NCBI RefSeq assembly: GCF_029168945.1
Contig: NC_083607.1
Location: 13,038,001-13,102,000, forward strand
DNA: 64,000 nt
Origin: Cannabis sativa
Taxonomy: Eukaryota > Streptophyta > Magnoliopsida > Rosales > Cannabaceae
Reading direction: 5' to 3'
Within the stretch, counting starts at the first letter, position 1; the number at the start of each line of letters is the position of its first letter. The notes under the pieces are model-generated. The model had not been told where the DNA came from, did no database searches, and saw only the letters and a program-made list of their open reading frames with translations. Below are positions 1 to 64,000 of the stretch, piece by piece. Both the position numbers and the translations under genes were made by a program.

Positions 1-762
1 GTTAGGGTTCTTAGTGAACCTATAGAATGGCCAGAAAATACTTCTAAATCTACACAAGAAGAATTACTTAAAACTGCTACTGGTTTAATCATTTTCAATT
101 TGTCTGATTCTATTATCAGGTTAGTTGACAAAGAAGATACTCCAGTAAAAATATGGAAAAATCTTGAAGATCAGTTTCGAAAGAAATCTTGGATTAATAA
201 GATCTTTCTTAAAGAAATAATCTTTGGTTTCAAGATGAGCACTAGCAAGACTCTTGATGAAAACCTAGATGAATTTCTAAGGTTACATATTGAATTGGCT
301 AATTTTGGTGAAAATGAGGCATTAAGTGATAAGAACCAAGCCATCATCATCTTAAACTCATTACCCGGATCCTACAAAGAAGTGAAGAATGCCATTAAAT
401 ATGGTAGGACAAAAATTACTCTAGAAGTAATTTCAGCCTTGAAGTCAAAGGACTTGGAGATTAAGAATGAGAAACATGGAGGTTCTAATGGAGAAATAAA
501 CTTCAGTAGAGGAAGACCAAATAAAAAAAAACCTGGACACTACAAAAGAAAAAGTCACATCAGAGATCACCATAAAGGAAAGAGTCACAACAAGGGAAGA
601 TCAAACTCAAAAGAACCACCTGATCCTATGGGATGCTACAACTGTGGCAAGCCAGGGCATTTCAAGAGAGCTTGTTATTTTCTAAACAAAGGCAAACCAA
701 ATAAATATAAAGGACAGGGAGAAAATTCTAACTCTAGACCTTATTTTTCTAAAAATAACTAA
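1..762 (+). pseudogene. Copia gag fragment (UBN2-type) with CCHC zinc knuckle
   Basis: One frame stays open from base 1 to a TAA at 760-762. The first internal Met is at 100, but codons upstream of it are in the same frame and gag-like, so 100 is not the true start. The middle resembles the copia-type gag polypeptide (UBN2): a 'KIWKNLEDQF' stretch and a 'LDENLDEFLRL' stretch. Near the C-terminus a basic region of Lys, Arg, Gly and Ser leads into the retroviral zinc knuckle CYNCGKPGHFKRAC (C-X2-C-X4-H-X4-C), which binds RNA in this family. In an active element gag would continue into protease without a stop. Confidence 0.85.
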
Positions 763-2440
763 GCCAATTATGGTGATGGTTATGAAAGTGTTGATAGTGG
801 TGAAGCATATGTTGTTGCATCATTTTTTTAAAGATGATTAGATTTTAGATTCAAGTTGTACTTTTCATATGACTAATGACAAAAGTTATATGTTTGATTA
901 TAGGGAATCTAAAGGAGGAAAAGTGGTCCTAAGGAACAATTAAACCTGTAAGATTAAAGGGTCGAGATCAATCAGATTAAAAAAGTATAATAGGACAATA
1001 AGAACCCTAACAACAGTGAGGTATGTTCCTTATCTCTCTAGAAACCAAATTTTTATTAGTGTGCTTGATGATTTGGGTGTTGTGTAAGGTAGAGGCAGGT
1101 CATATGAAGCTTAGTAGAGGAGCACTAATAATCATGAAAGGCATCAAAAATGGTGAACTTTACTACCTACAAGGCTTGCCTATTTCAAGCTGTAACATCA
1201 AAACTCACAACAACAAAGAAGATGAAATAGCTACTCTGTGGCACATAAGATTAGGGCATATAAGTGAGCGAGGCTTACAACTCATGAATGAGCAACAACT
1301 GTTAGGTAAGGATAAAGTGAGTAAACTAGATTTTTGTGAACGCTGCGTACTTGGAAAGCATCACAGGTTAAAGTTCACAACAGGTACTCACAACTCTAAA
1401 AGAATACTTGAGTATGTACATTCATACTTATGGGAACCTGAGAAAATTAATACACATGGTGGTTGTTCTTATTTTTTATCTATTGTGGATGATTATTCTA
1501 GAGAAGTATGGATATATCTACTTAAGAATCAAAATGATGCTTTTACAAAATTCAAACATTGGAAATTATTGGTTGAAAACTTAACTAATGAAAAGTTAAA
1601 AAATTTAAGGACTAATAATGGTTTGGAATTTTGTAATAATGAATTTGACCTCTACTGTAAAGAAAATAGCTTGCAGCGACATAGAACAATGAGGATTACA
1701 CCTTAGCAAAACGGGGTGGTTGAAAGAATGAATCGCACCATACTGAACAAAGTGAGATGTATGCTACTTCAGTCAGGATTATCTCAAGGATTTTGGGGAG
1801 AAGCTACCTTGACAGCAGTTCTCCTAATCAATAGAATTCTATCAAGGGCAACTGAAGGTTAAACTCCCGAGGAAAAATTGTCAGGTAAACCTCCAAACCT
1901 TTCTCATTTAAAAGTTTTTGGATGTGCTACTTATGCACATTAGAGTATAGGAAAGCTTGAACCTAGGGCTTTAAAGTGTGTTTTCTTAGGGTACCCTGAA
2001 GGGGTAAAAGGCTATAGACTTTGGGTAAAAGAAAAATGGGGATTTAAAACTATGAATAGTAGAGATGTTATATTCCAAGAAAATATTTTTCCTTGTTTAC
2101 CTAATGAAAAGTCTAGTGTAGGAATGGAAGAAACTAACCCTACAGGTACAAACCTAGAAGTTAAAACAGGTTCGAATCAGGTGGAACAAAATGGAGACAC
2201 ACCGAGAATGGTTTAGGTGGAGCCAAACCAAAACCAGTAGCCCGATAACAATGGTCAAGAGGGAGGAACTGATGCTCAATAAGAGATCAAGGATGAAGAC
2301 ACCAAAGAGGACCTTACAAAATATCAGTTGACAAGGGATGGGACTAAGAGGACTCCAAAGCCTAATTAGACGTACATCTACAACATATGGAGTGAAGATC
2401 TGGCTTATGCACTTATAACAGATTTGGAAATGGATGACAT
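763..2440 (+). pseudogene. Copia protease and integrase remnant
   Basis: After the gag stop, other frames carry the protease core as LDSSCTFHMT near 845-875. Family members normally have D-S/T-G at the active site, so the Gly is replaced by Ser. At 1023-1706 an open stretch holds the GAG-pre-integrase region (LWHIRLGHISERG) with its H-H-C-C zinc-binding residues, then the integrase core. The usual HSDLWGP reads HSYLWEP and the usual TDNG reads TNNG, so two of the three catalytic acids are lost. Past a stop at 1704-1706 the integrase continues (NGVVERMNRTIL) and runs through further stops to the FLGYPEGVKGY motif near 1985-2010. Confidence 0.85.
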
Positions 2441-3990
2441 GGAATCGAAGACTTATAACGAGGCAGCAAATGGAAAGAACTCTAAGGAATAGAATAAATC
2501 CTTGGATGAGGAGATAGGGTCTCTCAAGAAGAATAAGACCTGGATTGTGGTACCAAGACCCGAGGGTAAAAGTATTGTGTCTTGCAAGTGGCTGTTCAAG
2601 CACAAGGAAGGGAGATCTAAAGATGAGCCTACTAGGTACAAGGCTAGGCTAGTCGCTAAAGGCTTCACACAAAAGGAAGGTATCGATTTCAATGAGATTT
2701 TCTCTCCAGTGGTGAAGTATAAAACGATTAGAGTGGTCCTAAGCTTAGCTACACAGTTTGACATGGAGATAGATCAAATGTATGTTACCACCGCCTTTCT
2801 CCACGGGGAATCGAAAGAAGAAATATACATGACCCAACCAGAAGGGTATGTTGAGAAGGGAAAATCGAACAATGTTTGTAAACTGGTTAAGTCCTTATAT
2901 GGACTCAAGCAATCCCCTAGGCAGTGGAATAAAAGGTTTGACACCTTTATGATGAAACAAGGATTTTCAAGGAGTTACTATGATACGTGTTTCTATCACA
3001 AGGGAACAGACATCAACTCGATCATCTACGTGTTACTTTATGTAGATGACATGCTTATTATAAGCAAGGAGAGATCTCAAGTGGATGAGATGAAAAGGCA
3101 ACTCAAGGCTGAGTTTGAAATGAAAGACTTGGGAATAGCATCTAAGATACTAGGTATCACTATAAACAGGGACAGAAAGCTGGGCAAACTGTTCTTGACA
3201 CAAGAGGACTACATACAAAAGATCATACAGAAATTTTCAATGAAAGATTCAAAGAAAACTTCTCAGCCAATAACTAGTCAGTACACTTTAACTAAGGAAC
3301 AATGTCCTAAGACTAAAGCAGAGAAAGAAGCAATGAGTAAAGTGCCTTACTCAAGTGTTGTGGGGACTATTATGTACTTAATGGTTTGTACAAGGTCAAA
3401 TTTGGCCTTTGCCATAAGTACCTTGAGCAAATACATGTCAAACCCAGGAAAGATTCATTGGCTTGCAATGAAATGGGTTTTCAGCCTAGTAGGAACACCT
3501 AAGGTTGGACTCATCTACAAACAACAAAAGTTCAGCACCAATATAGAAAGATACAGTGATGCCGACTGCCATGGATAGAGACAGCAGAAAGTTTACTTCA
3601 TCTTATATGTTTTTACTAGGAGGAAACTGTGTGAGTTGGAAAGCCCAACTCCAACCTGTGGATGCACTTTCAACAACAAAATCCGAGTACATATCAACCA
3701 CAGAAGCTATTAAAGAAGCCATATGGATGAAAGGACTCCTAACAGAGATCAAGCTACTTAAAGAGGTTCCTAGAGTTTACTCAGATCGTCAAAGTTGTGT
3801 ACACTTGTGTAGAAACCCTATGTTCCACAACAGGACTAAACACATAGAGATTAAGTATCACTTTATAAGGAATAAGGTAACATAAGGTGAGATACAAGTG
3901 GAAAAAGTTCCTACTAAGGAGAATCCAGCAGATATGGGAACTAAGGTGGTGACTCTCAACAAGTTCAAGCATTGCATAAACTTGTTGGGA
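2441..3990 (+). pseudogene. Copia reverse transcriptase and RNase H remnant
   Basis: The main open stretch (2502-3578) is a copia reverse transcriptase (RVT_2). It shows [18 protein letters not shown], the TTAFLHGE motif, SLYGLKQSPRQW and the catalytic YVDDMLIIS. A TAG at 3576-3578 interrupts the usual DADYAGD-type motif at the start of RNase H. The RNase H then continues to about 3990 (SWKAQLQPVDALSTTKSEYI, then HNRTKHIEIKYHFIR). RT residues look intact but the frame is broken on both sides, so no functional polyprotein is expected. Confidence 0.88.
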
Positions 3991-4109
3991 GTTGACACAT
4001 GATGGTGAATGGAAACTTAATCAAGCTATGACCCTCAAAACAGCAACAAATAAATACAACAAAGGCAAAGACTTTTTTGGACTGTTAGTATGGAAATTTA
4101 GGTAGAAAT

Positions 4110-4810
4110 TGTTGGATAAATCTCCATACTTACTGTCACATGGGAAAATACCTTAATCAATTTACAAGGAAAATAAAATAAGATTTTTTTTTACAAGCCT
4201 CAACACACAATTATAACTCTTGGAGCAGTCGGTTCTGTTTCATAAGCTAAAATCTTTTAGTTCTCTACTATACAAATAAATAAATAATAACTTTCAAGAT
4301 TCCAAAAAACCTTCAGCAGCACAAGGAATAAACAATAACAGTTTTCTAATTATTTTTCTCAGCTCACAACACAACAAAAATCACAATCAACAACAATATA
4401 TAAGGGAGCCACCTACCCATTTTGACAGTGTGTTTTTTGGCCCAGCCAAGGAGAGTGGTAGCAGCCCCTTTGTCATGAAGAAATAACCTCAGTCAAGAGA
4501 GATAAATAGAGAGAGAGTTAGAGATATATATATATATTTTAATACAAACCAGAAAATAAAAGGAAGAAAAGAGAGAAAGAGCCATAGAGATTACCAGCTA
4601 ACTTTGTAGCTTGGAATATTTAAATTCCTTGAAACCTGGTATTGATTTTGATAGTGAAGATTCAAGTAACTTTGAGGGTCGCTTGACGGAGACGTACCTC
4701 TAATTTAAAGGGAACTCCAAAATCAATTCTTGTGTTATTTATTTTATTTTTCCGCTGGTTTTTCTTTAGTTTTTCTCTAGTTTTGGGTTTCTTGTTGTGT
4801 GTCTTGCAGG
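4110..4810 (+). repeat. Probable 3' LTR of the first copia element
   Basis: Begins TGTTGGATAAATCTCC about 110 bp after the end of the RNase H reading frame, behind an A/G-rich stretch that could be the polypurine tract. A TATA-like TATATAAGGG at about 4397 would suit an LTR promoter. The 3' boundary is unresolved: the 5' LTR lies outside the window, and the candidate CA end near 4810 cannot be tested by target-site duplication. Confidence 0.5.
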
Positions 4811-4988
4811 TACGAAGGAGCAGTAGTAGGCTTGGGTTAGAAAGCTCTCATAGAGCTTGAAGAAGAAGATTAGAAGGGCTTAATGAGGAAGAAAAATGCA
4901 GCAGTGGATTAGTTTTCGAAGCTCTTAAATCTAAGCTTGGAAAGAAGAAGAGAAGGAGATGATGAGGAGTGGCTGCTAGGGTTTCAAG
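4811..4988. other. Non-coding flank interrupted by a solo LTR
   Basis: A/G-rich DNA with many GAAGAAG runs and a GCTAGGGTTT motif. It continues in the same style at 6915-7130 (again GCTAGGGTTT) on the far side of the solo LTR, and the two sides join at the shared TCAAG target-site duplication. No convincing coding sequence was seen. It may be a transcribed leader or part of the neighbouring retroelement. Confidence 0.4.
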
Positions 4989-6909
4989 TGTTGGAAATTA
5001 TTTTACCAGGATCTAGATTTACTAACAAGTATGTTGGATTAACAACCTAATATGAATTCTAAAACAATGAAAATAAACACATATAAAGTTAGAAAACCTT
5101 GCAGTGGGTGCAGCAGAATAATATGACTCCTTCCGTTCAGATCTCTAGCCCTAGATTCCTTTCTGTAGCAGAGCATCACCAAGATCTGAACCTGGATCTT
5201 CTTTTCTCCTTCTTTGATGTAGAAATTCCATAGTCTTCCATACTATGATTGAGATACCACTTGATGTGTGTGGGCACTACTCATCTCACAAGGATTTCGA
5301 AATTTCTCTCTATTTTTCTCTCTCAATTTCGTGGCTTATGGCTTACCATGATATGCAAGAGAAGAGAACAAGGGCTGCTATATATAGGGAGAAGGGAGAG
5401 CACAACTTTCCAAATAAACATTTTCCTCTTTTAATGTGTAATTGATTAACTGCCTTATTTAGTGTGATCCACCACTTTCCTATTATAGCTAGGCTTTGAT
5501 TAGCAATTACATGACAATTAAAAAATAAAAATAATAATTGGGAAACACAAAGGGAGTGCTCGGCCATAGAGGGAAATGGGCCTCACTTGGATTTTGCAGT
5601 TTCCTCAATTTTATTTCTATTTCTCCAAAAATGTCATTTTTTCAATTCTAATCATTTAAATGCCAAAACTAATTATTTAATAACTAAAATAGATTATTAA
5701 ATAATATTGTCATTTAAAATAATTATTAATTAGACATGCAAAGTCTCTCAATTAATAATTAAACCTAGAAACCCTTTTATTTACGATTTCATCCTTAAAC
5801 TGTGAGAATTTATAAAGTAGACATAGTCTAACTTTTAGAATTATAATTGATTAATTAAAATCAATTAACTGAGTCTTACAAGTAGTATGGCCTCAACTAG
5901 TATGGGGACCATGGGTCTATATAACCGAGCTTCCAATAAGTCGAACCGAATTTACCAAGTAAATTCTCTAACTTATTAATTCCTCATTGAATCCACACTT
6001 AGAACTTGGAATTGCACTCTCAGTCATATAGAAACGCTCTATATGTTCCACGATATAGACACGTCATTAGTTATCCATTGTTATAACCCTAATGTGATCA
6101 ATGATCCTCTATATAGATGATTTACACTGTACAGGGATTAAATTACCGTAACACCCTACAATGTATTTTATCCTTAAAACACTTAACCCTGTATAAATGA
6201 TATTTCACCTAAGTGAAATGAGATCTCCACCATTTATCTTCGTTTGGTTAAGCTCGAAGGAAATCATCCTTTACTTCTATTTGCCAAATAGAAGCTATAG
6301 ATTCCATATTTATGTTAGCGATCCCACTCGATTGCACTACCGTGTTCCCAAAATGTACGTATCACCCTAACCCAAAAGTAGGCTTAACTTAAGAAATCAA
6401 AGAACACGAATAACACTCTTGAGATTGAACCTAACCATATCAGGATTTCGATCATGTGATCTAGGATCAACAGGTGATATTGAATTGAATAGATATTACG
6501 GTAAATTTCAACATATCTAATCAAAGTTCGATATCAGTCCCTTCCGATGTATACTCCATACATCCGATACTGGTAAACTTTGCCAATGTCCTGGAAAGGA
6601 CATAACACTTTTCCAAGGTGTAAGAATACCTATCGCTGATTATACCATGTCAGTCTAAATCCAGTGTTCTGACAAATTAGGGAATCAACTTTTGAACATA
6701 TAATTAAGATTATATTCCACTGTGCTGACAACACTATTATCTTTAACCAACTCATATGTTCTGGACTTAAAAAGAATTCATAAATTATGTACATATAATC
6801 ATGAAATAAATCATGTGAACCATGCAACATAAAATGTTATTTCTGATCTTTATTAATAAGTAAATCTGATTATATGAAATGAGTTTTATTTAGGGCATAA
6901 AACCCAACA
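4989..6909 (-). mobile_element. Solo LTR C (1.9 kb), TSD TCAAG
   Basis: The sequence runs from TGTTGG to CCAACA, the standard TG..CA LTR ends within short inverted repeats. It is flanked by a perfect 5-bp duplication TCAAG at 4984-4988 and 6910-6914. Over its length it matches the LTRs at 51154-53052 and 59186-61095 in reverse orientation, including a CTATATATAG promoter-like element near 5380. No internal domain, primer-binding site or second LTR is adjacent. It is therefore best read as a solo LTR left by recombination between the LTRs of one insertion. Short frames inside it are not genes. Confidence 0.93.
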
Positions 6910-6914
6910 TCAAG

Positions 6915-8310
6915 CTAGAAAAAGAGAAGAAGAGAAAGGGGGTTTCGGCTTGCTAGGGTTAGAGGAAGGAGTGTTTATGCAGCTAGGGTTTTCTACTGCA
7001 TAAAGGAGGCTTTATACTGCCTTAAACGGCTGAGTTTTGAGGGGGAAACTCTCTTGATCCGCAGAAGAGATAAAGGTCAAGATTGACCTTGGTTTTTGTA
7101 CTGTGTGGTGTTAGTGTAGGGGCATTTTGGGTAGTGCTTTATTTCCTACACTTTTGATCTTTATTTATATTTTCTCTTGATGTTTTTCTTAAAAAAACCA
7201 TAACACATAATGTAGAAAAGTACCACCACCACCTAAGATCGAACCACACTAGAAAATGACCCAAAACAATAGAATAGTAACCGAAAAAAAAATAATAGCA
7301 GCACATTAACAAATTTAACATCTTTTAATAATAGTACAAAGTGGCATGATGAAATTTGGCACAGGTTTAGTATACCAAAATATAAATTCATTGTTTGGAT
7401 TGTTGTGTGGAAATGATTCCTAACTAAAAATAGGTTATCTAAGTTTAATCTCTTTGTGGATAAAAGCTTCTTGGTGTAAGGAATGCATGATGAAATCCAT
7501 GATCATCTCTTCTTCCAATGTCATTTTAGTGCTTATTGCCTCAATGAAACTTTCAAATGGCTAAACAGCCTGAACTGTGGAACACAGCAGCAGAACTTAA
7601 TGGGAGTAATGGTTTGGATCCAAAGGAAAAATATAAGTCGAAAGAGGAATGTTGATCATTGCTCTAAATGCATCAGTGTAGTATGTTTGAAAAGCTAGAA
7701 ACAAGATCTTTTGGGAAAGTGAAGTCCCCACAATTGATTGTAAAAGCTATTAATAAAGATATATATTTAATTTATATTTAAACTTTAAACTAAAACTTTC
7801 TCAAAACATACAATGAAAACTAATATCTTCTCAATATGCATTTAAGTATCAAAAAAAATAAAAAATTCTTCTATATACAGAAATAAATAGGTGGTATATC
7901 AAATTTGTTTTTTAAGGGTGTACTAAATTTTTTTCAAAATTTTAATTATGAAATTATATGTGTATAATTTTAAATTATAAAGAGTTGCTATAAAAATTTT
8001 AATAATTTAAGGACAAAAAAAATTGCTAAAAGATCCTTATTTAATAATAAATTAAGAAAAATTAATTAATAATTGTAATTTATTTAATTTTAAAGTATAT
8101 TTAATCTTCATCAAAGTTTTAAAATGAAATAAATTATTAGGTGACTATTAGGTTATAAGTTAATTATTATATATTTTTATTTGATTTTTAAATTAATCAC
8201 AACCATTCAATAATAATCTAATGCCTAAAAAAAATATAACCATGATGGTTACATATTTAATGTAACCATTAGAACCTCCTTCATACATATATAACAAGGA
8301 CAATTAATAG
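6915..8310. other. Intergenic DNA with a LINE scrap and AT-rich sequence
   Basis: 6915-7140 resumes the A/G-rich flank interrupted by solo LTR C. About 7320-7740 contains a LINE remnant (separate entry). From 7740 to 8310 the DNA is strongly AT-rich with no coding signal that I can support. Confidence 0.5.
7320..7740 (+). pseudogene. LINE fragment, zinc-binding RT domain (zf-RVT)
   Basis: Conceptual translation gives KWHDEIWHRFSIPKYKFIVW, then LTKNRL, then HDHLFFQCHFSAYC. This matches the spacing of the zf-RVT domain that follows reverse transcriptase in plant L1-type LINEs (iPkf.W...LtT..RL...HLFF.C). Stop codons interrupt it and no RT or endonuclease lies beside it. It is a short relic, not part of the LINEs further right. 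Confidence 0.65.
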
Positions 8311-8315
8311 CTTGG

Positions 8316-9486
8316 TGTCACGGGCTCACCTTTTTAGGTAGCGAAACACCCGTGCGGCACCTTGACTTCTCTAAGCCAAGGTCAGCCTTCCAACCATCCG
8401 AGTAACAATGGGCTCATTTTTCCCGCGACCGTCTGCCTCGTGCACACTTCCGTCCCTCGAACAACTCCCGTCGAGTCATGCTCGCAAGCATCCATGAGTG
8501 CATCCATGCGTCGAGGCTCTCTAGCCAAGATACTCGCACTGTCCATAGGTTTCCACTATGATAAGGCAAATCCCAACACCTGCGCTCACCTTGTCACTCG
8601 TGACCAAGGTAGCAAGTGTGGCAAGATGCCAATATTAAGTTAACGTGCCAACGCTTCTATCATGCCCCATTCGATATTGTCCAAACAGTCTCCCTCATCA
8701 CCCAAGGACTCCCATACGTCCAATCCTCAAGGTGCCATGCCTCCACGCATGTTGGCAGGCCCTCAAGACAAGCCACCAAACTAGTTGCATACACGAGACC
8801 TCTGTCCCTTTCCAGCATGGTGCATCCGTCCCATGTGTGCATGTAAGCTAGCCCACGAATGACTACCCGTGTCATCTCGTGTTGAGACTCGTGGCCAAGG
8901 TGCACCATGATGCCTCTTGGAGGATCTAGGCCACGTCCCGTGCAAGCAGCATATCGACAATCCAAGGGAAACGTACCAGTGAACCTCTGGCGGCATTCCT
9001 CGACGCACTACCGGGTCGCCCCGATAATGTCCATGAGTACTCCAACTCATGGTGACATATGAGTCCCCTCATGGTCCTCATATGTCCGCCCCACTAGTCC
9101 CACTGACTAGTAGTAGCTCACTTAGCACCAAGGTGCAAGGGGTGGTAGAGAGGTGACACTAGGGTACCCCCTTAAAGAGCATTCTGAGCTTCTAGCCTTC
9201 TACGAGGAACATAGATGATTTTGGCTCTATAGACATATGGGAAGAACCATATACCAAATCACCTAGTTTTTCCAAACCAATTGCACCATTCTATTTGTAG
9301 ACCTAAATAAATGGCGAATACCAAGTTCCGTCCCGTTCCGGATAATATTTAAGATATTTACAAAAATGCTACTACATACAAACTAAGCATCAGCATGCTA
9401 CCAACATGTGCCACCATTTGACCACCACTTGACCAACTTGTGAGCATCACTTAGCTTGTAACGTGCCATCTTAGCACGCATTACAC
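8316..9486 (-). repeat. 3' LTR of the 4.9-kb non-autonomous element
   Basis: Direct repeat of 12041-13224, aligning end to end with scattered differences. On the minus strand it starts TGTAATG and ends CCGTGACA. Small frames of 60-100 aa inside it recur in the other LTR because the two are copies; they are not genes. Confidence 0.9.
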
Positions 9487-9500
9487 TCTCCCCCACTTCA
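9487..9500 (-). other. Polypurine tract of the non-autonomous element
   Basis: CTCTCCCCCACTTC on the plus strand, GAAGTGGGGGAGAG on the element's strand. It abuts the 3' LTR exactly, as the plus-strand primer of reverse transcription does. Confidence 0.75.
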
Positions 9501-12025
9501 ACATGTCGATGCCCTCATCGACGGACTGCAGGCAAATCTTCCTGATCTCGACTCCTAAGCTTACTCCAAGCTTCTCCTAAATCCTAAGTCTGCACTTGTC
9601 CCTCTACCTCTATAGAACCACCCTCTTGGTGACGATCTTGCTCGCCCACTCTTGGACTTGATCAAAGACCTTGTGCCACTGTCACTATTCAGAACCACCC
9701 ATGGAGTAGTGCCTCCGCGCTAGAATACTTCGCCCAACATGAACTCCTCTGAGTCCATCACAACGTCCTTCCAATCAAGCAAGTAGTCATTGCAACACTG
9801 ACCCTGAAGCTACCACATCCTCTGATTGTAGCTCACTCGACAATCGTCCAATTCATACTCCTTTTCACAAGGACTAAATATGGTGCACCCCTCAGGGTGA
9901 GGTTCACAAACCAACCGTTTCCAACGGCACCTACAAAACACGCTTCCACTAAAGCTAGGTCCCTCTGGACAAGTCCCTCCAGAAACTTCACACGCCAACT
10001 CTATGGCGCACCATCCTCCTGATGGTAATTGAGCAAGACACTCTGATCGCTGGATAAAGTTTGGTGCGTCCCACCTGGACGAGGCTCGCAAGCCAACTGC
10101 ACCCAATGCAGCACCAAGTGCACTCTTGCACAGATTCTCTTCACGAAGTTCACAACATTGGCCCTCCGGCCCTACCGCACACCCACGGCTTCATGCAAAA
10201 GGCCCCACTAACTCACTGCATACTTGCTCCTTTGAGCTCCTGCTTGTGTCCGCTCCCAAAACTGTGTCACAAGCTCATCTCCCAAAATCAACCCTCCATC
10301 CTCTGATGACTCGCTAACTTTCAACAAACTTGATAACACCTAGTCATACTCTTAAGACTTGAAGTCATACCACTCCGCTATATCCCATCGGCATATGCTC
10401 TCTGAATCATTCGGCCTATAGTGTCCCGTACAACACCAATGTCCCCATAAACACAAAACACGCCCATAACATGCGGCAAACTAGCTCAGTCTTGATTTCA
10501 GTCTACGCCCTTGCATATTGTCTATCTGTAGCTTGCAACAATCATGCAAGTCTTCGCACTGAACAACCCATCTATTGTAGTGTTTTCCTCTAGATTCACA
10601 CACCAAAACTGAACAAGTACCCTGATTCTTCAAACACATGAATTAGTGGACTCCCCCACTTCAACTTGGGAAAAACTTCTCTCTTAGAGGAATACCCCTC
10701 AAGATATAGCTCCTAAGCTAACCGCCTACTCGCATACAATTCCTCCATTCCACATGTCACTTTGATGAAGATGCTGAGCTAATGCCTCGGTCATTCTGAC
10801 TCTTCGCCCCTCGACATTTCAATGTTTCCTTAGTCCCTTCGTCTTGCTGACTTTCACCTTAGGCCAACATTGCCATGGTGTTATCTTAGTACCTAAGTCC
10901 TGCAGACTTTCACCGTAGATAACTGGCTCTGCCTGTGTCCTGAGTCTTCTTGACTTTACATCCTGAACAACAATCAATCTCCATGATACTCATCTCGATG
11001 CTTGTAATGAATAACTAGTCTGTTGAGTGAACCGTGAAGGTCTCTCCCCCACTTCATCTGTTGGCGTCCTTGATAACATGCCCCCATGTGAATGCCTAAC
11101 TGCCCCAACTCTTCATGCACACCATGTCATCTAAAAGTGCATCCCGCGGGATGTGACTCTCGAGTTAACTATCTCAAATAGCACCCCTGTTGATTTCTAC
11201 ATGCATGCACTAACCACTCAACCATCCAATTGATTCACACTTGCATCACACCCCTTCTGGCTCCCACAATGTACTAAGTTCCAATGATGTAGCCCTCTGG
11301 CCTTCATGCAACTCTAACACCCTTATCGACCTTCACAGGCTTACATGACTCCTAAGTCTCACTGGCACGACCCTCTGGCCTCCATACAAACTCTAGCGCC
11401 ATCTCAACGCTTGCGCTCGATCTTCTCAGCCCTGCTGGCTTCTTTGATGCATTCATTCCATAACTCCGCATCTCTATCGATGCCTTTGTGTGACTTACGC
11501 CCTCTGACGCTTTAACAAGCCAACATATTCCACTCAACTACCTCTGCTTTTCCATATGGGTCAAATAAAACTCGCATGCGAACACCTCCAAGTACAACCA
11601 TCCTCTGAAGATTGCGGCCTCCACCCCCTTGATCTCCATGTGCGTTCCTCTTGACCCACCCATGTAGCAATTGAAGCATTCCATGTGTATCCCAATCTGA
11701 ACCATCTCAGTCATCAACTCTTGACTTTTGTCGTGACTAACAAGAATCTGACAGTCCCTGCACTACTTCCACACCCTTGCCAACAAGCTTCTTTTTCAAC
11801 AAAAGCGCCTCCTGCGGCTTACGATCACTCAGGAAAACTTGGCCTAGAGTACCAAGCATACAGTATGGACTATCCCCTCAATCTTGTACTACGCCAACAT
11901 GTTTCAAACATTTTGTTGCGCCTCTCCACAATTGCACGTGGTAGTTATCTTTCTAGCATCCTTCCACACGCCTACATCCTCTCTAGGATGGCCCAACCAG
12001 GTTCACCTCCCACTGAGATGAACTT
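9501..12025 (-). other. Internal region of the non-autonomous element, no gag or pol
   Basis: About 2.5 kb, C- and T-rich on the plus strand and much less AT-rich than its surroundings. The longest frames are near 100 aa and show none of the gag, protease, RT or integrase motifs. CTCCCCCACTTCA, the sequence of the terminal polypurine tract, appears again near 10650 and 11045, each time followed by a similar few bases, which suggests internal repeat structure. Confidence 0.7.
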
Positions 12026-12038
12026 GGCTTTGATGCCA
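12026..12038 (-). other. Degenerate primer-binding site (initiator tRNA-Met type)
   Basis: On the minus strand TGGCATCAAAGCC lies two bases inside the 5' LTR. It differs at two positions from TGGTATCAGAGCC, the usual plant retrotransposon PBS for initiator tRNA-Met. Confidence 0.6.
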
Positions 12039-12040
12039 AC

Positions 12041-13224
12041 TGTCACGGGCTCACCTTTTCAGGCACCAGAACACCCGTGCGGCACCTTGACTTCTCTAAG
12101 CCAAGGTCAGCCTTCCAACCATCCGAGTAACAATGGGCTCATTTTTCGCGCGATCGTCTGCCTCGTGCACACTTCCGTCCCTCGAACAACTCCCGTCGAG
12201 TCATGCTCGCAAGCATCCATGAGTGCATCCATGCGTCGAGGCTCTCTAGCCAAGATACTCGCACTGTCCATAGGTTCCCACTATGATAAGGCAAATCCCA
12301 ACACCTGCGCTCACCTTGTCACTCGTGACCAAGGTAGCAAGTGTGGCAAGATGCCAATATTAAGTTAACGTGCCAACGCTTCTATCATGCCCCATTCGAT
12401 ACTGTCCAAACAGTCTCCCTCATCACCCAAGGACTCCCATACGTCCCATCCTCAAGGTGCCATGCCTCCACGCATGTTGGCAGGCCCTCAAGACAAGCCA
12501 CCAAACTAGTTGCATACACGAGACCTTTGTCCTTTTCCAGCATGGTGCATCCGTCCCATGTGTGCATGTAAGCTAGCCCACGAATGACTACCCGTGTCAT
12601 CTCGTGTTGAGACTCGTGGCCAAGGTGCACCATGATGCCTCTTGGAGGATCTAGGCCACGTCCCGTGCAAGCAGCATATCGACAATCCAAGGGAAACGTA
12701 CCAGTGAACCTTTGGCGGCATTCCTCGACGCACTACAGGGTCGACCCGATAATGTCCATGAGTACTCCAACTCATGGAAACATATGAGTCCTCTCGTGGT
12801 CCTCATATGCCCGCCCTACTAGTCCCAGTGACTAGTAGTAGCTCACTTAGCACCAAGGTGCAAGGGGTGGTGGAGAGCTGACATCAGGGTACCCCCTTAA
12901 ATAGCATTTTCAGCTTTTAGCCTTCTACGAGGAACATAAATGATTTCGGCTCTGTAGACATATGGGAAGAACCATATACCAAATCACCTAGTTTCGCTAA
13001 ACCGATTGCACTATCCTATTTGTAGACCCAAATAAATGGCGAATACCAAGTCCTGTCTCGTTTCGGACAATATTGAAGATATTTATGAAAATGCCACTGC
13101 ATACAAACTAAGCATCAACATGCTATCAGCATGCACCACAACATGCGCCACCATTTGACTACCACTTAGCCAACTTGTGGACACCACTTAGCTTGTAATG
13201 TGCCATCTTAGGATGCACGTTACA
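12041..13224 (-). repeat. 5' LTR of the 4.9-kb non-autonomous element
   Basis: Direct repeat of 8316-9486. It ends at the CTTGG duplication and is followed by unique DNA leading to OHP1. Confidence 0.9.
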
Positions 13225-13229
13225 CTTGG

Positions 13230-13895
13230 CAATGAATTCGATTGTACATTGTACTGAGATGGGATGAAAAATGCTAAGTGGCACTTTTTAAAGTGTCAAG
13301 CACTATAAGGTATACTATTATTAGTGCAATAATTTGATTAAAAAATAAAGATAATTAGTGGAAATAATTTATTTTATGTTATGCTTTGTTCTTGATAATT
13401 ATATACAAAATGGATAAGAAAAATACCATTTTGCTGACTGCCCCAAAATAAAAATGGACGGCTACAAGGAGAACATGAACACGATTCATGGTCTAAGCTT
13501 AAGCATAGAACATGACTAGGGACTACTACTACTAGTGATAGTACCAATCAATCCTAAAGCCTAAAGCCAATAAAAAGAAAAAAAAAAAATCAATCCTAAA
13601 GCCAGTGGGCCACACAAATCACCATGTACAAGCCACCTACCTATTAATTTTCTTTACTCAGCATCATGAATACCAAGGAACGGAATGGGATGGGACCCAA
13701 CAAAAAAAAACAAATTGTGTGATGGAAGCTTTCAACATGGCATAATATGAGCCCCAAAAAGCTTTTGTTTCTTACGGAATATTCTACAACCGTCACTAAA
13801 CTCTCGCTGAGAAGATAAGGTTTTGTGTAATAGAGAGACCAATAAACCCTTCTCTATGGTATGGTTTTTCTCAACATCAAACCCCAAAATTAAGA
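13230..13895. other. Upstream region of OHP1
   Basis: Single-copy-looking AT-rich DNA between the LTR element and the OHP1 start codon. It presumably contains the promoter and 5' UTR of OHP1. I could not pin down a convincing TATA box or transcription start. Confidence 0.4.
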
Positions 13896-14275
13896 ATGGC
13901 AACTTCAACAGTTTCGTCTCTGCTACCATCTACGGTTTGGACCAAAAATAATCAAATCACACCGAAACCCTTCTTGGGTAATCTTAATTTCAGTTGCACA
14001 ACATTAAAGAGTCCAGTCTCCACTAAGTTCAGAGTACAAGCTGCAAAGCTTCCCGCTGGGGTAAGTTTCAACTCTATTCATCATATTTTTTCTTCTTGGG
14101 TTTTCTTTTTTAGTAAGATTTAACAAAAGGGTACAAATATTTTCAGGTGGTAGTGCCGAAAGTAGAGCCAAAATTTAAGCCACCATTTCTTGGGTTCACA
14201 AGGATCGCTGAGACATGGAATTCTAGAGCTTGTATGATTGGTCTCATTGGAACTTTCATTGTTGAACTGGTTAGT

Positions 14276-14364
<89 letters not shown>

Positions 14365-14502
14365 ATGTTTCTACTATTACCGTTAAAAAGTATAGTTTAT
14401 ATTCGATTAACCGTTTGCTTTTTCATTACCCAGATACTGAACAAGGGCATACTACAATTGATAGGTGTGGAAATTGGAAAAGGTCTTGATCTTCCTTTGT
14501 GA
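13896..14502 (+). CDS. OHP1: One-helix protein OHP1, chloroplastic
   Basis: Exons 13896-14060, 14147-14269 and 14434-14502, all with GT-AG introns and consistent phase, give 118 aa. Residues 1 to about 47 are rich in Ser and Thr and low in acidic residues, as in a plastid transit peptide. The mature part starts near AAKLPAG, then VPK, and has a single LHC-type helix around residues 75-97. ETWNSR (Glu77, Asn80, Arg82) is the ExxNxR chlorophyll-ligand signature. The C-terminus GKGLDLPL matches the end of Arabidopsis OHP1 as I recall it. OHP1 forms a thylakoid complex with OHP2 and HCF244 that supports D1 synthesis and photosystem II assembly; that role is taken from the family. Intron 2 carries a long CT microsatellite. 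The gene converges on the TPR gene. Confidence 0.95.
14274..14363 (+). repeat. (CT)n/(TA)n microsatellite in OHP1 intron 2
   Basis: About 36 CT units followed directly by about 7 TA units, starting only four bases after the 5' splice site at 14270. A typical length-variable locus. Confidence 0.95.
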
Positions 14503-14854
14503 GCTTATTCGATGCAACTTCAGTGACCAATGTAGAGTCCTTGACATTTTATTTGATTGAAAGTTTGTTTGTAATAAACCTCATATCTTATTTTTATCTT
14601 ATATACACGACTCATATTTTGCCACTGCACTACTGTTTTCTGTGTTCGGTTTCTCATAGATGTACATGAATGAACCAGGTATTTATGAGTTTAAATTTCA
14701 TACTGGTTTATTCACCATATCCTTGTACAAAAACCCTGGAAATCCCCGGGGCTTCTATAGCAAAAAAACAAAAGTTACGAGAAGTTTATACATGGCATAA
14801 AACTGCAAGAGATGAACATTTTTAAGGAGAGAGAGATATGAGGAAATGAAAAAA

Positions 14855-17800
14855 CTACAGAACCCTGCTTATTCGAGTATCGATGACCAGAGATTTGGAA
14901 GATGGTTCAGACATTTCTAGTGCCTCTGCCAGTGAGAGCCTGCGGTTTCTCCATGCAGCCTCTGCCCAACTCTTCATTCTCTCCCCTTGATCCTTTCTGT
15001 TCTGTTGCACACTGAGTGCTTCAGCATAGCCTCCTACATAGTTAAACACACTAGAGCATTATAGTCCAAAAATATACATAAAAACCCTTTACAGAATCAA
15101 CATAGCGTGCTGCCACAACTCAAATCACTTATACCAGATAGCGTAGAAAGAGTTTTTGAAGTAAAGTTGACTAGTTGTGTTTCGGTGTGTATGCAGCAGG
15201 GACTTGTTATTCAGATACATTTACAGTTAATTTTTCCTTTAAAAACCATTTTAAATTCTTGGTTATTACCTCTAGCAAGGGCCATAATATCACATCTAGC
15301 TACCTTTGCGTCTGCACCTACAGAATCCACAAAATAAAAAAAAAAAAAAAAAAAAAAGACATTACTTTTAAATTTCCCCCTCATTTTGAACCCTTAAATA
15401 ACTAATTAATTATTAAGCTATTGACCGTACCTTCAGTTTCCAATGGCGGAGCTTTCAGCAACTCTATTGCCCTTCTATAAAGTCCCTGTAAGTAAGAATA
15501 CTGAGGTGAAAATCCAGCAATAGAACAAATTTTCATAAATACTAAAATGAAAGCTGAAATAAACATAAGTACGTTTCAGGAATGAAAAATTCAAATATCC
15601 AAAAACCCAATAGATTTAACAAAATTAACAGCAAACAACGATGACAAGTTTGTGTAAGGGTTGAAAAGTCTATGGAACCAGCAAAATCTACAGAAACGAG
15701 CAAAGCATTACAACATCAGCAATATGCAAGACTCAGAAAAAACTAGTTCGACAATTATTAAATCACAATGCCGACTAGTAACGATTAAAAGTTTTTCAAA
15801 GTTAGACATCAAAATATATACCATCAAAACCTACATATTTAAGCTCTTAAAACCATGACTCCAAAAATACCAATAAAGTTTTTATAATAACCATGGACAA
15901 CTAAAACTAAAAACTTCTAGATTAATCTGTTGATGCTAATTCAACTGAAAAAATACTTAAAGTTTCATTAACTTAAAAGGGAAATTGAGTAAACCAAATC
16001 CTTGAAAGTAACTTGATGAGTAGTTATTTTAAACAACCTGCCTACCAATAAGTAAGAATCTAACCTCTTGAATCAAAAGAGAACTCGAATGCTCCTGAAC
16101 TGCTTTCCGCCGAAACATGAGAGCTATGCAGGTTAAGACAACCCCAACCTTTGGATGATGAGAACCTTTATAAAGTGCAACATGAGCACAAATGATCCGT
16201 AAATTTGTGTTAAGAACCCATCAAGTAATTTATATATTCTAGAAAGTAATATCACTGTCAATCATAATCGTAAATGTAGTTTACCGAAATGTTCCTCTGC
16301 ATTAGTTAGAGCCTTGGTCAATATCTCCTCTGCATGACCAAAATTCCTGAAAGTATATGAGTAAGACTTGTGGCACAAGTGTTCCGTGTTAGAAAGAAGA
16401 TAGCTACTAATGTAGAGAATTACCCAAGCTGTGCCTCAACCTGTCCCAGAGCACATGTAGCTGACAACAAAACCTCCTCCATGGACATATTACAAGCTGC
16501 CAGTGAATTTGAGTTGATGCAGTATTTATTTTCAGACAATTGTTGAATTACATTCTGGTATAATTCCTTTGCCAAAGAAAAATTCTGTATTGTATGCAAG
16601 AATTCTCCACAGGATAGTTTAGCACTGACTATATTTACCAAACAATCGAAGATCAAACGCCAAAGTAAGACAAAATCACAACATATGTATAGTAGAAATA
16701 AACAGACACAAAAGGAGATATGGGAATAAAAAAAATGTAAAATTGCTAAAATGAGTGAAATGGAAGTGTCATCATTGGTGTAAAGCTTATGAAATCTACA
16801 CATTTCTAGCACCTCGTATGAATCAATAGCCTTCATGGAGCATATAACGTAGACAAAAAAGGTAATAAGCCATTGGCAATCTATTCTCATAGGTCTGAGC
16901 CTATGCCCTATCCCAATCAAGCAAACAGAACCTTCTTGAAACAGAAAGTTGTATTAGCTAGTTTAAGAAAATTCATATAGAGAAAGTAAATCATGATGTC
17001 TATTTATATTTATGTATATGTATATATTTTCAAATGGGTTTGAGGAAATTAAATTTCCAAGATTTAAGCTCTTATGTTGTTAAAGAGTGTATTGTTTTTT
17101 CTTTTATGATACACTTATGTTGAGCATATGTGCAATAATTGAAATGGACTTCATTACGTATTCTAACAGTAAACAATGACCATGGAAATGAACCTCACCA
17201 GCTAATCCTTTGCTATCATCAGGTACATGGAAGAAAGACTCGGCTGAAAAGAACCAAATATAAAACAGTTATGTATTATGTATACAACAATTATGAATGA
17301 CATGATATTAACTGAAAAACATTCATTCCAGCGTAAGCTGTACCTGACTGAATATTTCCACAGACGAGCTCATTCAGCCCTTTAGCAGCTTTAGCACGAG
17401 CAATTAAGACCTCATTAACTCCCCTGCTAAACTGAGTACCATTTTCTCCCAAAATATCTAAACATTTATCTGCGACCATTGATGAAGTATCATCCTATAT
17501 AGGGAGAATCATCTCCATGAATCAAAATTACATATACACTCGAAAGGTTTAAATAATGTGGATATGCACCTGGCCCAACTCTAAGTGTAGTCCAACAAGA
17601 GCTTCCAATGCAGCAACTTTACAAAATTCAGATAGTTTCATTAGTCAAAAATAGCGAACCCAACAAAATAAATATATAAATGCTACAATAACTTTATTTT
17701 GTTTACCTCTAAGACCAATTGAAGAGGATTGCAAATCTTGAATTCCTTGGAGTTTTTCTATTGCCTCATCAAAGTTTCCTCTAAGAAAAATATCCCATTT

Positions 17801-18333
17801 ATCTGAGTTAAGAAACAAAAAACTAAAAAAGAAAATATCAATTGGGATTTGCAAATAATAATCCAATATGAATAACAATTGAACCTTTCAGACAGCAACG
17901 TAGACATGGCCATGAAGATCATCCCCTTCGTATCATCTACATCAGATGCTTGCCCTTCACTTGGTTGAGTCGAAAGGCACTGTTCAAGCACAAGCAGACC
18001 TTGTCCATACGAATCATCTATATTTTCACGTACCCCAATCCAACCCACAAAACATTTACTTTCAAAAAGAAGAAAAAAAAAAAGAAAGTACGAATTTTAA
18101 GAAGCTCAATCAATCTGTTGGAAACCTGATTTTTGGGACCTGGCATGAGAGAGAGCGTAGTCGATCATCTGAATAGCAACTGGGTTGGGGTTTGAGGCGT
18201 TGAATTGACCATGGATTAATCTCGTAAACACCGGAGGCCGCTGCAAGAAAGAGGAGCTAAACCCAAATGAGTTGGGTCGGAGCTTAGTGGTTCGAGCCAC
18301 TGCCCTTGATAGCTTGGCCATGGTTCGAATCAT
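14855..18333 (-). CDS. TPR-like superfamily protein, probably organelle-targeted
   Basis: Twelve exons joined by phase on the minus strand: 18333-18126, 18017-17885, 17780-17707, 17616-17570, 17494-17344, 17243-17199, 16628-16424, 16346-16285, 16165-16065, 15485-15431, 15317-15270 and 15033-14855. They total 1308 bp and encode 435 aa, with GT-AG at every intron. The N-terminus has many Arg, Lys and Ser residues and almost no acidic ones, as in a mitochondrial or plastid presequence; Met5 is an alternative start. Helical repeats follow: a GNFDEAIEKL unit near residue 115, a GNFGHAEEIL unit near 288, and a kinesin-light-chain-like HPKVGVVLTCIALMFR segment near 311. TPR folds bind protein partners. 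I do not recognise a specific named gene. The product is hypothetical beyond the fold. Confidence 0.88.
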
Positions 18334-18575
18334 TTTTCCTGGTTGATCAAATCTTCGTTCTGTGATGAAATGAAATGAAATGGATAAAACCTGTTTCTAC
18401 TCTTCTACTGCAGACGAAAGGGTTTTAGATGATTAAAGCAAACGACAACAGTATAAGAAAAACGACCATCTTTTAAGAAAACTACACTAAAAGTTGGTGT
18501 TTGTGTTAAGGTTTATACCCTGATTATTTTAATAAAGAGTTGAACATTTTAATATATCCATGAATGTTAAATTAT
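18334..18575. other. Upstream region of the TPR gene
   Basis: Short AT-rich intergenic stretch between the TPR start codon and the LINE tail. It is likely to hold the 5' UTR and promoter. No specific element identified. Confidence 0.4.
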
Positions 18576-20326
18576 TAATATTTTTTTTTATCAAAGAAGA
18601 ACTTCATTAATCAATAAGGCAAATTACAACCAAACCAAAGCCAAATAAAATTGACTCCAAAGACACCTAAAGGTGACTTATATACATCCTAGCGAGCTTT
18701 TGACCCTTAGAATTCCTCCCCCTATCTAAAAGTGATAAACACACTTTGATACTCTCTCTAATCATTTTATCAATACAATCCATCGACAAACACTTATGTT
18801 CAATAACACAAAAGTTCCTATTAATCAAAATGTTATAGACCACACCAGCTAAGGCCGCATATTTTAGCTCTGCTAAATTAGAGAGAGCTCTCTGTGATTC
18901 TGTCCACCGAACCCAGCTCCCAAGCTCCTTTGACCAGGAGTTCAAATCCTGCCACTACTCAACTCGACTAATTACCCTTGTAGAGAGTGCCCATGATCCT
19001 CCTTAGCAATTTCACAAACAGTATAGAGATCTGAATCCATATTAATATTTCTACTAGCAAGCTGATCTTTGGTAAGAAGATGAGAGTGCACAGCTTGCCA
19101 CAAAATGAATCTAGGTTTTGGTGCAGCCATACGATACCAAACAACCCGATCAAATGTAACTCTAGTCAAGTCAAATATAAAACTATCATAAAGAGAACTG
19201 ATTTTGAATTTACTTGTGCAGCATGCCTCATATATATCCCTTGGAGAGAAGCAATGTCTTAAATTCATAAGCTTTCTTTAATACCAGCTTACATCTAGCT
19301 TGAGTTCATGAATCCAAACACTTTGACTCTTTAAGTAAATCATATTGATCCACTTAAAGACTATCCTGTTTCAAAACTAGAGCCCATAAGTATTTAACCA
19401 TAGCCGCTTTATTCCATTTTGTCCCCTCTCTGAAGTCAAGACCCCCAAAATCTTTTCGGTTTGCAAACCAACTCCTAAAAGGACAGATGAAGCTTGTTAG
19501 AGTTTCCTCCTTCCCCCAAAGAAAGTTCCTCTAAAGTCTATTCACTTCCTTAATCACACTCTGGGGAAGCATAAAAATATTCATCAAATAGCTTCTAATG
19601 TCGATCAAAATAGTATTTATAAGTTAAATTCTGCCTTCATATGTGAGATATCTACTTGTCCAATTGGACATCTTCCTTCTTATTTTAGTAATAATAATCT
19701 CACAATCTGCATATTTCCATTTGGTTGGCCTCGAGGTGACTCCCATATATTTCAAAGGGAAGGATCCCTCTCCAAATTGCACTACCATGATCTTTCTCTT
19801 GTTTGTGTCATCAACTCCAGCCAAGTAAACACTTGATTTTCCTTTATTAGCATTCAGACCAAAACATCCACTGAATTGCTTAAAAGCTCTTATGATACAT
19901 TGCACAGAATCCACCCTCACCTTGCAAAACACAATGAGATCATCCGCAAAGCAAAGACTCACCAATTTAAGATCCTTGCAAAGCGGATGAAATCTGAAAT
20001 CTTTAGAATTGGATTGGACAATAAGGAGTCGAGTGAAGTACTCCATAACCAGAGTAAAAAGTAAGGGACACATGGGATCACCTTGTCTTAGCCCTTTAGC
20101 CCTTAGAAGTCTACCTTGAACTCTACCATTCAACACCAACGAATAGGAAGTACCTCTCACATAAGTCATGATCCAACCAATGAATAATGAGGGATACTTG
20201 AAAGCCTTTAACAAATTTTCCTAGAATCCTTAGTTAATTGTATCATAGGCCTTGCTCAAGTCCCCCTTTAATAGGCATCTAGGAGAGATATTCTTCGTTT
20301 GATACCCTTTCAATAAATCTTGAATT
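18576..20326 (-). mobile_element. 5'-truncated L1-type LINE
   Basis: Read on the minus strand it holds the end of a reverse transcriptase (20214-19624: GLRQGDPMCPLLF and the catalytic FADDLIVF), then a zf-RVT domain (19268-18972: PKPRFILWQAVHSHLLTKDQL), then a short non-coding or RNase H-like tail. It ends in a T-run on the plus strand at about 18580, corresponding to a poly(A) tail. Stop codons separate the parts, and the endonuclease and the start of RT are missing, as in the usual 5' truncation of LINE insertions. I could not identify a clean target-site duplication. Confidence 0.85.
19624..20214 (-). pseudogene. LINE reverse transcriptase fragment
   Basis: About 196 aa of RVT_1-type reverse transcriptase covering the fingers and palm: KGLRQGDPMCPLLF, then the YxDD-equivalent FADD motif (CFADDLIVFCK), then GLNANKGKSSVY and LPLKYMGV-type sequence. 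It has no start of its own; it is a piece of the LINE ORF2. Confidence 0.85.
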
Positions 20327-21977
20327 TATAATATAATATTTAAATTAAAAGGTATTTACCGAGTTTTTCAGAAACCAAATATTTTGAGATCTTAGAAAAG
20401 ATAACAGATAACAAATAATAAATAGATAGATTTTTTACGTGGTTTAGACGTTAATGATCCTTAGTCCATGAGTCTATAATATTAGCCTCTTAGGATGAAT
20501 GTTTTCAAGATTATTAGATATTGCAATAAAAATCACTCTGGTTCTCTCAAAAGAGAGTTCGAGAAAAATAAGACTATTTATCGGCACACATGGGGTAAAG
20601 GGAATACCCTTTACTTACCTAGGATTTTGTATTCCACACGCTACTAAGGTATGTACTGTGAGAGGACGGTCTAACCATTGGCTGATAGAAACCTTCTTCA
20701 TTGTGTGGTGTATAGCCACTTGTGAGGAATTTTGTACGATCCTAGACACGTGTCGTGCAAAGGTTTCTCCTTTGCCAAATAGTCTTTAACCTTGGGCAAA
20801 GAGCGTACTTGAGGGTGCGTACGCGCACTACCATGAATTGGCATGGGGGACAAAATCTGATCATGTATCAGAAAAAGGTGTAACCGTCTACAAGGTGATA
20901 TTTTGCAAGGTGTTGATATGGCCAATGTCTCTAAGACCTTTATCGCCTTCCAAGTTCCTTACTAAGGGAAGTTCTCCCGAAGGCCATTACCTCTCCTTGC
21001 CTTTCAGGTCCGGGAGTCATTCATTTTCTTGATTACCTAGTATGACTTGTGTTGTGACCATATCCTTCTCTTTGATCACGCCACGTGTCTAATTAATGAA
21101 AACTTGGATAACATTTACCCCCAGGCTTTCGAGATCCTCTGGATCACGGAAGCTTGCTATTGTCTCTTACGTTGATCGTTGACACGTGTTGCAGGTTTAG
21201 GTCGCGGACACACCCCAAATGAGTTGTATTCTACTGAGGGTATTTATGACATTTTTTCCTCTTGCGTGGTAACCACGCGACATGTCAGAAGGTATTTCTT
21301 GCCCCTTTTTGTGTATAGCAAGGCATGCTTAGCAAAAAAGGTGGAGTGATACTGGCGACTCAGTGACATTCAGAAAGGGACCTTGACATTTTGGTGGGCC
21401 CCGATCATACGAGACTTCTCATCTCCCTAGCTGTGGGATCCATTACAAACATTTTGAATCGTTGATATTTCATAGTCCTATCTTCTTTTTAAATATAAAT
21501 CGCCTTTGGTGGTGTTGTTTTTACTTCTTTTATTCAAAACTCCATATTTTCCCTACAACTTCTTTTTTCCTTTTTCTGCCATCCTTTGCATGCAAGAAGC
21601 ATTAGAAGGTATGATCCAGCGATTACTCGTCATCCAAACGGAACTTTTCCCAAACATTGCTCCCCTCCAACTGGACCGACAAAGTTCTTCCTCAGGGGGA
21701 ACATTTGATTTTCAAGTTAACTATGACCGCTGCATCAACTAGCTTTAGAGCTTTTAGGTAGGCTTTCTTGACACACCACTCACCCCTTCTAACTCGACAA
21801 GTAAGTGCACTAACCCCTGCCTAAATTTTTGGCATTTCACGTTTAGGGCAAGAAGGTTCTTGCTTAGGTTAGGGCTAGAACTGTTCTTGTGCCGTATAGC
21901 AAGATATTGTGTGTGAAAGAAAGCCCGTCTTCATACCCGTTCTTTGTTTCAAAGAATTTTCCTTTTCCTTTGTAAAC

Positions 21978-22690
21978 ATGGATTTGAACGAAGACCCCCT
22001 CGCAAGCACATCCATGTTTGTCGAGGGTAAACCTATTCCAATTGCTGAAAGGTTTTTCGCGAGACAGGACCAAACCGAGGCCTCCATGGCAACTTCTTAA
22101 CCTGTAGGGGCCTTAGAAACCATTCCAGAAAATGAACCCATCACTGAGAGAGATCTCTCTGCGGATAACAGGAGAGGTGAAGGGGTTGAAATTCCTTCAC
22201 CGGTGCAGTTTCGTCCTAAGTCCGTATGGGAAATGGACGAGAAGGCCAACTACTTTCGATCTTATGGGATGTTGCAAGCGTATTCTGAGGTTGTTGGCCT
22301 CTGTAATGTCCCCGGACTAATGTGGCACATGCTTTCCATCTTTGGAGAATCTGCATCCATTAGTGTTGATGGGTTCAGTGCATGGAATTGGTCCCATATT
22401 TCCAGTGGCGCTCACCTTCCCTTGAGAACTTATTTTGAAAAAATGATTGCGAAAATTGGGATTGAACCCTTCCAGTTGATTCCCTCATCATATAGGCTCT
22501 TGGTTGAGTGGTACGTGTTTTGAAAAATCAACAAACTGGAGGTTCTCTCCCTGGAGGAGATCCTTTACTTTTATAGTGTCAAGGCCAATCCTATGAGGAC
22601 CAATAGGTCAAAGCTGGGGTTCTTCCAACTGGATAAGCGCCCAAATTCTTACTGCCCTATTTTCCAAATGGATCGCACTCATGAACTCTA
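21978..22690 (+). pseudogene. Putative gypsy-type transposon domain protein (Transposase_28), broken
   Basis: From Met at 21978 one frame runs to about 22690 with in-frame stops at 22098-22100 and 22521-22523. The section around 22410-22650 (LPLRTYFEKMIAKIGIEPFQL, then SYRLLVEWYVF, then LEEILYFYSVKANP) matches the Transposase_28 pattern: a short 'LPLh.FF...L...gIaP.QL.PN' motif followed by 'L..F.flF......p'. The domain is known only from plant transposon-related proteins and its biochemical role is not established. The assignment is from memory of the family pattern. Confidence 0.6.
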
Positions 22691-22849
22691 AGAATATTGG
22701 TTCTTTTCTTTCAGGTTTCCTACCAGCAAAGTGCCATCTCTTCAGTTAAGCTTCCAACTCCCAAGTATTCTAACTATTCACCAAGAGTTCTGTTTACTTA
22801 TAAACTTTACCAATTTTTGTACTCGGGCTGACATTTTTTGATTTATGGC

Positions 22850-24310
22850 AGAGCTTTCTTCTCAGTGTGCTAGGACGGAGGAGATAACCAAGTAAGAAGC
22901 CTGATACAGGGCCTTTTCGGAAGACCAATTGAAGGTTGGGGACCTAATGACAACTAAACTCCTCTGCAGGTTTGACTTGATCACAAAGTTTCAGAGTATT
23001 GACATAGTTAGCCTCCGAGGGCAGCGCCAACCTCCCAAGAAAGTGAAGGAGGCGATTGCCACTGATTTGGCTGTTATAATCACAAATGCAGCCAAAAACA
23101 ACAATGCCCTAAACTCATATCGTATGTCACGCCATCCTGATCCTATGCCTGAGGAAGAAGAGATCTCAGAGAGATTTTTCACTACCTACCATGATGTGGG
23201 GACACTAGGTGCCAGTACTTCGGGAAGAGGTAATGGACCCTTCTGCATCCTCTGTACCCCCAGCCTGAGTCCCATGTGCCGGAGGACTCATGGAGGATTT
23301 GATAAATATTTCCTAAGCATAAACCGCCATAGATACACCATGTAGGATTACATAGACAGAGTAGACCAATTAGTTAGGAGCCCTAGAAACTCGGGGACTC
23401 CTTCAGAAATTGTCAGAGTAGACCCTTTGATGGTTATGTCTCTGCCTGAATGTAAGGAATATGGCAGTTTCATTGGTCATAGGAGCATTTTATCTTTTGC
23501 TTGTCGACAACCATATAGTACTTCACTGAACGATCGCATCCACGCACAAGTTTTTTCACTAGATTCTCCTTCTTGTTGTTGCTATTTTTCATTATGATTG
23601 CATGACTTGCAATTGCTCCTCTTATTTACTCGTATTGTCGTCTTATGTGCAGATACTCCATAATTTGCAATGTTGAAGTCTTGGAATAACCAGATCTCAG
23701 TTGCCATGGATGTGGCCAGGAAATCCCAAGAGAAAGTCAAGAGGAAGACTAACTGGGAAACCACCTTCTCCCTCGACTTCCTCATCGTTAGACGTCTGGG
23801 ATATTTCTCCTCCCATCAAGACTAGACTTGCTGCACTAGGCCATCCTACTTTCGCTAGTGGGGATAAGGGACCTGGCACCTCCTCGAAAGCATCTGAGGT
23901 TCTCGCTGCTCTGGGAGAGCAGCCCTCTCAAATAATTCCCCTGACATGAGAGATAATCCTGGACACCACACCAAACGTGGAGGGTATAGCTTGGATGGCC
24001 TTGTCTTTCCCCCAAAGGGGACTCCAACTAAGTCTAAGCGCAAGGGATCAAATACTTCCCCTGATCTTAGTGCAAAGAGGGTCATGTCTTCAGTCCCAGA
24101 CCCAAGGGAAACTGATGTACTGTCGACCAACTCGACATTGCCACTGCAACAACAATAATAGCACCAACAATAATAACAAACACCACCAACAACAACAGCA
24201 CCAACAAACACAACAACAGCACCAACAAACACAACAACAACAACAACAACCATAACAACAGCTGTCGCAATCACAATCTGGACGAGTGCCTCTACCTTAG
24301 CAGTAGCAGT
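22850..24310 (+). pseudogene. Middle part of the Transposase_28-type element protein
   Basis: Scattered open stretches in several frames. 22929-23345 encodes a hydrophilic segment with PPKKVKEAIA and RHPDPMPEEEE. 23701-23949 and 23946-24158 are rich in Pro, Ser and Lys (PSTSSSLDVWDISPP, PKGTPTKSKRKGS). From about 24145 to 24260 a CAA-rich repeat would encode polyGln. This fits the low-complexity linker seen after the N-terminal domain in this kind of element protein. Frame changes and stops make it non-functional. Confidence 0.5.
24145..24260 (+). repeat. CAA-rich low-complexity repeat
   Basis: Runs of CAA with CAC and AAT variants, including two near-identical blocks of 'CACCAACAAACACAACAACAG'. 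It encodes mainly Gln in one frame. Confidence 0.85.
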
Positions 24311-25750
24311 CTCTATCTCCTTGTCAATTGGAGATTGTGACATCTCAGTCTCTTACACTGCAACCCCTTCCCAGGCACACAACTCCTAGGCCAGCCTCTG
24401 CTGGCCCACCTTTACCCGCCATAAAAGGGTACGGTTCCTTCATTAGGATTCTCCTTCCCCATGAGGCTATCTATTCTTGGCCACAAATACCTCACAAAGG
24501 CCGCCATTTTGAGAAAGTGCCATGATCAGGAACATGTAAATCTTTAGAAACGGGCTACTCGAATGTCTTCCATCAAGACAGCCGAGATTGCTCAGGGAGT
24601 CCACCAGCCTTTGTCCCCTGGCCCTGTGTTGGATCTGACTGCAGTGAGCCAAAATCTAATACCTAAGGTGGGCAGAGCTATTGCCCCTTATGTTGGGTTT
24701 TGTGCCCTAAATAAAACCCATTTCAATATAATCAGATTTACTAATTAATAAAAATTAGAAATCACTTTTATGTTGCATGGTTCACATGATTTATTTCATG
24801 ATTATGTTTAATGTATAAATTCTATTAAGTCCAGAACATATTTACTTGTTCATGATTATAGTGTCGTCAGCACAGTGGAATATAATCATGATTATACGTT
24901 CAAAAGTTTAATTCCCATGATTTGTCAATTCACTGGATTTAGACTCGCATGATAATCTGCAATAGGTATACTTACACCTTGGATAAGTGTTATGTCCTTT
25001 CTAGGGCATTGGCAAAGTAAACCAGTATCGGATGTATGGAGTATACATTGGAAGGGATCGATATTGATCTTAGATAAGATATCATAAACTTACCGTTATA
25101 TCTTTCTAAGTTAATATCAATGGTTGATCTTAGGTCTATGAATCTCAATCCTGGCATGGTTATGTTCGATCTCAAGAGTGTTATTTGTGTTCTTTGATTT
25201 GTTAGTTAAGCCTACCTTTTGGTCTGGGTGATACATACATTTTGGGAACATGATAGTACAATTGAGTTAGAGCGCTAAATATAGATATGGAATCTATAGC
25301 TTCTATAAGTTTTTAAAAGGGAAACGATGATCTCTTTCGAGCTTGGCTGAATAGAGATAAATGATTGAGGCCTCATTTCAGTAATTATATTAGTTTACTG
25401 AAGTATCATTTATAGGTTGCTAAGTGTTTTAAGGATAAAATATATTGAAGGGTAGAACGGTAAATTTATCCCTATTTAGTGTAGATCATCTATAGAGGAT
25501 CCTTGACTATTAGGATTGTAACAATGGATAATCATAACGTATCTATATCGTGGTACGTATAGAGTGTTCTATATAACTGAGAGTGTATTCAATTCCATGT
25601 TCTATAGTGGTTCAATGAGGAATTAATCAATTGAGAATTTACTTGGTGAATTTTAGATCCACTTATTGAAAGCTCGGTTATATAGGCCCATGGTGCCCTC
25701 ACTAGTTGAGATAATACTGCTTGCAAACTTAGTTAATTAATTTTAATTAA

Positions 25751-26100
25751 GGGATATTGGCGGCTAAACCACCTGAACTTTACGGTTTGTAACACTTAAC
25801 CACAAAAACCAAATTTTAGGGGCTAAACTACCTAAACCCTGGTTCCGTTTTGCTCTGCACACCTCCGTCCAAAAATCACAGTTAAGTGCCACGGTGGACT
25901 GTCCACGTGTACACACTTGTACACGTGGCAAATTTATAGTGGTCCACGTAATATTAGTTTTAAAAAATAATTATAAATATTTAAAAAAATTAAAAAATCA
26001 AAAAAAGAATTATTTTTTTTTTCTTTTTTACTTTTTTTAATTTAAAAAAAAAATAAAAAATTACTTTTTTTTTCTTTTTCTTCTTATTCTTCTTTCTTCT
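25751..26100 (+). repeat. Left terminal inverted repeat of the MULE
   Basis: Reverse complement of 33838-34185 over its length. The outer 250 bp is well conserved (for example 'ccacggtggactgtccacgtg' against its partner near 34030) and the inner 100 bp is A/T homopolymer-rich and less exact. Confidence 0.9.
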
Positions 26101-26114
26101 TTCCAGCCCAATAA

Positions 26115-26355
26115 ACATTATCACTTCACTCCACAGTACCTTCTTCTTCATCGTCTTCCAACTTCAAATCCACAATCACTCAGCTTTCACACCCCACAAC
26201 ACACTTTCTCCTCCTAAGAACCCCTCATCTTCTTTCCTCTTCTCTTAATATCACCTCATCCAAGCCTCTCTGCACCTACGCCTTCCCCAATGCCAAAAGC
26301 CACGGAGTCTCTCGTCGCTACGGCGGACCCTCCGAGCGTGAAGGCCCAAGGTATC
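26115..26355 (+). pseudogene. Captured gene fragment, transit-peptide-like, left of the copia insertion
   Basis: One frame stays open for about 80 codons up to the copia insertion point and continues in frame on the far side at 33342. It is rich in Ser, Thr, Pro and Leu with few acids (SSSSSSNFKSTITQLSHP, then SSSLNITSSKPLCTYAF), then turns basic with Gly and Arg (SRRYGGPSEREGPRY). That shift resembles a chloroplast transit peptide leading into a mature domain. I do not recognise the gene. The absence of an in-frame ATG at the start means it may be only part of a coding exon. Confidence 0.5.
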
Positions 26356-26596
26356 TAACAGCTCGAGTGAGCTTGAACAAGAAGAAAGTAAAAACAGAGA
26401 GAGAACAGAGAGGTAAGATCAATTGGATTGAATGAATCAAATCAGTACAAACACCAATGCTTGCTACTTATACCAAGTAACAAGGAAGCAAAATGATACA
26501 GCAAAAATAACAGAAATATACAGCTGGACTAACCAACTAACCTAACCAATTCCCAACTAACTCAAACAAACATAACTGACTCAACAGTTCTTGAAA
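26356..26596 (-). repeat. 3' LTR of the nested copia element
   Basis: 241 bp, four mismatches against 33096-33336. A GCTACTTATACC segment may hold a TATA-like element on the opposite strand. Confidence 0.92.
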
Positions 26597-26608
26597 CTCC
26601 CCCTCAAG
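26597..26608 (-). other. Polypurine tract of the nested copia element
   Basis: CTTGAGGGGGAG on the element's strand, directly adjoining the 3' LTR. Confidence 0.85.
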
Positions 26609-29600
26609 ATGGAGAAAATATGTTCTTCAATCCCATCTTGTCTTTAAAGTTGTTGAATTGGTTTGGAAAAAGGGGCTTAGTTAGGATATTTGCTACTTGA
26701 TCTCTTGTGGAAACATGGACTGTCTTTATGACACCTTGTTGCACCTTTTCTCGAACTAGATGACAATCTATCTCTATATGTTTGGCTCTCTCGTGAAAAA
26801 CTGGGTTTGCTGCAATGTGTTGGGCTGACTTGTTATCACAATAAAGTAAAGTAGTGTTGGAAATTATTTTACCAGGATCTAGATTTACTAACAAGTATGT
26901 TGGATTAACAAGCTAATATGAATTCTAAAACAATGAAAATAAACACATATAAAGTTAGAAAACCTTACAGTGGGTGCAGCGGAATAATATGACTCCTTCC
27001 ATTCAGATCTCTAGCCCTTGATTCCTTTCTGTAGCAGAGCATCACCAAGATCTGAACCTGGATCTTCTAATCTCTTTCTTTGACGCAGAATTTCCATAGT
27101 CTTACATACTATGATTGAGGTACCACTTGATGTGTGTGGGCACTACTCATCTCACTCAAAGTTTCGAAATTTAGAGAGAAGAAAAGAGAGAGAGAGGCGT
27201 GTGAGGCTTTTTCTGAGAGAAATAAAGTCATCAAAGATGTGTGTGTATTTCCTCAAGCCAACACTTTCTATTTATAGAAAACCCTCTAGGTTTAGGTTAG
27301 AATTGTATGGCATTAAACTAATGGAAACTACAAATGGAATTTCCTATGCATAGGGCCGGTCATACAAAGGGTATTGGGCCTCACTTTGCAACTTTCCCAT
27401 TTTGTTATTTTCCATTCCCATTTTCTCAAAAATGCCAATTTTCCAATTTAACCATTTAAATGCCAATTATAATTATTTAATAACTTGGAAATAATTATCA
27501 AATAATATTGCCATTTAATATATTTATTAATTTAGACATATAGAGTCTCTTAATCAATAAATAAACCTAAAATCTCTTTTCTTTACAATTTTGCCCTTGC
27601 TTAGTGAAAATTCATAAAGTAGACATAGTCTAACTTTTAGAATTTTAATTGATTAATTAAAATCAATTAACTGAGTCTTACAAGCAGTATGGTCTCAACT
27701 AGTATGGGGACCATGGGTCTATATAACCGAGCTTCCAATAATTCGAACCGAATTTACCAAGTAAATTCCCTAACTTATTAATTCCTCATTGAATCCACAC
27801 TTAGAACTTGGAATTGCACTCTCAATCATATAGAAACGCTCTATATGTTCCACGATATAGACACGTCATTAGTTATCCATTGTTATAACCCTAATGTGAT
27901 CAATGATCCTCTATATAGATGATTTACACTGTAAAGGGATTAAATTACCGTAACACCCTACAATGTATTTTATCCTTAAAACACTTAACCCTGTATAAAT
28001 GATATTTCACCTAAGTGAAATGAGATCTCCACCATTTATCTTCGTTTGGTTAAGCTCGAAGGAAATCATCCTTTACTTCTATTTGCCAAATAGAAGCTAT
28101 AGATTCCATATTTATGTTAGCGCTCCCACTCAATTGCACTACCGTGTTCCCAAAATGTAAGTATCACCCTAACCCAAAAGTAGGCTTAACTTAACAAATC
28201 AAAGAACACGAATAACACTCTTGAGATTGAACCTAACCATATCAGGATTGAGATCATTTGATCTAGATCAATAGGTGATATTGAATTGAATAGACATTAC
28301 GGTAAATTTTAACATATCTAATCAAAGTTTAATATCGGTCCCTTCCGATGTATACTCCATACATCCGATACTGGTAAACTTTGCCAATGTCCTGGAAAGG
28401 ACATAACACTTTTCCAAGGTGTAAGAATACCTATTGCTGATTATACCATGTCAGTCTAAATCCAGTGTTCTGACAAATCAGGGAATAAACTTTTGAACAT
28501 ATGATTAAGATTATATTCCACTGTGCTGACAACACTATAATCTTTAACCAACTCATATGTTTAGGACTTAAAAAGAATTCATACATTATATACATATAAT
28601 CATGAAATAAATCATGTGAACCATGCAACATAAAATGTTATTTCTGATCTTTATTAATAAGTAAATCTGATTATATGAAATGAGTTTTATTTAGGGCATA
28701 AAACCCAACAAGTAGGTCCTTCATGTTTGATTTGAAGTTCTTTGAGGATAGAAAGTAGCCAAACCACTTCACAAGTGGTATTGGCCATGGCTTTATATTC
28801 AGCCTCTGCAGAGGACCTTGAAACCGTGTGTTGCTTTTTGCTTTTCCAAGAGATGATGGACGTTCCAACAAAAATGTAAAAGCCAGTTGTTGACCTCCTT
28901 GTATCTGGACATGCTGCCCAATCTGAATCAGTATAGGCATATAACTTCACTTCAGTATTGGTAGCAAAGAAAAGTCCTTGTCCAGGAGTCCCTTTAACAT
29001 ATTGAAGAACTCTTTGTGTTGCATGTAGATGAGTGACTCTAGGTGTGCATAAGAACTGGCTTAGCTTGTTTACTGAGTAGGAAATGTCAGGCCTTGTGAT
29101 GGTCAAATATTGTAGCTTTCCCACTATCCTTCTATATAATGTTGGATTGGCCAACTTCTCTTTCTCATCAAGCCCAAGTTTGAGATTTGCTTCCATTGGT
29201 GTACTCACTGGTTTGGAACCTAGATAGCCTAGATCTTCCAACAATAGAAGTGCATAAGGTCTTTCTAAAACAAAGATCCCTTTCTCAGATCTAGCAACTT
29301 CAAGTCCTAGGAAATACCTCAAATTTCCTAAGTCTTTTAGCTGAAATCTTGTGTGTAACCTTGCTTTGAGAGCTTCAAGTTCCACTAAATTGTTGCTAGC
29401 AAGAATTACATCATCAACATAAACCAATAGAAATATGAAATTTACATTGAAATGTTTTATGAACAAGGAATGATCAGTTGCTGAATGGTGAAATCCTTCA
29501 TCATTCAAAGCACTTGAGAACTTGGCAAACCATTGTTTTGAAGCTTGCTTCAATCCATACAATGACTTTTGCAACTTGCATACTGCATTTGGTGGTAACT

Positions 29601-32600
29601 CCCCCTTAAGTCTTTACCCTTGAGGTATAGACATATACACATCTTCATGGAGATCACCATGTAGAAAGGCATTATTTACATCCAATTGATGTAAATGCCA
29701 GCCTTGAATGGCAGCAAGAGAAAGGACTAACTTTACAGTAACATGCTTAGTAACCGGGGCAAAAGTATCTGTGTAGTCAATCCCTTCTTGTTGATTGTAT
29801 CCCTTAGCTACCAACCGAGCTTTGAACCTTTCTACACTGCCATCTGCATTGAGTTTGATCTTGTAGACCCATTTAGAACCAATGACATGGTGTCCCTCGG
29901 GTAAAGAAATAATGATCCATGTATGATTCTTCTCAAGAGCCTCTATCTTAGTGTCCATTGCATTATCCCAAACAGGGATACCATGAGCTTGGTGAAAGAA
30001 CTCAGGCTCAAAATGTCTCAAAATGGCCAGAATAACAGCTCGAAATGTTGAAGATAGCTTGTTGTAACCAATGACCTGAGACAAAGGATGAGTAGTCACA
30101 AAAGAAACTTTAGCCAACTTAGACAAATTGGTAGAAGCAAGATAGCAATGGTATTCATTCAAGTATGATGGTTTATGTACTGCCCTGCCAGATCTGGTAT
30201 GAGAAAAATCATGAGAAGAAATATCTGCTGTACCAGGCAGATCAGAATGCACAACAAGTTTAGTAAAATCAGTGTGAGATAACTCAACTGAGGCAGGAAT
30301 ATGTGGAGACTGAGATGGAGTATTATCAGAAGAGTTAGAAGAAAGAAACTCACCTGATACAGTACCTGGTGCTGTTGAACCCAAGGGTTCTGTAGGAACA
30401 GAAGTAATACCTGGTGCAGAAACATGAGAATAATCTGCAATATCTGATACAATGTGTGGAGAAGAGGCAAAAAAATTCTCATAGGCAGGTGAGATACCTC
30501 CAGTAGAGACAAAAGGAAAAATATGCTCATAAAAATAAACATCTCGAGAAATAAAAGTGAGATTTTTATTCAAATCAAGCAGTTTGTAACCTTTTACACT
30601 TGGAGGATATCCCAAAAATATGCAAGGGGCAGACCTAGGTGAGAATTTTGACCTTGTTTGACTCAAAGTGGAAGCATAAGCTAGACACCCAAAAGCTTTT
30701 AAATGGTCATAGGCTGGTTCTTTAGAGTGAAGAATAGCAAAAGGTGTCTTGCCTTTGAGATTAGGTGTAGGAGTTCTATTAATTAAATAGGCTGCAGTAG
30801 CCACACAATCTCCCCAATATACCAAAGGAATGTAAGATTGAAAGAGTAAAGCCCTAGCAACATTGAGTAAATGTTGATGCTTTCTCTCAACAACAGAGTT
30901 TTGTTGAGGTCTTTGCACACAAGAATGATAGTGCATAATCCCAAGTTCATTGAACAAGTCTTTGAACTGTAATTCTTTTTCATTATCAGACCTCATACCC
31001 TTGATTGTCTTACCAAACTGATTTTGAACAAGAGTAATGAATTGGGGTATAGCATGCTGAGCATCAGACTTTTGTTTGATGAGCTTAATCCATGTATATC
31101 TGGAACAATCATCAACAATGGCAATAAAGTACTTATACCCTTCAATGGGACAAGTGTTATAGGGACCCCAAATGTCAACATGAATGAGATCAAAGCACTT
31201 TTCAGCAATATTATGATTTGAAAAGAAATGAAGTTTCCTTTGTTTGGCATAATGACAAATAGAGCAATGAAACAAAGAATTAGAATCAACATGAAATTTC
31301 AAAGCTTTATTCAATGGATGAGTTTTTACACAAGATGGATGGCCCAATCTATAGTGCCAAACAGTTTCATTGGAAATTTTAGAATCAAAAAAAGTGGCAG
31401 CAACAGAAATCAGATTCTTATTACAGCTTTGATCAATATTCAAGTAGTATAAATTGTCAAATTTTCTACCCATCCCAATCACCTTGGTCTTGGAAGTGTC
31501 CTGAATGATACAATCATCATCAGAAAACAAGAAAGTGCAATTATTTGTGGCTGTTAACGAATTGACAGACAACAAATTACACTTAAAAGAAGGCACATAT
31601 AGAACATTTTTAAGGAAAAGTTCAGGACTCAAATGAACTGTTCCTATGCAAGAAATCTCAGCATGCAATCCATTAGGCATCAAAACAGTTTTTAATCTGG
31701 TATTGACAGTAGTATTTTTGAATAAATTGATATCATAACACACATGATGTGTTGCACCTGTATCAATAATCCAATAAGAGCTAGGAGTAGAGATTTTCAT
31801 ACCAGAAAAATGTGAAACAACTGGCTGATCTTTAGAGACATTTTGAGTGTTGTTCTCAGTGGCCTTTTGAGCAAGAATAGCCACCAACTTCTGGCATTGA
31901 ACACTTGACAAACTAGAGATAAGATCTCTTTCCATTGTAGGCTCCTCGGCCTTGCCTTCATCAGCACCAGAAAAATTAACTCCTGCTGGTTTTCCAGGAT
32001 TTCCTTTAGCATCACAATTAGGAAACTTTCCATGGTATTTATGTCTAGGAGGATATCCATTCAGCTTGTAGCATCTTTCGATTGAATGTCCATTCATTCC
32101 ACAGTGAGTACAATTGTACTTAGATCTGAACGGTTGAATAGCACCAGCGAACTGCCCATTGTTTCCTGAACCAGCAAACTGTCCATTGTTTCCTGGAGTT
32201 CCTTTATCCTGATCAGTAGTATTGTTGTAGCTATTTGTCAAATTTCTCTGTCTTTCTTCTTGTATAACAACAACATAAGCCTTGTTAACGCTTGGAAGAG
32301 GATCACGCATTAAAATCTGAGACCTAACAAGACTGTAGGAATCATTTAATCCAACCAAAAACTCAAGCAATATGTCCTCTTCTTGATACTCTTGTATCAC
32401 CTTCACTGTGCCACAAGAACAAACAGGTGGTGGGCGAAGTTCTCTTATCTGATCCCAAAGGGATTTCAAACGAGTGTAGTATGTTGTAACAGTATTAGAT
32501 CCCTGAACAAGACTTTGCATCGTCTTCTTGGCTTCAAAGATCCGAGGTGCGTTCCTCTCATTGAATCGTTCATGCAGCTCAGCCCAGATTTCTGCTGCAT

Positions 32601-33036
32601 TATCAAGATACACGATGCTGTCTGCGATCTCATCAGAAATGGCGTGCAAGATCCATGAAATCACGGTGTTATTACATCGACACCAGCTATCGTAGTCATC
32701 GTGATCTTCATCAGGTTGTGGTAACCTTCCACTAACGAATTTGACTTTGTTCCTAGCAACCAAAGCAATCAGCATAGATCTTCTCCAAGTGCTATAATTC
32801 TCACTGCCTTTGAGAATTTTAGGAACAAGCACGACACCTGGCTTATCACCATTTGAAAGGAAGTAGGGATTCGACAAATCATTAGCAGTTGTCGATCTCG
32901 AATTTTCTCCAAGAACTGAGAACGTATTCGAGTTCAAAGAATTATCTTCAGCTTCACGATTCGCTCGAGTATGGACTCCATTGCTACGACCTTGAGCTCC
33001 ACCTCCTCGAACCATATTCACAGAACAAGTAATCAC
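26604..33036 (-). pseudogene. Copia gag-pol polyprotein, one nonsense codon plus an insertion
   Basis: Starts at Met 33036. It runs 1140 codons to a TAA at 29614-29616 and continues in the same frame (29613-28711) until solo LTR B; the last RNase H part resumes at 26849 and ends at 26604. Order of domains: copia-type gag ([20 protein letters not shown] near residue 80), zinc knuckle [14 protein letters not shown], protease [12 protein letters not shown]-pre-integrase ([10 protein letters not shown]), integrase ([16 protein letters not shown], then NSVVERKHQ), RT ([10 protein letters not shown] and YVDDVILAS), and RNase H (YTDSDWAACPDTRRS, SRSSAEAEYKAM). The integrase SDNGGEF motif reads SDNEKEL. 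Apart from the single stop and the insertion, the frame is intact for over 1,500 codons. Confidence 0.92.
26855..28710 (-). mobile_element. Solo LTR B inside the copia RNase H, TSD AGTAG
   Basis: 1856 bp from TGTTGG to CCAACA, flanked by AGTAG at 26850-26854 and 28711-28715. It is colinear with solo LTR C and, in reverse, with the LTRs of the 51-61 kb element. It interrupts the RNase H coding sequence of the copia element and is the innermost, hence youngest, layer of the nest. Confidence 0.95.
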
Positions 33037-33083
33037 AGATCAAAGAACAAACAAAATGAAGAATAACAGGAGCACAGCAACCT

Positions 33084-33095
33084 GCTCTGATACCA
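33084..33095 (-). other. Primer-binding site, initiator tRNA-Met
   Basis: TGGTATCAGAGC on the element's strand, immediately after the 5' LTR. It matches the canonical plant retrotransposon PBS exactly. Confidence 0.92.
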
Positions 33096-33336
33096 TAACA
33101 GCTCGAGGGAGCTTGAACAAGAAGAAAATAAAAACAAAGAGAGAACAGAGAGGTAAGATCAATTGGATTGAATGAATCAAATCAGTACAAACACCAATGC
33201 TTGCTACTTATACCAAGTAACGAGGAAGCAAAATGATACAGCAAAAATAACAGAAATATACAGCTGGACTAACCAACTAACCTAACCAATTCCCAACTAA
33301 CTCAAACAAACATAACTGACTCAACAGTTCTTGAAA
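33096..33336 (-). repeat. 5' LTR of the nested copia element
   Basis: 241 bp, pairs with 26356-26596. Ends against the GTATC duplication. Confidence 0.92.
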
Positions 33337-33341
33337 GTATC

Positions 33342-33480
33342 CGAACAAGCTCCAACCTTCAGAGAGGCGCAAGAAGAGCCAGCCGATGTGGGATACTCTT
33401 ATTTTGAACCACGTTATAATTAGGGTTAGGGCTTTATTTGCTGTGTTGAAATCAGTCTCTGAAGCTTGGAAGAAAGAATA
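33342..33480 (+). pseudogene. Captured sequence between the copia insertion and the TRM112-like ORF
   Basis: Continues the frame of 26115-26355 (PNKLQPSERRKKSQPMWDTL) and stays open to a TAA at about 33480. It contains ATTAGGGTTAGGGCTTTATTTGC near 33420, which reads like plant 5' UTR sequence. The join between a first gene fragment and the TRM112 leader may lie here, but I cannot place it. Confidence 0.4.
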
Positions 33481-33490
33481 ATTGTACAAT

Positions 33491-33868
33491 ATGAGACTTC
33501 TTACTCATAACATATTGTCCTCTAACATCAAGGGGGTCACCAATGGCTTACCTCTCCGGATCGAAGTGGTGAAAGTAGTCGAGAAAGAGGTTGAACTAAA
33601 CCCCGATTTTCTCAAATCCATGTTCTCCAAAATTGACTGGAACGCCCTAGTCGAGGTCGCTCGCTCAATCGGCTACACTAAGCTCCCCAACGAGGTTGAT
33701 CCTTCTATGCTCGACTCCGACGACTTCCTTCGCCGTTTTCACCACGCCCTCCTCCAACTTCACCTCGAAGAAGGCGCCCTTATCTGCCCCGAGACTCGTC
33801 GCTGGTTCTCTGTCACTAAGGGAATCCCCAATATGCAGAAAAAGAAGAAGAAAGAAAAAGAAAAGTAA
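33491..33868 (+). CDS. TRM112/SMO2-like protein carried by the MULE, chimeric C-terminus
   Basis: From Met at 33491 (an in-frame ATG at 33482 adds 3 residues) the product is about 125 aa. It starts MRLLTHNILSSNIKGVTNG and includes NPDFLKSMFSKIDWNALVE, HHALLQLHLEEGALICPE and VTKGIPNM, the order and spacing of the TRM112 family. TRM112 is a small zinc-related activator that stabilises several methyltransferases acting on tRNA, rRNA and release factor; the Arabidopsis member is SMO2. About nine C-terminal residues normally following IPNM are replaced by a Lys/Glu-rich tail encoded by the inverted repeat. The CPETG motif reads CPETR. It is a captured copy, not the cellular gene. Whether it is expressed is unknown. 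Confidence 0.85.
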   Translation: MRLLTHNILSSNIKGVTNGLPLRIEVVKVVEKEVELNPDFLKSMFSKIDWNALVEVARSIGYTKLPNEVDPSMLDSDDFLRRFHHALLQLHLEEGALICPETRRWFSVTKGIPNMQKKKKKEKEK

Positions 33869-34185
33869 TTTTTTAATTTTTTTTAAATTAGAAAAAGTAA
33901 AAAAAATAAAAAATAAAATAAAATAAAAAAATTCTGATTTTTAATTTTTTTTAAATATTTATAATTATTTTTTAAAATTGATATTACGTGGACCACTAAA
34001 AATTTGCCATGTGTACAAGTGTGTACACATGGACAGTCCACCGTGGCACTTAACTGTGATTTTTGGACGGAGGTGTGCAGAGCAATACGGAACCAGAGTT
34101 TAGGTAGTCTAGCGGCCAAAAATTTGATTTTTGTGGTTAAGTGTTACAAACCGTAAAGTTCAAGTGGTTTAGCCGCCAATATTCC
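33838..34185 (+). repeat. Right terminal inverted repeat of the MULE
   Basis: Reverse complement of 25751-26100. It supplies the last codons of the TRM112-like ORF and ends GCCAATATTCC before the 9-bp duplication. Confidence 0.9.
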
Positions 34186-35005
34186 TTTAATTAATCAATT
34201 ATAATTCTAAAATTAAACTGTCTTATTTATGAATTTTCACTAAGCAATGGCTTAATTGTGAAGAAAAGAGGTTTTGGGGTCAATTTGTTAATTAAGAGAC
34301 TTTGTATGGTCTAATTAATAAATTACATAAATGACAATTTTATTTAGTAATTAATTATAATTATTAAATAAATAATTTTGGCATTTATAAGGTTGAATTG
34401 GAAAATATGTTATTATTAAAAAGAAGAATAAGTGGTTGAAATAAAGTGGCAAAAATCTAACTAGAAATCGGTCCCTTAATATGCACGACCAAGAAGTGAT
34501 TTTTTCCCAATACTTTATTCTTTTTTAATCCATATAATTCAACCCTAAGCCCTAGTTGAAACACTATAAAAGGAACATAATGCTCTCATCTCATCCACTT
34601 GACACTTTGTCAAATTAATGCCTTCAACCAAACTAGATGAGAAAGTTCCTTCGTTAGTGATTTTCAAACCTCATTCATTGTTCTTCACCTATTTCGGCCT
34701 ATAGTGAGTGAGTGTCGTGCCCACACATAACAAGTCAAGTACTCAATCATAGTGAGTAAGACGGTGGTAACCAAACCCGAACGAGAGAAAGAGATCCAGG
34801 TTCAAATCTTGATAATGCTCTGCTACATAAAGGAATCAAAGGCTAGAGATCTTGAACGGAAGGAGTCATTATATTCCGCTGTAATCAATGTAAGGTTTTC
34901 TTAAACCCTTATGTGTTTATTTCATTGTTTTAGAGAATTGATATTTAGGATGTTAATTCAACATACGTGTTAGTAAATCTAGATCATGGTAAAATATTCC
35001 CAACA

Positions 35006-36150
35006 CCTTATGTTGCAGACATGTTGGAAAACATGAGCCTTAGTGTGAGCGAGCTTACATCAGAGGTGCGGGCAGTGAGTAGTAGTGTCAATCCATACAC
35101 TTTATCGGTGGCCGCCAGACAGCAGGTCGAGGGGGTTAGCCTCAATTTTTTGATTTACTCTTACTTGAGATACAACTTTTATTACCAAAGTATGCCTAAT
35201 AATTTCTGTATACTTTCCTTCCTCTAAATGGCATTGTTCGTAGAGAGGATCACCAAAGAAGTGGGGAATATGGCCATAGAATTAAACTAGCTATGTGTCA
35301 AAGTTCAATCCTTGACCGTTAAAAATGGGGCCTTACATGCTAAAGTTGAGCAGATCAAGACCTAGGCGGCTTCCAGTAGCCAAAAGATCCAGGCAAATTA
35401 CAAGGCCAAGCTGGCGGTTGAGGAGGAGAAGTGGGACACCAAATATCGAAAAATGTACTTAGTTCACAAAGCTAAAATTGTGCAAGAAGTTGAGGGAATT
35501 GTACGCTCTCTTCGAGAGGACTTGGCCAAGGCCACAAAGGAGAAGGACATAGCTGAGGCCCGCATGCTACTTCAGTCTAAGATTATCTCCGCCCAAATCC
35601 AACAAGTCAACCACTCTAAGAGGACATCCGAAAGAAGGATTTACTCATTAAGGACCTTCAAGCCGAACACGACAAGGAGAAGAAACAGGCAGAGTCCTGG
35701 GTAACAAAACATGGCAACTTGAGCCTTCTTCTCCAAGGGGTCGTCGTAACTGTGACCGTCAACAGGAAACCATCGATAGATTGCAAAAGAGAGTCGACCA
35801 GAGTCCAGGGAATGGTGTGTAGGCATACATTGCTTTAGCTGCCATGCGTAGAATGAGGGAGACTACCCCCAGCTCATTCCAGACGCGGTTACGGCAGCAA
35901 CTAAGGCAATAACTAAGGTAGAAAAATATCGCATTCGCTCCTTGGAGATGTCCTATGTCGTGGTCCTTCACAACTTATGGAAGGCGGATCCTTCCATACT
36001 TTGGCTTATTGACGAGGCAGATAGGGAGGATGTTACTAGGAGAGTACTCACTATTGAACATAACACATATCTGGAGGAATTTCTTCTCTCAATTGATAGT
36101 GATAGCAATAATTTTTTTGTAAAAAAATATGAATATATCATATATAATAT
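35006..36150 (+). pseudogene. C-terminal coiled-coil part of the Transposase_28-type element
   Basis: Resumes right after the solo LTR A duplication. Broken frames encode ADMLENMSLSVSELTSEVRA, then ITKEVGNMAIEL, KVEQIKT, YKAKLAVEEEKWDTKYRKM, and VEGIVRSLREDLAKATKEKD. The heptad-like Leu, Ile, Ala, Lys and Glu pattern suggests a long coiled coil, common after the Transposase_28 domain. Stops near 35227, 35290 and 35362 show it is decayed. The homology seems to fade near 36105. Confidence 0.55.
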
Positions 36151-37588
36151 ATAAAACATATATAACAATTAAATAAATAATGTATGCTGTTTTAACATAA
36201 TAAAAAATAAACAAATATTTATGTCAATTAATAGTTTAACTTTAATATCTTATTAATTTAATACAAATATTATTTTATTAATATTTTGATAAAATATTTG
36301 TAACGATTTAAAGAAATATACTATGATACTATATTATATTTATTAGAATAAAAGTATTTATTTTTAAATAGTATCATTTTAAAACTTTAATAGCTTATAA
36401 CTAAATATTACATTTTCATAAATTTTAATAAATGAAATTTTAATAATAAATCTATAAATAATATTTTCATTCTTCCATTTAAATTCCTTTTAAAAATAAA
36501 TATATTTACAAAATTAAAAATAAAATAAAAATTGTCAACATAGATTATAAAGAGTACTCATGGTGTGTAGCACCCTTATGAGGATTATTGTCGTTGTTGG
36601 TACAATTCAATATCTGGTCTCACTTATTTCAATTTAATAAAAATTATAAACAATCACTAACTAATTATACGACGTTATGTTATAAAAGTACTAAGCATCT
36701 TGGTACCCTATAACAATGCTCTTTTTCTTATCCATAATCCAACACAGCTAAATGAAATAAATAATCTAACACAGATAGTATTAACTGGATTAGTTACCAA
36801 TTTTTACTAAAATTATCCGGTCTAAGCGAGTCTAAGTGTCAAACGGACCCAAACAATGAACAAATATTATGTTTGCTGAATTAACTTTATCTTGTACAAT
36901 TATGAAGCTAGATTACTCTTATAACTTTATGGACAGTTAAAGCCAAACTAGAATCATTAATATTCCTAAACCACTCACGCTCCATTATATTAAAAAGATA
37001 TTAATTAAAAATATATATATACACATAAAATTACCAGGTGAAGCTCCAATGAGTTTGTACTAAATCTAATCCACAAGAATATCTTTAGTCTAGACACCAT
37101 GACTTCCAGGTACAAAGTCATGTTTCTAATCACATCATTTCTTTCATCTCACTCCTCCTACTCCTATTTCTTCCCACTTGCAACAATACTCAAATAATTA
37201 TTTGTATATGCATATCCACTTTTATTCATACAGAAAAGATTTTTAGTAACTTTAGTTTCCTTTTTATGGACAAACCTACAGTTTAATATTGTTATCTTCT
37301 AGTCCTTTTTCAAAGATTGATTCTATTGAAGTTTAATTAGTGCTCTCATATAAAGAAAGCCTGCACTAGAAGGAAAGCATATATGCCCTTTGTCATGAAA
37401 GTAAAAGTAAAAATTATCACATCACTATAAAGAAACGGATACTAATAATAATAATAATAACAAAATCTAATACATCTTTTGGCTACTCTCAATAGTAATT
37501 ATATTTGCTTAAAAGGCTTGTAGTTGTGTTTGAAATCACTAAGTATGCAGCATTAATATTCAATCAAGTCTGAAAATAAGATACAATA
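36151..37588. other. AT-rich intergenic region upstream of the thaumatin-like gene
   Basis: Very AT-rich with (AAT)n near 37440 and no supported coding sequence. The part next to 37588 probably holds the promoter of the thaumatin-like gene. A 'gtgtcaaacggaccc' phrase near 36835 resembles ends of some plant MITEs, but no matching partner was found. Confidence 0.4.
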
Positions 37589-38412
37589 ATGTCAACTTAC
37601 TCAATTCTCTTCCCTTTTCTTCTGTTAATCTCTCTGAGCATTTCAGGTTAGTTTCTTTTCTCAGTACAACTCTTCTATGAGTTTTTTTTTATTTGATCTA
37701 ACCATTCATTAATTGTATTTACTTGTGGTTTACAGATGGGGCACAATTGATTCTAGTAAACAACTGCAATGAGAATATATGGCCTGGTGTGCTTGGCAGT
37801 GCGGGGCAGCCCACCCCGAAAGATGGAGGCTTTCACTTAGGAAGTGGTGAGGAAGTAGTACTTGATGTCCCAGAGAAATGGTCTGGGAGGATATGGGGTA
37901 GGCAGGGTTGCAACTTTGACAACAATGGGAAAGGATCATGCATAACTGGTGACTGTGCAAACCAATTGCATTGCCGAGGCAGTGGTGGGGAGCCGCCTGC
38001 CACGGTGGTTGAAATGACACTTGGTTCTTCATCTTCACCACTTCATTTCTATGATGTCAGCCTTGTGGATGGCTTTAACTTGCCTGTTTCGATGAAGCCT
38101 GTAGGGGGTGGGGTTGGATGTGGAGTGGCGTCTTGTGAAGTGGATTTGAATGTTTGTTGCCCTTCTGCTTTGGAAGTGAGGAGTGGTGGAAGGGTTGTGG
38201 GGTGTAAGAGTGCTTGCTTGGCTATGCAATCAGCTAAGTACTGTTGTACTGGAAACTATGCCAATCCAAACACTTGCAAGCCAACACTCTTTGCTCATCT
38301 TTTTAAGGCTATTTGTCCAAAGGCTTATAGTTATGCTTTTGATGATTCTACTAGCCTTAATAAGTGTAGAGCTACTCGTTATGTCATCACCTTCTGCCCT
38401 CCGCAACAGTAA
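37589..38412 (+). CDS. Thaumatin-like protein (PR-5 family), secreted
   Basis: Exons 37589-37646 and 37736-38412 join in phase to give 244 aa. A hydrophobic signal peptide ([19 protein letters not shown]) ends near residue 20. The mature domain spans the usual length for a full-size thaumatin fold. It shows [13 protein letters not shown], the [12 protein letters not shown] signature, [16 protein letters not shown] and [12 protein letters not shown] count 17 Cys; 16 form the conserved eight disulphides and an extra Cys is in VCCPSAL. Acidic-cleft residues appear in place (Glu in VVEMTL, Asp in [10 protein letters not shown] and CEVDLN). Family members are apoplastic or vacuolar and often stress- or pathogen-induced; antifungal activity is not general. 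The intron in the signal-peptide codons is common in this family. Confidence 0.93.
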
Positions 38413-39991
38413 TTAAGAAAGTGACAATGTGGAACTTAGGATCACATTACTCATTGGAGGTCTTCATATAAATATTTATATGTATACACTTTTTTATATT
38501 GATCTTTTGGGTTTTGCTCTATTGATTAAATAGCAGAGTATAATCGGTTAAATGGTCTATTAGAAGTTTATGATGCAGTGTGCCAAAGATGGACAAAGTA
38601 ATCTTCTGGGATGTGCAATTTCAATGTAATCAACTTGTAGTCTAATAGAATTATGTTTGTTAATCACTTGGAAATTAGTTGTATTTGCTCAAAGTAAAAA
38701 AGGAAAATTTGAAGGGTTTTTATTCTGTTCTTTTTTTCCCTATGTTACAATCATTATAATACTATAAATAGAGTAAACCAGAGTTCAATGTATGGAAAGG
38801 TTTACAATCAGACTATACCATTTGAAGGTTAGTCAAGTTTACTGTCTAAAACAAATCAAGAACTTGGTAAATATATAACATAACAGAAAACTACTTTTAA
38901 CCCTCCTAATATTTATCAATAAAAAATCTTACATATGTTAAAATATAGAGCAAACATAGACAAAAGTTTCTCTCTTGGGGTCCCAAAACAAAGTTAGAAA
39001 CATCGTAGAAAAGAAAAAATTGACATATAAACAAAGTTCAATTTTAGTGTCTTGTGCTGGTGTCTCATCTTGATACACATTATACTCTTGCCGTTCTAAG
39101 GCAAGGAATCTCAAGTTAGGAGATCAAACTATTCTTTTTTGCTACAAAACAAGTCTAAGTAGAGATATCAGAGCTAAAATCCTTCATGTGTAAACTCAGT
39201 CGAGGTTGAGTTCTTGTTAAGTCTAAATTGAGGAAAAGATTTGAAACATATGGTTTCATTTACCGCGGATGATAAATCAACTTATCCACTATTTCTGCAA
39301 GTATCAAATGTACAAGAAATGGTCTTGAAGGAACCTCTTGAGGTTAATGAAAAATACTTAAGAAATTCTGACCAGAATTATATTGTTATGGATTCTAGCT
39401 AAACATTTGATAATAGGAACCAGTGCTCTTGTTTAAGTTCATAAAATCTGCAGTGTCATAAGCAAAGGAACCAGTCTTTGACTTGTTCAATAGAATGGAA
39501 AATAGTAGGAAATAAGACTCTGTACCCTTATGAATTTGATGGCTCCAAAAGCTTTGTTTTCTGTCTAAATATACCAATCACTTGGCAAAATAAAAAAAAA
39601 AAATCCAAAGGTGAAATAAAAAAAAATCGAAAAGTGAAACTAGTTTCAATTGCTCAATTATCACATATAAATATACGGTATTATGTTTTCAAGTAATAGT
39701 GTTTGTACAGAAAATCCTACTAAGAACTTCTAGCCTTGTCCAATACAAAACATGTTACATAAACAAAAGTTCTCTTAGATGAGATATAAACAAAGTTCAA
39801 TATAGTGTCTTGTGCTGGCGTCCCATCTAGATACTAAGCCGTTCTATCTAAAAGAATCTCTCAAGTTATGTAATCAAAATATACTTTTGCTACAAAACAA
39901 GGCCAAGTAGCGAAATAATTACTAAAAGTCGTCATGTATAAATTCATTCCTGAATATTGATTACATCAAAGTTTAGGAAAAGAAAGTAATT
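38413..39991. other. Region between the thaumatin-like gene and the 2OGD gene
   Basis: The first few hundred bases are likely the 3' UTR of the thaumatin-like gene. From about 38960 to 39370 is a diverged copy of the upstream region and first exon of the 2OGD gene, whose own upstream region is at about 39760-39991. Confidence 0.6.
39260..39375 (+). pseudogene. Broken copy of the 2OGD first exon
   Basis: 39269-39366 matches 39998-40090, the start of the dioxygenase gene (TYPxxLQVxNVQEMVLKxPL), with scattered substitutions. The ATG position reads ACC, so it lacks a start codon, and homology stops after the LRN codons. Upstream DNA from about 39028 also matches 39783 onward, so promoter and exon start were copied together. 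Confidence 0.85.
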
Positions 39992-41408
39992 ATGGGTGAT
40001 AATAAACCAACTTATCCACCATCTCTACAAGTACCAAATGTACAAGAAATGGTATTGAAGGACCCTCTTAAGGTCCCTGAAAGATATTTAAGAAATGAAA
40101 AAGAAATGCATGCTAGACCAGATTTATCTCATCTTTCATCTCAAGTTCCTGTAATTGATCTATCATTGCTCTCGAATGGGGACAAGGAGGAGTTATTGAA
40201 ACTTGATTTGGCTTGTAAAGAATGGGGATTTTTCCAGGTAATACATGTCATATTACAAAAAGTATATTTATATAGACTTGGGTACAGAGAATAGCTAGTT
40301 GGGATACTTCTCTTTTAGGCTTGATATAAAGTTAAAAACATTCTTATAATGGTAGATACCTCAAACTGAAATAAACAAATTGAATATATTATTTTCAGGT
40401 GGTGAATCATGGAGTTGAAAGCAAAGTATTGCAGGGTCTGAAAGATGCTTCAGCTGAGTTTTTTGAACTGCCATTAGAAGAGAAGAACAAGATTTCGATG
40501 CCTCCAAATGACATACAAGGCTATGGACATGCATACGTAGTATCTGAAGATCAGATATTAGATTGGTCAGACACATTGATAATGCTTGTCTACCCTTCCT
40601 GGTTTAGGAATCTTGACATTTGGCCAGCAAAACCACAGAGATTCAAGTATGTTATAGTTTCGATTCTCACAATTTTATGCAAAATTCTCTAGCTTTGTTG
40701 TTTGTTTAATTAAAATGTTGCATCAACATAGGGATTCTATGGAGGCTTATTCCACAGAACTCAAAAGAGTAGCAATGGAGCTACTAGGCTCACTATCTTT
40801 GATCATGGGAATGGAGAAAGATTCTCTTATAGGGTTGCATAAAGAACTTGTCCAAGCTATGCGAGTGAACTACTATCCTCCATGCCAAACACCAGAAAAG
40901 GTGCTAGGAATAAGTCCACACTCTGATACAAGCACCATAACAATACTCACGCAAGATGGTGATGTGACCGGGTTACAGATTCGCCATCAAGGAGGATGGG
41001 TGCCGGTCAAGGCTATTCCAAACGCTTTGATTGTTAATGTTGGAGATGTTACTGAGGTACCTGGTAATGTTATATAGTTAGTTTTGTTAAACTTTTGATG
41101 ATTGAGCAATCTTTTCTTTTTTTTAAGTTCAAACATTTTGTTGCTTCAAATGACAGATACTGAGTAATGGCATGTACAAGAGTGTAGAGCATAGAGCTGT
41201 GACAAATGAGTCCAAGACAAGATTATCTTATGCAACATTTTTTGTTCCACTAGATGAGGTGGAAATTGGACCACTCAGTCATTTGATAGACACAAAAGGG
41301 TCCCTTCCCTTGTACAAGAAGATCAAATATGGTGACTATGTTAGAACTTCCATGAAGATGGAACATGATGGGAAGGCCCATATTCAGATTGCAAAGGCAC
41401 AAGACTAA
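39992..41408 (+). CDS. SRG1-type 2-oxoglutarate/Fe(II)-dependent dioxygenase
   Basis: Four exons: 39992-40237, 40399-40646, 40732-41056 and 41157-41408, with GT-AG introns and in-phase joins, give 356 aa. The N-terminal DIOX_N domain (PVIDLSLLSNGDKEELLKLD, then WGFFQVVNHGV) precedes the catalytic jelly roll. Iron ligands are His228 and Asp230 (PHSDTS) and His285 (VEHRAV); Arg295 and Ser297 (RLS) bind the 2-oxoglutarate carboxylate. Length and motifs fit the SRG1/codeine-demethylase-like group of the DOXC class, cytosolic enzymes that hydroxylate or demethylate specialised metabolites. The substrate cannot be told from sequence. The gene lies near two broken relatives, so the locus has a history of local duplication. 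Confidence 0.93.
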
Positions 41409-42894
41409 ATGAAATTTCTGTTTTTCACAATTTGAAGATGGGGGAAAAGTTCAGTTGTGATGTCCTTCCTCTAATACCCTCCCCTTCTCACTCTATGCTT
41501 ATCTGTTCAAGGCAATATGCTAGCTTATAGATATGCGTTTGATGACTCCAAATTTATCATCACCTTGTTTTCCTCATTTGTAGTAAGATCTCATTGTTGA
41601 AGATGAAAAAATCTTCCATGTTTTTTTTTTCTCTTTTCTGTTTCCTTTATAGGTCAAAACTTTGTGTTTTAAAGATGTAGTTGAAAAACTACAGTGATGG
41701 GTTATGTAATGTCTATGTAGTCACAAGTTTAATGGAAGTTCTTTTGGCTTTGCCTTTATAATTTGGACTTTGGTGGAAGAGTGCAACATATTTTCTTAAT
41801 GCTTTGAGAATAGTTAAATAGTTATTGAAATCATTGATCTCTCTTAGGGTTGTTTATCGGAACCGGTAAAATGCAGTTTGAATTCGAACTGCAACAATCC
41901 AAACTACTATAAACAATAATCAGTGAGACCATTAAAAAATGGTCTAATTAATCTGAACTATGTATCATTGCATGGCTTGGTTGTGGTTTGTAATAAATAG
42001 TAAACAGTCTGTTTACAATATAATTTATTTGTTTTATATCTTATGAAAGAAATTTAACATATTAATAACCCAAAATATCTAACTTACAATAATGATTGAA
42101 TTACTCTACAAAAGTACAACTATGAACTATAATTATTATTATATTATGCTTTAACTTTAAAAATGAGTCCATATTGTTATTTTATTTGTTATAAATTTAT
42201 TACTTGTTGTATTAAACATATATTTTGAAATAGAAATTAAAAACATCATAAATAGTCCAATAATTTGAAAAAAATTATACTCCGCTTAAATTACTTGAAA
42301 CACCGTTATAGTGATTTGGTTTAAGAAATATTTAAAAATTCCAACTAGGAGAATCTCAAATTAAGATACTAAAATATTCTGCTAACAAACAAAGCTAGCT
42401 AACTAGCGATCATAACTAAAAGCCATACATGCATGAAATGATGAAAGTAACGTTCTAGCGGAATATCTAAAATGAGGATCCAAAGGAAAATATGGGTTCA
42501 ACTTAAATCACTAGGTAGAGAAAGAAATGCTGAAGAAATCTTAAATGTATCATCAACTTGCATCTAAATTACATGCTTAAAGGGAAAGAGGAAGATTAAT
42601 GAAACCATGGTTTGGCCTGCCAAAAATGGGGTTTTGTTATACGAAATTAGATTTTGAACGTCACGTAGTAGGAATCAGCAAATGGCCAAAGGCCGAAAGG
42701 GTTTATACAAAGAGAAAAATAAGATTTCATTGCCACCAAACGACATACAAATCTATGCACAGCACATGCATACGCAGTATCCCAAGATCAGATACAAGTA
42801 TGTAAACCTTCGCAATTTAGCAAAACCATAAATTACAAGCAAAAGAGAAGCTAGTATTACATAAACTGCCTAAGGAAAAATAATTCACTAATGC
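41409..42894. other. Intergenic region with a 2OGD relic
   Basis: 3' flank of the dioxygenase gene. 41840-42060 contains 'gggttgtttatcggaaccgg' and similar phrases that recall hAT-type MITEs, but I could not pair the ends. 42100-42590 is AT-rich. A broken second-exon copy follows at 42709. Confidence 0.45.
42709..42835 (+). pseudogene. Broken copy of the 2OGD second exon and start of intron 2
   Basis: The sequence from AGAGAAAAATAAGATTTCATT onward matches 40481-40560 of the dioxygenase (KNKISMPPNDIQGYGHAYVVS), up to GATCAGATA. It then jumps to a match with the end of exon 2 and the GTATGT splice donor, deleting about 80 bp. It has no open frame long enough to work. Confidence 0.75.
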
Positions 42895-45234
42895 CTATTG
42901 CTCTCTCCCCGAAGTATTAGTGCCATTCTCTGTAGCCCCAGAACTCCCTTGAACATCAGCAGCAGATGGTGCCGTACCTAAACCTAGAAGTAACGGGGTT
43001 GCTTTTGTTTCAGTTTGAGTGGTTCTATCAGCCGAAGGATTTGCAGCCCACGCTCGGAGAGGAGATTCAAAATGCTTGCTTGCAACATCAGGAGCTGGTG
43101 CGGGTGCATCTTCTCCAGGAAGAACAAGAAGACCCTTCTCTTGAAGAGAAGATGGTTCATTAAAGTATGTCTGCCAAAGGGAATCCACAAGGTGCCTCTC
43201 TTCTCTGGCTGCTCCAAGATCTTCTGGAGACATCAGACTGATACCATTAATTCTCTCTTGAAGAATTTGTTTCAGTTTGTCATCATTGACGTCAGTCACT
43301 CTACCACTTGTCTCGCCACTTTTGTCTCGTGCAAGCTCAAGAAGGCCTCGAAGAGAAGCTTCTCGTACCTCTGCGTCTTCACTAGAAGCAAGGTGCAACA
43401 TAATGCGAGGAAATCCTAGCTCAGATACTACGCTGCAGTCTGAACTATTCTCATGCAGTAGATAATGGACCAAGTTCAAAGCTTTCCTGAACATGTTTCA
43501 TGTACAGGTATTATAATCTCCTTAGGCATATGAAAATAAACACTAAATTGAAAAAAAATACAGATAGTTGGTACCTTTGAAATCTCACGTTTTCTGAACT
43601 TAAAGCATCTCTCAAGGCCGCATATCCATTTGCAAGACGAAATGCAATACTACCAGGTTTGTTATGCCGGATTAACGCTGCATTGCAAAAGCAAACCGTA
43701 TATAAAAAATTCATTCAGAAAAGCAAGGGAATGCCCAAAACATAACTTAAAAAACTAGTAACTCATACGTACAAGATATAGCACCGAGAGCTTTGGTTCG
43801 GACTGTCACATCAGGATCAGATGTAAAATTAGAAAGAAGAGGCTCTAATCCATTGGCTTCCATAACCAGCTGTTGACTCCGTTCATTATTCTGTACAATA
43901 GTTGTTACAACCTCAGCAGCCTTTGCTCTTATGTTAGCATGTGAGTTCTTGAGGTAACCAAGAAGAGGAACCAAACCGCCAATGGAATGAAGATCTGTCA
44001 TAAGATAGAAGATTGCGTATCAGCTGTATTGTACTGACTACTAATTGAAATCAACTCATCAAATAGCAAATGAACAAATGAGGTAAAACATCACTCAAGA
44101 GTAATGGTATTCGTTTGGTGGGTGATAGGTGCGATTAGATAGCATTGAATTGAATTATACTATAAATAAGAGGTAAGGCCAGACAGGAAGTTGTAAATTA
44201 TTGTCTCACTAATAATATGTATGAAGAAAGAGGTGCAATAATTTAGTAACTGAATTAATCAATCGAATATATTTTGTGGTTTCATTCAAATGACCTCCCC
44301 AACGGGTAAATGAAAAAGTCAAAAAACAAGGGGCTTACAAGATAACTTAATAGGCATACCGACCATATACATTCAGAGCTCGTTTGGAATGCCGTATTAG
44401 GTCGTATTGTATTATATTGAATTGAATTATACATTATATTTTTTATATTACTATGTCAAACTTTAAGTTATACTAAAATATTATATATTGAGGTGTTCAT
44501 AAAAGTTAATACCACATATAGTTTTACATAAAAAAATATTGCATAAAATACAATTCAATACAATACAATACAATACAATACAATACAATACAATACAATA
44601 CAATACAATACAATACAATACAAGACCTAGGCGTTCCAAACGAGCCCTCAATGTCTACAATAACTTCATCTAAGAGTAAATGATAAGCAAACAAATGGGG
44701 CAAGGAAGAACACAAGGGGCATTCACAACCAAGTAGAATAGTCGAAACAGAAAAGAGAAAAGTGCCAGATATGAAACTTTACCATTGGCCATATCAATAG
44801 ATTCAACATGTTCTTGTAACTCATCCAGCATTCCTGCCATAACCCAATTCAGAAGTGAGTATGCGACATTGAGAGGAAAAATATTGAGTAAATGTATAAT
44901 CATAAACATGAAGGAAGAATTAAAACCTTCAATATCAGCAGCAGTGACACCCTGTGCTTCCAAAACCTGTTCAGGGGTTTGCATAACCAAAGTAATTTCT
45001 TTCATACGCTTTACAACATCAACACTCTGTGCTTGCATAGCTTCCATAAACCATCTTCGATCCTCCTCACTGCACACAATACCCCAAAAATCATATATAA
45101 GCAAAATCAGCTTATGTCAAAATCAATAGTAAAGAAATGAAGCAGTACCTCAGATTACGAGTGGGCTGAGTCCCGTCAGAATTAGCAATGCTCCACTTGA
45201 GCAAACCATCCCAGTTGGGTCCGTCTTTAGCCAT
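42895..45234 (-). CDS. FES1A: FES1-type Hsp70 nucleotide-exchange factor (Fes1A-like)
   Basis: Six exons on the minus strand, 45234-45149, 45069-44927, 44833-44783, 43994-43773, 43677-43575 and 43486-42895, join in phase to 398 aa. The N-terminus MAKDGPNWDGLLKWSIANSD is the FES1 domain start, followed by EEDRRWFMEAMQAQSVDVV. Armadillo-like repeats run from about residue 90 to 260 (LHSIGGLVPLLGYLKNSHAN, VRTKALGAISSLIRHNKPG, LGFPRIMLHLASSEDAEVRE). The C-terminal 80 residues are rich in Ala, Pro, Thr and Gly and probably disordered. FES1/HspBP1 proteins release ADP from cytosolic Hsp70; in Arabidopsis Fes1A also supports heat tolerance. Intron 3 (43995-44782) contains a MITE. The symbol is by resemblance to the Arabidopsis family; other FES1 paralogs exist. 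Confidence 0.93.
44376..44649. mobile_element. MITE-like element in FES1 intron 3
   Basis: About 274 bp bounded by imperfect inverted ends: 'gagctcgtttggaatgcc' on the left and 'ggcgttccaaacgagccctc' on the right. Inside is a long (CAATA)n run. 'Gggctcgtttggaacg' ends are typical of plant MITEs. Superfamily is unresolved because no clear target-site duplication could be read. A related half-copy may lie at 44105-44165 (tattcgtttgg ... attgaattgaattatac). Confidence 0.65.
44556..44622 (+). repeat. (CAATA)n microsatellite
   Basis: About 13 perfect CAATA units inside the MITE, in FES1 intron 3. Confidence 0.95.
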
Positions 45235-45599
45235 TATCTACACGCAGAAGAACTTTCTTATAACCCTAGAATTTGCTTGTCTTCAGCTAATTAACGATGA
45301 ACTCAGATATCAGATATTAATATTATTAAAAAGATTTAAGCTGTGGATCATCAAAGTGAATTTATAGATTGGAAGAAGATAATTCCAGAACTGTGTAGTG
45401 GTTTCCGGAATGCGATGGAAAAGAAGAAAGAACAAACCACTGAAACTCTGCGTCTCTCAGTTAGGGCTTGGTCAACATGGGGCCAATAATATTTGGATCC
45501 CTTTAGTCTTTAGATTATTAAATTTTCTCATTTTGTTATAATTATACTATGACAGGCTGATATTAACTTTTTAGTATTTTTTTTTTATTTTTTTAATTT
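45235..45599. other. FES1 upstream region
   Basis: Likely 5' UTR and promoter of the minus-strand FES1 gene up to the LINE insertion at 45614. T-rich near the LINE boundary. Confidence 0.45.
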
Positions 45600-45657
45600 G
45601 GTAGTGTATTGCCTTTTCTTTTTTTTTTTGAAAATGAAATATCAACTTCATTGAAAT

Positions 45658-46089
45658 TTAGCATTCATCGTACAGAAGAGCTTGAAGCTCGTTAGGGAAA
45701 TCATTCCTATGAATGCTACGATCAGAGAAAAACCGAGAGTGTCTAACAACAAAGTGGGCAACTCGATTTGCTGATCGTCTAATAAAACGAATACTTACAT
45801 TATTTAAAACTGACAATAAGCTTTTACAATCACTAACAATCAAACCAAAAGTAGAAGACATAATTTGATTACTAAAGATTGCTTGTTCTGTTACCATGCT
45901 ATCAGTCTCTATGTCGACTTTGTTCCATTCCTTGTCTTTCAACCAACTTAGTGCTTCTTTGATACCAAGAGCTTCAACCACCTCGGCTGGGTAGCTTCCT
46001 CCCTGATATCTTGCTCGGAGATCAACAAAGTGGCACAACGAATCGCGAGCTACAATGCCAAAGCCATAAGCATTTTCTCTCTCAAACAA
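45658..46089 (-). pseudogene. LINE ORF2 RNase H domain
   Basis: YGFGIVARDSLCHFVDLRA, then PAEVVEALGIKEALSWLKD, then VDIETDSM match the plant LINE RVT_3 RNase H pattern with the catalytic D-E-D spacing. A TGA just upstream at about 46092 (NVD then stop) separates it from the rest of ORF2. Confidence 0.85.
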
Positions 46090-46194
46090 AGCTCAATCAA
46101 CATTTAACTTGACTGTATTTGAATCGGGTTTAGTCCAACGCTCAACGTTATTATCATGTTGTAAGAGAGACAATGATAATAAGTTAGATTTATC

Positions 46195-47076
46195 TTAAGC
46201 AGTACGCCAGTGGTCAAGTGTAGTCCATGCTAAATTAAGAACTTGAGTTGGAGATGAAGCTTTCTTATCCCAAACAAGTTTGTTTCGGGACTTCCAAAAT
46301 GCCCAACAAAGCATGATGGCACGGCAAGATGTATCATCACCATACAATTCGAATGTAGAATCAAGCCAATAACCAATAGTTGATGAAGAATCGGATTGGA
46401 TGGTGAACCCACAACGCTCCCAGCAGCTGAAAGCAAAGGAACAATTTAGGAGCACATGGGAAGCAGTATCGGCAGCATTGTGGCAGACAGGGCACAAGGA
46501 GGAGAGGTCGACATTCTTTGAAACCAGTTCGAGGCATGTGGGGAGAGTATTGGTGACAGCACGCCACATGAAATTCTTCACTTTCGGCGGTATTTTAAGG
46601 TGCCAAAACTTGTGCCAAAACCCCGAGTTTGGTTGTCTCTGCTGTCCATGGTTACTAAGCTGCAGCATATCGTAGGCACTACGAACAGAGAAAAAACCAG
46701 ACCTCTCACCCTTCCAAGACCAGCAGTCTTCGGATGGTATAGAACTCAACGGGATTCCAAGTATCAAGTGAGCATCTCGAGGGTTAAACATATCATGGAT
46801 AAGAGAAATATCCCAAGATGTGTCATGAATATCCATGAGAGAGTTCACCATTTTATTGTCAAGACCGAGGGCATTAGAAGTCACAAACGGGTTTGCAGAA
46901 TCGGGAAGCCAAGGATGCTTCAAAATATTTGTGGTAATCCCATTACCAATAGTTCTTTGACAACCCATTTTTACCAAATGTTGTGCACTCCAGATACTAC
47001 GCCAAACGAAACTTGGATTATTACCAAGTTCTGGAGTGAGGAAATCAGAGTTGGGATAATACCTGGCTTGGAACAC
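46195..47076 (-). pseudogene. LINE ORF2 zinc-binding RT region
   Basis: After FQARYYPNSDFL and GNGITTNILKHPWLP comes the zf-RVT domain: FWHKFWHLKIPPKVKNFMWR, LPTCLELVSKNVD, CPVCHNAADTASHVLLNC. The frame starts at a frameshift near 47076-47100 relative to the RT segment. A TAA after DHWRTA ends it. Confidence 0.88.
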
Positions 47077-48374
47077 ACGGCTGGCAAGAGATGTTGGGGA
47101 AACAAGCAGCCTGAATGTTTAGCCAACATCGCAAGATTGAAGTCATGTAAGTGACGAAAACCCATACCGCCTGAATGTTTATGAGTAGCCATACGATCCC
47201 AAGACATCCAAATGATTACTTGACCTTTAGCACTTGAAGTTTTCCACCAAAAGTTAGCCATAATCTTTTCAATTTCTTGACAAGTTTCCAAGGGAATAAG
47301 AAAGACGCTCATAGCATAAGTTGGTAGAGATTGAATGACAGACTTAAGGAGAACTTCCTTGCCTGGACGGGATAAAAATTTACCATTCCAACTGTTGAGA
47401 CGATTTATGATCTTATTTTTGAGAAAGCCGAGTATAACATTCTTCTTTCTACCAATAATGTTAGGTAATCCCAAGTAAAGAGAGCCATCAGTAGCTTCTG
47501 TCATGCCAAGAACGTTGCAAATCTCATTTCGGTGGTGTACTTCATTGTTAGGGCTGAAGAAAATAGAGGACTTAGACACATTCACTTTTTGCCCAGATGT
47601 AATTTCAAAAGAGTGAAGCATACGCTTAATTTTGACAGCTGTGTTGGAATTTGCTTGACAAAAAAGGTAGCTATCATCAGCAAATAGCATGTGTGTTATG
47701 GGAGGAGCACTTTTAGCAACACGACAGCCTTGGATAACCTGATCATCTTCAAATTTTCTTATCAAGGAAGAAAACCCTTCAGCACAAATGATGAACAGAT
47801 AAGTTGATAAAGGATCTCCTTGGCGGATTCCACGAGAGGGAACAATCGGCCCCATCAAATGGCCATCATGAAAAACAGAATACTGAACAGAAGTAACACA
47901 TTTCATAATAAGATTGATCCATTTACCAGCAAACCCCATATGATGCATGACAGCAGACAGATAGTCCCATTTAACACGGTCATAAGCCTTACTCATATCA
48001 AGCTTCATAGCCATGAACCCTTTTTTGCCTTTTATTTTTCGCTTGAGGTAGTGCATAATTTCAAAGGCTATCATTATATTATCTGAGATAAGCCTGCCTG
48101 GAATAAACGCACTCTGAGTAGGAGAGATAATATGATCAATTAGCACTCTCATCCTATTGGCAAGGACCTTTGACATAATCTTGTAGGAGACATTACAAAG
48201 AGAAATAGGCCGCAAATCACCCATAGAGGAGAAGTTCTTCTTCTTTGGAATTAACACTAGGTGAGTGTCATTAAGACCAATCGGCATGCATTCATTGTTG
48301 AAGAAGTCCATAACAAGCTTAATAATATCAGTGCCAACTGTGTCCCAATGTTTTTGGTAAAAACCGGGACTCAT
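46971..48374 (-). pseudogene. LINE ORF2 reverse transcriptase
   Basis: A 467-codon RVT_1 segment with LVLIPKKKN, RPISLCNVSYKIMSKVLANR, the GRLISDN motif, KAYDRVKWDYL, RGIRQGDPLSTYLF and the catalytic FADDSYLF. Just upstream, the usual PDGMSPGF context has a TGA at 48384-48386 in place of a Gly codon, so it is cut from the preceding segment. The last residues (from LAKHSG on) are out of frame. Confidence 0.9.
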
Positions 48375-48383
48375 ACCATTAGG

Positions 48384-49723
48384 TCATGGAGCTTTGTCAG
48401 GGTGCATTTGGAAGAGAGCTTGCTTAACTTCATTAGCTGTGATTGGGCAGAGCAAGATTTCGTTTTGTTCACCAGTAACTGAGCGACGTATACCATTGAC
48501 AACAGAGCCACAAATAGCATGATCAGTAGTATAAAGAACCGAGAAATAATCAATTATTACCTGATCAAGACCTGAATTCCAGCCTCTCCAAACACCATCA
48601 CTATCCTGAAGTTGGACAATTTGATTATTTCGTTTACGAGAGCTTGCGGTGGCATGAAAATATTTGCTATTTTTGTCCCCTCCATTTAACCAAAATTGTT
48701 TTGATCGTTCTTCCAATAGAGTTCTTGCTCAGCTAAAATCTCAAAATAATTACATTGCTCATTCAAAAAGTCTTCATATGAGTCCGAATTGTCACGAGAC
48801 TTGAGGCTTGATAGTTTTTTCTTACTATTAGACAGTCGCTTCTTGAAGTGCCCAGTAAGATCACGGCCCCAATCAAGTAAAGTTTCAAGACAAAGCTTAG
48901 TTTTATCAGCAAGAGGGAGATGAGCATTAACCTCCCACCAATTTTGGACAATTTGGCTACATAAAGGTTCACGGCCCCAAGCATTTTCATAACGAAAAAT
49001 AACAACCGGTTTACTCATAACAACAGGTGCGGGTTCAAGGAAAATAGGAGTATGATCGGAGGACGAAAAATCAAAATTTGACAAACGAGCCTCATTAAAA
49101 ATAGTTAGCCAAGAATGAGTAGCAAAAGCTTTGTCTAACCTTATTTCAATGTGATTTTGGGTCCCTCTTCCACGCTCCCATGTGTATTTGTGACCATGCA
49201 ACTGAAGTTCACACAATTGGCAGTCATGAAGAGTTGTATTGAAGCCATTGATTAGTGATTCAGGATAAAGCCGACCATCCTTCTTATCGTCATGAGTGGT
49301 GATGTTGTTGAAGTCTCCAAGAATGCACCATGGCAAGGTTGAAGCATCTGCCAGCTCACACAGAAGCTCCCACGTTGTATGGCGTCGTGAGCGGTTTGGT
49401 TCTCCATAGAACCCAGTAAGACGCCAGTGAACAAAGCCAGGAACATGAACTTCCAAGTCAATATGGTGGGCCGAAAACTTAAGCAAATGAGCATCAGTAG
49501 AAATTTTCCATAAAAAAGCTAGTCCACCTTTTCTACCTTGGGCCGGCACAGTAAAGCTATTTTCAAAGCCCAACCGAACCTTGAGCCTATCGACAATGTC
49601 ATTATTGCATAAAGTTTCACAAAGGAATATAAAATTGGGCTTCTTTTGAACACAGATGTCAACAAGGAATTGAATGGCCCGTGGGTTCCCAAGCCCACGG
49701 CAATTCCAGCTAATAGCATTCAT
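48384..49723 (-). pseudogene. LINE ORF2 AP-endonuclease and start of RT
   Basis: Starts at Met 49723 with ISWNCRGLGNPRAIQFL, the EEP endonuclease start, then FLCETL, WCILGDFNNITTHDDK and SDHTPIFLEP, which carry the catalytic Asn, Glu, Asp and His residues. A frameshift near 48700 moves to a second frame (QFWLNGGDKNSKYFHATASSR) that runs to the TGA at 48384. Four bases overlap the ORF1 stop at 49720. Confidence 0.9.
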
Positions 49724-50935
49724 AATGATTGGTGGGCCTGAACACCAAGACCCACCTGTTCCCCGTTTTTTAGAAGCCCAATAATATCATTACCTTGAAA
49801 ACTATTTGGCTCAGAAATACAAATCACATCATCTTCCACTATCTTAGCCGGCCCTTTAGGGAGAGTATCAATTCTTTTCCTCTTCAAGTCATAAAGATTC
49901 ATATCATCCTCTGACATAAATGCTGATTCATTCTCATGAATATTCAAAGTTGCCTCATTTGTATTTTCCAAAATTGAATGACCCGTATGCCTAGAATCAA
50001 GGAGAGATTTTTGGAAATTAACATTTGAGACAGGGAGTTGATTTCGTTGTCTGGTTGGACTCACGGTTTCGGCCTGGGATTGAGGCTTCACATTGAAGGT
50101 GGCAGATTGTGTTGGATTGCTACTGCCGCCAGTGGGAGGTTCAAGCTTTCCGGTACGAAGCCAGGGAGAAGTTGTGAGGAAGCTCTGCCGCTTTGAAGGA
50201 GCACGCATGTCATTACTGTATGGTTTTTTTATTGCCTCCGGAGGAGTATCATAAAGTTGGCTGCAAAATCTCTCCAAATGTCCCATGATGCCGCACATAA
50301 AACAGAAGGTGGGAACTCTCTCGTACTTGAAATTGGCATAGAACACCTCTCCATTTTTCTTCTTGAACTTCATACTCCTCTTTAATGGTTTTTCAATATT
50401 CAGTCGGACACGAACACATAAATATTCACGCCAAATACCTTGAAAGTTGTTAGGATCCGATTCGAGAAACATTCCAATATAATTCCCTGCTTGACAAACA
50501 TCCCTCTCGGTTTTGAATCCAGTCTGTAGATCGTGGACTTGCACCCACATGTCAATGTTGTTGAGAGGAATAGTTCTCGAATTGTCTCCTTGTTTGAGGC
50601 GCTCAATAATAAGTTGCTTACGATCATACGTCCACGGACTGCCCATGAGAACACGTTTGATATCTATTTCATAGAAATAGAAACCGGTTTTGTTCAAGAA
50701 TCTTGATATACATGCCTTTCTCGGGTTTCCATAAATCCGCGATTATGTTTTGAAATATCTGAAAATCAGACACTTTCCCGGTTAATAGTCGCCCAACGAG
50801 GCACCAACGATCGTCAAAATCAATCTCTTTGACTTCCTCCTCCTCGTATGCCACTTCATTTTCTTCTTCTACTTCTAAGCAGATGTCTTTCCATTGCTGC
50901 TCTAATCCTGTTGTGGTTCGAATACTGGACGCCAT
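49720..50935 (-). pseudogene. LINE ORF1 (DUF4283-type gag-like) with CCHC knuckle
   Basis: Begins at Met 50935 (MASSIRTTTGLEQQW), then an acidic stretch, then a DUF4283-type RNA-binding domain: WCLVGRLLTGKVSDFQIF, LMGSPWTYDRKQLIIERL, WVQVHDLQTGF. A zf-CCHC_4-type knuckle follows: CFMCGIMGHLERFC near 50290. A frameshift around 50680-50700 splits the domain. The ORF1 stop overlaps the ORF2 start by four bases, the usual plant L1 arrangement. Confidence 0.88.
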
Positions 50936-51153
50936 GGTGAATAGTCAGGAAAAAAAAAACAATGAACAAAGGAACAAAAACTCTATAGAATAGAGACAAA
51001 TCACATGTCAGAGGACATGACTCTCCGTAACATATAATTTTTAATTACCTTCAAAATAATATTTTTAATTCCAACTAGTACGTACCTATGGTAGTGTATT
51101 GCCGTTTGTGTACACATTTTTTTTGTTTTTTTAACTGTTTGGAACGTGAGTTG

Positions 51154-53052
51154 TGTTGGGTTTTGTGCCCTAAATAAAATCCATTTCAATATAATCAGAT
51201 TTACTTATTAATAAAAATCATAAATAACATTTTATGTTGCATGGTTCACATGATTTATTTCATGATTATTTGTATATAATGTATGAATTCTTTTTAAGTC
51301 CAGAACATATGAATTTGTTAAGATTATAGTGTTGTCAGCACAGTGGAATATAATCTTAATTATATGTTCGAAAGTTTATTCCCTGATTTGTCAGAACACT
51401 GGATTTAGACTAACATGGTATAATCAGCGATAGGTATTCTTACACCTTGGAAAAGTTTTATGTCCTTTCCAGGACATTGGCAAAGTTTACTAGTATCGGA
51501 TGTATGGAGTATACATCGGAAGGGACCGATATTGAACTTTGATTAGATATATTAAAATTTACCGTAATATCTATTCAATTCAATATCACCTGTTGATCCT
51601 AGATCAAATGATCTTAATCCTGATATGGTTAGGTTCAATCTCAAGAGTGTTATTCGTGTTCTTTGATTTGTTAGTTAAGCCTACTTTTGGGTCAGGGTGA
51701 TACGTACATTTTGGGAACACGGTAGTGCAATTGAGTGGGAGCGCTAACATAAATATGGAATCTATAGCTTCTATTTGGCAAATAGAGAGTAAAGGATGAT
51801 TTCCTTCGAGCTTAACCAAACGAAGATAAATGGTGGAGATCTCATTTCACTTAGCTAAAATATCATTTATACAGGGTTAAGTGTTTTAAGGATAAAATAA
51901 ATTGAAGGTGTAGCGGTAACAGTAGTGCCTTTTTAGTGTAAATCATCTATATAGAGGATCATTGATCACATTACGGTTATAACAATGGATAACTAATGAA
52001 GTGTCTATATCATGGAACATATAGAGCGCTCTATATGACTGAGAGTGCAATTCCAAGTTCTAAGTGTTGATTCAATGAGGAATTAATAAGTTAGGGAATT
52101 TACTTGGTAAATTCGGTTAGACTTATTGGAAGCTCGGTTATATAGACCCATGGTTCCCATACTAGTTGAGACCATACTGCTTGTAAGGCTCAGTTAATTG
52201 ATTTTAATTAATCAATTATAATTCTAAAAGTTAGACTATGTCTAATTTAAGAATTCTCACTAAGTAAGGATGAAATTGTAAATAAAAGGATTTTTAGGTT
52301 TAATTATTAATTAAGAGACTTTGTATGTCTAATTAATAATTATTTTAAATGACAATATTATTTAATAATCTATTTTAGTTATTATTGGCATTTAAATGGT
52401 TAGAATTAGAAAAATATCATTTTTGGAGAAATAGAAATAAAATTGAGGAAACTGCAAATCCAAGTGAGGCCCATAACACACCATGGTCGGCCACCTTTTT
52501 GCTTGTTTCCCAATTATTATTTTCAATTTTAATTGCCATGTAATTGCTAATCAAAGCCTAGCAATAATAGGAAAGTGGTGAATCACACTAAATAAGGCAG
52601 TTAATCAATTATACAGTAAAAGAGGAAACTGCTTATTTGGAAAGTTAAGCTCTCCTTTTTCCCTATATATAGCAGCCCTTGCTCTCTTCTCTTGCATGAT
52701 AAAACACACGAATTCAAGAGAGAAAAATAGAGAGAAATTTTGAAATTCCTTTGAGTGATGAGTAGTGCCCACACACATCAAGTGGTATCTCAATCATAGT
52801 ATGTAAGACTATGGAAAATAAACATCAAAGAAGGAGAGAAAGAGATCCAGGTTCAGATCTTGATAATGCTCTGCTACAGAAAGGAATCAAGGGCTAGGGA
52901 TCTGAATGGAAGGAGTCATATTATTCCGCTGCACCTACTGTAAGGTTTTCTAACTTTATATGTGTTTATTTTCATTGTCTTAGAATTCATATTAGGATGT
53001 TAATCAAACATACTTGTTAGTAAATCTAGATCCTGGTAAAATAATTCCAACA
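51154..53052 (+). repeat. 5' LTR of the 9.9-kb element
   Basis: Starts TGTTGGGTTTTGTGCCC, ends ATTCCAACA. A clear TATA box, CCCTATATATAGC, lies at about 52661-52673, expected to drive element transcription with the RNA start some 30 bp downstream. Confidence 0.93.
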
Positions 53053-53053
53053 A

Positions 53054-53066
53054 CTTGTATCAGAGC
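53054..53066 (+). other. Damaged primer-binding site (initiator tRNA-Met type)
   Basis: CTTGTATCAGAGC directly after the LTR. The canonical form is TTGGTATCAGAGC; one G is missing. Confidence 0.7.
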
Positions 53067-56000
53067 AATGGTAATGATTTAATTTCATGTAATATGAATT
53101 AAAACGATGATTTATATGTTTTGTGTTGATTTGGATGGTTTCATGTTGGTTTATGTGCTTTGTTGATGAATGTTGATGTTGTACAGTACCTTTTTTCATG
53201 AAAAATATTTTTTCGATTTTTGAAAATATTTTATTTGGATTCCTTGTAAAAAAATTAAGCAATTTTATTTTTTACGGAACCCGATTCCGATAAAAATTGA
53301 AAAAGTTATGAATTTTGGAAAATCGGGATTTCGGGTATGCATGGCTGCTCAATCGGGCGCGCGTGACACGCCCGTGTCACCCTGCATCTCGCCCAGATGC
53401 ACGCTGCAGCTGACCGAGTTTTCTCGGTCAGGCACCCTGCTGGCGCCGAGCTTCCTCGGCGTGAGCCTCTGTGTCCGCGCGCGTATGGGGCTGCTGGCAT
53501 CCTCATGGGCTGCTGCATGCAGCCTCCTGGGCAGCCACTTTCCCAAAATCGAATTTTGTGGGATTTTTCCCCAAAATTCAATTTTTTCATGGGATTGTTT
53601 TCCAGAATTCATTTTTCTATTTTTAAATATTTCTAAATTGAAATGTTTCCAATTTTAAATATTTTAAATTTGGAATTTTTCTAATTTTTAAATATTTCTA
53701 TTTTGGAATGTTTCCAATTTTAAATATTTCCTATTATGGTCAGATTTAAAATTTTGTTAACTTCTTTAATATTTATTTATTATTTAATTATAAGATTAGA
53801 TATTTTGATATTTAACATATTTTAAATTTAAAGATAACTTTGTCTTTTTATTTAAAATATTATATTAAAATTATCTTATATGATAAATTAAATAATTAAT
53901 AAATTTGAAATTAACATAGATATTTTTATAGATATACTTACCATAAATTTTCAAATTCAAAATTTGTTATTTTGTTAAATATTTAATTATTTATATATAA
54001 ATTATAAGTTTAAAAAATGATATTTTTTCTATATATATATATATATATCATTTTTTCTTATTGGAAATTTATAAATCATATCTTAAATATTTAAATAACA
54101 TAGATATTTTTGTAGAGATTTGAGTATTGCTTAATTTGAGATATTTTGACATATAATTATGGTAATTATTATTCATTTATTATTTTCCTAAAGTAATAAT
54201 TATCTAACCAAATCTATTTTAAAATTGGTTTATTAAATTATAAGATCTGAAAGTGATATTGAAGATTCTTTCCTTTCAAATCATTGATCTTATTAGATAT
54301 TTAATTTAATGTGATTTAAATAAACCTAGATATTTTAAAAATAGTTTACTTTATTTGGTTAGTTTAAGAATAATAATTTAATTATATTAATATCTTATTT
54401 CACATTTACATGGACAATGTTTGTTTAATTTATATTGTTTATTGAAAATTTTTTAACAAACCTATTATTTATTTGATCTAAATTGCTATAATTAACTTGT
54501 TGACAGATCCAATGGTCTAATTTTAATCATAGTCCAATTGTCAATAGATCTTATGAATAATTTGTAACAGGTAAATTTTGTACTTCTTTCATCTGTGTAA
54601 ACCTAGTAACATGATAGGGCTCATCCAAATCATTTGACCTGTGTGAGCCTATATGTTTCTATTGGGCTTAGATGCATATAGGAAGCCCATTTAAGTTTTT
54701 ACTAAGTAAATGGACTAGGTTGCTAAAATAAAATTTGACATAAGTAATTTTATTTAGGCCCAATTAGATTTGGGCTTATTCAATGAATAACAATTGTTTA
54801 TTTAAACGTTAAATTCCTCTCTTTTGGGCCTTGTGTGAGAGTTGGGAGCCAATAGAAGTGGGTACGACATACTGAACCCAGCTCCCCCTCACATGAACTA
54901 CCCCAATTGTGAAGGCCCATTTACCTTATTTAAATAATTGTATTATGTTAATTATATTAGTCTAACCAAATTAAAATTGAATTAGCAACATAATTAACTT
55001 TTAAAATATATGAAATTTATTTTTCATTTAATATTTTAAAGTTAATTTTAGAAAAACACTTAGTCAATGATATATATTCTAGATAGTTATTTCTATACTA
55101 GTTATTATTTCTAATATTAAAATAGGAAAATATCATTGATTGTGAAATTAATTGTTTATTAATTAATTTTGGTACAATCTAAGTTTAGTATATTTTCCTA
55201 GTATTAAACTAGAATTAATAATTAAGTTTCCTTTATACTTAATTATTTATTTCTTGAATTTAATACATTTAATTAAATTGAAAATTCAATATTTAAGTTG
55301 ATTTTCATCATAATACTTAAATATTGTTATTTTCATGTTATTTAATTAAAGTTGAAAATTATCTTAAGTTTGGAATCTTATTTCAAAAATAACTTAAAGC
55401 TGAATAATTTTCAAAATATATGTTATTTTATTTTATTAATCTTTATCCCACAATTTCGAAATTGCATTTCTTTAATGCAGAAATTTTGAATTTTACTTGA
55501 AAAATAGATTAAAGTTGAAAATTATTTATTTTAATTTTGGATCAACTTAAATCAATGATTTTTTCATTTAATGATTAATTAAAATAAATGAACTAAAATA
55601 TATTATAATTAGAAATTGAATTAATTAGTCAATGAAAGTCTAGATAGTTATTATTTGTTTTGCTTGAAGTATTTTTCTAGTGTATTTAATTAAATAGAAA
55701 ATTAATATTTAAGTTGATTTTTAATCATGATACTTAAATATTTGAAATTTTTCTTAGATATTTAATTAAATAGGAAAATTATTTTTTTTGTTGAAAATTA
55801 ATTTTTATTAATTTTGGGCCAACATAAAATTAGAGTAATTTTCCAGGATTTATTTTTATTTTATTTTAAAGCATTTTCGAAAGTAGTATTCTTATACACT
55901 TCATTTTTCGAAATGTAATATATATTTATAGAAAATTAAATTTGAGTTGTAAATTAATTTAAATTAATTTTGAAACAACTTAAATTAAATAATTTTCTAA

Positions 56001-57285
56001 ATATTTATTGGAAATTATTACTAAGATGAAAATAATTCACGTTATTTTCATATCCATCTAAGTATAATTTATAAATATTAAATTAAAATTTATATTTAGA
56101 ATTTTTCATTCTAAATTAGAAATTTTAATTAAATAAATATATATTTAAAATAAATTGATTAAAATAAATATTAGGAGAAAATACAAACTTCATTAAATAA
56201 TGAGCTTTATTATTATTAAGATATTCGATCTCTATTGTTTGTTTTACATAGCTATTGTTTTAGTGAGTAATCCTCCCTAATGGAGGAACGTTCATTAGCA
56301 AGTTAACACCGTTTAATCTCGAAAGATAAGTAATCTTCTAAGTTTTTTATATAGTTTTGATCACCCTAATGGGTGCGACTGTATAAGACTTGCAAGAATA
56401 TGAAACAATGGTGGAAGCTCATAAGATAGAATAGCCTTGACTCTCACCTAAACGGGACAACGCGGATTCCAATCTTGATCGAATAAAAGGTTGCTAGAAT
56501 GTTTGTCATTTTAGATGAGCTGACAACTCTATTCAATGGATGGTAGCTTTGACTCTCGCCTAAACGGGACACTGATATCAGTTTGTTGAAGACCTTGGAA
56601 ATTATTTAGGATTGTATGTTTTAGTATTTTCACTTGTCATTCCTACTTGCTATATGCTTCATAATTTCTGAATTGTGTATGAATTTATATTGAACCATGT
56701 TATTTTCTGTTATTAAATTGTAGTTTAATTTCGAATCTTCATTGTTGGTCTAACTTGGTTTGTTTTTCTAATGAGATAAATCCCTAATAGATTTTCACCA
56801 TTAGACTAACATAATAGTGTTAGATCTCGAAAGATAAATATTGTATATGCAACATCTAGCTGTTCATCAATTGATGACACCTTAGACTAGTATCTTACAA
56901 TATGAAACAAGAAGATTGTATAAATAAGATTACTTTGACTCTCGTTAATCGAAACATCGTTGGATTCTTATTTAAAACGAAATTATCCTAATTCCTCTTA
57001 GCTTTTTCATTTCGAATGAGCTCAATAACATATCATTGGATGAATGGTCTATAAATCATATAAAGTCATTCCATATTTTCTCTTAAGAAATTAAATGACG
57101 CATATGATTATATTCCCGGAATTCTATCCCAAAATGATATAAATCCTCAATTTTAGAAATCTCCTACTTGTATAGGCAAATCTTAGAGTTAGATTAGTAG
57201 TGGTGGTCCAAGAAAGAATTACTAATTATACAGTTACACTTTCACAAGTTTTTAATAACCATTTTCTATCAATGGATTTAAACTG
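53067..57285 (+). other. Non-coding leader and spacer of the 9.9-kb element
   Basis: Includes a GC-rich patch at 53345-53545, then about 3.5 kb of very AT-rich DNA without frames, then two diverged copies of a unit of about 500 bp (56265 and 56770 onward). Each unit holds a 'tctcgaaagataa' phrase and a 'tgactctc' phrase. No gag motif was found. Confidence 0.6.
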
Positions 57286-59170
57286 TATGAGTTTAGTATT
57301 TTGTGACCAGAATCCACTTGCACTATTCTAAGAACTCTTTGATGTAACTAAACTGAAGTCATCAAAAGATACAACCACATATTTTATAAATCTATGGCAT
57401 TTACATCTTGTTCATAGTGGTTTTGACAAGATCATTCTCTGCAAAGAGTTAATATGCCTATATCCACTGAAAGTATAATCATCTCATTCGTAGATGGATG
57501 TACATTCAGGGGTGGATCTGAGTTTTCATTGTATTATTAAAACGATCACTCTAGATTTTACCTTATGCAAAAGAAATTTGAAATGTTTGAAAAATTTCAT
57601 GAATTTCTAGCAATGGTAAGTGGTTAAAGATCTTGCAAACTGATAGGGGTGGAGAAAAAGTTAGTTGATATGCAATTCAAAGATCATTAATTTGATTTTT
57701 GAATTATATCCAAACTTACCTCCCCAGAAATTCGAGTTGCATATTGATGATTAGTTACTAGTTGTTGCCTAAATCCTTCTATGGTAATATAATTTCAGAA
57801 TGATGCAATGGTTGTATACTTAATGTAAATCATTACTAGATTCATGGATGACCTAATCCAAATCTTAAGAAAAGCTAGAACTGCTAACCCTGGTTTGCAT
57901 GTTTGTTAGCTATTCTAAGTGATTGGGGGTGGAACATCCCATAGTCAATAGATAAGAAAGTGTTTGTTTAAACAAATACTACTTTTCTAAGAAAATGACT
58001 AAGTCTGAAAATAAAGTAGCAAATAAAGGAGATAATTTATTTCTTGATTCCAAAAGTGTTCTATCATCTTATTTGACATATGATGATCTCACTGCCTCTG
58101 TTGTCTTAACACAACCGAAGAGGTCAATACCATTTATTTTTCTTAGACATAGTTCACGGTACCTTGTCATAGTGCGAGAGTTTCTAGGAACTCACTCTTC
58201 TTATGACTTGGAAGACATTAGTGATTAAAATCCATTTTGAGTTTAAACAAGTAATGGATTGTCAAGATAAAAAACTAAGAAGAAAGCCAAGAGAACTATA
58301 GTTTGATCCATTCACATGGAGTAACCTTAAGTTTTCTATTACAAGGACATGAAAGGAAATTTTCTTTATAAGTCTATTCAATGGACTTAACAAAACTTCA
58401 TGTTCCTAGTATTATAGGTTTGAGTTTATCTAAACCTATGGCTTGTGGTGTACTTGGTAATTACTTACTCTAATGCAAGCAACTTACTTTAGTAAGATGC
58501 TGAAGCATTTTCTTTCCAATGGAAATCTATAGAAGCTTCACAACTTCTAGACATAGATTTTATTTATCTAAGGAAAAGTCTCAACTATTCCAGAGAAGAT
58601 AAAGCCATGAAAGAATTTCTTAAATTAACAGTGAGAGGTCTCAGATATGCTTTTGTATGCCTTAGACCAGACACCTGCTGTTGAGTGGGAGTAATGAGTA
58701 GGTATCAGATTAATCCAGGAGAAGAACATTGGAAGACAATCAAGTAAATCTTAAGATTAAGAAGAGGAACTATATGTTAGTCGATACGGGTGTGTTTAAA
58801 ACTCTTAGACTACATTACATCAGATTTCAAGACTTGCCTTTGTGCTAGAAAGTCTGCTGATAAGATGGTGATTACTCTGGGGGTGGAGTAGTGATTTTGG
58901 AGAAGTGTAAAAACCTATCTGAAATCTCTTAGTCTACCAGAGAGAGTGAATGTTAAAGTTTCAGGAAAGGTGTATCCCAAGAGAGTAGACATATAGAGAG
59001 GAATTTCACATTATCAAGGATTTTGTGATTAAGGAAGAGTAATGGTGGAGAAGAGGTTGTGTTTAATTCAACCTGACAGATCCTATTACAAGGAGTTTAC
59101 TACTATTACACTCGATTTTTATATCAAGGTGTTAATGATTATTTGAAATGCACATTTTGTTTTATATTAG
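57286..59170 (+). pseudogene. Copia pol relics
   Basis: Short conceptual matches in copia order: LWHLHLVHSGFDKI near 57405 (GAG-pre-integrase), LQTDRGGE-like sequence near 57635 (integrase, degraded), and YQINPGEEHWKTIK near 58695 (end of RT, before RNase H). The whole pol is compressed to under 2 kb, so most of it is deleted, and the rest is full of stops. The 77-codon open stretch at 57995-58228 is not recognisable. Confidence 0.7.
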
Positions 59171-59185
59171 TGCAAGTGGGAGTTT

Positions 59186-61095
59186 GTAGGGTTTTGTGCC
59201 CTAAATAAAACCCATTTGAATATAATCAGACTTACTTATTAATAAAGATCAGAAATAACATTTTATGTTGCACGGTTCACATGATTTATTTCATGATTAT
59301 TTGTATATAATGTATGAATTCTTTTTAAGTCCAGAACATATGAATTTGTTAAGATTATAGTGTTGTCAGCACAGTGGAATATAATCTTAATTATATGTTC
59401 GATAGTTTATTCCCTGATTTGTCAGAACACTGGATTTAGACTAACATGGTATAATCAGCGATATGTATTCTTACACCTTGGAAAAGTGTTATGTCCTTTC
59501 CAGGACATTGGCAAAGTTTACTAGTATCGGATGTATGGAGTATACATCGGAAGGGACCGATATTGAACTTTGATTAGATATATTAAAATTTACCGTAATA
59601 TCTATTCAATTCAATATCACCTGTTGATCCTAGATCAAATGATCTTAATCCTGATATGGTTAGGTTCAATCTCAAGAGTGTTATTCGTGTTCTTTGATTT
59701 GTTAGTTAAGCCTACTTTTGGGTAAGGGTGATACGTACATTTTGGGAACACGGTAGTGCAATTGAGTGGGAGCGCTAACATAAATATGGAATCTATAGCT
59801 TCTATTTGGCAAATAGAAAGTAAAGGATGATTTCCTTCGAGCTTAACCAAACGAAGATAAATGGTGGAGATCTCATTTCACTTAACTGAAATATCATTTA
59901 TACAGGGTTAAGTATTTTAAGGATAAAATACATTGAAGGTGTAGCGGTAACAGTAGTGCCTTTTTAGTGTAAAGCATCTATATAGAGGATCATTGATCAC
60001 ATTAGGATTATAACAATGGATAACTAATGACGTGTCTATATCATGGAACATATAGAGCGCTCTATATGACTAAGAGTGCAATTCTAAGTTCTAAGTGTGG
60101 ATTCAATGAGGAATTAATAAGTTAGGGAATTTACTTGGTAAATTCGGTTTGACTTATTGGAAGCTCGGTTATATAGACCCATGGTCCCCATACTAGTTGA
60201 GACCATACTGCTTGTAAGACTCAGTTAATTGATTTTAAGTAATCAATTATAATTCTAAAAGTTAGACTATGTCTAATTTAAGAATTCTCACTAAGTAAGG
60301 ATGAAATCGTAAATAAAAGGGTTTCTAGATTTAATTATTAATTAAGAGACTTTGTATGTCTAATTAATAATTATTTTAAATGACAATATTATTTAATAAT
60401 CTATTTTAGTTATTAAATAATTAGTTTTGGCATTTAAATGGTTAGAATTGGAAAAATGACATTTTTAGAGAAATAGAAATAAAATTGAGGAAACTGCAAA
60501 TCCAAGTGAGGCCCGTAACACACCATGGCCGGCCACCTTTTTGCTTGTTTCCCAATTATTATTTTCAATTTTAATTGCCATGTAATTGCTAATCAAAGCC
60601 TCGCAATAATAGGAAAGTGGTGAATCACACTAAATAAGGCAGTTAATCAATTATACAGTAAAAGAGAAAACTGCTTATTTGGAAAGTTGAGCTCTCCTTT
60701 TTCCCTATATATAGCAGCCCTTGCTCTCTTCTCTTGCATGATAAAACACACGAATTCAAGAGAGAAAAATAGAGAGAAATTTCGAAATTCCTTTGAGTGA
60801 TGAGTAGTGCCCACACACATCAAGTGGTATCTCAATCATAGTATGTAAGACTATGGAAAATCAACATCAAAGAAGGAGAGAAAGAGATCCAGGTTCAGAT
60901 CTTGATAATGCTCTGCTACAGAAAGGAATCAAGGGCTAGGGATCTGAATGGAAGGAGTCATATTATTTCGCTGCACCCACTGTAAGGTTTTTCTAACTTT
61001 ATATGTGTTTATTTTCATTGTTTTAGAATTCATATTAGGATGTTAATCAAACATACTTGTTAGTAAATCTAGATCCTGGTAAAATAATTCCAACA
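59186..61095 (+). repeat. 3' LTR of the 9.9-kb element
   Basis: Pairs with 51154-53052. Its start reads TGTAGGG where the 5' LTR has TGTTGGG. The TATA box recurs at about 60704-60716. Ends CCAACA before the AGTTG duplication. Confidence 0.93.
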
Positions 61096-61100
61096 AGTTG

Positions 61101-62700
61101 TCTATGTACACATTTCCTATTTTCTTACACATTTTCTTTTTTTTTTAGTTCGGCAGTGTATTGCCTTTTAATTCAGCTCTATTTTTTTTGCTTTTTTGAC
61201 AATTTGTGTAAAAGTGACTAGTTCTTTATTTTCTTCTAGTTTTTTTTTTTTTTTCAGGCACTTCTATTTTTTTTTTTCAAATTTGTAGAATTTTTTTATT
61301 TTCATCTTAAACTTCCGTATACATTTTCCACTTTTTTTGTTGGAATTCTTCTATAAATATTATTTTTCGTCATTAACAATGGTTGTTAACCGATCTTCCT
61401 CCCCTATTGCCAAAAAGTCCCCAAAACAACCTCAGAAAAATAAAACCCGAGCATCAATGGACAAGAAGAGTTTGAAAGATAATCCTCCTAGCCATACTTC
61501 CACAGTTCCTGCTAAAAGAAAATAAGGTTCTGGTACTTAAAAGAACACTAAATCAAAATACTCTCAATCTGTGTTGGAGAACTCCGACTCTGATTTTGAG
61601 TTTGAGCCAAAGTTCCAAAGTCTCCCAAATCTGATAAGGTTTTTTTTTCTATTTATCTTGTGTTGTTTTAGGGTTTTTTTCAAGTTGATTATATTTCCTA
61701 TTTCTCTTTTTTTTTTTGCATGTTTTTTTTGTTAGTCCTATTTTATAGTTTTCTGTTTGTTTGACTCTGTGTCTTGTTGTTGTTTTGGTTTTATTTTGTT
61801 AATTCTTAGGGAAAGGGTAAATATCAAGTGAAGATTGTTCAATCAACTGATCTGTTTGAAGACATAATTGGGAAAAGGGTTGTTGAGGTGTGCCATTTCA
61901 TTATTTTAGTTTTAATATTTTTTTATGTTTTTTTTTATGTTCTTTATTATTTTTTTTTTGTTTTAGTAGTATTTTCTTATGTTTTTTTATAGGATTGGGA
62001 ATCCAAGTACACCCGATCGGAATACTACCATTCCAAAGTTTTTTTATGCTTGTTTTTATGTTCTTTATTTTTTTTTTTTTGTTGTTTTAGTAGTGTTTTC
62101 TTATATTTTTTTATAGAATTGAAAATCCAAGTACACCCGATCAGAATTCTACCATTCCAGAGTTATAAACTCTGGTTATTACTCTGTTATTGAAGATATT
62201 AAAAAAATTCTTACTGAAACCCAATTAAATATGTTTTCAAAAACTGCATTGGAAGTTGTTTTTGATTTCGTAGTAGCTTTAAACTTTCTTCAGTGTTTCC
62301 TTGTCTTTGTATGCCTGACCTTTTTCAACTTCTGGGTGGTGTTTGTCTGTTATTAGCTTCGCATTGTTGATGTCGATTTTTGGATCTAGTTTTTTACTGT
62401 TCTTTTCAAGTTTTTCTACCATTTTTTTTAAGCAACCAGCTTCGCATAGTCAACTATGTCGAATTTTTCGTTTTCAAATTCTCTTGTTTTTTAACTCTCC
62501 TCCTTCTTCTAATTGGTGTTCCAATGTGTATGATTCGGTTGTTGTTGTGTTGTTTTCAAGTATTGTTGTGTTGTTTTCAAGCATTGTCACATTCTCTTGA
62601 AATAATTATGTTCTTTTTCCCATTGTCCATTGCTCTTTATGAGAACTGATATAGATTCCATGTCCTATCATTTTTCACAATATTTCATTTACATGGCCTT
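61101..62700 (+). other. T-rich region with weak coding traces
   Basis: An ATG at 61379 opens a short Lys/Ser-rich frame (SSSPIAKKSPKQPQKNKTR) that ends at 61525. Further short segments follow, each behind long T-runs ending in AG as plant introns do: GKGKYQVKIVQSTDLFEDIIGKRVVEV at about 61813, and a VIEDIKKILTETQLNMFSKT segment at about 62187. The last resembles the start of the DUF1985 domain found in proteins spread by plant Mutator elements. Stops interrupt it. It may be a relic of such a gene. Confidence 0.35.
61885..62165 (+). repeat. Local tandem duplication (two copies of about 140 bp)
   Basis: 61930-62040 and 62050-62165 share a T-rich stretch, a TTTTATAG end, and 'attgGGAATCCAAGTACACCCGATCgGAAT ctaccattcc' type sequence, with small differences. 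The second copy lost a few bases. Confidence 0.8.
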
Positions 62701-63039
62701 TTTTTCATATAAAACAACAGTAAAATAACACTACAAAACAGTAATTTGTTGTTGATTTAGTAATTTTTTCTCTTTCTCAGATTTTATGATTTTTTCCTAG
62801 TGTTTCTATTATTCTGGTGTTGATTTGTCCGTCCCCAACCATGAAGGAGAGGTGCTTTTTGTGTGTTGTTACTGTTTACAGTATAAAAGTAAATATATTG
62901 GGCCTGTGCAGTATAAAAGATATAAAAATGGGCTTGGACAGTAAAAGTGTAAAGTTTATCGTGTCCCAATATTTTTGAAAACATTTGGTAAAAAACAGTA
63001 TCTTTGTAAGTTTCCCTTACTCTTTTGACCTCAGCCCAA

Positions 63040-63690
63040 TTAAAGATATGGCACCATTTTTTGTAAAATATTTACATTTTAACGTTTAAAGATTTTTTTT
63101 TACATTTTTACGGTTTTCCAAAAAATAACACGAAAATCACATAAAATCAACAAGAAAACTACATAAAAGTAACATCAAAATAACGTCAAAATAACAACAA
63201 TAAATTAACAAGATTACAACGTAAAAAAACCGTATTTTTTGTAAATAAAATAAAAAAAAATCGTAAAAATGTTTAAAATTCCGTGAAACCGTATTTTTGT
63301 AATTTTTTTGTTGTTTTTATGTTTTTGTGAAATAATGTGCACTTTCACTAGTAAATTACCCAATTTTAGTTTGGGATAATTACATAAGGCACCATTTTTT
63401 GTAAAAAAAATTACATTTTTTACGTTTAAAGATTTTTTTTATATATTTTTACGGTTTTCCATAAAAGTAACATGAAAACAACAAGAAAACTACATAAAAG
63501 TAACATAAAAATAACATCTAAATAACAAAAAAAAAATGACATACAGATAACAAAAAATCAACAACAAATTAACAAGAGTACAACATAAAAAGATCGCATT
63601 TTCTGTAAATAAAATAAAAAAATCATAAAAATATTTAAAATTTCGTAAAACCGTATTTTTGTAATTTTTTTATTATTTTGTGTATTTGTG
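63040..63690 (+). repeat. Two direct copies of a roughly 300-bp AT-rich unit
   Basis: 63047-63335 and 63382-63690 both start GGCACCATTTTTTGTAAA, run through ACGTTTAAAGATTTTTT and TTTTTACGGTTTTCC, an 'aacaagaaaactacataaaagtaacat' part, and end CCGTATTTTTGTAATTTTTTT. Scattered changes separate them. They could be two neighbouring insertions of one small element or a tandem duplication. No frames. Confidence 0.85.
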
Positions 63691-63699
63691 AAATTATCC

Positions 63700-64000
63700 A
63701 TTTTAGTTTTGGGTGGTGCTTCACCTAATATATATATATAAATTTTGCTGGGTATCTTATTTTAACTAAGTCAATGATTATGTATAGGTTTGGTTATTGT
63801 CTCAACTGGTGGACTTTAGTGGATTATAGAAAGAAAAAATGAGTCTTTATTTAAAAAAATGTGGTACTTTTCAAAATTAGAAAAAAAAAATATATGAAAT
63901 TTTAGAAGATTTTTTTTTGGCCCTTGAGCTTGGTAAGCCCTAGACACATGCCTAGCCTGCCTATGCCCAGAGTCGAGCTTGCCAGTTCTGGGCCAATTGT
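63700..64000. other. AT-rich end of the window
   Basis: No supported gene, RNA or mobile-element signature in the last 300 bases. Confidence 0.4.

Follow-up and report, generated by a model that had tools for sequence, protein, structure and literature searches.

A stack of four transposon insertions, one of them a gene-carrying Pack-MULE, at a single site in the Cannabis sativa genome

The stretch of Cannabis sativa DNA that we analysed (64,000 nucleotides, hereafter the window) contains, at ~13.06 Mb on contig C7, a stack of repeats in which a solo LTR (LTR A) lies within an older repeat, a MULE within LTR A, a Ty1/copia element within the MULE and a second solo LTR (LTR B) within the copia element (Table 1). 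The stack measures 15.8 kb by the ends that a preliminary description had assigned to it. Rfam reported no match at the gathering threshold in the whole window.

Table 1. Elements, captured gene pieces and target-site duplications (TSDs) of the stack, with further members of its LTR family in the window.
Feature	Position	Strand	Remarks
Outermost degenerate repeat, left part	22734..24690	+	homology to other genomic copies from 22734
Outermost repeat, right part	35006..36109	+	homology to other genomic copies
TSD CCTTA of LTR A, left copy	24686..24690	.
TSD CCTTA of LTR A, right copy	35006..35010	.
Solo LTR A, 5′ part	24691..25750	+
Solo LTR A, 3′ part	34186..35005	+
TSD TTTAATTAA of MULE, left copy	25742..25750	.
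TSD TTTAATTAA of MULE, right copy	34186..34194	.	opens the 3′ part of LTR A
MULE, whole	25751-34185
Pack-MULE left TIR	25751..26090	+	89% to right TIR
Pack-MULE right TIR	33837..34185	-
Captured 5′ end of DYW-type PPR gene, first part	26118..26355	+	97.5% to L019
Captured PPR piece, last part, past the copia insertion	33342..33381	+
Captured TRM112 gene piece	33380..33836	+	5′ leader and all except the last seven codons
Open TRM112-like frame, 125 aa	33491..33868	+	terminates in TIR
TSD GTATC of copia, left copy	26351..26355	.
TSD GTATC of copia, right copy	33337..33341	.
Copia element, whole	26356-33336
Copia LTR, 3′ LTR in element sense	26356..26596	-
Copia LTR, 5′ LTR	33096..33336	-	4/241 differences to the other LTR
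Copia gag, integrase, first part of reverse transcriptase	29614..33036	-	open over 1140 aa, then in-frame stop
Copia reverse transcriptase (rest) and RNase H as far as LTR B	28711..29574	-
TSD AGTAG of LTR B, left copy	26850..26854	.
TSD AGTAG of LTR B, right copy	28711..28715	.
Solo LTR B, inside copia RNase H	26855..28710	-
Same LTR family, solo LTR	4989-6909
Same LTR family, full-length element	51154-61095

The outermost layer is degenerate. On its left side the fetched loci reach no further than the border in Table 1, and the previously proposed end at 20330 was not confirmed; on its right side, four of the ten non-window loci match as far as 36086-36109, and the match stops earlier (35496-36000) in the other six. 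Neither ends nor a TSD were found for this element, and its two parts match only themselves in the window. The preliminary description had placed it in a Transposase_28 type (PF04195 in Pfam). No such Pfam match appeared at E<=5 in nine pieces of the outer element, a search of low sensitivity because stops interrupt the frame; the sole Pfam hit was RVT_N (E 0.071, below its cut-off), and a protein search with the 140-aa piece matched a single uncharacterised Cannabis protein. As this layer has no defined ends or TSD, we dropped a fifth insertion and limit our claim to four: the five levels described previously hold as layers, while the demonstrated insertions number four, in agreement with the title of that description.

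Both solo LTRs have TG...CA ends, a 5-bp TSD and no internal region. The copia element has paired 241-bp LTRs and a 5-bp TSD, and its domains follow the order gag, rve, RVT_2, with the integrase before the reverse transcriptase, as in Ty1/copia. TG...CA ends are usual, though not defining, for Ty1/copia; those of this element are different and read, in element sense, TTTCAAG...CTGTTA. A literature search on unusual LTR ends gave nothing useful.

Long TIRs and a 9-bp TSD, as seen in the third layer, are typical of MULEs. Between its TIRs this MULE is a chimeric Pack-MULE, composed of the 5′ end of a DYW-type PPR gene and most of a TRM112 gene, joined through a short microhomology; this gene content had been missed by the preliminary description. 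Likely donor genes were found elsewhere, a PPR gene (L019), whose 515-aa frame matches DYW_deaminase (E 5.9e-45), and a TRM112 gene (L013). The TRM112 piece matches Pfam Trm112p (E 6.6e-9) and solved TRM112 chains (E 1.9e-27), and is up to 93% identical to plant TRM112 proteins. All five Pack-MULE copies found have their own perfect AT-rich 9-bp TSD. Loci L012 and L018 were considered as two separate MULEs, a reading that we rejected: their outer flanks share a single 9-bp TSD 34 kb apart, so the two are halves of one MULE (two stretches were read of the interval between them, which is roughly 32 kb). The sibling Pack-MULEs share the capture breakpoints, and one of them (L017) does not contain the TRM112 piece. 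This sibling therefore suggests a stepwise capture, in which the PPR piece would have been acquired first and the TRM112 piece second. As the Pack-MULE carries gene pieces, it was presumably mobilised by a MULE transposase encoded elsewhere.

A TRM112 frame that is open over 125 aa and has no introns might also be expected of a local gene duplication or a retro-copy of TRM112 within the LTR, with no transposon involved. The intron absence is uninformative here, because L013, too, reads as a single frame without interruption at the genomic level. The long inverted repeats and the presence of two unlinked donor genes within one unit speak against such an origin, which is already refuted by the five copies, since these are dispersed and each is flanked by a perfect 9-bp TSD of its own; we give it practically no credence.

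Whether the captured frame is expressed and selected is a separate question, since in that case the Pack-MULE would count as a young gene and the copia insertion that disrupts it would matter. The frame is open in two of the four chimeric copies, and one sibling has been deposited as a Cannabis protein under a TRM112-type name (P0008). The dN/dS values of the single copies against L013 are 0.18-0.46 and include the constrained history of the gene itself. Against a young gene, the frame is broken in the other two chimeric copies, TIR sequence replaces the C-terminal end, and P0008 is a gene model that gives no indication of expression. Selection on the frame was dropped on the basis of dN/dS between copies, which is ~0.9 for the two open copies (6 synonymous and 19 non-synonymous changes) and about 0.5-0.7 in the other five pairs. 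We thus regard a selected young gene as very unlikely. More speculative still is the proposal that the PPR-TRM112 Pack-MULE family makes a new truncated TRM112-like protein, where at least one copy (C3, 31.87 Mb) would yield a spliced TRM112-TIR fusion competing with TRM112 for methyltransferase partners, and retrotransposon insertions in two copies would switch it off.

The nesting itself was examined at the junctions. The four duplications are perfect, as previously claimed, with 5, 9, 5 and 5 bp for LTR A, the MULE, the copia element and LTR B, respectively. With fixed borders, an exact match in the window is expected by chance with a probability of ~0.0014-0.0016 if it spans 5 bp and of 1e-5 to 3e-5 if it spans 9 bp; when a 2-bp slide is allowed per border these become ~0.029 and 1.4e-4. 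Host contiguity at each site was established independently of the TSDs, because uninterrupted relatives read through. For LTR A, a query of joined 150+150-base flanks obtained 26 genomic matches, two of which are the window's own halves. Judged by match range, 23 of the remaining 24 cross the junction, and the 24th match belongs to one of these 23 places as a second piece. We fetched ten of the junction-crossing places. In five of them (L022, L025, L026, L028 and L033) the two window halves overlap by exactly 5 bp, and the empty site reads CCTTA in four and CCATA in one. In L027, L029, L031 and L032 the halves also meet at the site, with ends a few bases short, and L030 has a deletion directly to the right of it. 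At the MULE site all four other LTR copies within the window are contiguous and have a single 9-mer, TTTAATTAA in three and TTTAAGTAA in one. GTATC is present once at the copia site in MULE copies L010, L011, L017 and L018, and once, uninterrupted, in the donor gene L019. For LTR B we compared four proteins fetched out of 120 listed: P0122, P0124 and the more distant P0158 cross the RNase H site, P0123 stops short of it and hence is uninformative, and the window's own flanks continue in frame across it. Thus, the junctions check out at all four levels, and the proposed nesting, the clean joining of each host after removal of its inner element and the order of the insertions were all borne out.

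LTRs A and B had been described as one family. Across ~84% of A their identity is 80-82% with gaps counted, rising to 86.6% for the 5′ part with gaps excluded, and ~290 bases of the 3′ part of A have no match in the other LTR copies of the window. By the usual rule of 80% identity over 80% of the length they are one family, narrowly, in which they represent distant subfamilies. Two further members in the window, a solo LTR and a full-length element, had escaped the preliminary description (Table 1). In an LTR tree that is weak inside, with one of 12 inner branches well supported, the end branch of A is long (0.16), like that of L021_b, an LTR from C3 (0.17), while that of B is very short (0.0076) and lies among recent copies. 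The claim that the family was active before the MULE and copia insertions and also after them is supported, and A and B are two widely separated episodes of one broad family rather than a single burst.

Between these two values lie the MULE (0.024-0.05, by part) and the copia element (0.0084 per lineage, from an LTR K2P of 0.0168). Divergence declines in nesting order, an independent clock that agrees with the order of insertion. The branch lengths of A and the MULE are upper bounds because they include divergence before insertion, and the values of LTR B and the copia element are too close to be ordered by the clock only; dates in years would be a further extrapolation. With 9325 first-look candidates in a genome search, the LTR family is highly abundant, which can mislead assemblers into joining unrelated repeat copies that only seem nested. 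Random joins, however, would not yield exact TSDs at four levels, relatives in which the host sequence continues within those same 5 or 9 bp, or a divergence that declines in nesting order, and we consider an assembly artefact extremely improbable.

Four independent transposition events were almost certainly stacked at this site. In the history that we propose, a retrotransposon of the 1.9-kb-LTR family inserted into the old repeat and would later have been reduced by recombination to solo LTR A. The chimeric PPR-TRM112 Pack-MULE then inserted at a 9-bp target within LTR A, and the Ty1/copia element into the captured PPR piece. Finally, the copia RNase H received a young member of the 1.9-kb-LTR family, which recombination would have reduced to solo LTR B. 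What the nest fixes is the succession of insertions, not when each LTR turned solo.

Such stacks are common in plant genomes, and the nest is ordinary in kind. Its interest lies in the unusual clarity with which the insertion order is recorded: uninterrupted copies and an independent clock, based on divergence, were used to check each step. Among the sibling Pack-MULEs there are signs that the two genes were captured stepwise, and the appearance of a transposon-borne gene piece under a TRM112-type name in public databases calls for caution with Cannabis TRM112 gene counts (ours were obtained by DNA search alone). In the literature on nested insertions, multi-gene Pack-MULEs and Cannabis Mutator elements, solo LTRs and pangenome, we found neither a Cannabis Pack-MULE nor the PPR-TRM112 pair; literature on Cannabis with Pack-MULE and Mutator turned up only Tc1-like elements.

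Nested blocks of up to eight layers are described on wheat chromosome 3B (PMC4290129), and an arrangement of two to six layers in rice centromere 8 has a solo LTR as host of two DNA transposons and ten LTR retrotransposons (PMC4387472). The Cannabis stack resembles both in its layered insertions of datable order, but it is smaller and one of its layers is a gene-carrying Pack-MULE. Cannabis LTR retrotransposons have a high solo-to-intact ratio (PMC12286863), consistent with the two solo LTRs in the nest and the third elsewhere in the window; that report gives genome-wide ratios, whereas the nest is one resolved stack. Maize and rice MULEs often host LTR retrotransposons, as the Cannabis MULE does, but those encode transposase whereas this one holds host gene pieces (PMC3903597). 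Pack-MULE or Pack-TYPE elements are non-autonomous and carry gene pieces, sometimes from more than one locus (PMC8903248). The Cannabis element, with pieces of two genes, is like them, and differs from the elements of that report in its host, Cannabis, and in its cargo, the PPR-TRM112 pair.

The four insertions of the nest are each bounded by an exact target-site duplication (TSD, table below), at the borders drawn from the sequence alone in the preliminary description. With borders fixed, the chance of an exact match in this window is about 0.0015 for 5 bp and 1e-5 to 3e-5 for 9 bp. The window spans C7 13038001-13102000 in the Cannabis sativa genome (770.7 Mb, 18 contigs), and its host levels were compared with uninterrupted relatives. 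The joined 150+150-base flanks of the LTR A site gave 26 matches, two being the window's own halves, and 23 of the 24 others span the junction by their match range. Among ten of these non-window loci, the window halves overlap by exactly 5 bp in five (CCTTA in four, CCATA in one) and meet with ends a few bases short in four; in the tenth, L030, bases are deleted just past the site. At the MULE site, LTRs B, C, D and E of the window are uninterrupted and carry a single 9-mer, which is TTTAATTAA in three of them and TTTAAGTAA in LTR E. At the copia site a single GTATC lies between the window's two halves in four sibling Pack-MULE loci (L010, L011, L017 and L018) and in the donor gene L019. The flanks of LTR B, once joined, read through in frame; among four proteins fetched of 120 listed, the site is spanned by the Cannabis protein P0122 and also by P0124 and P0158, while P0123 stops short of it. 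Every host level is whole in relatives, and the observation of a nested insertion is confirmed at each of them.

Features of the window, with positions on the forward strand
Feature	Position	Strand	TSD	Remarks
Solo LTR A	24691-25750, 34186-35005		CCTTA	exact
MULE (Pack-MULE)	25751-34185		TTTAATTAA	exact, 9 bp
Copia element	26356-33336		GTATC	exact
Copia LTRs	26356-26596, 33096-33336
Polypurine-like tract	26597-26612			directly adjoins copia LTR
Primer site	33084-33095			directly adjoins copia LTR
Solo LTR B	26855-28710	minus	AGTAG	exact
TRM112-like frame	33491-33868			125 aa; Pfam E 6.6e-9; solved TRM112 chains E 1.9e-27
Solo LTR C, A/B family	4989-6909	minus	TCAAG
Full-length element, A/B family	51154-61095		AGTTG	LTR K2P 0.024
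Direct repeat, 300 bases	8316-8615, 12041-12340			97% alike
RVT_1-type fragment	19624-20214
Thaumatin-like protein frame	37723-38412			Pfam E 1e-81

Divergence follows the same order as nesting (A, MULE, copia, B). In a tree of 15 LTR 5′ parts, with weak inner support and one row (C3_L018) interrupted by a nested LTR, the end branches were 0.16 for LTR A and 0.0076 for LTR B; that of C3_L021_b (0.17) is as long as LTR A's. The window MULE branch was 0.024 in the left part (five copies), 0.035 in the right part (four copies) and 0.05 in the right inverted repeat (five copies). Between the two copia LTRs there are 4 differences over 241 sites (K2P 0.0168). At the rate of 6.1e-9 applied to Cannabis in PMC12286863, the copia insertion, which the preliminary description had proposed to date from its own LTRs, comes to about 1.4 My, and the error on this figure is wide, as it derives from four changes; LTR B comes to about 1.2 My, and the upper bounds are 4-8 My for the MULE and about 26 My for LTR A.

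What this analysis adds to the preliminary description is that the MULE is a chimeric Pack-MULE, containing a PPR piece (left) and a TRM112 piece. The left piece shares 97.5% identity with L019 (C1, 16.14 Mb), a PPR gene whose 515-aa frame contains a DYW domain as well as PPR repeats. When the genome was searched with the TRM112-side stretch, 11 places were found, the window and L019 among them. L010 and L011 are whole Pack-MULE copies, L018 and L012, separated by 34 kb on C3 (31.834-31.868 Mb), together make up one split copy, and the sibling L017 has a longer PPR piece without TRM112; all five Pack-MULE copies have an exact 9-bp TSD. Of the TRM112 genes L013 and L014, L013 is nearest to the captured pieces; it encodes residues 1-115 of the Cannabis protein P0002 exactly. 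In the coding part, its identity is 94-96% with the L010, L011 and L012 pieces, and it is 85% identical, gaps included, to the piece in the window; about 50 bases of its leader are missing from all captured pieces. The window and L010 share both capture breakpoints; the left one also occurs in L017 and the right one in L012, and the L011 protein reads the same at the right one. Microhomology at the PPR-TRM112 join amounts to about 4 bp with the L017 form of the PPR piece, and less with the L019 letters. Given these copy patterns, the simplest history is capture of PPR and then of TRM112, an order that rests on one sibling (L017). The remaining two places, L015 and L016, are short TRM112 pieces near diverged MULE-end-like stretches, which flank the piece in L015 and were found on a single side of it in L016; these are possibly a second, older TRM112 capture by a related MULE.

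Two copies of the captured TRM112 frame are open (window and L012) and two are broken (L010 and L011). The two open copies differ by 6 synonymous and 19 non-synonymous changes (dN/dS about 0.9), and the other five pairs of captured copies gave about 0.5-0.7; each copy compared with L013 gave 0.18-0.46, values to which the constrained past of the gene itself contributes. On these few changes the frame bears no sign of strong constraint, and weak or past constraint would be compatible with them. The first 115 residues of a deposited Cannabis protein, P0008, correspond to the L012 copy, and its remaining 28 are translated MULE inverted repeat; P0008, a hypothetical protein at NCBI with a UniRef name starting 'multifunctional methyltransferase su', is therefore a TRM112 piece carried by a transposon and entered in the databases as a protein.

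The C3 Pack-MULE (L018/L012) is itself split, at MULE3 position 52-56 (TSD GTGGG), 51 bp from the copia entry point of the window's copy. In the two 10-kb stretches that cover the two ends of this insertion, the 1.9-kb LTR family of A and B lies at both ends, with its own internal region inside. In a genome search with LTR B, the best 40 of 9325 first-look candidates were scored and gave at least 40 long matches of 96-100% identity, one of them LTR B itself; the family is therefore large and recently active. Matching 5-bp flanks in the solo pattern were found in three of seven other fetched loci (L002-L008). Identity between the 5′ part of LTR A and the four other window copies is 81-82%. The 6.1-kb inside of the full-length element has no start-to-stop frame longer than 116 aa, and the element is probably non-autonomous and LARD-like.

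The copia LTRs have no TG...CA ends, reading TTTCAAG...CTGTTA in element sense; the primer site is tRNA-Met-like. Outside the nest, the RVT_1-type reverse transcriptase fragment, as in LINEs, ends just left of the outermost element as drawn in the preliminary description, and the thaumatin-like frame, intact-looking, starts about 1.6 kb to the right of the nest. The 300-base direct repeat lies in a GC-richer stretch, and two frames from its region matched no Pfam family.

Nests on wheat 3B reach eight layers (PMC4290129), and in rice two to six layers, DNA transposons among them, lie within a solo LTR (PMC4387472). By comparison with these, the depth of the nest seen here is ordinary for plants.
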